This document shows, in pieces, positions 1 through 53,310 of a DNA stretch of 53,310 bases. The notes below the pieces were generated by a model. It saw only the letters and a list, made by a program, of their open reading frames with translations, made no database searches and had not been told where the DNA came from. Position numbers and translations under genes: made by a program. Within the stretch, counting starts at the first letter, position 1, and each line of letters begins with the position of its first letter. Origin of the DNA: a candidate division Zixibacteria bacterium SM23_81 (lineage in GTDB: Bacteria > SM23-81); contig LJUY01000014.1 of NCBI GenBank assembly GCA_001304015.1, forward strand, positions 1-53,310, in the 5' to 3' direction.

Positions 1-2648
1 GAGCTTTGTGCCTTTTGGTCCCCGACCTCTTGGGCCTTTGTGGCTATTTCCTTAGTCAAGCTCTCAATTCTCTTCTGGATCTGCTGGATCTCCGCTTTTC
101 GGGACTCCAGATTGGATGTGACATCTTTCTCGATCTCTCCCCAACGTTCTTTGTCCAGGCGCAATTGTTCGCAACGGCTTTGGAGAGAGACCAGTTGAAC
201 CCGAGCCTCGTTAATTTCCTTGAGAATCGTTCTATACCCCGATTCCAGCTGCCCGAGCTCCTTCTCCAAGTGACGGTGGCGATCCCCTTTTTCAGATAGC
301 TGGTTTTGCAGTTGGGATAGTTTTTGCGTCAGCTGGGCCATGAGTTTCTCGTGGGGCCTGGCCTGCCTTCTCAGCTCTTTCAGCTCTGTATCGGCTTGCC
401 TCTGCAAGAGAGTTTTAGATTGAAGTTCAAGTGTTTCAACCTCTTTTTCCAAACGGGTCTTCTCGGTGGTCTGGACCTGATGAGCGCGCTGAAGCTGGCT
501 GATTTTCTGAGAGCTCCCTTTCTCATGGGACTCCAGTTGAAGGCGTTGATTGTGTTTTTCCTGGAGAGTGGCGACCAGCAAATCGAGACTGTCACTCTCC
601 TGACGGATTTTTTGCTGCCGGTCTAAAAGTCCCGATTGCTCGGCGAGATGTCCGCCTCGAAGCATGGTCTGGGCTTCCAGAACGTCTCCCGATAGGGAGA
701 CCCAAGTAACGTACCTCTCTGCGTTGCGTTCTAGCCCTTTGCGAAGACGATCTAGAGAATCGATGATGACGACTTTGCCCAGGAGAAAATCAACTGCTGG
801 GCGGTACTTTGGGTCGCAAGTGACCACATCGGGAGCCCAGGCCAAGGTCCCTTGCTGGGAGAGTGCATCCTTGGGTTTAGGTGTTGCAGCAAGTTGTCCG
901 ACTCGATCCAGGATGAGAAAGGTGGCTCGCCCTGCCCTCTGGCGACGCAAGTGCGCCACAGCCTTTAAAGCTACTTCGGTTGTGTCCACCAGCAAATATT
1001 GGGCTGCCTCCCCCAAAACCGCCTCTACGGCCCGAACATACTTTTGATCTACCTCCAAGCTATTAGCCACAGTCTGGAAGGTTCCCGGCACGACACCACT
1101 GTCCGCTGCAAGCGTTTTGATCCCTTGATGATAGCCTTCATAGGCATCAAAGATGCCCTGCAGGAGTTGCAGCCTGTGCTTGCAAATTTCCACCTGACCT
1201 TCCAACTCCCTCTCTTCCTCGGTGAGTTTCTCAAGGGAAGTGAGGAGTTGGCTTCTGTTATCCAGAGCTTTTTGCAGTTGGGCTTCTAATTGTTGTGATT
1301 TCCGGTGAACCTTTCTCAGTTTCTCCTTGGCAGCGCGCATCAATCGGGCCACTTGTTCCGTTTCGCCGATAGTTTTTGCCGCTTCCTGTGACAATTTCTG
1401 CTCTCGTCGCTCCGTCGTCTCCCACTGAGCCTGCAGCCTTTCTTTCTCCCCCCGAACATGATCTCTCTCCTGAAGCAGTTCCGAGACCTGGCTTCCAGCT
1501 TTCTCCACGGCTGCCCGTTTTTCAAAGAGGTCTCTATCTAGCATGGCCAGCTTTTCTTCTTTTTGAGCGAAATTTTCCTCAGCACTGGTAAAAGCCTCAT
1601 TCGATCTGGCTGTCTCCTCCTCTCGATTTTTCTTTTCCTGGATGAGAGCTTCAAGTTTGGTCTGTAGCGTTTCCACATCGGAGTGATTGCGGGCCAGTTG
1701 TTGGCCGAGACCCTCCTTGCGCTCTTGGCCCACCAGGATCAATTCGTCCAGCTTATGAATATGTTCGCCTTTTTCGGTCAGCGCAGCGCGGAGGCTGGTC
1801 AGAGACTCTTCACATTGCGTAAGCTGTCTGCGTAGCTGCTCCGCCTGCTCTTCTTGCTCCGAAAGTTGCTCCCCACTTCGGTCTGCTCGGCTTTGGACCT
1901 TTTTCAGCACCTCCAACAACTGTCTTATTTCCCCTTTTCGCTGGAGATACTCCGCCGAGGCGACGGCGATCTCGTGATCTTTGAGCTCCTGGAGATAATG
2001 TTGATAGCGTTTTGCCTTGGCAGCTTGACGACGTAGACCGCTGACCTGTTTCTCAACCTCCTCCAGGATGTCGGCCACGCGGAACAAATTCAGTTTGGTC
2101 GTCTCCAATTTCCGAAGGGCTTCTCGACGCTTGGCCTTGTACTTAGCGATACCGGCGGCCTCCTCGAAGAGAACTCTGAGAGCTTCGGTGTTACCGCTGA
2201 GGATGGACTCCACCATGGAGAGTTCGATGACCGAGTAAGCATGGGGTCCCATGCCCGTATCCATGAACAGTTCGACGATGTCCCTGCGGCGACAGGGCGT
2301 TTTATTGAGAAGATACTCGCTTTCCCCAGAGCGAAAAAGGCGTCGTGTGATCATCACCTCTGTGTATTCCTGAGCCAGACTGCCCCGACTATTGTCAACG
2401 ATCAGAGAAACTTCAGCCATCCCTAGGGGTTTCCGCCGCGCTGTGCCATTAAAGATGACGTCTTCCATATGCTCGCTGCGCAGTAGAGAGGGTTTTTGTT
2501 CACCCAGCACCCATCGGATGGCATCTACGATATTGGTCTTTCCGCAACCGTTAGGGCCGACGATTCCAGTGATGCCGTCGCCGAACCGAAGATCTAATTT
2601 TGTGGGGAAAGATTTAAAACCGAAGATTTCCAGCTGGGTGAGAAACAT
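1..2648 (-). CDS. smc: Chromosome segregation protein SMC (5' part, runs off left edge)
   Basis: ATPase of the SMC condensin complex, which compacts and segregates the chromosome with ScpA/ScpB. The 882 visible residues start at an ATG preceded by GGAG. They show the Walker A motif GPNGCGKT (about residues 31-38), a signature region ending FEEAAGI.KYK near residue 170, a long glutamate/lysine/glutamine-rich coiled coil, and the hinge. The hinge's terminal part is recognisable near residue 650 (YVTWVSLSGDVL, then RGG). The reading frame is open where I read it: the start, the hinge and the left edge. The second coiled-coil arm and the C-terminal ATPase half lie outside the window. Oddity: where many SMCs have SIISQGKVE, this one has SVIELSMVE, so the usual Q-G pair is replaced. 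I recall a similar variant in Bacteroidetes-type SMCs, which supports FCB affiliation. Confidence 0.95.
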   Translation of the reverse strand, partial: MFLTQLEIFGFKSFPTKLDLRFGDGITGIVGPNGCGKTNIVDAIRWVLGEQKPSLLRSEHMEDVIFNGTARRKPLGMAEVSLIVDNSRGSLAQEYTEVMITRRLFRSGESEYLLNKTPCRRRDIVELFMDTGMGPHAYSVIELSMVESILSGNTEALRVLFEEAAGIAKYKAKRREALRKLETTKLNLFRVADILEEVEKQVSGLRRQAAKAKRYQHYLQELKDHEIAVASAEYLQRKGEIRQLLEVLKKVQSRADRSGEQLSEQEEQAEQLRRQLTQCEESLTSLRAALTEKGEHIHKLDELILVGQERKEGLGQQLARNHSDVETLQTKLEALIQEKKNREEETARSNEAFTSAEENFAQKEEKLAMLDRDLFEKRAAVEKAGSQVSELLQERDHVRGEKERLQAQWETTERREQKLSQEAAKTIGETEQVARLMRAAKEKLRKVHRKSQQLEAQLQKALDNRSQLLTSLEKLTEEERELEGQVEICKHRLQLLQGIFDAYEGYHQGIKTLAADSGVVPGTFQTVANSLEVDQKYVRAVEAVLGEAAQYLLVDTTEVALKAVAHLRRQRAGRATFLILDRVGQLAATPKPKDALSQQGTLAWAPDVVTCDPKYRPAVDFLLGKVVIIDSLDRLRKGLERNAERYVTWVSLSGDVLEAQTMLRGGHLAEQSGLLDRQQKIRQESDSLDLLVATLQEKHNQRLQLESHEKGSSQKISQLQRAHQVQTTEKTRLEKEVETLELQSKTLLQRQADTELKELRRQARPHEKLMAQLTQKLSQLQNQLSEKGDRHRHLEKELGQLESGYRTILKEINEARVQLVSLQSRCEQLRLDKERWGEIEKDVTSNLESRKAEIQQIQKRIESLTKEIATKAQEVGDQKAQS

Positions 2649-2993
2649 ATCGTTAACTCCATGATTGGAGAGGAAACATGCCGGTAAAATATACTATCTG
2701 TCCGCCTAGGTCAAGACTTTTCGGCAGGCGGGTTTTGAGAAGATCAGGAGCTCGGGCAAGACTATGTAACTTGGCCATACTGAGGAGAGAAAATCGGTTA
2801 GGGTATGAAAAAAGCCAGCACGACAGGGTCTCGCGCTGGCCCTAGGAATTTCGAAACGCCAATTTGGCTGAAAAGACATCTTCAAATGCGACAGTCACAT
2901 CCCCGAGAGCGGCACTTCTCAGAGGCTTCAATGCTGCAAAACCTATGTGGGTTTGAAGCAGATACGGGAGATGTGCATTGTCCAACCATTCTC
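2649..2993. other. Intergenic stretch, no gene supported
   Basis: About 345 bases between smc and the two-CW gene, both on the minus strand. Apart from the candidate smc promoter I see only a 6-bp inverted repeat (CCGCCT at 2702-2707, AGGCGG at 2726-2731) that overlaps the -35 element and lacks a clear T-tract. A short open frame on the plus strand (2805-3026) has no ribosome site and no recognisable content, so I do not call it. Confidence 0.5.
2686..2714 (-). promoter_or_regulatory. Sigma-70-type promoter for smc
   Basis: On the minus strand TTGACC (2714-2709) and TATTTT (2691-2686) are separated by exactly 17 bases. The predicted start near 2679 leaves a leader of about 30 nt before the smc ATG at 2648. 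Predicted from sequence only. Confidence 0.55.
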
Positions 2994-3263
2994 TCAGGAG
3001 ATGAAGATTCCTATATCCCAGGCTAGCTTATAATTGCATAAATCGCACGCCCCCTCACCTTTAAATTCCTCGTGTCCGCGAAGCAGCCAACATTTTTGTG
3101 CTTCACACCGCTGAACGATACAGTCGCTCAACTTGCAGCTGTGATACTCCCAGCAGTGAAGTCCTCGAATTCGGTCCACCGCCCTGCGTGCCTCTCTGCG
3201 TCTGTCCTCTCTGCGCCGTTCCTCTTTAGGCCGGTGATTTTCCCCTGCTTTTTTGGTGACCAT
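2994..3263 (-). CDS. Small cysteine-rich two-CW domain protein
   Basis: An 89-residue protein. The N-terminal third is highly basic (many Arg/Lys/Glu, roughly residues 1-33). It is followed by a cysteine module: CWEYHSC, then C-x4-C, then CWLLRG, then CDLC. This CW...C...C...CW...C..C spacing matches the two-CW domain, a small presumed metal-binding fold found in many anaerobes; its function is unknown. The start is well supported: AGGAGA lies 8 bases before the ATG. It sits 46 bases downstream of the hypothetical gene at 3310-4077 on the same strand and probably shares its transcript. The basic N-terminus could bind nucleic acid or acidic lipids, but that is conjecture. Confidence 0.7.
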   Translation of the reverse strand: MVTKKAGENHRPKEERRREDRRREARRAVDRIRGLHCWEYHSCKLSDCIVQRCEAQKCWLLRGHEEFKGEGACDLCNYKLAWDIGIFIS

Positions 3264-3309
3264 TATGATAATCTCCTGTTCAACCGTCGCGGGCGGGAAG
3301 CTTGCTCAA

Positions 3310-4077
3310 TCACAAGTCGTAGGTGAGACTTAGATCGGTGAGTCTGGCTACTTCCTGAGAAGTCAAGGTCAGCACATATCCGTACCAGGAATCGATAATG
3401 CTCTTCCACAGCTTCTGCCATTCTGTGTCTGGCAGCAACTGAGCCTTGAGATGCGCCCTGAGGCGTTTTTGCAGGTCCAATGGTCCTGAGGAGCCCGGGT
3501 TCTCTGGTTCAGCGAGCACGAGAGTACGCAGAACGGCGAACACCTCTTGCTCCTCCTCATCCGTGCATCTGTGTTGAGCACACACATCTAAAATATGATC
3601 CAGATACTCCTGTCTTTGGCGCCAATTCTCTAGAGACACCAGGTAAGAGGCAAGCTGTGGGTTGGTCGTGGCGAGGACTTTTTTAAAGCAAGCCCACTGG
3701 GATGATTCCAGAGATCTGAGGCAGCCAGGCTCCGCCAAGACGGAAACGACATCTTGTGGAAAAGCCGAGGTCTTCACCAGGGTGGCCAACGGAATCGGAT
3801 TGGGAATTAATTCTTTAGGCATCAGCTCCACTGTATAGCCCTTTGAGCTCTCATAACCTTGAGTGGCTAGTACTCCCAGGCAAGTGACGACGCTTCCTGG
3901 AATGCTGATGCCTAAAAAGGGATCATAAATCTGAGCGTACTCTGTGAGGGTCATCTTCTGCTCTTGATCTCCGCCACAGGTCCATAACAATGGCATTCTC
4001 TCTCGAGAGGAGCCAGGGGTCGAGAAAAAAACCTCCCAGAATTCCTTGGCTTGAGTAAATCCCCATACTTTGGGCAT
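3310..4077 (-). CDS. Hypothetical protein, 255 aa
   Basis: No family recognised. The protein is soluble in appearance, without signal peptide or membrane segment. It contains a central cysteine/histidine patch (LDVCAQHRC near residue 165) in an otherwise alpha-helical, Leu/Glu/Gln-rich C-terminal half. The N-terminal half is richer in Pro, Gly and Val and looks beta-structured. The start is supported by GAGGA nine bases before the ATG, and a near-consensus sigma-70 promoter lies upstream at 4163-4191. It is probably the first gene of a two-gene unit with the two-CW protein. The coding call rests on length, ribosome site and promoter, not on homology. Confidence 0.6.
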   Translation of the reverse strand: MPKVWGFTQAKEFWEVFFSTPGSSRERMPLLWTCGGDQEQKMTLTEYAQIYDPFLGISIPGSVVTCLGVLATQGYESSKGYTVELMPKELIPNPIPLATLVKTSAFPQDVVSVLAEPGCLRSLESSQWACFKKVLATTNPQLASYLVSLENWRQRQEYLDHILDVCAQHRCTDEEEQEVFAVLRTLVLAEPENPGSSGPLDLQKRLRAHLKAQLLPDTEWQKLWKSIIDSWYGYVLTLTSQEVARLTDLSLTYDL

Positions 4078-4162
4078 GGTTCAATTCCTCAGACCCCGTT
4101 AGTCTCTTAGGGGCCGAGCTTAACTTCCATTTACTTTTCTTCAACAGACTCCTCTTGAGGAC

Positions 4163-4191
4163 ACTATATCACATGTCCGGATTTTTGTCAA
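4163..4191 (-). promoter_or_regulatory. Strong sigma-70 promoter for the 4077 gene
   Basis: Minus-strand TTGACA (4191-4186), a 17-base spacer and TATAGT (4168-4163): 6/6 and 5/6 consensus matches. A second TTGACA with an A/T-rich flank lies about 25 bases further upstream, making a partial direct repeat of this element. Confidence 0.65.
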
Positions 4192-4287
4192 GAAAAAAAT
4201 TGATATGCGGCATGTCAAGGAAAAAATTAGAAAAGTTTAAAAAAATCCCTGCAAATTGTCCACGTGGGAAAGGTCAAAACAGAGCTT

Positions 4288-6000
4288 TCAATGACCTGAT
4301 AGGAATCGGCGAAATCTTTGAACTGACCACGTGTTGAGCAGATCAGCCTTCTCCAGCCAACCCCTTCGAGCCACCGCCACCCCCAGACGCATCATCCATA
4401 GCTGGTCTGTGTGGTGGGCGTCGGTGCCGATGGACAGCTTCGCCCCCATCTCTGCGGCCCGTTTACAGTGAGTATCGTTTAAGTCCAACCTGTCGTAATA
4501 GGCGTTAATTTCCAAGGCGGTTCCTGTTTCTGCTGCCTTGGCGAATACCTCTTCTAGGCTGACCAGGTAGGGCGGACGACTGCTGATGAGCCTACCAGTG
4601 GGGTGGGCGATAATATCTACATGAGGATTATCTAGAGCCGAGAGGAGCCGTGCAGTGATTTTCTCTTCGGGCTGTTTAAATCCAGAGTGGATGGAGGCCA
4701 CCACCACGTCCAGCTTCTCCAGTAATTTATCTGGATAATCCAAAGAGCCGTCGGTTTTGATGTCCACCTCAGTCCCGGCCAGCACAACGATTCCAGAGAA
4801 TTTCTCATTGAGTCTGCGAATTTCTTCCATCTGCTCCAGTAATCTCCGCTCGCTGAGGCCGCCGGCGAACTTGAGGGACTGGGAATGATCGCAGATGGCC
4901 ACATACTGATAACCTCGTTTGCGGGCAGCCAGAGCTATCTGCTCGATGGTGGCCGAGCCGTCGCTCCAGTTGGAATGCACATGGAGGTCTCCTCTGATAT
5001 CCTTTTCCTCGACGAGTCGGGGAAGCTTCCCCTGTGCGGCCAGCGCGATCTCTCCTCGATCCTCTCGCATCTCTGGTGGGATCCAGGCCAATCCAAGTTC
5101 TGTGTAGATCTCCTCCTCTTTTCTCCCGCCGATTTTCCGATCCCCCCGAAAGATACCATACTCGCTGATCTTCATTCCCTTCGTTTTGGCGATTTCCCGA
5201 AGATGGATGTTGTGAGCTTTGGAGCCGGTGAAGTACTGAAGGGCAGCTCCGTAAGAGGCTCTGGGAACCACCCGGAGATCTATCTGCAATCCCCCTGGGA
5301 CGATAATGCTCCCCTTGGTGTCCCCAGCGGCCAGAATTTCCTGAACCTGAGGTAGCTCGGTGAAGGCTTTGATGATCTTCCGGCCATCATGTCCAGTCAC
5401 CAGAATGTCGATATCCCCGATGGTCTCCTTCATCCTACGCAGGCTACCAGCGGGAAGGATCTTCTGGACCTTGGCCCTTCTTTTGAATTCTGCGACGATC
5501 TCGTCCAAAATAGGAATGGCCACTCCCAAGGCGATACGCTCTCCACTTTGGCGAAGCAAAGCGATGCCTCTGAGGATGTTCTCTTCTTTTTTTACGCCCA
5601 TACCCGGCAGGTCACGCAACCTCCCCTTCTCAACGGCCTCTTCCAGTTCCGCAATGGAGGAGATGCCCAGAGTTTTGTGGACCAGCGCCACCGTTTTCGG
5701 CCCCATTCCCGGTATGGTCATCATCGCCAACAGATCATCCGGCACTCCCTTTCGAACCCCTTCATATTTGGATATCTGGCCGGTTTCCAGATATTCTTTA
5801 ATCTTCTTGGCGATTCCCTCGCCTACTCCGGGGATATCTCGCAATGTACCTTCTCTGTTCAGCTTATCAATGTCTTGGGACAGATCACCGATCACCCGGG
5901 CTGCCTTGCGATAGGCGTTGATTTTGAAGACGTTCTCCCCTTTGAACTCGAGCATATCCGCCATCTTCTCGAACAGCTTGGCGATCTCTCTATTTTTCAT
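4288..6000 (-). CDS. polX: DNA polymerase/3'-5' exonuclease PolX
   Basis: Bacterial family X DNA polymerase of 570 aa, the usual length for PolX; family members do gap-filling repair synthesis and carry a PHP nuclease domain. Visible: three helix-hairpin-helix motifs (PGVGEGIAKKI near 58, PGMGPKTV near 97, PGMGVKKEENI near 132). The polymerase catalytic aspartates are D196 and D198 in GDIDILV and D241 in QIDLRV. A C-terminal PHP domain starts near 336 (GDLHVHSNWSDG, ICDHSQ, and a late GTDAHH). The frame is open further upstream, but the ATG at 6000 is preferred: it has GAGGGTG just ahead, and MKNREIAKLFEKMAD is the normal family N-terminus. It lies 11 bases after the CPBP protease gene, so the two are probably co-transcribed. 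Confidence 0.95.
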   Translation of the reverse strand: MKNREIAKLFEKMADMLEFKGENVFKINAYRKAARVIGDLSQDIDKLNREGTLRDIPGVGEGIAKKIKEYLETGQISKYEGVRKGVPDDLLAMMTIPGMGPKTVALVHKTLGISSIAELEEAVEKGRLRDLPGMGVKKEENILRGIALLRQSGERIALGVAIPILDEIVAEFKRRAKVQKILPAGSLRRMKETIGDIDILVTGHDGRKIIKAFTELPQVQEILAAGDTKGSIIVPGGLQIDLRVVPRASYGAALQYFTGSKAHNIHLREIAKTKGMKISEYGIFRGDRKIGGRKEEEIYTELGLAWIPPEMREDRGEIALAAQGKLPRLVEEKDIRGDLHVHSNWSDGSATIEQIALAARKRGYQYVAICDHSQSLKFAGGLSERRLLEQMEEIRRLNEKFSGIVVLAGTEVDIKTDGSLDYPDKLLEKLDVVVASIHSGFKQPEEKITARLLSALDNPHVDIIAHPTGRLISSRPPYLVSLEEVFAKAAETGTALEINAYYDRLDLNDTHCKRAAEMGAKLSIGTDAHHTDQLWMMRLGVAVARRGWLEKADLLNTWSVQRFRRFLSGH

Positions 6001-6011
6001 GCGATCACCCT

Positions 6012-6917
6012 CTATGTGGGGCCTTTTATGGTGTATCGCTGTCTTTGGATCTTGGTTGGGGGAGCCAGGGCTCGGTGCGTTGAGCAGGTTATTCTGGTGA
6101 TTCTGGGGGCTGTCAGGGTGGATTTGCGGAAGAACCACAGAAAAGCTATCAAGCCCGCTGCCCCCAAGACGACACCTCCGACCAGGTATGTGAGGGGTAA
6201 AAATTCTGGTCCGGCGGAAACACCCAGAACCAGGACCAAACCGTTGTTACAGCTATGAGCCAGCACACCGGAAAGGATGGAGTTGGTACGCATCACCATG
6301 TAGCCCATGAGGATCCCCAAGAGACTCACCGGCAGAAAGCGCAACCGCCCGTGCAACAGCCCGAAGACGAGTCCGGCCACGACGATACCAACCCAGCTGC
6401 CCAGCCGCCGTTCCAGGCTCCCCTGCAACAGGCCACGAAAGAGAAGCTCCTCAGCGAGGGGGGCGATGATCACAACGGCAGCAGCCACGGTGAACAGATC
6501 TAGGGCACTCTCGAAACTGAATACTTCCCTCAGGAGCCTCTCTTCTTCCTCCAAAAGAACTTGGAATTCGGGCGGCAAATCCCAGGTGCGAAGGGCGAAC
6601 GCTATGGAAAAGGTGGCCAAAATGGTAAAACAGACAGCGCTGCCAGCCACACAGATGGCTGATGGAAAGGGAATGCCTCGCAGACGCAAGGTTTCACTGG
6701 GATTGGGGCTGAGCCGGATGACGATAAGCACTGCGGGCAGGATAAGGCCCAAGATCAGGGATGCGATGAAGCTCAGGTTTTTTCCCAGGCCTTGTCTGGC
6801 CGCCAGCAATACGGACATCTGGAAGATAACACAGAAAGCCACAATGGCCACCGCCCAGAAAATACGCAGATATGGTGAGGGGCCAGATTCAGGGACTTCC
6901 TTGAGCAGAAAGGACAT
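6012..6917 (-). CDS. CPBP family intramembrane metalloprotease
   Basis: A 301-residue polytopic membrane protein of the CPBP (CAAX protease / bacteriocin-processing, ABI) family. Hydrophobic segments occur near 18-40, 48-68, 86-108, 142-158, 175-190, 195-212 and 240-265. The glutamate motif EELLFRG (about 156-162), the histidine motif FGLLHG (H189) and a later histidine in LAHSCNN are the expected metal-binding and catalytic residues. Substrate unknown; family members process prenylated or secreted peptides or act in immunity. The C-terminal 35 residues are basic and polar. It precedes polX by 11 bases. Confidence 0.88.
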   Translation of the reverse strand: MSFLLKEVPESGPSPYLRIFWAVAIVAFCVIFQMSVLLAARQGLGKNLSFIASLILGLILPAVLIVIRLSPNPSETLRLRGIPFPSAICVAGSAVCFTILATFSIAFALRTWDLPPEFQVLLEEEERLLREVFSFESALDLFTVAAAVVIIAPLAEELLFRGLLQGSLERRLGSWVGIVVAGLVFGLLHGRLRFLPVSLLGILMGYMVMRTNSILSGVLAHSCNNGLVLVLGVSAGPEFLPLTYLVGGVVLGAAGLIAFLWFFRKSTLTAPRITRITCSTHRALAPPTKIQRQRYTIKGPT

Positions 6918-7103
6918 CGTGTTCGTCTTCTATCCAACAATTCTGTTGTCAGCGCCAGCACAGGAATAAAGCGAAAGGGCAGTAGGTGCCCAAAAAGATG
7001 TCGAAAGTTCTCCGTCTAGGCAATTTCATGAGCAGCAAATACTGCAATGAGTAAAACCCAACGGATCTTTGGGCCACTCCAGCGCTCACCGCAATCGTTC
7101 ACC

Positions 7104-7184
7104 TCACATGCGGGTCAATTGAAAACTAACAGTGGCAAAGGCCACAAGTGCTGGCAGGACCGGGAAGAGAATCCATTTGTTCAT
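7104..7184 (-). CDS. Possible 26-aa membrane peptide
   Basis: Minus-strand ATG with AGGA seven bases upstream opens a frame reading MNKWILFPVLPALVAFAT... and ending in QLTRM before TGA. Its composition is that of a single transmembrane helix with a lysine near the N-terminus and an arginine at the C-terminus, as in many bacterial one-helix small proteins. It could equally be chance. No family is recognised; the next gene on this strand is the CPBP protease about 190 bases downstream. Confidence 0.3.
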   Translation of the reverse strand: MNKWILFPVLPALVAFATVSFQLTRM

Positions 7185-7340
7185 AGATATTTCCTATGCA
7201 CGGGGGAACGTATGGGCTTTGCCAAATGTTGCTGGAGAGACTTTCGAATTCCCGTCAAGGACGGTTTCAAAGCCCGGTGGCGGAGTCCTCAGCGCCCTCC
7301 CCGCCAGAAGTGGAAGGTTGAAAACCGCCCAGCAAAAGGA

Positions 7341-7364
7341 AGAGCCTTATCGATGAGAGGCTCT
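7341..7364 (-). terminator. Possible weak terminator after the PorD-like gene
   Basis: AGAGCCT (7341-7347) pairs with AGGCTCT (7358-7364) around a 10-base loop. Read on the minus strand it is followed by TTCCTTTT. It is about 130 bases beyond the stop of the PorD-like gene. The T-tract is interrupted, so efficiency is doubtful. Confidence 0.35.
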
Positions 7365-7496
7365 GGCAAAAAGTGTGGACGATGGGAGGGTCACCGATGC
7401 GGTCTTCTGTCCATATCATGGATCTGCAAAATAGAGAAATCGGTACGATAACCGTTTATAAGGATTCCAGAAAGCTTTGAAGTCACCGGCAAGTCT

Positions 7497-8423
7497 TCAA
7501 TCTTCTAGATATCTGGCGTAGATTTCCTGGTGCTCAGGATCTAAGGCGATGAGCATGTGAAAGACCTCGTGACCCTGAGGGTCTTCTTTAAAGAGGTCCG
7601 TCATCTCCAGATAATGGTGAGTGAAAAACCTAGCTATTTGTTCCTCCTGCTCCCTGGGAAGCTCCTCATCCCCTTCCCCTGGATTCAATATCTCCTCTAT
7701 CATAGCTAAGGCGGAACAGCCCAGACGTCGGGCCTTCTCCACCTCCTCATCTTTCCAGTGCTCCAGGGCGCGGAAATAAACGGCCAGCATCTTTCGATAC
7801 TCGAGGTTCTCCTCGGCCAGGATGATCTCCACCCACTCCTTGCGACGGTTCCAACCACGATAATGCTCGCTGAACAGAGCTTTCTGGACGATATCCAGAG
7901 CCGACCTGAAATGCGGGTCGCCACCCAGCGTGGACCGTTTGTCCATCTCGCCGCCGATGATCAGATAGGCAAAGTAATCCAACAGACCGGTGAGGGAATG
8001 ATAGATGACGGCATCATGCTCGAGAGATTCATCTGGCCAATAGGCGAAATGGCAATCCTTATCCAGATATTGGAGATCGTAGTCATTGGAGGCGTGAATT
8101 CTGGCCCCATAGCGATCCTCAAATCCCGTGCTCTCATCCACCAGATACATGCGGAAACTGAAGGGAATCGCGGGACCGCTAAAATCCTCGATCCACTCGT
8201 AATCGTAGAAGTAATTTTCAAGATTCTCCGCTAGGTTCTCCAGTTTTTCTTGCTTATTAGACGGAAGGAGTTCGGTGAAAAGCTCGATCTTGGCGTCCAA
8301 TTGCTGAGCCCTGGGTTCTGGGCAACAAAGCCCTGACAGCATCAGCACCAGGAAAGTCAGGGCCGGGATTTGCGGATAAGAGCCAGTAAAGAATTTTCCT
8401 TTTCTCATTTCAAAGGGGAGCAT
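7497..8423 (-). CDS. PorD-like DUF4835 family protein
   Basis: A 308-residue exported protein with an N-terminal signal segment (ALTFLVLMLSGL near 22-33, cleavage likely after PRA near 39). The body has the layout I know from DUF4835/PorD: an early beta region with FSFRMYLVDE and DYDLQYLD, then LLDYFAYLIIGGEMD, LGG.PHF..A..IV.KAL, and a GWNRR-containing helical end. PorD belongs to the type IX secretion gene set of Bacteroidetes; its molecular role is poorly defined. The assignment rests on recalled motif layout, so it is moderate. The start could also be the in-frame ATG at codon 6. The gene diverges from the ferredoxin gene over a 225-base gap with a promoter candidate for each side. Confidence 0.62.
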   Translation of the reverse strand: MLPFEMRKGKFFTGSYPQIPALTFLVLMLSGLCCPEPRAQQLDAKIELFTELLPSNKQEKLENLAENLENYFYDYEWIEDFSGPAIPFSFRMYLVDESTGFEDRYGARIHASNDYDLQYLDKDCHFAYWPDESLEHDAVIYHSLTGLLDYFAYLIIGGEMDKRSTLGGDPHFRSALDIVQKALFSEHYRGWNRRKEWVEIILAEENLEYRKMLAVYFRALEHWKDEEVEKARRLGCSALAMIEEILNPGEGDEELPREQEEQIARFFTHHYLEMTDLFKEDPQGHEVFHMLIALDPEHQEIYARYLED

Positions 8424-8470
8424 GGCAATCCTCCTTAACTTGCGACACCGGACGATTCTGCTCTGTGTGA

Positions 8471-8499
8471 TGAATAATGGATTCGGTATCTTTTGTCAA
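8471..8499 (-). promoter_or_regulatory. Candidate promoter for the PorD-like gene
   Basis: Minus-strand TTGACA (8499-8494), 17-base spacer, TATTCA (8476-8471). The -35 is perfect and the -10 weak (3/6). Confidence 0.35.
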
Positions 8500-8586
8500 G
8501 GAAGTTTTTCCCACTATGCCGCTAAGATTAGAAGACTTCATCTGTTAACTTTCTTCCGTGGCGCCCTTTTGAGCCCAAAGTTTCCC

Positions 8587-8615
8587 TTGACATCAGAGCT
8601 TCTCTGTCATACATT
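8587..8615 (+). promoter_or_regulatory. Promoter for the ferredoxin-reductase pair
   Basis: TTGACA (8587-8592), 17-base spacer, TACATT (8610-8615). The predicted start near 8622 lies just upstream of AAAGAGG (8636-8642), which supports the GTG at 8649 as the ferredoxin start rather than an in-frame TTG at 8619. Confidence 0.5.
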
Positions 8616-8648
8616 TTTTTGATTTCGCCTTTTGTAAAGAGGTTTGAG

Positions 8649-8822
8649 GTGATCGTCTTCCGCCAAGAGCTCTGCGACCATTGTGGCACCTGTGTGAGTG
8701 TCTGCCCCCAGGACGCCATTGTGCTTTACGAAAAAAAGATCCAGCTTGTGTCGGAGCGATGTGACGGTTGTCGTCGTTGTCTCATCGTGTGCCCTGTGCG
8801 AGCTGTGGAGGTACAGGAATGA
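8649..8822 (+). CDS. 2[4Fe-4S] ferredoxin
   Basis: A 57-residue bacterial-type ferredoxin with two binding motifs: C-D-H-C-G-T-C-V-S-V-C-P near the N-terminus and C-D-G-C-R-R-C-L-I-V-C-P in the second half. Each has the CxxCxxCxxxCP pattern for a [4Fe-4S] cluster. GTG is chosen as start because AAAGAGG sits six bases upstream and the predicted transcript begins after the alternative TTG at 8619. Its TGA overlaps the ATG of the flavoprotein gene (ATGA), so the two are translationally coupled. This suggests that the ferredoxin is the electron donor of that reductase, as reported for archaeal geranylgeranyl reductase and its ferredoxin. Confidence 0.88.
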   Translation: MIVFRQELCDHCGTCVSVCPQDAIVLYEKKIQLVSERCDGCRRCLIVCPVRAVEVQE

Positions 8823-10009
8823 TGCAGCGCCGTCGAGTGGATGTGGTGGTGATTGGCGCGGGTCCAGCTGGATCTATGGCCGCCGCAGAACTGGCCAAGA
8901 GGGGGCTAAAGGTGCTCTTGGTAGACAAGCGAAGCCAGGTAGGAGTTCCGGTGCGATGTGCTGAGGGTGTTGGTAAGGTTGGGCTTATGCGCTACTTTGC
9001 TATTCGACCCCAGTGGATTTCGGCGGAAACTGACACTGTGCGGCTTTATGCTCCCAACGGGGATTACCTCCAGCTCAATCAAGGCATGCAGGGCTTGATA
9101 TTGAACCGTAGAGTTTTTGATGCAGATCTCGCCAAATGGGCCGCAGAGGCTGGAGCACAGCTCTGTTTGCAGACATATGCCTGTGGCCTTTTGATGGACA
9201 GGGGATGGGTCCGGGGGGCGCAACTGCAAGGACCTAAAGGCCGCTTATCTGTCCGCGCTAAGCTTATTATCGCCGCCGACGGGGTTGAGTCTCGCGTGGC
9301 TCGCTGGGCGGGGGTCGACACGACTCTGGCTCTTAAGGATGTGGAGAGCTGTGCTCAGTATCTCATGGGCGGGCTCGAGTTGGATCCTCCACGCTGTGAG
9401 TTTTATTTCGGCCGTCAAGTGGCTCCTGGAGGCTATGCCTGGATCTTTCCCAAGGGGCTCAGCAGAGCCAATGTGGGTGTGGGCATCTCGGGAAATTATG
9501 CCGGAAGGCGCACGGCCAAGGAGTATCTGGACGATTTTGTGGCCAGGGTTGTCCCTGGCGGAGAAAAAATGGGATTCGTGACCGGGGGCGTCCCCGTGAG
9601 CAGGGTCCTGAAAAAAGTCTATGGCCCCGGGCTTTTGATAGTTGGCGATGCGGCTCGTCAGTCGAATCCTCTGTCGGGTGGGGGCATCATCCCGGCTCTG
9701 GAAGCGGGCCGCCTGGCTGCCAGAGTGGCTGTCCAAGCCCTGGCTGAAGACGATCTTTCAGAGCGCTCTCTTTGTCGATATCAGAAGGCTTGGAACCAGT
9801 CTCTGGGGCAATCGTATGCTCGGCACTATCGCCTTAAGGAAGCCGTAACTCGTCTTCCAGACAAAACCCTCAATGCCACCGCCAGGACACTGCGCGCTAC
9901 CGAGCCTCATCGGCTGACTCTGTTTCAAATTTTCATGACGGCCCTGAGAAACAGACCTAGTCTCATCCTTGATATTCGTCATCTTTTTCGATCCCGGGAG
10001 CCGGATTGA
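8819..10009 (+). CDS. Geranylgeranyl reductase family FAD enzyme
   Basis: A 396-residue FAD-dependent reductase of the geranylgeranyl reductase / digeranylgeranylglycerophospholipid reductase family, which saturates double bonds in isoprenoid chains. Visible: Rossmann motif VVVIGAGPAGS (about 10-20), the cysteine motif VRCAEGVGKVG near 45, the family signature GGYAWIFPKG near 205, and the second FAD motif LLIVGDAARQSNPLSGGGI near 275. The start is ATG 8819, with GGAGG upstream and an ATGA overlap with the ferredoxin stop; a second ATG follows immediately. Possible substrates are quinone side chains, polyprenyl carriers or ether lipids; the sequence cannot decide. The 3' end overlaps the convergent PHP gene by 47 bases. 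Confidence 0.88.
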   Translation: MMQRRRVDVVVIGAGPAGSMAAAELAKRGLKVLLVDKRSQVGVPVRCAEGVGKVGLMRYFAIRPQWISAETDTVRLYAPNGDYLQLNQGMQGLILNRRVFDADLAKWAAEAGAQLCLQTYACGLLMDRGWVRGAQLQGPKGRLSVRAKLIIAADGVESRVARWAGVDTTLALKDVESCAQYLMGGLELDPPRCEFYFGRQVAPGGYAWIFPKGLSRANVGVGISGNYAGRRTAKEYLDDFVARVVPGGEKMGFVTGGVPVSRVLKKVYGPGLLIVGDAARQSNPLSGGGIIPALEAGRLAARVAVQALAEDDLSERSLCRYQKAWNQSLGQSYARHYRLKEAVTRLPDKTLNATARTLRATEPHRLTLFQIFMTALRNRPSLILDIRHLFRSREPD

Positions 10010-11621
10010 TCCAGATGGGATTGGTAAAGGCGCGCCATGTTCTCTCTCCAGCCGCTGTTTCCACCTCCAGTCGAAAATAAGAACTCCTTCTTATCGTGAT
10101 GTATCTCTCCTTCAGATTCACTTTGGTTTGATCTTGGAAATCCCGCCCTCTGCGCAGATTGCGAATTCTCTTCTCTCTGCCACCGATCTCCCCACAGTAC
10201 AGATCGATGCGCTCCAAGGCACCGAATTCTCTTGAGGTTTTAGCCAGAATTTCTACTGTAATCTCCTGTCCCGATATTGACTGGCCCAGGAAAGCTCGTT
10301 GGCCTCGTTCATTCTGGACTTGAAAGGTGGCGAAGGGACCGTCGGTAGTTATGGCCTGCCCCTTGCGCAGGGCGAGGAGCAGCGCCTCGTGGCTCACTCC
10401 CCCCGGACAGTATAGATGGGTTCGAACCCGACCGAAGACCTGTTTCCCGGATTCCCTCAGAGCTATAAAGGGGAGTCTCAATTGACGAAATCGGTTGAAG
10501 TTGCCATGAGCGTCGTTGCCGCCGATGATGAACAACCGCTTTCCTCGAAGCAACAGCTGAATCCAGCGAGCCAATCCCCTGGCCAGTCCGTGATCCCTCG
10601 TGCCATTCCAGATCTGAAGGCCGGACAATCCTGGGAGTGTATAATCCTTCATCGACCAGGGGCCCCGCCGGAGCAGAATCTTCTCCAGGATTGAGCCGAA
10701 CTCCTCGGGATGGGCCGCATAGGCTAATCCGCCAGCCCGGCCGATGATCTCCAGAGCCTCCCTTAAATTCAGGGTGGGTTCAGTGCGCAGCCAGTGCTCG
10801 GCGCTATCTCCGGATCCGGGAATGAAGTTGGGCACTCCATAGGCTAACAGGTGAACGTTTCTGTTGCGGGCATTTCCGCAGGAGACCTCCTCGCCAAGAA
10901 GGGTGACAAAGTCTTTCTCTCGCTGGTTCAGATTCGAGATCCGACGGACCAGTTCGCGCCACTTTTTCAGCTCTGGGTCATGGGCCAAAGGATTTCGCGG
11001 CTGGTCATCCAGATCGTAGGAGTGGTCTGTGATGGCCGTCCAGCTGAGCCCCATGGCCCTGGCCATCTGTCCCGTGGCCTCAGGGGGTGCCCCGAACTCG
11101 GCCTGGTCCTCGGTGAAGGAACTATGGATGTGGGGATCTCCTGGATGCCAGTCCGACATGTTGGGGAGAGGGTCGCAGGCCAACATCGTTTGCAGCGAGG
11201 CATGGGAAAGTCGTCGATAGTTGTCGTTGTAAAAGCGAAAAGTGCGACCTCGACGCCGGCCCAAGAAGAGGACGTCGATCCTGACGGGCCCAGGCGGAAT
11301 TTCCTCGTGAGGGAATTCCAAGATGCGGTGCCAGAAGTGCGCTTTGATGGGCTCTGGGTCCAAGGGGAAGGATCGAGATAGGCTGCCTTTTCCGCCCCAT
11401 TGAGCTGTGACGACGATCTCATCCAGAAAAATGGGGTATTGATCGGCGTCCTTGATGAGGCAAAGGATCGGGATTTTCTGCCCGGGTTCAATCCGCCAGG
11501 GCAAATCGGCGATGATCTCGGGGAAATCGGTGCGCACTAGGCTAAAACCAAGACGGAATGTATAATGGATCTCTGCATAGAGGATCATGAGGGCAGGAGG
11601 CAAAGAGAAGATGGCGTCCAT
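9963..11621 (-). CDS. PHP-domain metal-dependent phosphoesterase
   Basis: A 552-residue protein with a beta-rich N-terminal domain (1-155), a PHP phosphoesterase domain (about 160-400) and a C-terminal beta domain. PHP metal ligands are visible: GDPHIHSSFTED, AITDHSYDL, LLGEEVSC, HLLAYG, AYAAHPEE and GGNDAHG. This is the CehA/McbA-like group of long PHP proteins rather than the histidinol-phosphatase group. There is no signal peptide. It is the last gene of the eight-gene minus-strand operon, 33 bases after the DUF3108 gene, so it may hydrolyse a phosphoester in the glycan or lipid pathway. Its end overlaps the reductase gene tail-to-tail. Confidence 0.82.
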   Translation of the reverse strand: MDAIFSLPPALMILYAEIHYTFRLGFSLVRTDFPEIIADLPWRIEPGQKIPILCLIKDADQYPIFLDEIVVTAQWGGKGSLSRSFPLDPEPIKAHFWHRILEFPHEEIPPGPVRIDVLFLGRRRGRTFRFYNDNYRRLSHASLQTMLACDPLPNMSDWHPGDPHIHSSFTEDQAEFGAPPEATGQMARAMGLSWTAITDHSYDLDDQPRNPLAHDPELKKWRELVRRISNLNQREKDFVTLLGEEVSCGNARNRNVHLLAYGVPNFIPGSGDSAEHWLRTEPTLNLREALEIIGRAGGLAYAAHPEEFGSILEKILLRRGPWSMKDYTLPGLSGLQIWNGTRDHGLARGLARWIQLLLRGKRLFIIGGNDAHGNFNRFRQLRLPFIALRESGKQVFGRVRTHLYCPGGVSHEALLLALRKGQAITTDGPFATFQVQNERGQRAFLGQSISGQEITVEILAKTSREFGALERIDLYCGEIGGREKRIRNLRRGRDFQDQTKVNLKERYITIRRSSYFRLEVETAAGERTWRAFTNPIWINPAPGIEKDDEYQG

Positions 11622-11654
11622 AGGCGTCCTTGCGTGAGAGGGTTTCTTTCCGGG

Positions 11655-12422
11655 TCAGTCTGTCGTGGAGAATACCGCTTTGATGAAGAAGGGGGAAAAG
11701 CGGTATTGGGCCTTCAGGGGAATTCTTTGCTCATCGTCGGAGAACCAGATGGTTAATTTGGTTCTCTCTTTCACGAGGTTGTTGGTAAGCACATCGGATG
11801 CTCTTCTAGTTCGTTGAGCCTGCTTCGGGCTCAGGAAACGGACCATCACTTTGATAGCTATGTGGACATCCCGACGGGACTTGACTCGCTCTCGACCCAA
11901 AACCGTGGCGCGCACTACCCAAAGTTGTCCGTCTAGATCCATTGGGGAGTCGATCACCTGATTTTCTTTAAGCGGTTGGCCACGAAGCGCATACAGAGCG
12001 GAAAACAGATCGCGAACGTCTCGGGGAACAGACACCGGCTCTTCTCCGTCGGCAATGGCCTGACCGTTTTGATATCTCACCACGCGTTGGAGGTCAACTC
12101 CCGGCTCGCGGATATGCCGCTCATAGCGCGAAGTTCGAAAATGGGGCCAGGTGAAGAAAGAATCGTAGCGATTGTCCACCGGATAGAGGAGGGAATAGAA
12201 GGGTGTACTTTTTGCCGTGATGGCCAGGTGATAGCTGGATTGATCGCCCTCCAAAGTCTCTTGTGTGACCTGAAGGGTGGCTATGGCCACCGGGATGTTC
12301 AGAAAGGTGATCTCGGCGGTGAGTTGTTCGCCGAGGAACGGCGGCTGAGCCTTGGCCGTTCCCAAGGAGGAGATGACGAAGAAGAAAGCCGCTGCAGCGT
12401 GAAGTATGCGCTTTTTCCTCAC
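11655..12422 (-). CDS. DUF3108 periplasmic protein
   Basis: A 255-residue exported protein with a signal peptide (RKKRILHAAAAFFFVISS, cleavage likely after AKA near 25) and the beta-rich layout of the DUF3108 family: a GE.LT.EI start, a YPVDNRYDSFF segment, an F.....R segment, and a C-terminal LTIWFSDDEQRIPLKA block. The family's function is unknown; a lipid-binding, envelope-related beta structure is often assumed. The GTG start overlaps the stop of the flippase-like gene (GTGA), indicating translational coupling in the operon. Confidence 0.75.
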   Translation of the reverse strand: MRKKRILHAAAAFFFVISSLGTAKAQPPFLGEQLTAEITFLNIPVAIATLQVTQETLEGDQSSYHLAITAKSTPFYSLLYPVDNRYDSFFTWPHFRTSRYERHIREPGVDLQRVVRYQNGQAIADGEEPVSVPRDVRDLFSALYALRGQPLKENQVIDSPMDLDGQLWVVRATVLGRERVKSRRDVHIAIKVMVRFLSPKQAQRTRRASDVLTNNLVKERTKLTIWFSDDEQRIPLKAQYRFSPFFIKAVFSTTD

Positions 12423-13369
12423 GTGTTTTTCTCCTTTAAAGGTGTCTGTTGGGAGCCGATTTTATGAACAAAGGCCAATCCGCATAGGCCGGGGATGAGG
12501 ATGTTGATGGTGAACAATAACAACGCAGCTCCCAAAGCTGAGGGCTCTTGTACCCCAAATCGCGAGAAGAATAGAACTGCAGCCCCCTCTCGAACTCCCA
12601 AACCGCCCAACGTGATGGGCAGGGAATTAACCAACATCAACAGGGGAAAACAAATGGCCATAACTCTGAAGTTCACCTGCTCGAAGGCCAAAAGCAGTAG
12701 GTAAAATTGGGTCGAGTAGACCAGAAAATAGAACAAAGACATCACCAGTAGCACCACGATGCGTCGGCTTCCCAGTGTTTGGATACCCTCTAAAAAGAGG
12801 TCAACTTTATCTTTCAAAGGGAGAACGCGAGCCAGTTTTTGGGCGCTGGTTATTAGGAACCGTGGCTCAGACGCGGCCAGGATGAACAAACTGAAGACTC
12901 CCATAACGGGCACATAGTATACCTTAGGGTACAGAAGGGATATGCTAAGCCCGCTCATGAGGACGATGATGCTAAATGCCGACAACTTATCTATGGCTAC
13001 CAGTCCCATCACTTTCAGCTTGCGTTCCCCCTGAATGAACAGAGCCCGTGAGAACTCACCCATCCGGCCGGGGATGGCTAATACAAAAAGATACCCTCCG
13101 ATGACCGAGCGGATTAGCTCCCCTCTGGTTACTTTGGCCGATGGGGTCAGCAGGTAGCGCCATTTGATGATCTGCACTGCGAAGTTCACCGTGACCAGAA
13201 ATGCCGCGCCGGCGAAGGGCACAGGCCTTATATGACTAAAAGCAGCGGTGATCTCTCTCAAGTTAACTCGCAGCAGGACGACGAACAGGAGCAGAGGAGC
13301 TCCTATCACGCGCAGGATGTTGATAAGCCTCCTGCCAATCACTCTGGTGCCAGCGTTTCCTCCCAGCAT
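12419..13369 (-). CDS. Flippase-like membrane protein (LPG synthase TM / UPF0104)
   Basis: A 316-residue polytopic membrane protein with about eight hydrophobic segments and the family signatures: an early R..IKWRYLL, GGYLFVLAIPGRMGEFSRA (about 90-110), DKLSAFS, and near the C-terminus LPITLGGLGVREGAAVLFF. The family includes the membrane domain of lysylphosphatidylglycerol synthase and AglD-like proteins, which act on lipid-linked substrates. In this operon it may move or modify a lipid-linked glycan. AAGGAGG precedes the ATG. The stop overlaps the DUF3108 start, and 10 bases separate it from the upstream radical SAM gene. A diverged paralogue is at 48846-49850. Confidence 0.85.
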   Translation of the reverse strand: MLGGNAGTRVIGRRLINILRVIGAPLLLFVVLLRVNLREITAAFSHIRPVPFAGAAFLVTVNFAVQIIKWRYLLTPSAKVTRGELIRSVIGGYLFVLAIPGRMGEFSRALFIQGERKLKVMGLVAIDKLSAFSIIVLMSGLSISLLYPKVYYVPVMGVFSLFILAASEPRFLITSAQKLARVLPLKDKVDLFLEGIQTLGSRRIVVLLVMSLFYFLVYSTQFYLLLLAFEQVNFRVMAICFPLLMLVNSLPITLGGLGVREGAAVLFFSRFGVQEPSALGAALLLFTINILIPGLCGLAFVHKIGSQQTPLKEKNT

Positions 13370-13379
13370 CTGGCCTCCT

Positions 13380-14444
13380 TCAAACGCCCTCCTTCCTGAG
13401 CACCAGCCTTGTGAGCCCCTCGGAGCAGTTCTGGCAAAGAGGCAATCGTGCCCTCCCGCTCAAAATGCGACGGCGAAATGCTTGGTATTTTTCCCCTCGC
13501 CAAATTTGAGTCAGACTGTGAGATTGGAAGACGTTGCCCAGGGGTAAAGTGTTGTCCTTATCGAAACAGCAGGCGCATACCGTACCGTCGCTGTTGATGA
13601 CCGGGCAAAACCAGATCCAGCGACAGTTATCCCGAGCACTGCCCTTAAGCTGAAGGGAGTTATCATCCAGGGTATAACGGCGATGGACACTCCGGTTGGG
13701 GAGATATCGGCGACCCTCATCGGGACTGTCCACTTGCACAGTTTTAAGGGAAATCTTGTTTGCCCGGAGGTCCCGAGCGAGAGAACGAAAAGTCTCTATT
13801 TCGTGCTGATTATGTTTCATGATGAGAAACTGGAGCTCGATGTAGGGCCGGGATGAGCGCAGGCGCTTCTTGGCCATGCCCAAGTTGCGGATGCCCCTGA
13901 TGACCCGTTGGAAATCGCCGCCTTTCCTATATTTCTGGTAGGTCTCCTGAGTGGCCCCATCCATGGAGATAATCAGGTCGTCCAACCCCGAGGTCACCAG
14001 CAGCTCAGCTCCTTCTCGGCTGTCTAAAAAATGACCGTTGGTACTGGTCAAGACCACCATCTTTTTGGCTTTGGCATAGCGAATCATGGGCAATAGATCA
14101 GGGTTAAGAAAGGGCTCTCCCTGGTTCCAAAGCGTCAGGTGAATTAAATAAGGTCCCATCTCATCTATGATTTGACGGAACCATTCCAGGGACATATGGC
14201 CCTGATTTCGCGTCAATTTGTTTGCTCCCACCGCACAGAGAGGGCAGTGCAGGTTGCACAAGCTGGACGGCTCCACCATGAGCATGAAGGGGCGACCCCA
14301 GATGATAGGCCGTCGAAGCAAACTGGAAAAAAGATATGAAGCAAAAACTTGGAGGATATTTACCACTTGGCCCGGGGTTATTGGAGTGGTTAGGACTCGC
14401 CGGCAAAGGGTCAAAAAACGTCTCCAACGAGCAGTGGAGCTCAT
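13380..14444 (-). CDS. Radical SAM/SPASM enzyme
   Basis: A 354-residue radical SAM protein. The cluster motif CNLHCPLC gives C63, C67 and C70; it is followed by a glycine-rich SAM site with LWNQGEPFLNPDL. The C-terminal SPASM region reads C.FPVI.SDG.VCACCFD, LGNVFQ, IWRG, then CQNC, ligands for at least one auxiliary Fe-S cluster. The frame is open about 100 codons further upstream, but that overlaps the deacetylase gene. The ATG at 14444 has GGAGGG nine bases ahead and an ATGA overlap with the deacetylase stop. The substrate is unknown; the enzyme resembles the SPASM proteins found in polysaccharide and lipid loci. Confidence 0.85.
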   Translation of the reverse strand: MSSTARWRRFLTLCRRVLTTPITPGQVVNILQVFASYLFSSLLRRPIIWGRPFMLMVEPSSLCNLHCPLCAVGANKLTRNQGHMSLEWFRQIIDEMGPYLIHLTLWNQGEPFLNPDLLPMIRYAKAKKMVVLTSTNGHFLDSREGAELLVTSGLDDLIISMDGATQETYQKYRKGGDFQRVIRGIRNLGMAKKRLRSSRPYIELQFLIMKHNQHEIETFRSLARDLRANKISLKTVQVDSPDEGRRYLPNRSVHRRYTLDDNSLQLKGSARDNCRWIWFCPVINSDGTVCACCFDKDNTLPLGNVFQSHSLTQIWRGEKYQAFRRRILSGRARLPLCQNCSEGLTRLVLRKEGV

Positions 14445-15169
14445 TGGTTTATTGCCCTCCTTTCGTTCACCCTTCGATGTGTGACTAGCTCTGTGAGGGT
14501 GACCAAGCAGTAACCCAGCTCTCGCAGCCCACGGATGATCTCCGGCAGGGCTTGGACCGTCTGGTCGCGGTCTTCCCTTGGGTCGTTGTACTTGGCATCG
14601 TGCAGCAGCACTATGGCTCCATCCTCGGCTTTGGTCAGCACTCGCCGGACGATGAGCCCGGCTGGTGGTCGCCTCCAATCCCCCGGAGAGATGGTCCACA
14701 AGACAGTTTGCATGCCCAGACGAGAGGCCAATACCAGGGCTCTCCACCCACTCAGGCCTCTGGGAGGTCGAAAGAACCTGGGCTTCTGGCCGGTGATACG
14801 CTGGATGGCCTGTGAGGTTTTGACCATCTCGCTCCTGACACGCTCCCCGGAGGTGAAAATAAGGCGTTCATGCCCGTAGGTGTGATTGCCAATTGTATGG
14901 CCATGGGCGAACATCTTTTGAATCAGTTTGGGGTATCGTTCCACGTTGCGGCCCAATGGAAAGAAGGTGGCTGGTGTTTGGTGACGGCGAAGGATTTCTA
15001 AAATCTGCGGCGTGTAAATGGGGTGTGGGCCGTCATCAAACGTCAGGGCCACAGAAGCATCTCCAGCTCTTCCTCGCCAGATGGTCTGGCGCAGAGAAGG
15101 GACCAGGAGCTGGGCGAAATCAAGGGCCGCGCCGCCAGCATTGGTCAAGATCTGAAAACCTGCCTTCAC
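14441..15169 (-). CDS. NodB-type polysaccharide deacetylase
   Basis: A 242-residue NodB-homology protein. Motif 1 is TFDDGPH (catalytic D45, metal D46), motif 2 is HTIGNHTYGH (two metal histidines), motif 3 is RFFRPPRG, and a late LLHD appears near 205. Such enzymes remove N- or O-acetyl groups from glycans. There is no clear signal peptide, so it may act in the cytoplasm on a lipid- or nucleotide-linked sugar. The start is GTG at 15169 with GGGGAG upstream, overlapping the preceding stop (GTGA). It is sandwiched between two radical SAM genes with overlaps at both ends. Confidence 0.88.
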   Translation of the reverse strand: MKAGFQILTNAGGAALDFAQLLVPSLRQTIWRGRAGDASVALTFDDGPHPIYTPQILEILRRHQTPATFFPLGRNVERYPKLIQKMFAHGHTIGNHTYGHERLIFTSGERVRSEMVKTSQAIQRITGQKPRFFRPPRGLSGWRALVLASRLGMQTVLWTISPGDWRRPPAGLIVRRVLTKAEDGAIVLLHDAKYNDPREDRDQTVQALPEIIRGLRELGYCLVTLTELVTHRRVNERRAINQ

Positions 15170-16269
15170 GATGTATTCTCCCCGGTTCTGAGCCGCGGGG
15201 ACAGACGGTATCCCGTACGCAGACGGTATACCTTGAGCAGCGTGTCCATAAGATCATCGAACGAGGGGGGATGAAAAAGCAGATACCTTTCTGCATAGCA
15301 GCTGGACCAGCACCCTGGGCAATGGCGATATTGCCCCAACCGCTCTCGATAGGTCGGTCCAGAAAATATTTCTGAGAGGTTTTGCTGGAAGAGGTTACCG
15401 ATGGCCTCACCGCGGCATAGGTAGATGTCTCCGTCCTCCATAATCACCGTGCGCGTGGAGAGAACCGGGGAGTCCAGATAGGGGCAGAACCGGGGATAGT
15501 TGTCCTTGGCTGCCTGTTGGATTCCCCGCACGAAGGATTTCAGATTGAGAATGATGGGATTATTGCTGACCAGCTGGAGTACACGTTGCAGGGTTGCACT
15601 GGGTCGTAGAATAAGATGAGTATCCAGCCGAGTGGTCTCGGTGAGGGTGTGATAAAGGCCCACGGTCGCTTTCCAGCCGCACTCGGCGATGGCATCCAGT
15701 AGCTGGGGAACCTGTTCCACATTCTTGTTGTTGATCACGATATTGGCATAGAGTAAGGACTTGGAATGAGAGTTGGCCCGCATTTGAGCGATCTTACGCA
15801 TTCGGTCTGTGACCGTGGTTGAGAAATTCGGGACGCCCCTGAGGTCATCGCCCAGCAAGCCCAGACCGTCCAGGGAGGTCTGGATATTAATATCGTTGTC
15901 CAAGGCCACCTTGGCCACTCGCTCCACGCGCTCGGATTTGTGGTAGAGTCCCGTAACCAGGGTAACGGCCATGGAAAAGGTTTTCCTGGCCTCAAGAAGA
16001 ATTCCCTCAAGATCGGGAACCAGTATAGGCTCTCCACCGCTGAGAAAGCCCACATAGGCCCCATATTCACGGAGGCGTGAGGCCAGCAGCCGAAAGCGCT
16101 TCTGGTCCAAAGAAGGGGGTTCGGTGCGTCTGTTGTAGACGTCACACTGACGGCATCTCTGGGTGCAGAGCCGGGTGAGGCGGATCTCGGTGCTTGTATT
16201 CAATGGCCGGCCTTGCGGCCAATTGACCGTCATCTTCTTCACCAGAGCCAGCGCGCTAACAAAATTCAT
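15166..16269 (-). CDS. Radical SAM/SPASM-like enzyme
   Basis: A 367-residue radical SAM protein with CTQRCRQC (C35, C39, C42), then FLSGGEPILVPDL as the SAM-binding glycine motif and TSLDGLG. The C-terminus has MEDGDIYLCRGEAIGNLFQ and CPGCWSSCYAERY, a short SPASM/twitch-type auxiliary cluster region. The open frame continues upstream, but the ATG at 16269 overlaps the GT2 stop (ATGA) and gives the normal N-terminus. Function unknown; its operon position between glycosyltransferases and a deacetylase suggests radical modification of a sugar or lipid. Confidence 0.83.
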   Translation of the reverse strand: MNFVSALALVKKMTVNWPQGRPLNTSTEIRLTRLCTQRCRQCDVYNRRTEPPSLDQKRFRLLASRLREYGAYVGFLSGGEPILVPDLEGILLEARKTFSMAVTLVTGLYHKSERVERVAKVALDNDINIQTSLDGLGLLGDDLRGVPNFSTTVTDRMRKIAQMRANSHSKSLLYANIVINNKNVEQVPQLLDAIAECGWKATVGLYHTLTETTRLDTHLILRPSATLQRVLQLVSNNPIILNLKSFVRGIQQAAKDNYPRFCPYLDSPVLSTRTVIMEDGDIYLCRGEAIGNLFQQNLSEIFSGPTYRERLGQYRHCPGCWSSCYAERYLLFHPPSFDDLMDTLLKVYRLRTGYRLSPRLRTGENTS

Positions 16270-17435
16270 GTTTTGATCTCTGTGTCGGTCCGGCCCTGCC
16301 GGGCAAACCGCCTGCCTTTCCAGCGGAGCCCGCCTCCCAAGCCGGCCAGCCCCATCACAGCTATGTAAGGAACATGGACCAGTTCCCATAGGGGAAAGAT
16401 GGCCAGCAGATCCCTTCGCCCAAACATCCTGGCCCCTCTCCACAGCACGGCCAGCTCCGAGAGAGCCTTAACTGCCAGGCAGGCCAGGGGGGGGACGACC
16501 CAGCGGCCCAGAGTGAATGTCACAGGGATGGCCACCAGCAGGGAGAGGTTGACCAGGAAAGTGGTCACCAGAAAGATCAGCAGAAAAGGCCCTTGATGAG
16601 GAGCCTTGGAGGCCCAGCGCTTTCTCTGGCGAAAGAAAGCTCTGAGGCCGGCCATGGGCTCAGTCGTGACGAAGGTCTCTGGGTCCGCGCAAAATCGGGT
16701 TGACCAGTTGGTCTTGGCCACCATATGCTGAAGCAGCAGGTCATCGTCGCCGGAGACTAGATGGCGGATCTCCCGAAAGCCGCTGGCCTGCCGAAAAGCC
16801 TCTCGCCGATAGGCGATATTGCCCCCTGAAGCGGAAAAGGCCAATCCCATTCCTATCCCTCCCGCGGCGGCCATAAACAGCGAGAATAGCTCCAGAGCTT
16901 GCAGACGTGCCCAGGCTGAGCCTTTCCGGTTGTCCTGGTTGAGCTGGACCAACCCCGTGACCATGCCAACTGACGGTTCGAAATGCTGAACCAGCCCCTG
17001 TATCCAGGCGGGAGGCACGGTGCAGTCGGCGTCGGTGGCACAGATAATCTCTCCAGCGCTGTTTTCGATGGCTTGATTGAGAGCATATTTCTTGGGTGCC
17101 CATCCTGTTTCCGTTTCCTCCACCTGGATAAGCTGGATGTTGGGGTGTTGCCCGGCGAGCTCACGAATGACCTTTGCGGTTCCATCCGTGGATTGGTCAT
17201 CTACCACCGTGATGTCATAAGGCCCTGTGTAGGACTGCCGCACCAGAGACTCTAGACAAGCGCCGATATAGGCTTCCTCATTTCTGGCAGCCAGGATGAC
17301 CGAGACGGAGGGCGTCGTCCTGTTCAGTCCCTCTCGCAACCTACCCAACCCCACGAAGAAGAGCCAAGTAGTCGCTGAGTAGAAAGCGGTTAACAGCCCT
17401 AAGATGATCCAGGGAAACATGAGCCGTTCTGCCAT
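16266..17435 (-). CDS. Membrane GT2 glycosyltransferase
   Basis: A 389-residue processive-like family 2 glycosyltransferase with an N-terminal membrane helix (about 5-30). The GT-A domain shows SVILAARNEE, VVDDQSTDG, ATDADC (DxD-type), SGDDDLLLQ and QRKRW (the Q-x-x-R-W motif). Two to three C-terminal membrane helices follow. I choose the ATG one base after the upstream stop (17435); an in-frame GTG at 17465 would overlap the upstream gene by 29 bases. It is a tandem paralogue of the next gene (shared HFEPSVG, SA.GGN, YRRE, SGDDDL). Confidence 0.88.
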   Translation of the reverse strand: MAERLMFPWIILGLLTAFYSATTWLFFVGLGRLREGLNRTTPSVSVILAARNEEAYIGACLESLVRQSYTGPYDITVVDDQSTDGTAKVIRELAGQHPNIQLIQVEETETGWAPKKYALNQAIENSAGEIICATDADCTVPPAWIQGLVQHFEPSVGMVTGLVQLNQDNRKGSAWARLQALELFSLFMAAAGGIGMGLAFSASGGNIAYRREAFRQASGFREIRHLVSGDDDLLLQHMVAKTNWSTRFCADPETFVTTEPMAGLRAFFRQRKRWASKAPHQGPFLLIFLVTTFLVNLSLLVAIPVTFTLGRWVVPPLACLAVKALSELAVLWRGARMFGRRDLLAIFPLWELVHVPYIAVMGLAGLGGGLRWKGRRFARQGRTDTEIKT

Positions 17436-17436
17436 T

Positions 17437-18597
17437 TCACCAAGACGCCGTCTGACAATCTCCACACCGGTGAGCTAGAGCGGTTTCAGCCTTCCAGCGA
17501 TAGCTTCCCAGGGTACCCCAGATGGAGAAGACCACAAAGTAGGGGATGTGGAGGAATACGGCCAGGGGGGAAAACCTTAATAGCCCCTTTCGCTTGAACA
17601 GGCGGCTGGCTCTGATGAGGATCAGGAGCTCACAGAGGGCCTTCCCCACGAAGGCTCCCCAAGGGAGAGGGTGAGTCGTCAGATAGCACAAGGAAAAGGG
17701 GAGAGTTATGATCAAGGCCAGGTTCATCATGAAAGCCTCGATAAGTATCGCCTGCACCCAGGTGGGATAATACCTACCCTTTGAAGTTCTTCGACGCTCC
17801 TGAGCCACGAACTGACGCAGATTCGCCGGTGGCTTGGTGCTCACGGCTGCCTCGGGCTCAAAGGCGTATTGGAATTCCCACGACGTTTTCCGTGAAACCA
17901 GCTGGATGAACAGATCGTCGTCTCCGGAGAGAGGTGCGGACAAGGACTTGAAGCCAGCCACCTCCCGGAAAACCTCGCGACGATATCCCAAGTTACCACC
18001 GTTGGCTGAGAGCCCTTGGTTCCAACCGATGGCCCCTGCCGCCATGGCAGCCATAGAGAGTCGTTCCAGAGAGCGGAGCTTCTGCCAGAGGAGCTGACCG
18101 CCCTGGTGGACGTGGCCAGCGACCAGGCCAACGGACGGCTCGAAATGCCGGACCATAGTCTTGATCCAGGTGGGCGCTGGCAGACAGTCGGCGTCGGTGA
18201 GAAGGATGATCTCTCCTGCGCTGTGCTCAATGCCCATCTGTAGAGCTCTCTTTTTGGCTCTCAGGCACGCACGTCCTTCCTGAGCCCGCAGCAGCCTTAC
18301 GCGTGAGTTTTCCCAGGCTATGCTTTGGACGATATCGGCCGTGGCATCGGTGGATGCATCGTCGACCACTACGATTTCATACTGCTCAGGAGGATAGTCC
18401 TGCGCCAGAAGGGCCCGCAGACAACTTTCTATAGATCGCTCCTCATTTTTTGCCGCCACCACCACGGAGACGGAGTGAAGCAGCTGGCTACGTCCCTCTG
18501 ACAGCCGGAACAAGCCCCACAGGATCCACAATAGGAAACCACAGTAAACGAGGGTTAGCCCGAGCACTATCGGAGATATGGTGGATAGCCACTCCAA
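17437..18597 (-). CDS. Membrane GT2 glycosyltransferase, first gene of operon
   Basis: A 386-residue GT2 protein with the same plan as its downstream paralogue: an N-terminal membrane helix (about 8-30), VVVAAKNEE, VVDDASTDA, LTDADC, SANGGN, SGDDDLFIQ, and C-terminal helices near 280-310 and 345-370. In place of the QxxRW motif it has QERRRTSKG, so the acceptor or processivity may differ from the paralogue. The start is TTG at 18597, supported by AAGGAGG ten bases upstream. It heads an operon of eight tightly packed genes ending at 9963. Confidence 0.85.
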   Translation of the reverse strand: MEWLSTISPIVLGLTLVYCGFLLWILWGLFRLSEGRSQLLHSVSVVVAAKNEERSIESCLRALLAQDYPPEQYEIVVVDDASTDATADIVQSIAWENSRVRLLRAQEGRACLRAKKRALQMGIEHSAGEIILLTDADCLPAPTWIKTMVRHFEPSVGLVAGHVHQGGQLLWQKLRSLERLSMAAMAAGAIGWNQGLSANGGNLGYRREVFREVAGFKSLSAPLSGDDDLFIQLVSRKTSWEFQYAFEPEAAVSTKPPANLRQFVAQERRRTSKGRYYPTWVQAILIEAFMMNLALIITLPFSLCYLTTHPLPWGAFVGKALCELLILIRASRLFKRKGLLRFSPLAVFLHIPYFVVFSIWGTLGSYRWKAETALAHRCGDCQTASW

Positions 18598-18697
18598 GAA
18601 CTACTGGCCTCCTTATAGAAATGACTTCAACGCGGATGATAAGGTAATACATCTGGTCGGCGTTGACAACTGTTTTTCTCCGGTGGTTGAAAAGATG

Positions 18698-18727
18698 TTG
18701 ACTTTTAAGCGGCCATATGTTTATTTT
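18698..18727 (+). promoter_or_regulatory. Possible promoter for the PorV-like gene
   Basis: TTGACT (18698-18703) with TATTTT (18722-18727) at an 18-base spacing, about 35 bases before the start codon. Weak -10. The promoter of the divergent glycosyltransferase operon should lie in the same 164-base gap but I could not place it. Confidence 0.3.
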
Positions 18728-18761
18728 TCAAAATAGGCAGCATAGCAAAGGAGAGGTTCAC

Positions 18762-19727
18762 ATGAGATGGTATCGGAGGGTGGCACTGTCCGGCTTAATT
18801 ATCTGTATCCTTCTGGGCGGTGTTTCGGCATCATGGGGGCGTTCCATCCATTCCAAGGCAGGCACCAACGCTTTCTCTTTTCTGAGGATTGGGGTGGGAG
18901 CCAGACCTCTTGGTTTGGGAGGAGCCTTCGTGTCCGTAGCCGAGGATGCCAATGCCCTGTATTGGAATCCTGCGGGCATCTCACAATTGAAGAATCCGCA
19001 GCTCACGTTGAGCTATGTGAACTACTTGTTGGACATACATTCTGGGTTTGTGGGATACGTACTGCCCCATGGGGAGGAGATGAGCTTTGGCGCAGCACTG
19101 TACTACTTTTCTTATGGCCAGTTTCAGAGGACCACCGTGGAGGATCCCACGGGAAGCCAGCTGGGCACATTCGGAGCTATGGATCTGTGCGCTTCCGTCT
19201 CCGCGGCCTATTTGTTGCCGGAGGGAGTATCACTGGGGGTAACAGCCAAGGCCATCTACGGCAAGATCGAGGACTATTCCTCCGACGCCTATGCCCTGGA
19301 TCTGGGCGGGCTGTATCTTTTGCCCGATGGTCGCACCAGAGTTGGTCTCAGCGCCCAGAACCTGGGATTTCAGAGAAGCGGGTATGGCTCCAACCACAAG
19401 GACGGGCTCGGCCCCATTTTCCGGGTGGGAGTGAGCCATCAGCTCGCTGGTCTGCCCCTCTTGGTGGCTCTGGAGGCTTACAAGCCCAGCGATAACCATC
19501 TCCACGTCAATGTGGGTGGGGAGGTGCAGCCAGCGGAGATTCTCTATCTGCGACTGGGCTGGAGCTCCCTGGGGCTGGACCAAAGAGTGGGCACAGATAA
19601 AGATAATCTGGCCGGCTTCTCTGGAGGCCTGGGGGTGCAGTGGCAGACATACCGTCTGGATTACGCATACTCTTCCCTGGCAGAGTTAGGGGATGTTCAC
19701 AGGGCCACCATCACCCTGGATTTGTGA
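18762..19727 (+). CDS. PorV/PorQ-family outer membrane beta-barrel protein
   Basis: A 321-residue exported protein with a signal peptide (LSGLIICILLGGVSAS, cleavage near ASWG|R). It carries the PorV/PorQ (UPF0164) family opening: AGTNAFSFLRIGVGARPLGLGGAFV..AEDANALYWNPAG, followed by alternating amphipathic beta strands to the C-terminal TITLDL. In Bacteroidetes PorV shuttles type IX substrates at the outer membrane, but this broad family also occurs in FCB lineages without known T9SS. AAGGAG upstream supports the ATG at 18762 over an earlier in-frame start. It converges with the secreted propeller protein. Confidence 0.83.
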   Translation: MRWYRRVALSGLIICILLGGVSASWGRSIHSKAGTNAFSFLRIGVGARPLGLGGAFVSVAEDANALYWNPAGISQLKNPQLTLSYVNYLLDIHSGFVGYVLPHGEEMSFGAALYYFSYGQFQRTTVEDPTGSQLGTFGAMDLCASVSAAYLLPEGVSLGVTAKAIYGKIEDYSSDAYALDLGGLYLLPDGRTRVGLSAQNLGFQRSGYGSNHKDGLGPIFRVGVSHQLAGLPLLVALEAYKPSDNHLHVNVGGEVQPAEILYLRLGWSSLGLDQRVGTDKDNLAGFSGGLGVQWQTYRLDYAYSSLAELGDVHRATITLDL

Positions 19728-19758
19728 GCAAGCTTCACGATCTTCTTATGGAAAACTT

Positions 19759-19788
19759 AAAAAGGCGGGCTTGATGCCCGCCTTTTTT
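19759..19788. terminator. Strong bidirectional terminator
   Basis: AAAGGCGGGC, a five-base loop, then GCCCGCCTTTTTT: a ten-pair GC-rich stem with an A-tract on one side and T-tract on the other. It sits 30 bases after the PorV-like stop and 24 bases from the stop of the convergent gene, so it can terminate both. Confidence 0.92.
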
Positions 19789-19811
19789 GATTTCGGTCGT
19801 CCACAGAGCGA

Positions 19812-22502
19812 CTATTTGAGAAGGACCATTTTGGTTGTCTCGGTGAACTGACCGCTGCTTATCTGGCAAAAATAGACACCGCTGGCCGCTGGAGACCCTT
19901 GGAGATCTTGACCGTTCCAGCGCACCCGATAGGCACCGGGGGCCTGTTCCCCGTCCACAAGGGTGTTCACCAGTTGCCCTCTGATATTGTAAATCTTGAG
20001 GCTCACTAAGGCGTGCTCTGGCAGCTGGTAGCTGATCCACGTGTCGGGGTTGAAGGGATTGGGGTAGTTCTGGTTGAGCCGGTATGCCTGTGGCAGTGCC
20101 TCTACAGGCATGGCGCTGACCGGGCCGTAGGTTCGGGTTTGCCCCTGGAAACCTACGCTTTCCAGCTGATACCAGTATATCTGGTCGTTTTCCACCCTTC
20201 GGTCCTGCCAGATATAAACCCGGGGCTCTGAGGAGTTACCCGCTCCTTCGATGAGCTTCGGGGTGATTCTCTGGAAATTTTCGCTGCTTTCTTGGCGACG
20301 GTAGATGTGAAAGCCGCGATTGTTCCATTCGCTCTCGGTGATCCATTCCAGGGTGATCATTTCCTGACCGCCGGTGGCGGTGAATGAGGTGAGCTGAACG
20401 GGCAGGGCCGCATCGATGCGCACCTCGTCGGAATGTCCACTGAGAAAAATGCTGTCCGGGGCCACGCTGTCCGCGGCCACCACGATGTACCAGCACAGTC
20501 CCTTGGGCGCATCGGTGTCCTGATAGGAGGTATCGGCCAGCGCCTGGGCGATTCTGAGGTAGCGGCCATCGCTGGCCCCATTTCCGGCGCCGGAGGGCTG
20601 AGAGCTGCGGTAAAGCCTGTAGGATGTGGAGCCGTTTTTCGAATTGATGGAATTCCACAAGAGATCCACCACGCCCGGTGACACGTTGGTGGCCTCGAGG
20701 CCCGTGGGCACAGTGGGATTTATGCTGGTCCCCCAGGAGGAATTGCCGAAGTCTTGACAGCTCACATCGATGTCCACCGTGTCCCGAATGGACCCCGCGT
20801 TTTCCGCCTCGCTGCCCACGCCGGTGAGCAAGATGATTAAGCTATCCTGGTCCTCCACCTTCCAGCTGATGAAATACTCGGCATTCACCCGGAAATAATT
20901 TCCATCATAGCCCTGGTCCCGGCCCAGAAAGTGGTTGTAGCTGTCTTCGGTGAGAACCTCGTTGTCCGTCTCCCCTCCCTTTTTGAGATAAGCCATAAAG
21001 GTGACGGTGCCGCTATCTGGATAGGAGGGGCCTGAGCCCACGTGGCCGAAAATGTAAGCATAGGCCCAGTCTGCGGAGAGGAACTTGGCCACAAAGGCGT
21101 CGCCGAAGTCGTTATAAGAGGTGTCGTAAGCCCCGATGGTGGTGGGGAAGTCTTGTGAATTGGTCTCCCCGGTGAGGTAGGCGTTGCCGGAGTCATCCAA
21201 GGCAATGCCATGGGCGTAATCATAATCGTTTCCTCCCAGGAAGGTGCTGTAGTCCAGCGCGGATCCGGTCACACTTAGCTTGGCCACAAAGATGTCGCCG
21301 AAGTCGTTATAAGAGGTGTCGTAAGCCCCGATGGTGGTGGGGAAGTCTTGTGAATTGGTCTCCCCGGTGGCATAGGTGTGGCGAAACCGATCCACGGCGA
21401 TGTCTAAACCGATGTCGTAACTGTCTCCTCCCAAGAAGGTAGAGTAAACCAGAGCGCCTTCGGCGGCATTGAGTTTGGCCACAAAAGCATCCGTCGAGCC
21501 ATCGTAATCGGTATCGAAAGCTCCATCTGTGTAGGGGAAATTACTGGAACTAATCTCCCCGGTGATGTAAGCGTTGCCGCCATCGTCCACGGCGATGCCG
21601 TGGCCTATATCGGTGTTGTCTCCTCCCAGGAGGATGGCGTAATCGAGGTCGCTTCCCGTGGAGTTGAGTTTGGCCACAAAGACGTCGGTGCCGCCTTGGT
21701 GGGGATCTCCGATGGTTGTGGGAAAGTCATCTGACGCGGTTCCCCCGGTCACATAGGCTTTTTGGGAGTTGTCCACGACGATATCCTTGCCCTCATCAGA
21801 ATCGCTGCCTCCCAGATAGGTGGCGTAGCTAAGTGTGCTTCCAGTGGGATTGAGTTTTGCCACGAAGGCGTCGCTGGGGCCATCGAGCGTGTCTTTGAAA
21901 GCTCCTCCCGTGGCGGGAAAGTTATCTGATTCGGTATACCCGATCACATAGGCATTTCCGCTCGCGTCCGCAGCGATACCCCGGCCCTCGTCCCATCCGC
22001 TGTCGCCCAGGAAGGTGGCGTAAGAAAGAGTATCTCCTGTCGGGGGGAGCTTCACCACAAAGGCATCGTAATCACCGTTGTGAGTTTCATCGAAAGCCCC
22101 GGGGGTAGTGGGGAAGTCATCCTCAAAAGTATATCCGGTCACATAGGCGTTTCTGGCCTGGTCCACGGCGATGCTCAGGCCCCAGTCCTCCTCGCTTCCA
22201 CCCAGGAATGTGGCATAGTTAAGGGCTTCTCCCACCATGTCGAGCTTGGCCACGAAGGCGTCAAAGTCGCTATAGGTGGTGTCGTAAGATCCAAATGTAG
22301 TTGGAAAATTGGGCGACTCGGTATATCCGGTCACATATGTGTTGCCGGAATCGTCCACCGAGATGCTCAAACCCAAGTCCCATTCGATGTCTCCCAGGAA
22401 AGTGCTCCAGCGCAGGTCGCTCACATTGGCCCAAGACAGCTGCCAAACGAGCAGAGACAATGACAGGACGATGAGTGCGGAAACCTTCATCTTTGAGTGC
22501 AT
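19812..22502 (-). CDS. Secreted SBBP-repeat propeller protein with FlgD-like sorting tail
   Basis: An 896-residue secreted protein. Order: signal peptide (about 5-26); seven SBBP beta-propeller repeats of about 65 residues, each with Y.T.LGG, I.VD..GNAYVTG.T and FP.T.GA.D, then DAFVAKL (about 28-480); a linker beta domain; a fibronectin type III domain (near 600-690, starting VPTGLEATNVSPG); a further beta domain (LTSFTATGGQEMITLEW); and a FlgD-Ig-like tail with NQNYPNPFNPDT, IYNIRGQLV and GVYFC..SSG ending in KMVLLK. Such tails are the type A sorting signal of type IX secretion or its relatives. The start has AAAGGAGG seven bases upstream. Role probably surface or adhesive; no enzyme motif seen. 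Confidence 0.88.
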   Translation of the reverse strand: MHSKMKVSALIVLSLSLLVWQLSWANVSDLRWSTFLGDIEWDLGLSISVDDSGNTYVTGYTESPNFPTTFGSYDTTYSDFDAFVAKLDMVGEALNYATFLGGSEEDWGLSIAVDQARNAYVTGYTFEDDFPTTPGAFDETHNGDYDAFVVKLPPTGDTLSYATFLGDSGWDEGRGIAADASGNAYVIGYTESDNFPATGGAFKDTLDGPSDAFVAKLNPTGSTLSYATYLGGSDSDEGKDIVVDNSQKAYVTGGTASDDFPTTIGDPHQGGTDVFVAKLNSTGSDLDYAILLGGDNTDIGHGIAVDDGGNAYITGEISSSNFPYTDGAFDTDYDGSTDAFVAKLNAAEGALVYSTFLGGDSYDIGLDIAVDRFRHTYATGETNSQDFPTTIGAYDTSYNDFGDIFVAKLSVTGSALDYSTFLGGNDYDYAHGIALDDSGNAYLTGETNSQDFPTTIGAYDTSYNDFGDAFVAKFLSADWAYAYIFGHVGSGPSYPDSGTVTFMAYLKKGGETDNEVLTEDSYNHFLGRDQGYDGNYFRVNAEYFISWKVEDQDSLIILLTGVGSEAENAGSIRDTVDIDVSCQDFGNSSWGTSINPTVPTGLEATNVSPGVVDLLWNSINSKNGSTSYRLYRSSQPSGAGNGASDGRYLRIAQALADTSYQDTDAPKGLCWYIVVAADSVAPDSIFLSGHSDEVRIDAALPVQLTSFTATGGQEMITLEWITESEWNNRGFHIYRRQESSENFQRITPKLIEGAGNSSEPRVYIWQDRRVENDQIYWYQLESVGFQGQTRTYGPVSAMPVEALPQAYRLNQNYPNPFNPDTWISYQLPEHALVSLKIYNIRGQLVNTLVDGEQAPGAYRVRWNGQDLQGSPAASGVYFCQISSGQFTETTKMVLLK
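21099..21174 (-). repeat. 76-bp exact direct repeat, copy A
   Basis: Identical over 76 bases to 21294-21369, inside two neighbouring SBBP repeat units. The 195-base offset equals 65 codons, one propeller unit. The other repeat units are far more diverged, so this copy is a recent duplication or gene conversion. Confidence 0.9.
21294..21369 (-). repeat. 76-bp exact direct repeat, copy B
   Basis: Partner of the repeat at 21099-21174. Flanking bases also match apart from a few changes (a shared TTGGCCACAAAG precedes both). Confidence 0.9.
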
Positions 22503-23423
22503 ATTTCATCCTCCTTTCTGCCCCTTTATGGGGTTATTGCGAAGCAAAGGGGCTTTTAATCCCTCGCTCGATGAAGGTCGTCCCGATGACCTCTAAGCGA
22601 TCCCTGATCTTGTGGGAATTCGAACATGAATCTCCAACTGGGGGACAAGGTATGCGAGAAAGGTGCTTTAGTCAAGGATTTTTTGTTTTTTCTTTGCCTT
22701 TCCGCTAGGAGGGAAAACACCTGAATCCACCAAGAGGGTGCGGCTCGTGAACCCGATGTATTTCAGCGATGGGGAACCTGGCCGGGCCGATGCAGATGAA
22801 GGGAGTAAAGCTATCAGCCGGGTGGAGGTCAGGTCAGGGAGTGAGATTGGATCGGAAAGTTGGCCCAGATATTGCGGAGTTTCACAGGAAGAGTGACGTG
22901 AAATTTACATCATGGCCCTCGATCGCGTTTGTCGAAACCTTGCCTTCAGATAGACAGAAAAAAAGATAGGAAAACCCTTTCTTTCGAATCGCACATCTAT
23001 GACTGGAGAGCGGTCAAGAACCCTCACTCTATTCTAGAATCACCATGAAGGATGGCCCAATTGGCGCACCCAGGCACTCTGGGGATTGCTGATCAATGGC
23101 AAGGTTTTGCAAATCGAAATATTCGCAGATAAGGACTGCTGACTGGAGAGTTAGTTCTGGAAGAGAAATCAAAGTGAGATCCTTAAAAGTGTCTGATAAT
23201 CCCACACTAGATTTTGGCTATGTTCTCTAAGTCGATACAAGGTAATATATTGAGAATGTTTAAAAATACGGTAAAGAAGGTCTGCCTGCTGCCGATGCGG
23301 CTTAAAGAGTTCTTCGTTCATATTTAGGGTTGAAAAAGACCCTTAGATATGGTATTGTGAACATGAGACTTCAACTATATATTGAGGTATTTCTTATAAA
23401 ATCTTAATTTTCATAAATTTCTC
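22503..23423. other. Gene-free stretch before the histidine kinase
   Basis: About 920 bases with only short open frames that lack ribosome sites and protein-like composition. The right half becomes A/T-rich towards the kinase promoter. No tRNA, known RNA fold, terminator or mobile-element end was recognised. The promoter of the minus-strand propeller gene must lie in the left part but could not be placed. Confidence 0.5.
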
Positions 23424-23452
23424 TTGACAAAAGACTTTTTTTATGGTAAAAT
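23424..23452 (+). promoter_or_regulatory. Sigma-70 promoter of the kinase-activator pair
   Basis: TTGACA (23424-23429), 17-base spacer, TAAAAT (23447-23452), in an A/T-rich region. The predicted start near 23459 leaves a 60-nt leader to the ATG at 23519 with GGAGG in it, or an almost leaderless transcript for the in-frame ATG at 23462. Confidence 0.65.
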
Positions 23453-23518
23453 TGTTTTAACATGCAAAAACTTGCAAACATCTCCTCAGGCCCAGGTAAA
23501 TGGAGGCAAAGGGCCATT

Positions 23519-25270
23519 ATGGCAGATGAAAAGTACCAGAGTTTGTTGGAAGAGCTGACTGAGAAGAACATTAAGTTAAGAACCAAACTCAGGGAGCTTG
23601 ATTCCCTCTACCGTGCCTCGAAGCTCATGACCTCCATGCAGCATCTGGATCATCTGCTGAATGGCATCGTCAAGCTGGCCGCTCGTGTCTTGCAGGCCAA
23701 AACCGCATCTGTGATGCTTTTAGATGAAGCGACCAACGAACTCCGAATAGTCGCTTCCAAGGGCTTAGGAGCCATGACGGCTAAAAAGGTGAGGATGAAG
23801 GTGGGAGAGGGGATTGCTGGTTATGTAGTGGAATATGCAAAGCCCTTGTTGGTGAAGAATGTAGAGAAGGACAGCCGATTCAGGCGGCTGAACAGGGAAA
23901 GGTATGAGACCAAATCTCTCATCTCGGTCCCCTTGGAAACTCAAGGAAAAATTCTAGGCGTTTTAAATTTGAATAACAAGCGGTCCGGAAGGCCTTTTAC
24001 TGCCGCCGATCTGCGCTTGCTGACCGCCTTCGCAGCCCAGGCGGCTGTGGCCGTTGACAATGTTCATCTCCTTGAGCAAAACCACCGCAAGATCCAAGAA
24101 CTGTCCGTTCTCTATGAGATCGCCAAGAATGTGGGAACAGTGGATGGCCTGAAGACGGCAGTGGAGCATATCTTCGACGGCATTTGCCAGGTTGTGGAGA
24201 TCGATTGCTGTTATTGGTTCCTGTGGGAAGAGAGATATAGAAGAATCAGTTTGGCCTTTGCCAAATTAGGTGGAAGTCCCATCAGCAAATGGCTAGAGGG
24301 GCGTGAAATCTATTTAAGCGACTCTTCCCTGGACCAACTCAAGGGTCCCAGAAAAAATCAGCTGAATGAGACCATCAAACGTTCCTTGGTCGATTGGGGG
24401 CTTTGTGATCCTCATCTGTCGCTCTTCGACTCCTTTGATATCCTGGTAAGGGGGAAACTCCATGGCCTATTTTGTGCCGGGAGCACTACCCTGAAGAACA
24501 TCACGGAGAGTGAGCTGCGATTGATGTCGATTATCATCTCACAAGCCGCATCCCTTTATGAGCAGCATTCTGCGCTGAGCAACGCAGCGCATATGATGAC
24601 CATGAGCAAAGTGGCCTCAGAAATTGCGCATGATTTGCGTCATCCCCTCACCAACATCAAGGGCATCCTGCAGGTGCTGCAGACGAAGTGGTATGACCGG
24701 GATTTCCGCGAAGAGTCACTTCAACTGATACACCAGGAGATCTATCGGCTGACGGATCTGACCAAGGAGCTGGTGCGCTTTTCCAATCCCAACCGATTTC
24801 AGGTAAAACTTCGGGATATCCATCTTATTCTGGACCGGGCCTTGAATCTAGTCAAGCACGACCTGAGCCGTGGGAAGATTGAGCTGTGTCGGAACTATGG
24901 CCACGATTTGACTCCAGTCTACGTGGATGAAAGCGAGATCTTAGAGGTTTTTCTCAACATCCTGCTCAACAGCGTGGAAAGTATGCTGGATGGAGGCAAG
25001 CTGACCATCAAAACTGATCTCCGTGACCATCTCAAGGACGAATCGGGGCTGCCGCAGACATTTCTGCGGATAAATTTCACGGACACAGGCACGGGTATTG
25101 CCCCGGAATTCCGAGATCGGATATTCGAACGCTATTTTACGACCAAGGAGGTCGGCACAGGCCTGGGTTTGTCCATCGCGAACAGAATTGTCGCCGCTCA
25201 TCGCGGATTTATCGAAGTTCACAGCGTACCCGGGAAGGGCTCCACATTCTCGGTCCATCTTCCCATATGA
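23519..25270 (+). CDS. GAF-domain sensor histidine kinase
   Basis: A 583-residue cytoplasmic histidine kinase. A coiled coil (about 5-45) leads into a GAF domain (about 45-190: SVMLLDE, KVGEGIAGYVV, SVPLETQGKILGVLNL), then a second, diverged GAF-like region (about 200-360). The HisKA domain has the phospho-acceptor histidine in EIAHDLRHPLTNIKG. The HATPase domain shows LNILLNSVESM (N box), FTDTGTGI (G1), RIFERYFTTK (F box) and GTGLGLSIA (G2). No membrane segment. ATG 23519 is preferred over 23462 because GGAGG and AAAGGG lie just ahead and the promoter fits. The activator gene follows by 68 bases. Architecture resembles PrsK/ZraS-like soluble kinases. Confidence 0.9.
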   Translation: MADEKYQSLLEELTEKNIKLRTKLRELDSLYRASKLMTSMQHLDHLLNGIVKLAARVLQAKTASVMLLDEATNELRIVASKGLGAMTAKKVRMKVGEGIAGYVVEYAKPLLVKNVEKDSRFRRLNRERYETKSLISVPLETQGKILGVLNLNNKRSGRPFTAADLRLLTAFAAQAAVAVDNVHLLEQNHRKIQELSVLYEIAKNVGTVDGLKTAVEHIFDGICQVVEIDCCYWFLWEERYRRISLAFAKLGGSPISKWLEGREIYLSDSSLDQLKGPRKNQLNETIKRSLVDWGLCDPHLSLFDSFDILVRGKLHGLFCAGSTTLKNITESELRLMSIIISQAASLYEQHSALSNAAHMMTMSKVASEIAHDLRHPLTNIKGILQVLQTKWYDRDFREESLQLIHQEIYRLTDLTKELVRFSNPNRFQVKLRDIHLILDRALNLVKHDLSRGKIELCRNYGHDLTPVYVDESEILEVFLNILLNSVESMLDGGKLTIKTDLRDHLKDESGLPQTFLRINFTDTGTGIAPEFRDRIFERYFTTKEVGTGLGLSIANRIVAAHRGFIEVHSVPGKGSTFSVHLPI

Positions 25271-25338
25271 TAGGTTAAGGACACCAGAGATGTTTGCGGG
25301 ATTTGCCCGGCTCTGCTTTCGGAGGTGAACGACATATC

Positions 25339-26739
25339 ATGGCCAAGGAGAAAATCAAGCTTTTGGTCATCGACGATAACAAAAAAGTGGCCTGGATGCT
25401 CCGCGAGGGTTTAAACGACGATCAATATGAGATCATCGATGCTCTGGATGGAAAGACCGGGATCCAGATGATGATAGAGGAGCAACCCAGGGTGATCATC
25501 CTGGATATTAAGATGCCTGGTATGGACGGCATGGAGGTCCTGGAGAGGATCCGTTCCATCAATCGCAGAGTCGAGATCATCATGCTCTCTGGCTACGGGG
25601 AGACCAAGCAGATTGTCCGGGCCATGAAGCTGGGAGCCTCCGACTTCATCAGCAAGCCTTTTGATGTTGAGGAGGTGGAGGTCGTTATCCGCAGTGTCCT
25701 GGAGAAGAGCGAGCTGAAGAATGAAGTGCGCCATCTGCGCTCCGAGCTGGAGGCTAAGAGCAAGTACGAGGATTTTGTAGGCGATAGTCCGCAGATGCTA
25801 GAAGTTAAGTCTATGATCGGACAGGTGGCCGATAGCGAACTCACGGTGCTCATCAGGGGGGAGAGCGGGACCGGCAAGGAGGTGGTAGCCCGGACGCTCC
25901 ACGGTCTCTCCAGTCGGAGAGAGGGGCCTTTCGTAAAGGTTAATTGTGCCGCCTTGCCCAAGGAATTGTTGGAAGCCGAGCTCTTCGGATATGAGAAGGG
26001 TGCTTTCACCGGGGCCTTTAAAAAGAAGCCCGGTCGTTTCGAACTGGCCTCACACGGGACGATATTCCTGGATGAGATCGGGGAGATGTCTCCAGATCTT
26101 CAGGCAAAGATCCTTCAGGTTTTAGAACAAAGAGAATTTGTTCGTGTTGGAGGTATCGAGACTATTCAGGTGGATGTTCGTATCCTGTGCGCCACTCACC
26201 GCGACTTGGAAGAAGCTCTTACACAAGGACGTATCCGAGCAGATTTGTTCTATCGTCTGAACGAAATCACGCTCTTTCTTGCTCCACTGCGGGAGCGGAA
26301 GGAGGATATTCCCCTCCTGGTGGAATACATGTTGAGAAGATATTGTCGCCAATATAACCGAGAATATCGCCCTTTTTCAAGAAGAAATATAGAGCTGTTG
26401 CATGAGTACCATTGGCCAGGCAACGTCCGTGAGCTGGAGAACTTGGTTAAACAGATCGTGGTACGGGGGGACGAGAGCATCATCGCCCGGACTATTCCCC
26501 GGCAGGTTTCTTCTCAGCCGGTATCTGCTGAGGAGAACTCGCCGTATCCGGAGCTGACCAATGCGCCGCATGGCGTTCCTCTCAAACAGGCTACCCAACA
26601 GGCGGTTGAGAGGACGGAGAAGGCCCTCATCAAAAGCGTCTTAAACAGAACCAACTGGAATCGCAAGAAAGCGGCCGAGCTACTCAAAATCAGCTATCGG
26701 TCCCTTTTATACAAAATCAAGGAATACCAAATCAGATGA
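25339..26739 (+). CDS. NtrC-type sigma-54-dependent response regulator
   Basis: A 466-residue activator. Receiver domain (1-120): acidic IDDN at 11-14, phospho-acceptor D56 in ILDIKMPGMDG, and a conserved lysine in ISKPFD. The AAA+ domain (about 140-380) has GESGTGKE (Walker A), the sigma-54 contact motif GAFTGA and Walker B IFLDEIGEM, plus WPGNVRELEN. The C-terminal Fis-type helix-turn-helix is RKKAAELLKISYRSLLYKI. The start is the ATG with GGAGGTGAAC upstream. It lies between its likely cognate kinase and a -24/-12 promoter, so the EPS operon is the obvious target. Confidence 0.94.
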   Translation: MAKEKIKLLVIDDNKKVAWMLREGLNDDQYEIIDALDGKTGIQMMIEEQPRVIILDIKMPGMDGMEVLERIRSINRRVEIIMLSGYGETKQIVRAMKLGASDFISKPFDVEEVEVVIRSVLEKSELKNEVRHLRSELEAKSKYEDFVGDSPQMLEVKSMIGQVADSELTVLIRGESGTGKEVVARTLHGLSSRREGPFVKVNCAALPKELLEAELFGYEKGAFTGAFKKKPGRFELASHGTIFLDEIGEMSPDLQAKILQVLEQREFVRVGGIETIQVDVRILCATHRDLEEALTQGRIRADLFYRLNEITLFLAPLRERKEDIPLLVEYMLRRYCRQYNREYRPFSRRNIELLHEYHWPGNVRELENLVKQIVVRGDESIIARTIPRQVSSQPVSAEENSPYPELTNAPHGVPLKQATQQAVERTEKALIKSVLNRTNWNRKKAAELLKISYRSLLYKIKEYQIR

Positions 26740-26823
26740 CCAGGAGCCGCCGTCGGGTCGCTTCGATGTGAGCTTTTGGGGGAGCCAGTATGTCCTTAAC
26801 GGCTCTTTCTTCGACAAGGTCAA

Positions 26824-26839
26824 GGGCCGTGAATGGCCC
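26824..26839. repeat. Inverted repeat upstream of the sigma-54 promoter
   Basis: GGGCC (26824-26828) and GGCCC (26835-26839) around six bases, 18 bases before the -24 GG. It could be an operator or hairpin; it is closer than a typical enhancer site for NtrC-type activators. Confidence 0.35.
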
Positions 26840-26854
26840 CAAGCCCCCTTTTGT

Positions 26855-26871
26855 TTGGCATATATCTTGCT
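26855..26871 (+). promoter_or_regulatory. Sigma-54 (-24/-12) promoter of the EPS operon
   Basis: TTGGCATATATCTTGCT: GG at 26857-26858 and GC at 26869-26870 with exactly ten bases between, close to the TGGCAC-N5-TTGC consensus. It is 116 bases after the stop of a sigma-54 activator and about 80 bases before the first gene of the polysaccharide operon. Expected start near 26882. Confidence 0.85.
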
Positions 26872-26898
26872 TAAAAAAGGGCTCTAAGAGACCATGAG

Positions 26899-26941
26899 CC
26901 CCCTCCGGTATGACCGGGATTGCTCGGCATCACGGAGGGGG
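26899..26941 (+). promoter_or_regulatory. Leader RNA stem abutting the first ribosome site
   Basis: CCCCCTCCG (26899-26907) pairs perfectly over nine bases with CGGAGGGGG (26933-26941). The enclosed 25 bases can form a competing small hairpin (CCGGT, ATG, ACCGG from 26905). The 3' arm merges into the purine tract GAGGGGAAGG that serves the GTG at 26953, so folding could limit translation of the first gene. The structure is seen; its regulatory role is inference. Confidence 0.45.
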
Positions 26942-26952
26942 AGGGGAAGGCC

Positions 26953-27153
26953 GTGAAGGTGAAAGTTCAAGTGAGCATCCTACCGGATTCAGGTGATGTG
27001 CAGATCCAGGTGCTGAAATACGATGTGACCTACGATCAGAAACTTCGGGTCGCTCGTTGGCAGCTTCTTCCTGGCCAAGGCGAGCTCATCAGACCGTCGG
27101 TGGCGATCCCGAGGAATTGCCACCTGAGCATCAACATACCCAGAAAGGGGTGA
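26953..27153 (+). CDS. Small hypothetical protein, first gene of EPS operon
   Basis: A 66-residue protein, beta-rich and mildly basic (VKVKVQVSILPDSGDVQIQV at the start, a Pro-Arg-Lys end), with no signal peptide or membrane segment. GTG is chosen as start because GAGGGG lies six bases upstream; an earlier TTG at 26920 lies inside the leader stem. Its stop is four bases before the export-protein ATG, whose ribosome site lies inside this frame's end, so translation is coupled. No family recognised. It may be a small regulatory or structural partner of the export machinery. Confidence 0.55.
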   Translation: MKVKVQVSILPDSGDVQIQVLKYDVTYDQKLRVARWQLLPGQGELIRPSVAIPRNCHLSINIPRKG

Positions 27154-27157
27154 ACAG

Positions 27158-28126
27158 ATGCGGGCAGCCGGACGCGTTATGCTCTTGGAGTTCTCCCTCA
27201 CCGTGTTCCTCATGACTGTATTGGCCTTCCAGGCCGCCGCACGAGAATATATCATCGGAACAGACGATAAAATTCAAATATCCTTCTGGCAGCAACCGGA
27301 TCTGAATACCACTGTACGAGTTCGGCACGATGGCAAAATTTCCCTGCCGCTTTTAGGAGAGGTTGAAGCTGCTGGCTTAACTCCCAAGGAGCTGGAAGAG
27401 AAAGTCGTCAAAGGCATATCTGTCTATAACAAAAGGATCTCTCAGGCCAGAGTCGAGGTTCTGGAGTACAATAGTAGGGCGGTTTTTGTCACTGGTGAAG
27501 TCAACAGACCGGGCAAGTTCGCATTTGAATTCATTCCCAACCTCTGGGAGGTGTTACGTGAAGCGGGCGGTCCTACTGGACGGGCCTCTCTCACCGAGGT
27601 GTCTGTGATCCGTGGTGGTGAGGAAGCGGGCAGAAAAATATCTGTGAATTTGGCTCAAGTGCTTGAAAAGGGAGATTTTTCCGAACTCCCAGAGCTTAGA
27701 CCAGGCGACACTGTGATCGTGCCGGCTTTTCCCGTTGAAGGCACCCCTGCACCCGCAGAACTCATGGGCCGATCGGTGATTTTCGTCTTTGGCCAGGTCG
27801 CTCGCCCGGGGATTTACCCAGTCGAGGAGAAAAGTACCCTGTTGCAGGCCATCGGCCTAGCTGGGGGTCCCGCACCTGGGGCAGATCTGAAGAACGTTCG
27901 CGTGGTCATGAAACAGGGCGTTCAGTCCACGGTGGCCAAAGTGAACTTAGATAAGTATCTTCACCAGGGGAATCCTCCAGATCTCCTCCTTCATCCCGGC
28001 GATACGGTAGTAGTTCCTGAAAAAAGTGGAGTGTGGCGAAAGGCATGGAGCGTGATGACCAACGTCGCGGCAGTCACCTCCTCGGTTATTGGCATTGTGT
28101 ATATCGTTGATCGGTTGAAAGAATGA
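27158..28126 (+). CDS. Polysaccharide export protein (Wza-like, SLBB)
   Basis: A 322-residue exported protein: signal segment (about 8-28, cleaved near QAAA), polysaccharide export domain (YIIGTDDKIQISFWQQPDLN.TV.VR.DG.ISLPLLGEV, about 31-110), and two SLBB domains (VFVTGEVNRPGKF near 113 and VFVFGQVARPGIYPV near 210). A membrane helix lies near the C-terminus (VAAVTSSVIGIVYIV). It is expected to form the outer-membrane or periplasmic export conduit. No lipobox cysteine is seen, unlike E. coli Wza; the C-terminal helix may provide anchoring instead. It is followed by the Wzz-like gene after 31 bases. Confidence 0.92.
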   Translation: MRAAGRVMLLEFSLTVFLMTVLAFQAAAREYIIGTDDKIQISFWQQPDLNTTVRVRHDGKISLPLLGEVEAAGLTPKELEEKVVKGISVYNKRISQARVEVLEYNSRAVFVTGEVNRPGKFAFEFIPNLWEVLREAGGPTGRASLTEVSVIRGGEEAGRKISVNLAQVLEKGDFSELPELRPGDTVIVPAFPVEGTPAPAELMGRSVIFVFGQVARPGIYPVEEKSTLLQAIGLAGGPAPGADLKNVRVVMKQGVQSTVAKVNLDKYLHQGNPPDLLLHPGDTVVVPEKSGVWRKAWSVMTNVAAVTSSVIGIVYIVDRLKE

Positions 28127-28157
28127 GCCCTTTAATTGGGTAAAACATGGGGAAAGA

Positions 28158-29732
28158 ATGAGCTTAGAAAATAGCGAACAGCTTGATCTCCGCAAGTATC
28201 TTGCGGTCATCAGAAAAAGGAAGATCTTGTTGATCCTCCCCTTTTTGGGGGTGCTTTTTACCGTAATGCTGGGCAGCTTCTTCATGGAGCCCATCTATAG
28301 GTCATCTACCACCCTCTTGGTGGTCGATCCTCGTCTATTGCCCCGTTCAGTGGAGAGGATGGCCTCTGACGCGAGCTTTCAAGATCACATGGATGCTCTG
28401 AAAAGGGAGATCACAAGCAGGGATTACCTGAAGCGGTTGATCAAGACTTTGCAGTGGGACGAAAATCCCGAGCTCCGAGCCCAAGCCGAAGAGCAGAAAG
28501 CGAATTATCCGGACCTGACCGTGGATGAGATCGTCGAAAGGTGGCTCATCGACGTCTTGAGGAAAAAGATTTCATTACGGCGCCAGGGTTCGGACCTTCT
28601 GACCATTGTCGTGCAGGATAAAAATCCCAATAGGGCTCTTTTGCTGGCCAAAACCTTAGCCCAAGTTTCTGTCGATGAGACTCTTCGGCGGGAACTCAGC
28701 GGGGTGCGAGGCGCCCTGGAATTCAGCAACGAACAATTGGCCATCTATAAGCAGCAGCTGGAAGATTCCGAGGAGGAGCTTCGTCTTTTCCGCGAGAAGA
28801 TGGTACGACAGACGTTAAGCGATGGCGTCAAGGACCAGGAGAACCTGAGTCGAGTGAGTTCTGAGACCTCTACCGCCGAGGCTGATCTGCGTCAGGCGGA
28901 AAAGACGGTGACTTCCCTGACCATCCGCCTACAAAACCTGGCCCCCGGAGGGCTTATCTCTGTTTCCAATGCTCGGATATCCAATATGAAAGCCCAGTAC
29001 TATGATTTGGCTCGGGAATTGGCTAGACAGCTCATTAACTATACGTGGCGAGATGCGCAGGTCATCGTTCTTGCCGATGAAATCGGTTTGCTGCGAGAGG
29101 AAATGAGAGCTGAAATTGACCAGATCTGTCGCGAGACCACCAGCACTAATAACCCTTTGTATTGCCAACTGCTCCAGGATCTGGAGCTAGCCAAGACAGA
29201 TGTGGTTTTCTATCGGAACAAGTGGGAAGCTCTGAATAATTATGTGGCTGAATATGAACACTCTCTGGTGCAAGGTCCCCAGCAGCAGTTGACTCTGGAG
29301 CGATTGCAGGACAAGGTGAAATCCAATAGAAAAATCTACCAGATGTTTCTCGATCAGTCTCAGGGTGCCCAGATTCAGGAGGCTGCTCACCGAACGGCAG
29401 CCGAAGGGAGGTTCAGAATTATGGAGCCCGCCATGCTTCCCTTGAAGCCTATATCGCCGAATAGGCGCAGGCTGGCGATGTTGGGTTGTGCTATGGGGAC
29501 CCTATTAGGACTCTCGCTGATCTTTCTTGTGGAGTATCTAGATCACTCCCTGACGACGGTAGAGGAAGTAGAGCATTATTTGGGCCTGCCAGTTTTGGGG
29601 ACTATTCCCCGAATGAATCTACGAAGCTCGAAGCGAAGTAGAAAGGTGCGCATTACCGTCTTCGTTGTTTTAGGAATGCTCGTGGTAGTTCTTATCGTCA
29701 TCTTCATCAAGCAGCGCATGGTGGGCGCTTAG
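28158..29732 (+). CDS. Wzz/GumC-like polysaccharide co-polymerase
   Basis: A 524-residue chain-length determinant. N-terminal motif DLRKYLAVIRKRK, membrane helix (about 26-46), the Wzz periplasmic domain with PIYRSSTTLLV, and an extended coiled coil (about 190-400, rich in Glu/Gln/Leu). The C-terminal motif PMxPxxP-like is MLPLKPISPNRRR, followed by a second membrane helix (about 440-462). An extra C-terminal tail ends in a third hydrophobic segment (ITVFVVLGMLVVVLIVIFI), which is unusual. The kinase domain is not fused; it is the next gene. It sets chain length and links the exporter to the kinase. Confidence 0.9.
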   Translation: MSLENSEQLDLRKYLAVIRKRKILLILPFLGVLFTVMLGSFFMEPIYRSSTTLLVVDPRLLPRSVERMASDASFQDHMDALKREITSRDYLKRLIKTLQWDENPELRAQAEEQKANYPDLTVDEIVERWLIDVLRKKISLRRQGSDLLTIVVQDKNPNRALLLAKTLAQVSVDETLRRELSGVRGALEFSNEQLAIYKQQLEDSEEELRLFREKMVRQTLSDGVKDQENLSRVSSETSTAEADLRQAEKTVTSLTIRLQNLAPGGLISVSNARISNMKAQYYDLARELARQLINYTWRDAQVIVLADEIGLLREEMRAEIDQICRETTSTNNPLYCQLLQDLELAKTDVVFYRNKWEALNNYVAEYEHSLVQGPQQQLTLERLQDKVKSNRKIYQMFLDQSQGAQIQEAAHRTAAEGRFRIMEPAMLPLKPISPNRRRLAMLGCAMGTLLGLSLIFLVEYLDHSLTTVEEVEHYLGLPVLGTIPRMNLRSSKRSRKVRITVFVVLGMLVVVLIVIFIKQRMVGA

Positions 29733-29763
29733 ACAAGGGCTTCAACTCCGCCGAGAGGGTTTC

Positions 29764-30504
29764 ATGCCGAGAAGGGTGATCAACAGGAGGAATCATTCCG
29801 CCTTAGGCAGATATGTGGACGAATCTCCTGAGGGGACCGAGTTTCGCAGAGTGGCCAAAAGGGTGTTGGATCTGTGCAAACAGTCCACGCCTCTTACATT
29901 GATGGTGACCAGCGCTGTGAGAGGAGAGGGCAAGACCACGGTGGCGGCCAATCTGGCCATTGCCCTGGCCGGTGATAAACGGAGGAGGGTCTTGCTGGTG
30001 GACGCCGATCTAAGGCGACCGAGGCTTCATACTTTGTTTGGCTTCACTCGTCGAAATGGACTGGGCGATGTTTTGAGGAACGACCTGAAAGTAAGGGCTG
30101 TGTATAAAAGCAGCACCATGGAAAACCTCACGGTCATCACCGGCGGGCGTTTCAATAAGAGTCCTTCTAAGCTCTTCAATAACAGTAGATGGCGAGAGCT
30201 TCTGGCGGAACTGAGAGCTGATTTTGACGTCATCGTCTTTGACTTTCCACCCACGATCCCCGTGGACGATCCCGAGTCGGTGGGCAAAGAAATGGACGGC
30301 GTCTTGTTCGTGTTTCTCTCAGGCAAGACTCCGCGAGAGGTTGGACAACGTGCGGTATCTATCCTGAAATCCGCCCAAGCCAATGTATTGGGCGTCATCG
30401 TCAATGACCTCTCTGAGGTTTTGCCCTATTATTATCGGCACAAGTACTACAAGTACTATAACACCAAACCCGAGGTCACCTTTAATTCCAGACAGGAGAC
30501 GTAA
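29764..30504 (+). CDS. CpsD/CapB-type bacterial tyrosine kinase
   Basis: A 246-residue BY-kinase. Walker A SAVRGEGKTT (50-59), Walker A' LLVDADLRRPRL (78-89), Walker B VIVFDFPP near 160. The C-terminal tyrosine cluster (YYYRHKYYKYYN) is the autophosphorylation tail. It works with the separate Wzz-like protein, the two-protein arrangement typical of Gram-positive CapA/CapB systems. Walker B has Phe between Asp and Pro-Pro where Thr, Ser or Ala is common. GAGAGGG precedes the ATG. Confidence 0.92.
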   Translation: MPRRVINRRNHSALGRYVDESPEGTEFRRVAKRVLDLCKQSTPLTLMVTSAVRGEGKTTVAANLAIALAGDKRRRVLLVDADLRRPRLHTLFGFTRRNGLGDVLRNDLKVRAVYKSSTMENLTVITGGRFNKSPSKLFNNSRWRELLAELRADFDVIVFDFPPTIPVDDPESVGKEMDGVLFVFLSGKTPREVGQRAVSILKSAQANVLGVIVNDLSEVLPYYYRHKYYKYYNTKPEVTFNSRQET

Positions 30505-30554
30505 AGGCCCCAGCCCTCGTCTCGATCCATCTCTCCGCCAAGGGGCAGAGTTCC

Positions 30555-31502
30555 ATGGCCTTTTTTTTAGTTACAGGGGGAGCAGGCTTTATCGGCTCGC
30601 ACCTGGCCCAAGAGTTGTTGCGCAAAAATCATCGGGTTCGCATTATCGATAACTTTTCCACTGGGCGAAGGGAGAACCTGAATGGCTTTCTCCATAAACT
30701 CGAGTTGGTGGAGGGGGATGTTCGAGATTCAGCAGCGGTCAAAGAAGCCATCGGGGGAGTAGACTACGTGCTCCATCAAGCAGCCCTCTGTTCAGTATGG
30801 AAATCAATTGATAATCCTTTGGAATCCAATGAGGTAAATGTCCAAGGGACCCTGAATCTGCTGGTTGCTGCTCGGGACGCGGGGGTTCGGCGTTTCGTTT
30901 TGGCAAGCTCCTCTTCGGTCTATGGACCTGCGCGGCGTTTGCCGAAGCGTGAGCTGATGAAGCCCAATCCCATCTCTCCATATGCGGCCACCAAGTTGGC
31001 CGGTGAGAAATACTGCCAGATCTTTTTTCACATATACGGGCTGGAGACAGTTTGCCTGCGATATTTTAACGTCTTTGGACCTAGGCAAAATCCCCATTCT
31101 CAATATGCAGCTGTTATTCCGACGTTCATCTTGGCTCTGCTGAACCACAAGTCCCCCACTATTTACGGCGACGGCGAGCAATCCCGGGATTTCACCTATG
31201 TTGCAAATGCCGTGCAGGCGAACATCCTGGCCTGCCTAGCTCGGGGAATTGCCGGCCAAGTGATCAATATCGCCTGCGGAGTTCGGCACACATTGAATGC
31301 CTTGGTAGCTAACCTGCATAACCTTATTGGCGTTGATCTCCCTGCTCAGAACACCGCTGCGAGACCGGGAGATGTTCGGCACTCCCTGGCGGATATTTCC
31401 AAGGCTCAACGGCTCCTGGGATATCGACCCAGGGTTCACTTTGAGGACGGGCTCAGAAGGACGGTGGCCTGGTACAAGAAGGAACACACCAGCGATCCAT
31501 AA
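30555..31502 (+). CDS. NAD-dependent sugar-nucleotide epimerase (WbpP-like)
   Basis: A 315-residue extended short-chain dehydrogenase. NAD motif TGGAGFIGSHL (about 7-17), DNFSTGRREN, the HQAALCSVWKSIDNP segment typical of the WbpP/UDP-GlcNAc 4-epimerase subgroup, SSSVYG, and the catalytic YAATK. RYFNVFGPRQNP and IYGDGEQSRDF appear later. It probably interconverts UDP-HexNAc or UDP-hexuronate donors for the polymer; the exact sugar is not determined. Confidence 0.88.
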   Translation: MAFFLVTGGAGFIGSHLAQELLRKNHRVRIIDNFSTGRRENLNGFLHKLELVEGDVRDSAAVKEAIGGVDYVLHQAALCSVWKSIDNPLESNEVNVQGTLNLLVAARDAGVRRFVLASSSSVYGPARRLPKRELMKPNPISPYAATKLAGEKYCQIFFHIYGLETVCLRYFNVFGPRQNPHSQYAAVIPTFILALLNHKSPTIYGDGEQSRDFTYVANAVQANILACLARGIAGQVINIACGVRHTLNALVANLHNLIGVDLPAQNTAARPGDVRHSLADISKAQRLLGYRPRVHFEDGLRRTVAWYKKEHTSDP

Positions 31503-31555
31503 AACCTTTTCGCTGCTTTCGAAGAGTTTACGGCAATCTTGAGGTGAATGGTGAT

Positions 31556-32383
31556 ATGATCAACGCGCTTTCTGTGGACGTGGAGGATTGGTTCCAGGTT
31601 ACCGCTTTTGAAAAAATCATCCGTCGTGATGACTGGGATACTTGCGAGAGCAGGGTGACCTCCAACGTCCATAAGATTTTGGACATTTTATCCCCTGCTG
31701 GGGTGAAAGCCACTTTTTTCATTTTAGGGTGGATCGCCGAGCGATTTCCGAAACTGGTGGTTTCCATTCGGGACGGGGGACACGAAATTTCCACGCATGG
31801 TTACGACCACAAGTTGATCCTGCTGCAGAACAAGGAGGAGTTTTATCGCGACGTGGCCAAGGCCATTAAGGTGCTGGAGTCTATCATTGGGGAAAAGGTC
31901 ATCGGGTATAGGGCTCCCAGCTGTTCTATCGTCCCGGAGACTCTGTGGGCATGGGAGCAGTTAGCTGAACTGGGCATCCGCTACGATTCCAGCATCTTTC
32001 CGATTAAGCACGATCGCTATGGTGTTGCCGGCCTGCCTCGATACCCCTTTACTGTAAACCTCGGCAATGGGCGGAATCTTGTAGAGTTCCCTCTCTCCAC
32101 AGTGAGAATCATGGGCAAGAATATCCCCATCGCTGGAGGAGGATACCTGCGGCTCTATCCGTACTGGTTTGTCAAGTGGGCGGTGAAACGGATCAACAAG
32201 CGTGGCCACCCAGCGATTTTCTACCTCCATCCTTGGGAGATTGACCCTTTTCAGCCCAAACAGGAAGTCAATTTATTCAAGAAACTCAGGCATTACAGCA
32301 ATATTTGGGCAACGGAAAGCAAGATCAAAGCCCTCATCCAAGATTTCCAGTTCACCACGGTGAGGGAGGTTTTAAACATGTGA
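31556..32383 (+). CDS. Polysaccharide deacetylase of XrtA/PEP-CTERM-locus type
   Basis: A 275-residue NodB-fold protein opening with INALSVDVEDWFQVTAF, the hallmark of the deacetylase subfamily found in exosortase A polysaccharide loci. Further motifs: ATFFILGW, HEISTHGYDH (metal histidines), YRAPSCSI and FYLHPWEIDP. It lacks a signal peptide. The ATG at 31556 is preferred because GAGGTGA is eight bases ahead; a GTG four codons earlier lies inside that ribosome site. No exosortase gene lies in this window, so the XrtA link is by family only. Confidence 0.88.
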   Translation: MINALSVDVEDWFQVTAFEKIIRRDDWDTCESRVTSNVHKILDILSPAGVKATFFILGWIAERFPKLVVSIRDGGHEISTHGYDHKLILLQNKEEFYRDVAKAIKVLESIIGEKVIGYRAPSCSIVPETLWAWEQLAELGIRYDSSIFPIKHDRYGVAGLPRYPFTVNLGNGRNLVEFPLSTVRIMGKNIPIAGGGYLRLYPYWFVKWAVKRINKRGHPAIFYLHPWEIDPFQPKQEVNLFKKLRHYSNIWATESKIKALIQDFQFTTVREVLNM

Positions 32384-32460
32384 GTCATTGCCTGACGGCG
32401 TGGCCGTGTGGTAAACGCTTCGCCTGTCAGTGAGCTTGATGGCCCATCGCAGGAGATCTC

Positions 32461-33630
32461 ATGCGCATCTTGATGATTGCTCCAGAACCCTTTTTTCAAG
32501 CACGGGGGACACCCATCAGCGTTTTGCACAGACTGAGGGCTCTGTCAAGGCTGAAGCTGGAAGTGGATTTAGTCACTTACCACTTGGGTGAAGATGTCCA
32601 TATAGAGGGGGTGCGCGTCTTTCGCATTCCGCGCATCCCTCTGGTTCGGCGAATCAAGGTGGGCCCCTCTTACATAAAACCGTTTCTTGATGTGCTGCTC
32701 TGGTTCAAGGCTTTTGCCATGCTCTCTTCGGACCGTTATGACATCATTCACGCCCACGAGGAAGCGGCCTATTTTTCCGTTCCCCTGGCGGCCATGTTCG
32801 GGGTCAAATTGCTCTATGACATGCACTCGTCACTTCCGCAACAACTTGCTAATTATCAGTTTGCCAACTACGGCGCGGTGGTGAAACTCTTTTCCTACCT
32901 GGAGAAACGGGTCGTTTGCCGAGCTGACTCGGTGATTACCATCTGCCCAGACCTTGAGCGACACGTGGGTCGCCTGAACGGTGGGAACAAGCAGTTTCTC
33001 ATCGAGAACTACGCCGTGGAAGAGCTTCCCGATTCTCGGGAGCACATGGCGGCGGAGTTGAGGAGGAATCTGCGTCTAGAGGAAAAATTGGTAGTGGCTT
33101 ACACAGGCACTCTGGAGCGAAACCAGGGACTGGACCTGTTGATCCGTGGGGCCACAGAAGTATTGGCCGAGTTTCCTGAGACGGTCTTTTTGCTGGTGGG
33201 AGGAAGGCCAGACCAGATGGAGACGCTGCAGAGTTTGGCGGCCCAGCAAGGGGTGGAAAGACATTTCCTCTTCTTGGGTTCTCGGCCACTGGGGGAGATA
33301 CCCGTTTTTCTATACATCGCCGATGTTCTGGTCTCACCTCGCAGTGAAGGAACCAACACACCATTGAAAATTTACTCTTATTTGGCCTCGGGAAGACCAA
33401 TTGTGGCAACGGATTTGCAGACACATCGACAGGTTTTAGATGACCACACGGCAGCACTGGTTCCGCCAACAGCCACTGGCCTGGCCCAGGGGATATGTGC
33501 CCTATTACGAGACAGCTCATTGCGAGAGAGGTTAGGTCGGAGGGGCCAGCAACTGGTGGAGGAGAGATATAGCTATCGTTCTTACCTGGCCAAGACCCGA
33601 GAGGTTTTTGATTATTTAAAAGCCCTTTAG
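32461..33630 (+). CDS. GT4 glycosyltransferase
   Basis: A 389-residue GT-B fold glycosyltransferase. N-terminal EPFFQARGTPISV gives the glycine loop for donor binding, followed by HAHEEAAYFS and YDMHSSLP. The C-terminal Glycos_transf_1 domain has AYTGTLERNQGLDLLI, SPRSEGTNTPLKIYSYLASGRPIVAT (E-x7-E type motif) and a C-terminal coil. AGGAGATCTC precedes the ATG. It adds one sugar to the lipid-linked repeat unit; donor and acceptor unknown. Confidence 0.9.
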   Translation: MRILMIAPEPFFQARGTPISVLHRLRALSRLKLEVDLVTYHLGEDVHIEGVRVFRIPRIPLVRRIKVGPSYIKPFLDVLLWFKAFAMLSSDRYDIIHAHEEAAYFSVPLAAMFGVKLLYDMHSSLPQQLANYQFANYGAVVKLFSYLEKRVVCRADSVITICPDLERHVGRLNGGNKQFLIENYAVEELPDSREHMAAELRRNLRLEEKLVVAYTGTLERNQGLDLLIRGATEVLAEFPETVFLLVGGRPDQMETLQSLAAQQGVERHFLFLGSRPLGEIPVFLYIADVLVSPRSEGTNTPLKIYSYLASGRPIVATDLQTHRQVLDDHTAALVPPTATGLAQGICALLRDSSLRERLGRRGQQLVEERYSYRSYLAKTREVFDYLKAL

Positions 33631-33681
33631 CCGAAAGACCCCCTGAGAGGCTTCGGTGGCTTGGTCCCGAGGTGAAGTCTC

Positions 33682-35568
33682 ATGTGCGGCATATGTGGCC
33701 AACTGTATTGTGACCGCCATCGAAGGGTGCAGGCGGACACCATCGAGAAGATGTGCCAGAGCATCGCCCACCGGGGCCCCGATGACCAGGGGGTTTTCGT
33801 CTCTGGGAACCTGGGTCTGGGCAGTCGGCGGCTCAAGGTCATAGACCTGGAGACCGGCCACCAACCTATGAGTAACGAAGATGGGAGCGTGTGGATTGCT
33901 TTCAACGGCGAGATTTACAACTACCGTTCTTTGACAGAGACGCTCAAGAAAAGGGGGCACCGCTTTCAGACCAAGAGCGACACCGAGTCTATCCTGCACG
34001 CCTATGAAGAATTCGACGTGGCCTGTTTGGAGAAACTCAACGGAATGTTCGCTATGGCGATATGGGATGCTCAAAAGCAGCGGCTTTTGCTGGCCCGGGA
34101 CCGTCTGGGCATCAAACCCCTCTATTACTATTTCGACGGAGAGAAGTTAGTTTTTGGCTCCGAACTGAAGTCGATTCTCCAGGCACCGGGAATAGAGAGG
34201 TCGGTGGACTTGGTGGCCCTGAATAACTATCTGACCTTTGAGTATATTCCCAGCCCGCGGGCTATCTTTGAGAAGATGCACAAACTGGAGCCGGGACATT
34301 ATCTAACTTGGGACGGAAAAAAATTGGTCAGACATCCTTACTGGCAGCTCCTGGTTCAGCCTCAATCTCAAGAAGATGCCAACGGGCGCCTACGAGAGCT
34401 GATGGCCGACGCGGTGAACATGCGCTTGGTCTCCGACGTTCCCCTAGGAGCATTTCTCAGCGGGGGCATCGACTCCAGCATCGTGGTGGCCCTGATGGCT
34501 CAGTTGGTGGACGAGCCGGTGAAAACATTCTCCATCGGCTTCAAAGAATCTTCCTACAACGAGCTGGAATACGCTCGGGCAGTGGCCACACGGTATGCCA
34601 CCGACCATCACGAGTACGTCATTGAAGCCAACGCCCTGGAGTTGACGGAGAAGCTCATCGCTCACTTCGATGAACCCTTTGGGGACTTCTCCATCTTTCC
34701 CACCTACTTGGTTTCAAAGATGGCCCGCGGCGACGTCACCGTTGCTTTAACGGGGGATGGGGGAGACGAGCTGTTCGGGGGCTACGATACCTATCTGGCC
34801 CAGAAATTCGATCGTCGGTTTTACCACTGGTTACCGAAACTCCTGAAAACGAGGGTCATGGATTCCTTGGCCGATGGATTGGCTCCCCGGGAGGCCAAAA
34901 AAGGGCCGGTCAATATTTTCAAGCGATTTATCCAAGGGACGCGACTTCCATCTGATCTGTCTCATGCCCGCTGGATGGTCTTTCTCACGGAACAGGAGCG
35001 GTCCTGCCTCTTCTCTCCAGATGTGTGGCATCAGCTAGCCCGGAAGGATCCGTATGATTTTCTCCGCCGCCACGCTCAGGATGCGGGACAGGTTGACCAA
35101 CTGAGCCGCTCCGGTTATGTGGACGTGAAGAGCTATTTGGTCGATGATATCCTGGTCAAGGTGGACAGGATGAGCATGGCGGTTTCCTTAGAGGTTCGGG
35201 TGCCCTTTTTGGATCACCGAGTGGTGGAACTGGCCTTTACATTGCCTCCTAATATGAAAATCCACGGCTGGCAAACCAAGTTCTTGCTGAAGCAAGCCAT
35301 GGCCGATCTCCTTCCACCGGCCATTCAGAAAAGGGATAAGCAGGGATTCAGCATTCCCATCAAAACCTGGATTCGCGGAGAGCTGCGACCAATGATGACC
35401 GATCTGCTGGCCGAGAGCCGCCTGAGGCGGGAAGGTTTTTTCAACAGCTCCTGGGTTTCCAGGCTGGTCTCTGAGCACCTTCAAGGTGTTGAGAACCATA
35501 GTCACAAACTATGGGCACTAATGGTGTTTGAGAGCTGGTATCAGTCTTACATGGAGAGTGCACAGTGA
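33682..35568 (+). CDS. AsnB-type glutamine amidotransferase/synthetase
   Basis: A 628-residue asparagine-synthetase-like protein of the kind found in XrtA/EPS loci. The glutaminase domain is intact: MCGICGQ with nucleophilic Cys at position 2, RRLKVIDL, FNGEIYN and KSDTESIL. The synthetase domain has SGGIDSS (260-266), FSIGF, DEPFGD, GDGGDELFGGYDTY and a late K.DKQGFSIPI. It probably amidates a carboxyl group on a sugar (for example a hexuronic acid) using glutamine and ATP, rather than making asparagine. Its TGA overlaps the GTG of the next gene. Confidence 0.92.
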   Translation: MCGICGQLYCDRHRRVQADTIEKMCQSIAHRGPDDQGVFVSGNLGLGSRRLKVIDLETGHQPMSNEDGSVWIAFNGEIYNYRSLTETLKKRGHRFQTKSDTESILHAYEEFDVACLEKLNGMFAMAIWDAQKQRLLLARDRLGIKPLYYYFDGEKLVFGSELKSILQAPGIERSVDLVALNNYLTFEYIPSPRAIFEKMHKLEPGHYLTWDGKKLVRHPYWQLLVQPQSQEDANGRLRELMADAVNMRLVSDVPLGAFLSGGIDSSIVVALMAQLVDEPVKTFSIGFKESSYNELEYARAVATRYATDHHEYVIEANALELTEKLIAHFDEPFGDFSIFPTYLVSKMARGDVTVALTGDGGDELFGGYDTYLAQKFDRRFYHWLPKLLKTRVMDSLADGLAPREAKKGPVNIFKRFIQGTRLPSDLSHARWMVFLTEQERSCLFSPDVWHQLARKDPYDFLRRHAQDAGQVDQLSRSGYVDVKSYLVDDILVKVDRMSMAVSLEVRVPFLDHRVVELAFTLPPNMKIHGWQTKFLLKQAMADLLPPAIQKRDKQGFSIPIKTWIRGELRPMMTDLLAESRLRREGFFNSSWVSRLVSEHLQGVENHSHKLWALMVFESWYQSYMESAQ

Positions 35569-36566
35569 GGAACAGAGAAAGGGGAATGAGCCGGCCCAGA
35601 AGCATTGGCCGTCTGCTGAAGGTGTACTGGAATTATGTGGTGGCCAGGAGAAGCAGGTGTTCATATCCTCCTTATCGAGTGTGGGTGGAGTCCACCAGCA
35701 AATGCAATCTCAGGTGCCCGATGTGTCCCAACAAATCCCTGGATAAAAGTCAACTGGGGATGATGGACCCGGACCTCTTTGGGAAGATTATAGACCAAAT
35801 CGCCCCATATGTCCACGACATGAATATCCATCACCGGGGAGAGTCGCTACTTCACCCCGATCTTGCCAGCATGATCGCCTATGCCACTGAGAGAGGGATT
35901 ATGGTCAAACTGCACACCAACGCGACCCTGCTGGATGAAGAAAAAAGCCATCAGCTGGTTCAATCGGGTCTGAATTTGATCTCTTTCTCATTCGATGGCC
36001 TCGATGCCGAGACCTACGAAAGATACCGGAAGGGTGCCTCTTTTCACGATACGGTGAGGAATATCCGCAACTTCCTAAAGATTAAAAAGAAGCTGGGCTC
36101 CTCACAGCCCTTTGCCATTCTGGAGATGATGGATCTCTCCGAGGTGGACAGACGTTACAGCCTGAGGGACAAAAAAGAGTTTCTGAGCAAATTCGATCAT
36201 CTGCCCCTAGACCGGTTTGTCGTGAAAAAGCCCCATAATTTTGGCGGAAACGTTCGTCTGACCCCCTCGGACGATCCCTCCCTTCGACCTCTGACTCCGT
36301 GCACCATCCTATGGCATTCTTTGGTGGTTCTGTGGAATGGAGAGGTAGTGCCTTGTCCCCAGGACTTTTTCGGCCAGATGGTTCTGGGCAACGTTCAGGA
36401 AGAAAAACTGGTGGATATTTTCAACACACCTGAACTTATAAAGTTACGTAAGAACATGTTGCGCAGACAGGTGGACCCCTGCGGCCCATGCGCTCGATGT
36501 GATTTTATCAGGCGTCCCACAGCCCTGGGGATTCCTTTGCAAAGCCTGAGGTACCTTAGGAAGTGA
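35565..36566 (+). CDS. Radical SAM/SPASM enzyme
   Basis: A 333-residue radical SAM protein: CNLRCPMC (C47, C51, C54), HRGESLLHPDL, SFSFDGLDAETYERYRKG, and a C-terminal SPASM region with C.ILW.SLVVLWNGEVVPCPQDFFG, LGNVQEE and CGPCARCDF. The GTG start at 35565 overlaps the upstream stop and has GGAG eight bases before it; an ATG seven codons later has the ribosome site too close. SPASM enzymes of this type occur in polysaccharide loci but their sugar chemistry is mostly undefined. Confidence 0.87.
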   Translation: MRNRERGMSRPRSIGRLLKVYWNYVVARRSRCSYPPYRVWVESTSKCNLRCPMCPNKSLDKSQLGMMDPDLFGKIIDQIAPYVHDMNIHHRGESLLHPDLASMIAYATERGIMVKLHTNATLLDEEKSHQLVQSGLNLISFSFDGLDAETYERYRKGASFHDTVRNIRNFLKIKKKLGSSQPFAILEMMDLSEVDRRYSLRDKKEFLSKFDHLPLDRFVVKKPHNFGGNVRLTPSDDPSLRPLTPCTILWHSLVVLWNGEVVPCPQDFFGQMVLGNVQEEKLVDIFNTPELIKLRKNMLRRQVDPCGPCARCDFIRRPTALGIPLQSLRYLRK

Positions 36567-36591
36567 TACGTTTTTCCATTAAGGAAGATCC

Positions 36592-38127
36592 ATGAGTAAA
36601 CGGCCCTTCAAGGTGGTGTTGGCCGTTCCGCCAGGGGGATATTTGGCGGAGAGATGGGCTCAGGGGCAGATGATGCCGGCTCTGGGGCTCTCCTATTTGG
36701 CGGCGGTCCTGGAACAGGAGAAGGTGGAGGTTCAGTTGCTCCCCTGCCATGTTCTGGGACTGTCCTGGGGGCAGATCAGAGAGGAAATCGCCCGGGACAA
36801 GCCAGACATGGTGGGAATCACCACGACCACAGAGAACAGATTTTTCAGTTTCCGCCTGGCCGAGATCGCCAAAGAAGCCCATCCTCCCGCATGTGTTGTT
36901 CTCGGCGGGCCGCATATGAACGCCACCGCTAGTGACACCCTGATCCATATGCGGGCTGTGGATGTGGTCGCCCTGGGTGAGGGGGAGGATACCATCGTAG
37001 ACCTGGTCAAGGCCATGCGGGAAGGGGGGCATTTGAGCAAGGTCCCGGGACTCGCCTATCGGGATGGAGAGAATGTGGCGATGACCCCTCAAAGACCTCT
37101 TATCCCGGATTTGGACCGACTTCCCCTGCCCGCTCGGCACCTGGAGCCCTGGGACCGCTACAACTGTCGCATGGATGTTCCCGGGGAGGGAATCCTCCCG
37201 GCGGCAAACATGATGACCAGTCGCGGCTGTCCCTTTTCGTGTAATTTCTGCGCCACGCCAACGAATTGGGGCAGAAAGGTGCGAGGTTTTTCGCCAGAAC
37301 GTGTTCTTTCGGAATTAGAACATCTGGTTCAACGGTATCAAGTTCAGGTGGTTTGGTTTTACGACGACACCTTCAACTACAATCCGCAGCGGTTGGATCG
37401 GATCTGCGATCTGTTGGTGGAGAGGAATCTGGACATCAAATGGTACTGTGAAATTCGTGTCGATCTGCTGGACAAAGCCTCTTTGGAGAAGATGGTTCGC
37501 TCGGGCTGCTACTATTTGGGTTTTGGGGTGGAGACGGCCTCTGAGCGCATTAGCCGAGAGATCATCGGGAAAAAAGCGAGTCTAAAAAAGGGCCTGGAAG
37601 TAATCGATTGGTGCCGAGAGTTTGGGATCACCGCCAATCCCTTCTTCATATTTAGCCATCCCACGGAAACGTGGTCAGAAGCTGTGCAGACCATGGAAGT
37701 CATCGAGGCCATCAAGGATCGTTGTGATGTGAGCGCTTCCATCCTTCACGTGTACCCCGGAACTCCTTTGGAGGTGCGGGCCAGAAGAGAGGGCCAGCTT
37801 CCTCAAGATTTTTCATGGTCTTTGAGAAATTTCAAGCACGTCATCGTGATCCCGGCAGCCCAAGGTCATGTTCCTCTCTACAAGGATCAGCTGACCTGGT
37901 CCCAGATCTGCGAGCTGATGTTGCGGTTTTCCCAATCCACTAAGAAGATCTCTTTGCTCAAGAAAGTTCCCAAAGTTTTGAAAAGCCTATACTCTCTGGC
38001 CGATGTGAGAAGATATCTGATCATGCTGTGGGTCTTCCTCCTTTTGAAGGCGTCCCGGATATTCGGCTCATCTGGACGGACTTTCGGCCGGCAATCCAAA
38101 CCCAGCTTGAGGGTGACGACGCCATGA
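36592..38127 (+). CDS. B12-binding-domain radical SAM protein
   Basis: A 511-residue class B-like radical SAM enzyme. N-terminal cobalamin-binding-type Rossmann domain (about 10-150: LGLSYLAAVLE, MVGITTTT, VVLGGPHMNA, ALGEGEDTI), then SRGCPFSCNFC giving C213, C217 and C220, FYDDTFNYN and GVETASE. The basic C-terminal region after 430 is hydrophobic near 470-485 and may associate with membranes. Family members do methylations or rearrangements. It overlaps the start of the epimerase gene (ATGA). Confidence 0.87.
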   Translation: MSKRPFKVVLAVPPGGYLAERWAQGQMMPALGLSYLAAVLEQEKVEVQLLPCHVLGLSWGQIREEIARDKPDMVGITTTTENRFFSFRLAEIAKEAHPPACVVLGGPHMNATASDTLIHMRAVDVVALGEGEDTIVDLVKAMREGGHLSKVPGLAYRDGENVAMTPQRPLIPDLDRLPLPARHLEPWDRYNCRMDVPGEGILPAANMMTSRGCPFSCNFCATPTNWGRKVRGFSPERVLSELEHLVQRYQVQVVWFYDDTFNYNPQRLDRICDLLVERNLDIKWYCEIRVDLLDKASLEKMVRSGCYYLGFGVETASERISREIIGKKASLKKGLEVIDWCREFGITANPFFIFSHPTETWSEAVQTMEVIEAIKDRCDVSASILHVYPGTPLEVRARREGQLPQDFSWSLRNFKHVIVIPAAQGHVPLYKDQLTWSQICELMLRFSQSTKKISLLKKVPKVLKSLYSLADVRRYLIMLWVFLLLKASRIFGSSGRTFGRQSKPSLRVTTP

Positions 38128-39104
38128 GGGTGTTGGTGACGGGTGGCACGGGATTTGCTGGCAGTCATCTGTGTAAGAGGCTTATTGACAATGGATACCA
38201 GGTGCGAGCCCTGGTTCGAGATCCTCACCGAGCCGATCTCTTGGCCCAATGGGGCGCGGAGCTCGTCTGCGGAGATCTTCGGAATCCGGAATCTCTGAAA
38301 CGCGCCCTGAAGGGTGAGGAGGTGGTGTATCATGTGGCAGCTGTTTTCCGGCGGGGGGATCTATCCCCTAAGGAGATGTGGGCGACCAACGTCACCGGTA
38401 CGAAAAACATCCTCGAGGCGGCGGAGAAAGCAGGCGTTCGGCGTTTTGTCCATTGCAGTACAGTGGGGGTTCATGGTGAGATCACAAGGGGCCCGGCCAA
38501 TGAGGAGTCTCCCTACCGACCCGGCGACGCTTATCAAAAATCGAAAGTGGAGGGGGAGCGGATCGCTTTTTCTTATATGGAGAGGGGACGTCTGCCCATT
38601 GTGGTGTTTCGCCCAGGTGGGATCTACGGACCCGGTGATTTGAGGTTTCTGAAACTCTTTAAGGCCATTAAAAAAGGTCGCTTTGTGATGCTCGGTTCCG
38701 GGCGCGTGCTGTATCAGCTAATTTACATCTCTGACCTCATTGATGGCATACTACTTTGCGGCACCAAAGATCAGGCCTTGGGTAAGGTTTTCATTTTGAC
38801 GGGAGAGGAACCCATCACTTTGAATCACTTCGTGGAGGTCATCGCCAAGACTCTGGGCGTTTCCATCCCCCGACTGCGGATCCCCGTGGCTCCGGTTTAT
38901 GGGACCAGTCTGCTCTGCGAGCTTCTCTGCCGACCCCTGGGAGTGGATCCTCCCCTGCATCGACGCAGGATCGACTTTTTCAGGAAGTCCAGGTGGTTTG
39001 ATATATCCAGAGCGAAGAGGGAGCTGGGTTTTCGACCCAAGACGGATCTGACTACGGGCATCGAGTGCACCGCAGCTTGGTATAGAGAGCAAGGCTATTT
39101 ATAA
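38124..39104 (+). CDS. NAD(P)-dependent epimerase/dehydratase
   Basis: A 326-residue extended SDR protein. Motif TGGTGFAGSHLCKRL near the N-terminus, VYHVAAVFRRGD, CSTVGVHG, catalytic Y-x3-K in YQKSKVEGE, and FRPGGIYGPGD. The overall pattern resembles the HpnA/3-beta-hydroxysteroid-dehydrogenase-like SDR branch rather than GalE. The frame is open further upstream, but ATG 38124 is preferred: it overlaps the upstream stop and has GAGGGTGACG ahead. Likely a sugar-nucleotide or lipid ketoreductase/epimerase in the pathway. Confidence 0.86.
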   Translation: MRVLVTGGTGFAGSHLCKRLIDNGYQVRALVRDPHRADLLAQWGAELVCGDLRNPESLKRALKGEEVVYHVAAVFRRGDLSPKEMWATNVTGTKNILEAAEKAGVRRFVHCSTVGVHGEITRGPANEESPYRPGDAYQKSKVEGERIAFSYMERGRLPIVVFRPGGIYGPGDLRFLKLFKAIKKGRFVMLGSGRVLYQLIYISDLIDGILLCGTKDQALGKVFILTGEEPITLNHFVEVIAKTLGVSIPRLRIPVAPVYGTSLLCELLCRPLGVDPPLHRRRIDFFRKSRWFDISRAKRELGFRPKTDLTTGIECTAAWYREQGYL

Positions 39105-39133
39105 AAATCATGGAGCGGCTGGAGGATATTTTC

Positions 39134-40363
39134 ATGTCGCGAATTAATGTGCTGTGGGTCATCGATCATGTCTGCTACGACGGCAGCCTTCATGGGGGGG
39201 GACGGCTTTACTGGAACGTGGTTCCGAAGTTCGATTCGCGGCGATTCCATATCATCCCCTGCTTTTTGCGAGCAAGCCCAGTGCTGCGTCAAGTCTTCGC
39301 CAAGAGCCCAGCGCCGGTGAGGATTTTGGAAAAGAGTAAGTTCGATATCACCACCATATGGACCTTGCTGCGTCTGATTCGAAAAGAACGCATTCATGTG
39401 ATGCATTTGCACTGCTATGGTTCCTCCTCCTTTGGCCGCGTTGCTGGATGGATTGCCGGTGTGCCGACCATCGTTCACGATTATGACACCGAGGTCTATT
39501 TCCCGTACCCCTGGTATCTGTGGATTGTGGATCGGGTCTTGGCTCCAAAAACCAGCGGAGCGGTGGCTGCCTCTCCTATGGTGCGCGACTACGCTATCAG
39601 GGCGAGAAAATTGGCGCCAAACAAAATTAGAACGATGTTCCACGCCGTGCCGCGGGAGAAATACCATCCCGTTCCAAGTGAGAAGATTGCGGCTGTGAGA
39701 CGTCAGCTGGGAGCCGGCAATGACACCAAGATAGTGGGTACCGTGACGAAGCTGGGCCCGCAGAGGGGGAACGCCTATTTGCTGAGAGCGGCTCAAAAGA
39801 TCTTGATGCAGCACCCGGATGCGTTGTTTTTGCTGATTTATAAGGTCACCATATACCATCGCGATCCCAGCAGGAAATATGTGGCCAGTCCCGACGTTAC
39901 AGTTGGAGAAGAAAGCCTGGAGGGTTTGAAGGCTTTGGCCCGGGAGCTGGGCATAGAGGAAAAGGTTCGCTTCGTCGACTCTTGGGATCAATCGGATGAG
40001 CTTATCTCCGCCATGGATCTCATGGTGATGCCCTTTCTCAGCAAGAGGTTTTCCTCGGTGAAGCTTTTGGAAGCAATGGCCATGGGAAAGACAATCGTCG
40101 CCACCAGGTTGGGGGAACAGCGGGAGATTATACAAGATGGAATCAACGGATACTTGGTGACAGCAGGGGATGTATCCGAACTGGCTTCTAAGATCTCACA
40201 GGTTCTGGCCCACCCGCGAGAATTGGACAAGCTCAGTTGTGGGGCCAAAAAGCTGTCTCAGAAGTACAGCGTCGACAGTTATGTGCAAACCCTGCAGGAT
40301 TGGTATGCCGAACTGGCGGCTCCCGCACTCATCAAGTCCGCTGATAGGGGAAGCTGGGAATGA
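39134..40363 (+). CDS. GT4 glycosyltransferase
   Basis: A 409-residue GT-B glycosyltransferase. N-terminus NVLWVIDHVCYDGSLHGGGR, then HVMHLHCYGSSSFGR and VHDYDTE. The C-terminal domain has VGTVTKLGPQRGNAYLL, FVDSWDQSDELISAMDLMVMPFLS and KLLEAMAMGKTIVAT (the donor-binding E.x.E region is partly altered). ATG 39134 is chosen because GGAGG lies nine bases upstream; an ATG eight codons earlier is possible. Its stop overlaps the following AsnB-like start (ATGA). Confidence 0.88.
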   Translation: MSRINVLWVIDHVCYDGSLHGGGRLYWNVVPKFDSRRFHIIPCFLRASPVLRQVFAKSPAPVRILEKSKFDITTIWTLLRLIRKERIHVMHLHCYGSSSFGRVAGWIAGVPTIVHDYDTEVYFPYPWYLWIVDRVLAPKTSGAVAASPMVRDYAIRARKLAPNKIRTMFHAVPREKYHPVPSEKIAAVRRQLGAGNDTKIVGTVTKLGPQRGNAYLLRAAQKILMQHPDALFLLIYKVTIYHRDPSRKYVASPDVTVGEESLEGLKALARELGIEEKVRFVDSWDQSDELISAMDLMVMPFLSKRFSSVKLLEAMAMGKTIVATRLGEQREIIQDGINGYLVTAGDVSELASKISQVLAHPRELDKLSCGAKKLSQKYSVDSYVQTLQDWYAELAAPALIKSADRGSWE

Positions 40364-42246
40364 TTCTGGGCATCTGGCAGGATGATAAATCAGGCGACCA
40401 GCTCCGGGAAGATTTGTCGGCAGCCATGTCGGTGGCCTGGTCTGGCAAGGTTCCCGAGTCAGCTGCTCTATGGGCCGATAACGGTTTGGCTTTTTGTTGG
40501 ACACCCCTTCAGCTGGAGACCATGGACGAGTTGCCTCAGCCTGTTATGAATCAAGATCAGATGGTGGTTTTGTTGTTTCAGGGAAAAATCTATAACTTGG
40601 TGGAGTTGCGGAAACACCTCGGCTTCCAGCGGCATTTTCAAACGAGCTCTTCAGGTGAAGCTTTGGTTCACCTTTATGCAAAACGGTCAGAGAACTTCTT
40701 GGAGCGAGTGAACGGCAAATTCGCCTTTGCGCTGTGGGATCGGAAGTCGCACACCCTGTTGCTGGGGAGAGACCGTTTGGGCATCGAGCCGATGTTTTAT
40801 CATCAAAACGGCCCCAGGCTTGTCTTCAGCACTTCTTTGAGAGCGCTTCTAGATATGGGCTGGGTCGACAAGAGCCTGAACTACCAGGCAATATTGCAGT
40901 ATCTGCTGTTTTGTTATAATCCCGGACAGGAAACCTTCGTTCGTGGGGTCCATAAATTGCCAGCAGGATGCCTTCTGAAGGCCCATCGTGCCAGAACCTC
41001 TGTGGAAAGATATTGGCGATTGAGCTTTGCCGAGACGCAGGCAAAGAGCGAAAAGCGTTATGGAGAGGAGATTCTGGACCTCATCCGGGATGCCGTTCAG
41101 GTTCGCGCTGAGCCCGATGACGCTCCGGGGATTTTTCTGAGCGGCGGGACAGACTCCAGCACCTTGGTGAGCTTGGCTTCGCGTATATATAACCGGCCGT
41201 TGCGCACTTTTTCTTTCCGTTGTCGAGGCAAGTCCTTCGATGAATCCCGCTACGCTCGCTTGGTGGCGGAACGCTACGGAGCGAATCACACTGTGGTTCC
41301 CTTTGATGCCCAGCGAGTTGTTCTTATTTCCAAGGCTGTGGAGTGTATGGACGAGCCTTTCTGCGACATCGGGATTGAAATAGGAACCTATCTTCTGGGT
41401 CAGGCCGCTGGAGGGCAGGTGTCATATGTTTTTAGCGGAGAGGGGGGTGATGAGGCCTTCGGAGGGCACCCCGTTTATCTAGCCGATAAGGTGGCAGCTC
41501 TTATAGACGTCATACCCAAGGTTTTGCTGCGACCCCTGACGTGGAGTTTGCAGCGTCTTCCAGACAGCGACCAGAAGAAAAACTTGCAGGTGAAAGCCAA
41601 ACGTTTTGCTTTCAGCATATCTTTTCCCCGAGAGCTTCTCAGCCACCGCTGGAGGACTTACTATACTTTTGGTGATATACAGCGATTGTGCAGTGAGGAA
41701 TTCTTGCGTCATTGCGATACGGATGAGATGTTCGCGGACATTCTGCGGTATAACCGTGAGGCGGACGGACGGGACCAATTGAGCCGGAGCCTGTACAGCG
41801 ATTATTGGACCCTGGTCGATTTCTACTTGAGAAGGCTACAGCTGTTGAGAGCTTTTTCGGTGGAAAGCCGGTTGCCCTTATTAGATTATCGTTTGGTGGA
41901 ATATGCTGCTAAGATGCCTTCTTCAACGAAAGTCCGGGGATTCACCGAGACCAAATATATCTACAAAAAGGTGTTGAATGGGGTTATTCCCCATGAAATC
42001 CTGTATGGACGGCCAAAGCTCGGCCACAGCGTTCCCCTGAAGAACTGGCTGCGAGAAGACAACCAGGTCAGGCAGTTCCTCATGGATCACATCTGTCAGG
42101 GGCTGTTCCGGGAAAGGGGCTTCTTTCGGGATCAAGCCATTGGCAGGATGGTGGACGAGCACACCAGAAGAGTTGACAATCATTCTCATCGACTCTGGGG
42201 CCTGTTGGTCCTGGAGCTATGGTTGAGAGCCCATATAGACGGATGA
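40360..42246 (+). CDS. AsnB-like synthetase lacking a functional glutaminase site
   Basis: A 628-residue asparagine-synthetase-fold protein whose N-terminal domain keeps the fold (KIYNLVELRKHLG, LGRDRLGIEPMFY) but not the chemistry. It starts MILGIW instead of MCGI, so the nucleophilic Cys is gone. The glutamine-binding NGE of the sister protein is QGK, and the aspartate in KSDTE is missing (SSSGEA). The synthetase half is intact: FLSGGTDSS (SGG from about 261), FSFRC, DEPFCDIG and GEGGDEAFGGH. It may use ammonia, an amine or an internal nucleophile, like beta-lactam and carbapenam synthetases, which also lost the Cys. It is followed by a carbamoyltransferase. Confidence 0.88.
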   Translation: MILGIWQDDKSGDQLREDLSAAMSVAWSGKVPESAALWADNGLAFCWTPLQLETMDELPQPVMNQDQMVVLLFQGKIYNLVELRKHLGFQRHFQTSSSGEALVHLYAKRSENFLERVNGKFAFALWDRKSHTLLLGRDRLGIEPMFYHQNGPRLVFSTSLRALLDMGWVDKSLNYQAILQYLLFCYNPGQETFVRGVHKLPAGCLLKAHRARTSVERYWRLSFAETQAKSEKRYGEEILDLIRDAVQVRAEPDDAPGIFLSGGTDSSTLVSLASRIYNRPLRTFSFRCRGKSFDESRYARLVAERYGANHTVVPFDAQRVVLISKAVECMDEPFCDIGIEIGTYLLGQAAGGQVSYVFSGEGGDEAFGGHPVYLADKVAALIDVIPKVLLRPLTWSLQRLPDSDQKKNLQVKAKRFAFSISFPRELLSHRWRTYYTFGDIQRLCSEEFLRHCDTDEMFADILRYNREADGRDQLSRSLYSDYWTLVDFYLRRLQLLRAFSVESRLPLLDYRLVEYAAKMPSSTKVRGFTETKYIYKKVLNGVIPHEILYGRPKLGHSVPLKNWLREDNQVRQFLMDHICQGLFRERGFFRDQAIGRMVDEHTRRVDNHSHRLWGLLVLELWLRAHIDG

Positions 42247-42327
42247 GTTGCGGGAAAGAAGAGTTTTGAGTTCAATTTCCACGGGAACCAGCTAGGCTGG
42301 GAGGCAAGCGAAAAGAGGAAAAAAGTC

Positions 42328-44070
42328 ATGAAGATTTTGGGAATCGCCGATGGCATGACCGGTGGCACCGCTCTCGTCGAAAATGGCAAAGTGGTCTACG
42401 CCATCCATGAAGAACGTTTGATGAGAGCTAAAATGGCCACGGGTTTTCCCCGGCGGGCCATCACTCAGATCCTCCAGGATACCAATACCGCACCTGAGGA
42501 AGTAGACGCCGTGGCCGTGGCCACTATCCACGAGTATTTCGTGGAGGAGGCCGAAGGCTACGATGGGTGGCTACGAAAAGACCAGGGTCCGATAAAGGAG
42601 GCGATGCTGAGCATCTCCGGGATGATCCCGCGGTATTTTGGGGCTCGGCCTTTCATGAAGCGCTCTTACTACAATTTCAAATCCTTTTTGGCCAAGGGGA
42701 GGCGCAAGGCAATTCCGGAGCTGCTGAGACGAGACTGGGGGTTACAATGCCCCGTTCACTTCATCGATCATCACTTCGCCCACGCTTGCTCGGCCTATTA
42801 TACCGGTGGACTGGACAGGGCGACCATCATCACCATGGACGGTGCTGGAGATCACTGTTGCTCTCATGTATACTTGGCCGAGGATGGGAAATTCAGCAAG
42901 TTCTGCAGCCTGGATAGCTTTGATTCCATCGGCAATTACTATGCCTATGTGACCCACCTGTGTGGTTTTAAAGCTCAGAAACACGAGGGCAAGATCACTG
43001 GGCTGGCCGCCTATGGGCAACCTCATTATGCCGACATCATCAAGAGATTTATTAACTTTCAGAACGGCAAAATCACCAACAGCGGCCAGGTCTTCTATTG
43101 GTCGGCCGTTAAGGCCATGCTGCGAGCCCTGCCAAATCCGTACAGCAAACAGGATCTGGCCAGCAGCATTCAGCAAGTTCTTGAAGATGTGGGAGGTGCT
43201 TACGCTCGATACTGGGTGGAAAGGACCGGATGTGGCGATGTGGCCCTGGCTGGTGGGGTATACGCAAATGTCAAGCTGAACCAACGGATCCACGAGCTGG
43301 ACAACGTGAATTCCGTCTTCATTCACCCGGGCATGGGAGATGAGGGTTTGGCTGTGGGAGCCGCTTTGGCCTTAGCAGCGGACAAGAACGGGAACTCTCA
43401 GGAGAAATTACGCCCCGCAAAGTTGCGCGATGTCTATTTCGGGCCTACCTATTGCGAGAAGGAGATTGAAGAGGAGATCCGACGCGAGGGACTACAAGCG
43501 GAATATCTTCGCGGGATCGAGGAGAGGATTGCCCAGCTTCTGGCCAAAGGCCACGTGGTGGCTCGTTTCGATGGCAGGATGGAATATGGCCCCCGGGCCT
43601 TGGGAAACAGGTCTATTCTCTATCAGCCCACGGATCCCTCGGTGAACGACTGGCTGAACAAAAGGCTCCAGAGGACTGAGTTCATGCCCTTTGCTCCGGT
43701 GACCCTGGTGGAGTATGCCAACCAGTGCTATGTGAATATGGACGGCGGGAGATATCCCGCAGAGTTTATGACCATCACATTCGATTGCACCGATTGGATG
43801 AAAAAGCATTGCCCAGCAGTGGTCCATGTGGATGGGACGGCCCGGCCACAGACCATCGATAAGGCCACCAATCCCAGCTACTACAAGATCGTCGATGAGT
43901 ACCGTAAGATCACCGGTCTGCCCACCATCATCAATACTAGCTTTAACATCCACGAGGAGCCCATCGTCTGTACACCGGCCGATGCCATCCGAGCTTTTAA
44001 GATCGGACATCTGGATTACTTGGCCATGGGAAATTTCCTCATCGCCAGCAAGGATAATGTCCGCCGATGA
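42328..44070 (+). CDS. Carbamoyltransferase (NodU/CmcH family)
   Basis: A 580-residue O-carbamoyltransferase, which moves the carbamoyl group of carbamoyl phosphate to a hydroxyl of a sugar or antibiotic through carbamoyladenylate. N-terminal Kae1-like part: MKILGIADG, HHFAHACSAYY (metal histidines), TMDGAGDH, GKITGLAAYG and AGGVYANVKLNQRI. C-terminal part: DGRMEYGPRALGNRSIL, F.PFAPVTL and LPTIINTSFN.HEEPIV. Length is normal. GAGGAAAAAAG precedes the ATG. It implies a carbamoylated sugar in the polymer or a linked glycolipid. Confidence 0.92.
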   Translation: MKILGIADGMTGGTALVENGKVVYAIHEERLMRAKMATGFPRRAITQILQDTNTAPEEVDAVAVATIHEYFVEEAEGYDGWLRKDQGPIKEAMLSISGMIPRYFGARPFMKRSYYNFKSFLAKGRRKAIPELLRRDWGLQCPVHFIDHHFAHACSAYYTGGLDRATIITMDGAGDHCCSHVYLAEDGKFSKFCSLDSFDSIGNYYAYVTHLCGFKAQKHEGKITGLAAYGQPHYADIIKRFINFQNGKITNSGQVFYWSAVKAMLRALPNPYSKQDLASSIQQVLEDVGGAYARYWVERTGCGDVALAGGVYANVKLNQRIHELDNVNSVFIHPGMGDEGLAVGAALALAADKNGNSQEKLRPAKLRDVYFGPTYCEKEIEEEIRREGLQAEYLRGIEERIAQLLAKGHVVARFDGRMEYGPRALGNRSILYQPTDPSVNDWLNKRLQRTEFMPFAPVTLVEYANQCYVNMDGGRYPAEFMTITFDCTDWMKKHCPAVVHVDGTARPQTIDKATNPSYYKIVDEYRKITGLPTIINTSFNIHEEPIVCTPADAIRAFKIGHLDYLAMGNFLIASKDNVRR

Positions 44071-44248
44071 TTTTTCGATCATCACCATGGAGTTAGGAGA
44101 GCCGTGAGGGCGGATTTCCGCCAGATAACGATATCAGTGAGACGGCACGTCCTTGACCTTTGAGTTCCTTGTCGGGAGCGGAGCTTTCTGGGCTGCTTCT
44201 GGGCGTAAGGAAGGTCATGACGGGGCTTGCACTTTGCGCTGAGAAACG

Positions 44249-45019
44249 ATGAACAAAATTAAACAGGTTCAGAAATATTGGGATGAATATACCACCGAAA
44301 TACAAACTCAATTTACAAGCAAGGAATTAGGATCCAGGGAGTATTTTCAAGAAATTAAGATCCATCATGATAAGGCCTATGCCCTTAGCAATCAGATATT
44401 AGACATCCCCAACCTGACAGGCAAATCGGTCCTGGAAGTTGGGTGTGGGATAGGATTGGATGCATTAGAATACGCCAAACATGGAGCTCGTGTAACAGCT
44501 ATTGATCTCTCTCCAATTTGTATAAATCTTGCCAAAAGGTATTTTTCATATAACAATTTGAACGGAGTTCTAAGAATTGGTAATGCTGAACAACTGCCTT
44601 ATGAGGACAATGAATTTGATGTGGTCGTAGCGAGGCAAATTCTTATGTTCACGCCGGACCCTCAAAAGGCGGTTGATGAAATGCTCCGAGTTCTCAAGCC
44701 CGGTGGGGAGGCCGTTGCCCTGTTGCATAATAGGCACTCCTGGTATGCTCTATTGGGAAAAGTAACCGGGACGAATTTGGTAGCCCAAGCCAAGGATCCA
44801 CCTGTGAATACACTTCATTCGATAAAGGAAGCAAATCAGATGTTTCAAAAATTCTCAGTGGTGAAAATAATATTAGACAAGTTTCCTTCTAAAACCAAAA
44901 GGCGTACAGGCGTTTTAGCACGATTGTACAATCTCGCGTTTATTCCTGTCACGAAAATCATTCCCACAAGGATCATAAAACCTTTCGGGTGGTATATCAT
45001 TATCAAGGCTATAAAATAA
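44249..45019 (+). CDS. Class I SAM-dependent methyltransferase
   Basis: A 256-residue Methyltransf_11-type protein. Motif I VLEVGCGIGLDALEYAKHGA (about 70-90), acidic AIDLSP, motif II NAEQLPYEDNEFDVVVARQILMF, then EMLRVLKPGGEAV. The C-terminal 60 residues are basic and end in a hydrophobic stretch, possibly membrane-associated. The DNA here is clearly more AT-rich than the upstream EPS genes (a 60-base sample near 44300 is 38% GC), and this gene is the first of that section. The ribosome site is weak. Confidence 0.85.
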   Translation: MNKIKQVQKYWDEYTTEIQTQFTSKELGSREYFQEIKIHHDKAYALSNQILDIPNLTGKSVLEVGCGIGLDALEYAKHGARVTAIDLSPICINLAKRYFSYNNLNGVLRIGNAEQLPYEDNEFDVVVARQILMFTPDPQKAVDEMLRVLKPGGEAVALLHNRHSWYALLGKVTGTNLVAQAKDPPVNTLHSIKEANQMFQKFSVVKIILDKFPSKTKRRTGVLARLYNLAFIPVTKIIPTRIIKPFGWYIIIKAIK

Positions 45020-45064
45020 CTACAACTGGTACCTCACAGCACTCCTGCAGGAGAGGGAAAGACG

Positions 45065-45838
45065 GTGGAACGGGAAATAAAAGAACATACCTTTATGACT
45101 CGGAAAAGGCTTTTTAGCCAGGATACATCTGCTATACAAAAATACCAGGAGTTAGTCGTAGGACAGAAGGGATTATTCAAGCTTTTTAAATATGAATTTA
45201 TCTTCTTGCTGTCAAGTTGGATTCCGGGAGCCCTGGGGCTCTTTCTGAGGAGCAAGCTTTATCCATTACTGTTGGGAAGGGTAGGGAAGGGGGTAATTTT
45301 CGGGCGAAATGTTGTCCTCAGATATCCTCATAAAATATTTCTGGGAAATAACGTTATCATTGACGATAACTGCCTCATAGATGCCAAGGGGCGCGACAAC
45401 CATGGGGTTGTGATTGGCGACAATGTTTTCGTTGGAAGGAATACCATTTTGCTATGTACGGATGGAGATATTTTTATTGAGGATAATGTGTCCATAGGAT
45501 TCAATAGCGAAGTGATGTCGGCCAACTACGTGAAGCTTGGGAAAAATGTGCTCATATCCTCTTACTGCTTTTTAAATGCCGCAACCCATGATTTTCAAAG
45601 AACGGATATCGCCGTCTCACAGCAGGCAAGCATAGGAAGAAAGATAGTTTTAGAAGAGAACGTCTGGTTAGCTGCGAATGTCACGGTACTCGATGGGATC
45701 ACTGTGGGGAAGGATGCTATTGTGGGCGCGGGTGCCGTCGTGACCAAGGACCTTCCCCCACTCTCAATAGCTGTTGGCATGCCCGCAAAGGTTATCAGGA
45801 GCAGGAAGTCTGAAGGGGATGAAATTGAAGCTATTTGA
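45065..45838 (+). CDS. Left-handed beta-helix acyltransferase
   Basis: A 257-residue hexapeptide-repeat acyltransferase of the WbbJ/LbetaH kind. A helical N-terminus (1-75) is followed by many I/V/L-G-x4 turns (VIFGRNVVLRYPHKIFLGNN, VVIGDNVFVGRNTIL, IFIEDNVSIG, VSIG...), the catalytic-type histidine in AATHDF, and the closing VGAGAVVTKDLPPLSIAVGMPAKVI. It acetylates or otherwise acylates a sugar. GTG start with GGAGAGGGA ahead. Moderately AT-rich. Confidence 0.87.
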   Translation: MEREIKEHTFMTRKRLFSQDTSAIQKYQELVVGQKGLFKLFKYEFIFLLSSWIPGALGLFLRSKLYPLLLGRVGKGVIFGRNVVLRYPHKIFLGNNVIIDDNCLIDAKGRDNHGVVIGDNVFVGRNTILLCTDGDIFIEDNVSIGFNSEVMSANYVKLGKNVLISSYCFLNAATHDFQRTDIAVSQQASIGRKIVLEENVWLAANVTVLDGITVGKDAIVGAGAVVTKDLPPLSIAVGMPAKVIRSRKSEGDEIEAI

Positions 45839-45864
45839 GTAAACTTAGATTGGAGAAAAACTCT

Positions 45865-47382
45865 ATGAAGGTCACGTTTGTCTGCCCCGGAGATGAATTG
45901 CTGGGTATCGGCTATATGAGTGCCGTTCTGAAGCAACACGATATTGAGACCGATCTTGTGTTCGACCCGAGATTGTTGCAGGATAGCATTTTCGGTCGGA
46001 CATTTGTGACCAGATACCTGACCCTGGATAGCGAGTTTCTGGTGAGCAGGATTATAGAAACGGAGCCCGACCTGGTTGCATTTACGGCAACCACCAACAC
46101 CATTCTATGGGCTTTCGAAGTCGCCTCAAAGCTTAAAAAAGCCGCCGAACAAATACCGATTATTTTCGGAGGTCCCCATGTGACCGCCGTACCAGAGCGT
46201 GTCATCCGCAGAGACTTTGTGGACTTCATCTGCGTAGGTCCGGGGGAGTATGCCCTCTTGGAATTGGTACAGTCCCTACAATCCGGCGACGGCTATGACA
46301 TTCCGGGGATCTGGCACAAACGAGGATCACAGGTGAGGCACCATGACCGCATTTATCAAGTTGAAGATCTGGATCAGGTTCCCTTTCCTGATAAGGAGCT
46401 GTTCTACTCTCAGCTTCCATTTTACAAAAATCCCTATGTCATCGTTTCCTCAAGGGGTTGCCCCTTTAACTGCACCTACTGTCTCCAGAGCATGTATCAT
46501 AAGCTGTACCGAAAGTGCGGGGCTAAGCCCTACCAGAGAAGATCGGTAAGCAATGTCATCCAAGAACTGGTCGTGGCCAAAAAGAGATGGGGCATCAAAT
46601 CGGTAAAATTCTTCGATGACCTATTCGCCTATAACAAACGATGGCTGAAAGAGTTTTGCGAGGAGTACAAAAGGAAAATTGACCTGCCTTTTCGCTGCTC
46701 CCTTCACCCCCACGTGGTAGATGCTGAGATCTTGGATCTCCTCAAATACGCTGGAGCCTATACTTTGACTGTGGGGGTCGAGAGCGTCAACGAGAGCATC
46801 CTCAGAGATATCCTCAACAGAAAAGGCTCCTATGAGAGCATGCAGAGAAGCCTGGAGCTGATGAGGAAATCCAAGATGTACTTTTCCGTCGACCACATTT
46901 TCGGATTGCCCGATGAATCGGAGGAGGATCACAAGAAGGCTGCTCTGCTATATACCCATGTGAGGCCCAACAATATTCTTCTCTATTGGCTTGTTTACTA
47001 TCCCAAAACGGAGATCATCAAACACGGATTAGAGCGAAAATTGATTGAGCAAAGCGATATAGAGCTCATCGAAGAGGGCCAGGGGCACATCTCCTACAAA
47101 TACGCCCATCATGAGGGCTATCAAGAAGCCTATCCCTATTATGTGTTGTTTAACCTGATCCCCATCAGGATCATTCCAAAGTTCGTATTTGCCTTCATTC
47201 TCAAGCACAATTTATTGAAAGTTTTCAAATTGCCCATGTTCGTCGTTGCCCTCAAGCAGTTATTTGACAGCCTCGACCCTCGCTCCTCTCGGAACGAGCA
47301 GCTCAACAAGACCCGGCATCTGTTCAAGTATGTCTTGGCCATGAGGAGGCGAAAACCGGTTAAAGGAAAGGGATTAGCATAA
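45865..47382 (+). CDS. B12-binding-domain radical SAM protein
   Basis: A 505-residue cobalamin-binding-type radical SAM enzyme. N-terminal domain (1-145: GIGYMSAVLKQHDIETDL, LVAFTATTNTI, IIFGGPHVTAVPE, ICVGPGEYALLEL), then SSRGCPFNCTYC with C199, C203 and C206, FFDDLFAYN, VGVESVNESI, DHIFGLPDES. The C-terminal part after 400 contains hydrophobic segments and many basic residues. A TTG ten codons upstream overlaps the acyltransferase end, but the ATG at 45865 has TTGGAGA ahead and gives the normal family N-terminus MKVTFVCPG. It shares its plan with the protein at 36592. Confidence 0.86.
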   Translation: MKVTFVCPGDELLGIGYMSAVLKQHDIETDLVFDPRLLQDSIFGRTFVTRYLTLDSEFLVSRIIETEPDLVAFTATTNTILWAFEVASKLKKAAEQIPIIFGGPHVTAVPERVIRRDFVDFICVGPGEYALLELVQSLQSGDGYDIPGIWHKRGSQVRHHDRIYQVEDLDQVPFPDKELFYSQLPFYKNPYVIVSSRGCPFNCTYCLQSMYHKLYRKCGAKPYQRRSVSNVIQELVVAKKRWGIKSVKFFDDLFAYNKRWLKEFCEEYKRKIDLPFRCSLHPHVVDAEILDLLKYAGAYTLTVGVESVNESILRDILNRKGSYESMQRSLELMRKSKMYFSVDHIFGLPDESEEDHKKAALLYTHVRPNNILLYWLVYYPKTEIIKHGLERKLIEQSDIELIEEGQGHISYKYAHHEGYQEAYPYYVLFNLIPIRIIPKFVFAFILKHNLLKVFKLPMFVVALKQLFDSLDPRSSRNEQLNKTRHLFKYVLAMRRRKPVKGKGLA

Positions 47383-47645
47383 AGCTGCAGTATGGCGGCC
47401 TGTTGCTGGTGAGGTCAAACCTCATGCGGAGTTGAGGGAATTCGTCTTCGGAGCAAAGGATAAGGTCTTCATCCGATATTTCTGTCCTGCAATGCAAGAA
47501 CCCCATGTCGTTCTCCAGAAGAAAGACACACCGCCTCAGCAAAGCTCCCATTCACCCTCTCCTTCGCCCTACAGCAACTGTGGTTTACACTGCGTCGGCA
47601 GGAATGCTAAGGGAGATTCACTTATCAGAAATTTTGGGGTGAGGA

Positions 47646-48764
47646 ATGAAAATCCTGAGGAAAGTTAGAGGACAGCTTGCCAATGTCACTTTAATAAAAG
47701 CGACTTCGTTGAAGGGTATCATAAAGCGTTCTTTCCGTTTTCCGATAGATTATTACTTCAAAAAGGGAAGATGCAGTTTTCCAACCAATATCACTATGCA
47801 CATCACATTTAGATGCAATCTAAAATGTGAAATGTGCTTCTTCAAAGATTTAGCCACTCGGAAATACGATGAGTTATCTTTTAGTGAGATACAGCTTTTT
47901 ATCGATCAGATTAAGAGTGAACATCCGGGAATATACCTCACAGGGGGAGAGCCATTTTTAAGAAAAGACCTTTTTGAGATTGTGAAATACATAAAGAGAA
48001 GAGGGCTAAAAGTCGGAATAAATACGAATGGCACTCTGTTGAATCGCGAAAAAATCGAAAAGCTCCTGGCAGTGAAGCCAGATTACATCATATTTTCGAT
48101 AGACGGCCCAGAAGAGATACACGATAACATCAGGGGGGATGGAGTATTTCAAAAGGCAATCACCAATATTCAAAACATCACCACATATGACCAGAAATCG
48201 AGACCGAAGGTTTTCATCAACACGGTGTTTTCTGAAAGCAACGTAAACAGTTTAGATGAAATAATAGGAATTGCAAAAGAAACGAAAGTGGATGCGGTGT
48301 TTTTTCAGCATTTAAGCTTTTTAACCAAGAGAGACATAGCCCATCATAACAAATTTTGTCAAGAAAATTTCAAAAATGAAGAGATTAATACTTACTATTC
48401 TTACGATATTGAAGATGATAACCTGGGAGGGAGAATCTTAGATGCAGCCAAGAGGATGAGAAAGCTGGCTACGGAGGAAGATGTTAAGCTGCTCATAATG
48501 CCAGACTTGAACGAAGAAGAGACATCAAAATGGTACCAAGACGTGTTCAGTTTTACTGGGGCTTGCATATCCCCGTGGAATACCATGTTGATATCACCCT
48601 CGGGGGATGTAACCCCTTGTCCCTTATCGTATTCCATAAAAATGGGAAACGTAAGAGAACAGAGTCCCCAGGAGATTTGGAATAGTGAGAAATTCATTTC
48701 TTTCCGGAGGCTATTGAAGGAAAAAAAGATGTTCCCTGGATGTAACAGATGCTGCAAAAGCTAG
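47646..48764 (+). CDS. Radical SAM/SPASM enzyme
   Basis: A 372-residue radical SAM protein: CNLKCEMC (C57, C61, C64), IYLTGGEPFLRKDLFEI, INTNGTLL, FSIDGPEEIHD, and a SPASM region CISPWNTMLISPSGDVTPCPLSYSIKMGNV, IWNSEKF, CNRCCKS. It resembles the MoaA/PqqE/SkfB-like superfamily members found near glycan loci. GGTGAGGA precedes the ATG. Its DNA is strongly AT-rich and Lys/Ile/Asn-biased compared with the radical SAM genes at 13-38 kb, which supports separate acquisition. A 263-base non-coding gap lies before it. Confidence 0.87.
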   Translation: MKILRKVRGQLANVTLIKATSLKGIIKRSFRFPIDYYFKKGRCSFPTNITMHITFRCNLKCEMCFFKDLATRKYDELSFSEIQLFIDQIKSEHPGIYLTGGEPFLRKDLFEIVKYIKRRGLKVGINTNGTLLNREKIEKLLAVKPDYIIFSIDGPEEIHDNIRGDGVFQKAITNIQNITTYDQKSRPKVFINTVFSESNVNSLDEIIGIAKETKVDAVFFQHLSFLTKRDIAHHNKFCQENFKNEEINTYYSYDIEDDNLGGRILDAAKRMRKLATEEDVKLLIMPDLNEEETSKWYQDVFSFTGACISPWNTMLISPSGDVTPCPLSYSIKMGNVREQSPQEIWNSEKFISFRRLLKEKKMFPGCNRCCKS

Positions 48765-48845
48765 AGGAATGCCAGGAGAAAAACGGTAGAAAGTCCCCAA
48801 ATCTTATAGAAGAAAAGCGATGTCATAGTTTTCAGCGAGACTTAT

Positions 48846-49850
48846 ATGCGCAATCTTAGCAAATACTTAAGAATAGTTTTCAGCGTAATTTTAATCTATG
48901 TTATTTTAACAAAGGTGAATTTGGGTGAAGTTATTGCGCTCTTTCATCAAATTACACTGCATTACTTAGTCCCTATTTTGCTCTTCTTTGTGTTTGAAAA
49001 GGTGGTTGAGGCCTATAAATGGAATTTGCTCTTAAGAGCAAAGCATATATATATTCCTTTCATGGAGATGTTTAAAATAACCTATATCGGCTCTTTTTTG
49101 GGTTTTGCTCTGCCATCGGCCATTAGCGTCGATCTTATCAGGGGATACGGATTGTACAAACACTTATCGGGCAGGGAAGAATCAATATCTTCAGTGATAG
49201 TGGATAGGGTCCTGTCTCTTAGCGTGTTAACGACTCTGGCCATTGTCAGTATTATTTTATCCTCAATTTATACTACCATAGATAAAGACATAATACGATC
49301 CATTCTTCTACTATTAGGAGTGTTTTTAATCCTATGGATACTATTGGTTGTCGTAGCCCTTGTGAAGCAAAACACTATCTGGGAGATAATTGAAAATCGA
49401 TTTAGGAAACTTAAAACTAACGTCATATGGATAAAGGTGAAGAAACTACATCGCTCTCTTCAAGAGTACAAGGTTCATCAATTAACTCTGCTTAAGGTCG
49501 GTGCTCTATCTGTTGCCATTAACGTCAGCCGCATTTTGCTCTTCTATTTGGTCTCCTTATGCTTGAGTTTGAAAATACCTTTGGTTTACTTTTTAGTTTT
49601 CATTCCGGCGATCCAATTAATTACCAGATTGCCGATCTCTATTGGCGGGATAGGAGTGCGAGAAGGCGGCTTTGTGTATTTTTTCTCCAAAGTGGGATTT
49701 CCCTATTCACAGACCTTTGCAATACCGTTCTTAGTGTCGATTCTCGTCATTTTGTCTATCCTTCCAGGGGGAATTATATACGCCACAGCGGGTTTTTCAT
49801 CTCACAGAGATCAAGTCTCTCATCCAGCACAAGACGGAGTCCCCAAATAA
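48846..49850 (+). CDS. Flippase-like membrane protein (LPG synthase TM / UPF0104)
   Basis: A 334-residue polytopic membrane protein of the same family as the one at 12419-13369. Signatures: a first helix with ILIYVILTKVNLGEV, EAYKWNLLL, SFLGFALPSAISVDLIRGYGLY, VDRVLSLSVL, and RLPISIGGIGVREGGFVYFF near the C-terminus. About eight hydrophobic segments. Very AT-rich (33% GC in a 60-base sample near 48930), so not a recent duplicate of the other copy. Probably acts on a lipid-linked intermediate of this locus. Confidence 0.85.
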   Translation: MRNLSKYLRIVFSVILIYVILTKVNLGEVIALFHQITLHYLVPILLFFVFEKVVEAYKWNLLLRAKHIYIPFMEMFKITYIGSFLGFALPSAISVDLIRGYGLYKHLSGREESISSVIVDRVLSLSVLTTLAIVSIILSSIYTTIDKDIIRSILLLLGVFLILWILLVVVALVKQNTIWEIIENRFRKLKTNVIWIKVKKLHRSLQEYKVHQLTLLKVGALSVAINVSRILLFYLVSLCLSLKIPLVYFLVFIPAIQLITRLPISIGGIGVREGGFVYFFSKVGFPYSQTFAIPFLVSILVILSILPGGIIYATAGFSSHRDQVSHPAQDGVPK

Positions 49851-49880
49851 ACTTCTCCGCGTCTCTTGAAAAGTGATATA

Positions 49881-51053
49881 ATGAGCGTCCTAGAGAGCAA
49901 ATTCAGAGCTGCTCAAGATGAAATCCGGAACTTCATGAAGTGCTATCCTGATTTTGTCATCAAGTCACGGGTCGCGGCTCTTAAAGGGGAAATACCAGTA
50001 TTTGCCTTTCATTCCATCGATCCCGTTGTCTTTCAAAAACAGTTGGACTACCTTGAAGAAAACGGTTACAGAACTTTGTCCATCGAAGAGTATCTTCTGG
50101 GTCTGGGCGGCGAGAAGAGAAGCTCTTCTGAAAGCGTTCTATTGACCATAGACGATGGTCGACAGAGCGTTTGGAAACATGCCTTTCCTCTTCTGAAAAA
50201 ATATGGGATGAAGGCAGTTGTGTTTGTTCTCCCTGGGCATACCAAGGCGGAGAACTCGCCAACTCATTTTGAAGCGCAATGCTCCGCTGTGCAAAAAAGA
50301 GATGAGCAGGAACCTCTCTTGAGCTGGGAGCAATTGAGGACTATGCATTCCAGCGGATTGGTTGATATACAATCTCATACGTTATATCACCATCTTATCT
50401 ATGTCAGTCCAAAGATTACAGGAGTCTATGTCTCAAGCACTCGTGGTCCCTTTTATACTCTTCCCGTCCCGAAGGAATTCGAGGGCAGCATCGATCTTGA
50501 TACGTGGGATATGCTGTGGGGTATGCCTATTTATGAGTTTCGGCCATTGATGACAGGGCAACCGAGATATCTTGACGATCCATCATGTCGAAAGGCCTGC
50601 CGGAGCCATTACGAAGAATATCTCCAAGGCAAAAAAGGCGCTGTGGTCAAAAAAGATATGGCCGCATTTCTGCGAAAATACGTGAGCAAGTATGGAATTG
50701 GGGGGCGGGTCACGACCCTTCAAGAGGTGCGCAGTGAAATGACCGAGAGTTTAAGTAGGTCTAGAGAGCTTATCGAAGAACATCTTCCAGGTCATCGTGT
50801 CATGGCTGTCTGCTGGCCCCATGGGGCCTTTTGTGATCAGGCCATTGATTTCGCCAAGGAAGCGGGCTATCAGGCCTGCTTGTGCGGGACTCTCCCGGGA
50901 AGGAAAAGCAACCGGGTGGGTGACAATCCTTTTTTGACGGTGCGCCTGAAGAACGACTACATCTTCCGCCTGCCCGGCGAGGGCAGGCGGAGTCTGGGCT
51001 CAATTATGGCTAAAAAGATGGGCCGAAGGCTCCGGGGAGAAACAGGATATTGA
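49881..51053 (+). CDS. Polysaccharide deacetylase-like protein
   Basis: A 390-residue NodB-fold protein with an insertion. A short N-terminal helical region is followed by IPVFAFHSIDPVVFQKQLDYLEENGYRTLSIEEYL, VLLTIDDGRQSVW (catalytic/metal Asp pair), KAVVFVLPGHT, and VDIQSHTLYHH with metal histidines. A long insert (about 185-270) precedes AVCWPHGAFCDQAIDFAKEAGY. This is the layout of extracellular or lipid-linked glycan deacetylases of the PgaB-like branch, but no signal peptide is visible. The ATG at 49881 is taken; a TTG five codons earlier is possible. Confidence 0.82.
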   Translation: MSVLESKFRAAQDEIRNFMKCYPDFVIKSRVAALKGEIPVFAFHSIDPVVFQKQLDYLEENGYRTLSIEEYLLGLGGEKRSSSESVLLTIDDGRQSVWKHAFPLLKKYGMKAVVFVLPGHTKAENSPTHFEAQCSAVQKRDEQEPLLSWEQLRTMHSSGLVDIQSHTLYHHLIYVSPKITGVYVSSTRGPFYTLPVPKEFEGSIDLDTWDMLWGMPIYEFRPLMTGQPRYLDDPSCRKACRSHYEEYLQGKKGAVVKKDMAAFLRKYVSKYGIGGRVTTLQEVRSEMTESLSRSRELIEEHLPGHRVMAVCWPHGAFCDQAIDFAKEAGYQACLCGTLPGRKSNRVGDNPFLTVRLKNDYIFRLPGEGRRSLGSIMAKKMGRRLRGETGY

Positions 51054-51144
51054 GGGTCGAGCCCAAAGAACTGCTAAATTCTCAAAGCGGACAGGATTTT
51101 TAGTGGCTATCAGAGAATTTATCTGCTCCTAGGATGAAAAGTTT

Positions 51145-52158
51145 ATGTATGAACCGGTTACCATCGGCGTTATTAACTATAATGGGGGTATATTCATAGA
51201 GGAATGCCTGTCTTCGATATTCAAATTGGATTATCCAAGATACGAAGTTATGGTCCTGGACAACAAATCGACCGATCAAAGCCTTGATATTGTTAAAACG
51301 AAGTTTCCTCAAGTCGAGGTCATAGAGCTCAACGAGAACAAGGGACATCCCGCTGCTCGTAATATCTTAATCCACAAAGCGAAGACACGTCTTGTTCTTC
51401 TCATGGACAATGACATCGTCATCGCTCAGGATTGTTTGAAACTTTTAGTGAATTCGCTGATCACGGCTCCGCAAGCATCTGTCTGCGGCCCCAAGGTGAT
51501 GTATTATGACCAGCCCGAAAGAGTCCAGTTCAGTCTGACCTATTTTCATTATATAGGCGGGGCTATTTCTGCCATTACCCACGATGAGAAGCCTGTGGAG
51601 GTGGGCTCAGTTGGCGGAGCCACCATGTTAATTGATAAGGACAAAGTGCTGCCAACAGGCCTCTATGATGCAGACTTTTTTTTCGGATGGACAGATGGTG
51701 ATTTCTGCTTAAGGCAACTCGTTTCGGGACATAAATGCCTTCACGTTCCCAAGGCCATCATCTATCATAAAGAGAAAACCAGAGGGCTCTCCAGGGTATT
51801 CTATCAGATTCGCAATAGATGGTTTTTAATACTAAAAGTGTACAGTTTGAAAACGATAGTCCTCATATTTCCAGCACTGTTTCTCTACGAACTATCTCTT
51901 TTGATGTTTTGTCTCTTAAAAGGAAAAGCAGTTGAATATTTCAGAGCGAATATGGCCGTGGTGAAGGAGCTCAAAAGCATCATGCGAAAACGTCGTCAGT
52001 TTCAGACGTTGAGGAAGGTTTCTGATAGAGATGTGCTGCTTACGGGAAGAATAATGCTGAAGGAGAATATCATAGAGAAGAAATTTTTAAGGACGGTGTT
52101 TCATTTTCTCGATCTCTTTTTCAATATGTACTGGAAGGTGATAAAAGGCTTTCTCTAA
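51145..52158 (+). CDS. GT2 glycosyltransferase (rhamnosyltransferase-like)
   Basis: A 337-residue GT-A family 2 enzyme. ITIG-like start VTIGVINYNGG, VLDNKSTDQS, ENKGHPAARN, MDNDIV (DxD), GATMLIDKD, FFGWTDGDFCLR and H..KAIIYHKEK. A C-terminal helix pair (near 230-260) probably anchors it at the membrane. It resembles WbbL-like rhamnosyltransferases. It is the last gene of the polysaccharide locus and is followed by a 178-base gap carrying a sigma-54 promoter. Confidence 0.87.
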   Translation: MYEPVTIGVINYNGGIFIEECLSSIFKLDYPRYEVMVLDNKSTDQSLDIVKTKFPQVEVIELNENKGHPAARNILIHKAKTRLVLLMDNDIVIAQDCLKLLVNSLITAPQASVCGPKVMYYDQPERVQFSLTYFHYIGGAISAITHDEKPVEVGSVGGATMLIDKDKVLPTGLYDADFFFGWTDGDFCLRQLVSGHKCLHVPKAIIYHKEKTRGLSRVFYQIRNRWFLILKVYSLKTIVLIFPALFLYELSLLMFCLLKGKAVEYFRANMAVVKELKSIMRKRRQFQTLRKVSDRDVLLTGRIMLKENIIEKKFLRTVFHFLDLFFNMYWKVIKGFL

Positions 52159-52271
52159 TTCTTTAGGAGATGTTCAAATTCTGTACAGTTTGCTGGGCAC
52201 AGGTTGAGGAAATCGCTGGTCCCAACAACACGATCTCGTTTTGCTACTTCGATATAGGTCGTTTCCCCTTT

Positions 52272-52288
52272 TTGGCATAGAAGTTGCG
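52272..52288 (+). promoter_or_regulatory. Second sigma-54 (-24/-12) promoter
   Basis: TTGGCATAGAAGTTGCG-type element: GG at 52274-52275 and GC at 52286-52287 with ten bases between. It shares TTGGCAT...TTGC and a preceding CCCCTTTT tract with the promoter at 26855. It lies about 50 bases before the start codon of the secreted protein at 52337. Confidence 0.82.
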
Positions 52289-52300
52289 GGTTTTCTTACT

Positions 52301-52334
52301 GATACTTCGCTCTACACAGCATAAAGGGGGTATC
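52301..52334 (+). repeat. Short inverted repeat in the leader of the last gene
   Basis: GATAC (52301-52305) and GTATC (52330-52334) bracket the leader and enclose the AAAGGGGG ribosome site. Five pairs only, so weak, but its position just after a sigma-54 start resembles the leader stem of the EPS operon. Confidence 0.25.
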
Positions 52335-52336
52335 AA

Positions 52337-53310
52337 ATGTTGAGACGAATGGACAAATCCATAAGATATTTGTTTCTGCTGCTGTTTATGCTCCCGGGCC
52401 TGTGTTTTGCCACGGAGTTTCCCGGCTCCGGTGATTGGTCGTCTGGTGTAAAGGTTTTAGATTTGGGTTCATCGGGCCAGTGGGACGATTCCGACATTCA
52501 GCTTGGTAGTGCAGTAGTGTGGCGAGATACTGTTTTTATTTTTTATATGGGATGTTCCACTTGTCGCCCGGAGGGAGATTGTGGTTATGGAGATATAGGT
52601 TTCGCCAAATCGAGCGACGGTGTAAATTTCACAAAATACTCTGGCAATCCAGTAATTACTTGGGACGGAGATTGTAGCCCCAGAGATGATGAAGAAGTGG
52701 CGGAGTTTCCACAGGTGACCGTAACTGATCTTGATGAGTTCGTATGTTACTGGGCGGCAAATTCAGCGCAGTCTGGTTGTGGTGGTACTGGTACGGATGT
52801 TAATGCTGATGTTTATGTTTCTGTTTCCCAAGGTGGCCCATACAACTTTGATTCCGGTACAATGGTTATCGGGGGTTCTGGCGATCGAGAATATTGGCCC
52901 ATAGGCGTTTATTATGGAGACGCTGGTACTGGTGGCACCACGGGGAAATGGCACCTGTGGGTTACTGGAAATAGCTTAGGCCGTACGTGCTATTTATATT
53001 ATGGCGACACCTATAACTCGTTAACACAATATGGAGAAATCCTGACTGGTTATACTTCAGAAAGTGTAAAACCTATTTACCATCCTTCTGATGATTCTAT
53101 GACCATTATTTATACTTGGGGGCCTGGGGGAGGTACGCCGTGTTACCGAGATGCCCGTGTATATACTACTCATATTGACAATCTCGACGAATATTCTGGC
53201 CCTCATTATACCTTGGGTTCTGGTTTGTGTTGGCGTGCGGGCAATGCCATTATTGCAGATACCTCTGCTCAACTTTGGCGTTTTTATTATCGTTATGTAG
53301 CAAGTGGCCC
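52337..53310 (+). CDS. Secreted beta-propeller-like protein (runs off right edge)
   Basis: The first 324 residues of an exported protein. Signal peptide: basic MLRRMDKSIR, hydrophobic YLFLLLFMLPGLC, cleavage after CFA. The mature part consists of repeats with W-x-D...F.MGC, DIGFAKSSDGVNFTKYSGNPVI, and similar blocks rich in Gly, Tyr, Trp and Cys. These resemble the blades of five-bladed GH43/GH32-type propellers, but no catalytic residues can be assigned with confidence. At least nine cysteines imply disulfides. AAAGGGGG lies seven bases before the ATG, and a sigma-54 promoter precedes it. A C-terminal anchoring or sorting signal, if any, is outside the window. Confidence 0.8.
   Translation, partial: MLRRMDKSIRYLFLLLFMLPGLCFATEFPGSGDWSSGVKVLDLGSSGQWDDSDIQLGSAVVWRDTVFIFYMGCSTCRPEGDCGYGDIGFAKSSDGVNFTKYSGNPVITWDGDCSPRDDEEVAEFPQVTVTDLDEFVCYWAANSAQSGCGGTGTDVNADVYVSVSQGGPYNFDSGTMVIGGSGDREYWPIGVYYGDAGTGGTTGKWHLWVTGNSLGRTCYLYYGDTYNSLTQYGEILTGYTSESVKPIYHPSDDSMTIIYTWGPGGGTPCYRDARVYTTHIDNLDEYSGPHYTLGSGLCWRAGNAIIADTSAQLWRFYYRYVASG

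Follow-up and report, generated by a model that had tools for sequence, protein, structure and literature searches.

So what can an AsnB-like synthetase do after losing every key residue of its glutaminase site, especially when an intact paralogue is encoded in the same locus? This question is raised by a stretch of 53,310 nucleotides from the candidate division Zixibacteria bacterium SM23_81 (the window hereafter, at its full length), for which the first-pass annotation proposed two ATP-pyrophosphatases, one dependent on glutamine and the other, by analogy with beta-lactam and carbapenam synthetases, on a different nucleophile, with O-carbamoylation to follow. The intact paralogue and the adjoining carbamoyltransferase named there are indeed present, and the genes that matter at the outset are these:

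33682..35568, forward strand: canonical glutamine-dependent AsnB paralogue with MCGICG, NGE and KSDTE (TIGR03108-like, 671 bits, below the cut-off of 816.9)
39110..40363, forward strand: GT4 glycosyltransferase whose stop codon shares bases with the ATG of the Cys-less gene (ATGA); 12 orthologous loci
40360..42246, forward strand: Cys-less AsnB-like synthetase, with a GATase_7/6 relic (residues 1-227) and an Asn_synthase domain (238-623)
42328..44070, forward strand: NodU-type carbamoyltransferase (PF02543 and PF16861), adjoining the Cys-less gene

The translation of the open reading frame at 40360-42246 (628 amino acids), together with an alignment to the paralogue at 33682 and to further relatives, bears out the replacements that the annotation had listed: the N-terminus reads MILGIW, QGK stands in place of NGE, and SSSGE lies opposite the KSDTE of the partner, with the Asp missing. 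Furthermore, WTPL replaces GSRR, with loss of the Arg, such that the glutaminase site has lost its Cys, Arg, Asn, Glu and Asp, including the four by which a class II glutaminase is recognised (the Cys at the N-terminus, Arg, Asn and Asp). The synthetase motifs SGGTDSS and GEGGDE are retained, also as claimed. Both domains are recognised by Pfam (PF00733, 237 bits with a gathering score of 21; PF13537, 101 bits), and the protein still passes TIGR01536 (304.9 bits against a cut-off of 267.1) despite the loss of the glutaminase site, so that an automated pipeline would label it a glutamine-hydrolysing asparagine synthase, a name that cannot be right.

Is this variant confined to a single genome? 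Among 386 genomes across the domain, the best of the inspected matches reach at most 382 bits and 38% identity and are canonical MCGI enzymes, with the exception of one low-scoring degenerate copy (L031). An exact-peptide scan of named genome contigs detected no relative, and a DNA-pattern scan of a large collection of named genomes gave, among the matches listed, only other AsnBs. The orthologues were revealed by a search of 82 genomes from one other phylum, chosen as that of a top-hit genome (G323): 45 of these encode an orthologue with 40-47% identity (386-633 bits), whereas their canonical copies do not exceed 37% identity (403 bits) to the same query, so that the two groups separate by identity. 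Forty of the orthologous loci were read, which together with the window gives 41 family members. In a tree of the synthetase domain, these 41 sequences form one clade (support 0.999) that is separate from the canonical partners, and the window protein nests inside it, although its exact placement is weakly supported (about 0.6). The possibility that the Cys-less gene is a recent duplicate of the paralogue at 33682 is ruled out because the two fall in separate clades.

The orthologues also dispose of a sequencing error that hides an MCG start, one of two findings that the annotation had named as fatal to its reading. The ATG of the Cys-less gene shares bases with the stop codon of the preceding glycosyltransferase gene (ATGA at 40360-40363) and is preceded in frame by only four codons and then a stop, so that no MCG is concealed upstream; the first codons, ATG ATT CTG GGC ATC, cannot yield MCG through any single base change. 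The 40 orthologues concur: the nucleophile position is never occupied by Cys (in two that begin MWCG, the Cys is displaced by one position), and the Arg, Asn and Asp columns of the glutaminase site are not conserved. The loss of this site is far beyond chance or sequencing error.

Most of the orthologous loci encode a canonical AsnB that is 53-64% identical to the canonical AsnB of the window, as well as homologues of the epimerase, the hexapeptide acyltransferase (44-58% identity) and the GT4 glycosyltransferase (43-49%), often joined by a deacetylase, a flippase-like LPG_synthase_TM protein and a methyltransferase. The corresponding genes of the window are as follows:

32461..33630, forward strand: GT4 glycosyltransferase (Pfam), 5' of the canonical AsnB, conserved; homologue in 26 of the 40 orthologous loci
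38028..39104, forward strand: NAD-dependent epimerase/dehydratase, conserved member; 49-57% identity, 32 of the 40 loci
44249..45019, forward strand: class I methyltransferase, partly conserved member; 15 loci
45065..45838, forward strand: hexapeptide-repeat acyltransferase, conserved member; this label is on 28 genes of the orthologous loci
48846..49850, forward strand: LPG_synthase_TM (flippase-like) protein, directly 3' of the Cys-less gene in 12 orthologous loci
49866..51053, forward strand: polysaccharide deacetylase (PgaB-like part), conserved member; 24 loci, directly 5' of the Cys-less gene in 12

A UDP-sugar (nucleotide-sugar) dehydrogenase is encoded in 14 of the orthologous loci, and a glycosylphosphotransferase is found in orthologous loci as well; in the genome from which the window comes, nucleotide-sugar dehydrogenases occur elsewhere, outside the locus. 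The window locus further holds exopolysaccharide (EPS) genes of the XrtA type, namely, an export protein, a chain-length determinant and a DUF3473 deacetylase that scores above its cut-off, although no exosortase was detected in this genome (92.6% complete). The window locus is a relative of the orthologous locus that has been enlarged by radical SAM enzymes and the carbamoyltransferase. The proposed link to O-carbamoylation is not supported by the comparison: a NodU match is found in one of the 40 orthologous loci, and a weak one at that, whereas NodU-type genes near AsnB elsewhere always accompany MCGI-type AsnBs in the loci read. The carbamoyltransferase is not conserved in the orthologous loci and is therefore ruled out as the functional partner of the Cys-less gene; the pairing of the two belongs to the window locus, not to the family.

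The two halves of the Cys-less protein were compared with those of the canonical partner in 27 genomes that carry both paralogues (351 genome pairs). The identity between Cys-less proteins is 0.31 in the glutaminase half and 0.53 in the synthetase half, compared to 0.60 and 0.62, respectively, in the partner, so that the ratio of the two is 0.58 versus 0.96, with the Cys-less protein having the lower ratio in all 351 pairs. Columns conserved in at least 90% of the sequences number 15 in the N-domain of the Cys-less protein versus 81 in that of the partner, and 105 versus 146 in the C-domain. For close pairs, the dN/dS of the Cys-less C-domain is 0.06-0.12, the same as in the partner, and that of the N-domain is 0.12-0.24, apart from a single pair at 0.04. 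These low values in both halves indicate that both evolve under purifying selection and that the gene is not decaying, notwithstanding the relaxed constraint on the glutaminase half. The sporadic pseudogene without synthetase residues, the other fatal finding named in the annotation, is the opposite of what is observed, that is, conservation at the level of a phylum under purifying selection. We have to conclude that the gene has not decayed and that the Cys-less protein is a conserved variant of the enzyme, apparently an undescribed one; no report of a Cys-less AsnB in polysaccharide loci was found among the open papers searched.

What, then, has happened to the synthetase site itself? SGGxDSS and Asp364-Glu365 are invariant or nearly so across the family: Ser261, Gly263, Asp265, Ser266, Glu365, Lys532 and Lys553 are kept in 41 of 41 members, and the position of Arg504 is occupied by Arg in 38 and by Lys in three. 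The two histidine changes lie in the following segments:

41452..41469, forward strand: end of the GEGGDEAFGGH motif (residues 365-370), with Glu365 kept and His370 replacing the Tyr of the Glu-Tyr dyad (motif DNA match GGAGAGGGGGGTGATGAG...GGGCAC at 41437-41469)
42007..42051, forward strand: RPKLGHSVPLKNWLR region (about residues 550-564), with Lys553 kept and His556 replacing Phe

Both histidines are present in all 41 Cys-less members, versus Tyr and Phe, respectively, in all 28 partner AsnBs, and the same clean split, 41 of 41 versus 28 of 28, is seen for Arg287 (in place of Gly) and Cys288 (in place of Phe). Several other near-invariant residues of the AsnB C-domain are also altered in the Cys-less protein (positions D493, M497 and P255). 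The dyad Tyr is present in 152 of the 154 other AsnB relatives compared, and the two exceptions, L268 with His and L031 with Thr, likewise lack the catalytic Cys. Among the 386 genomes, only that of the window has an AsnB with the His motif, two further pattern matches resembling chance sequence, and no AsnB with this motif was found in viral contigs. In the AsnB relative PesC, the Glu363-Tyr368 dyad is required for carboxylate activation or proton relay, and replacement of this Tyr with Phe eliminated activity (PMC13060819). Judging by the spacing, His370 appears to correspond to Tyr368 of PesC; the Tyr that follows the Glu of the DE motif by five residues in PesC-type enzymes is absent from the Cys-less family. 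The family can be summarised by the signature GDGGDExxxGHPVY plus KDKLGHS, with no Cys.

At the level of sequence, these comparisons demonstrate the loss of the glutaminase, the retention of the ATP site, the invariant changes, the purifying selection and the conserved locus. The hypothesis that we favour, and that is probably correct, is that the Cys-less protein works as an acyl-activating ligase on a glycan carboxylate, dependent on ATP but not on glutamine, and employs a nucleophile other than ammonia from glutamine. The C-terminal domain would still bind ATP and adenylate the carboxylate, and the gene neighbourhood suggests, as the candidate substrate, a uronic acid carried by a sugar nucleotide or by a lipid-linked glycan from the same locus. 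The adenylate would then react with a nucleophile, most likely an amine, whose source is not glutamine hydrolysed by this polypeptide, to give a substituted amide, with the invariant Glu365-His370 pair that replaces the Glu-Tyr dyad probably serving as the proton acceptor for the nucleophile. Under this hypothesis, the glutaminase half would be retained as a fast-evolving structural scaffold, whereas the partner AsnB would make an ordinary primary amide, a uronamide. Such a division of labour is suggested by the WbpS-type AsnB enzymes of Porphyromonas gingivalis, which convert a uronic acid to its amide (PMC7468200), and by a glycan locus of Bordetella that includes an AsnB-like gene and yields a uronamide-containing oligosaccharide (PMC12407052), combined with the sugar dehydrogenases and the glycosylphosphotransferase; on this basis we propose primary amide formation by the canonical AsnB and carboxylate activation for another nucleophile by the Cys-less protein. 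A gene for amine supply common to the orthologous loci was not found. The proC gene adjoins the Cys-less gene in 12 loci but was dropped as the amine source because it is the sole copy above the cut-off in the 11 genomes checked and so has the appearance of a housekeeping gene. Uronic acids with amide-linked substituents are already known from chemistry. A more specific proposal can be ventured, albeit tentatively, that the carboxyl of a uronic acid is joined to an amine other than ammonia (an amino acid, an amino sugar or another) via the Glu-His pair, beside a glutamine-dependent AsnB that forms the primary amide of another residue; this would be a new function in the assembly of polysaccharides.

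One challenge to the ligase hypothesis comes from the dyad itself: given that the Tyr to Phe change inactivates PesC, the replacement of Tyr with His370 could mean that the reaction is different or has been lost. Suppose that only the source of ammonia has changed, so that the Cys-less protein makes a primary amide from free ammonia or from ammonia passed on by the canonical AsnB in a mixed complex. The presence of a canonical partner nearby in most of the fetched loci, the retained fold of the N-domain and the ability of AsnB relatives such as PesC to use free ammonia (PMC13060819) are all compatible with such an arrangement; it is, however, rather unlikely because the change of an otherwise almost universal Tyr to His in every member points to an altered nucleophile or proton path, and because a second paralogue making primary amides would be superfluous unless it acted on a different substrate. 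Less probable still, but not negligible, is that catalysis has been lost altogether and the protein is a regulatory or scaffold subunit, for example, of the canonical AsnB or of a membrane glycosylation complex. The disappearance of the entire glutaminase site, along with the changes at the dyad Tyr and at several further positions that are otherwise near-invariant, would fit a pseudoenzyme, but a pure scaffold is not expected to retain an ATP site in which SGGxDSS, Asp364-Glu365, Lys532 and Lys553 hardly vary, and dN/dS in the C-domain matches the low values of the canonical partner.

An intramolecular lactam former, akin to beta-lactam or carbapenam synthetase or to the lasso cyclases, seems quite improbable. 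Such enzymes also lack glutaminase activity, beta-lactam synthetase is among the closer fold matches (see below), and the lasso cyclase model gives a score for every member, but the window protein falls far short of the cut-offs of both the lasso cyclase (NF033535, 190.7 versus 525) and the macrolactam cyclase (NF033561, 59.7 versus 300) models, and the loci showed neither lactam-antibiotic nor precursor-peptide genes. Moreover, the position aligned with Glu348 of Escherichia coli AsnB is occupied by Glu361 in the window protein and by Asp in the 40 orthologues, never by the Tyr expected there in beta-lactam synthetase as part of a Tyr-Glu dyad, which would be a change different from that in the Cys-less family. 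Of the annotated pair of AsnB-type enzymes, one dependent on glutamine and one with a dead glutaminase and probably another nucleophile, the core thus holds, whereas the beta-lactam and carbapenam analogy is weak. As for a decaying pseudogene or an assembly error, the degenerate N-terminal half might be taken as a hint, yet the frame of 628 codons is intact, and 40 orthologues from many families share the losses under purifying selection, so that this explanation can be set aside with near certainty.

The dead glutaminase and the two-histidine change in a conserved synthetase site, across a phylum-wide family, amount to a natural experiment on the choice of nucleophile by AsnB enzymes. The family hints at a glycan modification that is perhaps undescribed and provides a concrete candidate ligase, and its signature makes further members readily located and tested.

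How does the Cys-less family compare with characterised relatives? The predicted model is confident (pLDDT 87.8, pTM 0.90), and its best matches among solved structures are TsnB9 (Z 34.1), AsnB (30.5) and beta-lactam synthetase (28.8); the window protein is an AsnB-type ATP-pyrophosphatase, with PF00733 matched by all 39 members scanned. With E. coli AsnB (PDB 1CT9), the family shares the fold of both domains, the PP-loop SGGxDSS and the GEG/GDG motif but not the glutaminase residues, and both Tyr357 of that enzyme and the Phe three residues past the conserved Lys are His in the family. Beta-lactam and carbapenam synthetases (1JGT, 1Q15; fold match Z 26-29) are likewise AsnB relatives with dead glutaminases that use an amine nucleophile, yet they differ in acting on small-molecule substrates outside any EPS context, and the lasso peptide cyclases (McjC, NF033535) are AsnB relatives without glutaminase activity that form an amide with an amine (PMC4979651). 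In setting and two-domain architecture, the family resembles the XrtA/PEP-CTERM system amidotransferase TIGR03108 and the WbpS-type uronic acid amidotransferase (P. gingivalis PGN_1234), a type which occurs in EPS loci and to which the canonical AsnB of the window belongs. TIGR03108 is the best NCBIfam model for the Cys-less window protein and is matched by all 39 members scanned, although the score of the window protein (368.4 bits) does not reach the cut-off of 816.9; unlike that type, the Cys-less family has no Cys/Arg/Asn/Asp site and has His370 and His556 in place of Tyr and Phe. Finally, the hydroxyamidotransferase TsnB9 (PDB 7YLZ), which scores 170 bits against the profile of the Cys-less family and is the best structural match of the canonical paralogue too, delivers hydroxylamine rather than ammonia (PMC11160463, PMC6133997), the hydroxylamine being released from glutamyl hydroxamate by its N-domain (PMC11160463). 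The analogy is partial given that TsnB9 keeps a working glutaminase-type domain whereas the Cys-less family lacks those residues; in the alignment, however, TsnB9, whose nitrogen nucleophile is not ammonia, shares with the family a His at the position of the dyad Tyr, and this sole functional clue to the role of His370 is no more than suggestive.

The Cys-less AsnB-like synthetase of the window (40360-42246) would be misnamed by automatic pipelines because it scores over the cut-off (304.9 against 267.1) of TIGR01536, which NCBIfam names 'asparagine synthase (glutamine-hydrolyzing)'. This model is matched by all 39 of the Cys-less proteins scanned, which are members of the family alignment A4. 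Outside this family, a Chloroflexi AsnB-like protein (L268:3141-5027) starts with MSGIFG, with Ser in place of the Cys; here, too, His occupies the position of the Tyr of the AsnB Glu-Tyr dyad, the usual RPKxGF segment is absent, and the surrounding genes are housekeeping-like.

In 12 of the orthologous polysaccharide loci (L426, L427, L429, L407, L410, L411, L415, L416, L417, L421, L424 and L440), the Cys-less gene is followed within about 2 kb by proC, and in each of the 11 genomes checked, this embedded copy is the single proC over the cut-off. Separately, in 17 of the 40 loci (L408:13232-14998 and 16 others) the EPS locus includes an FAD oxidoreductase that resembles glycerol-3-phosphate dehydrogenase, often close to the AsnB and epimerase genes; this enzyme has no evident function in making the polysaccharide.

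The window itself encompasses three further groups of genes:

12419-18597, minus strand: second glycan-like cluster (radical SAM/SPASM proteins and GT2 glycosyltransferases, two of each, together with a deacetylase and a flippase-like LPG_synthase_TM protein)
18717-22502: PorV-like protein and beta-propeller protein carrying a Por secretion tail
23462-32383: XrtA/PEP-CTERM-type EPS genes and PEP-CTERM-box-like response regulator

The PorV-like and Por-tailed proteins suggest that this organism has type IX secretion. Despite the presence of the XrtA/PEP-CTERM-type EPS genes, no exosortase (PF09721) was found in its genome, which is 92.6% complete.

In other genomes, a NodU-type carbamoyltransferase recurrently adjoins a radical SAM/SPASM protein, a B12-binding radical SAM protein or both (L335, L372, L373, L377, L378 and L379), a neighbourhood that resembles window genes 42328 (the NodU-type carbamoyltransferase), 36592 and 47646.
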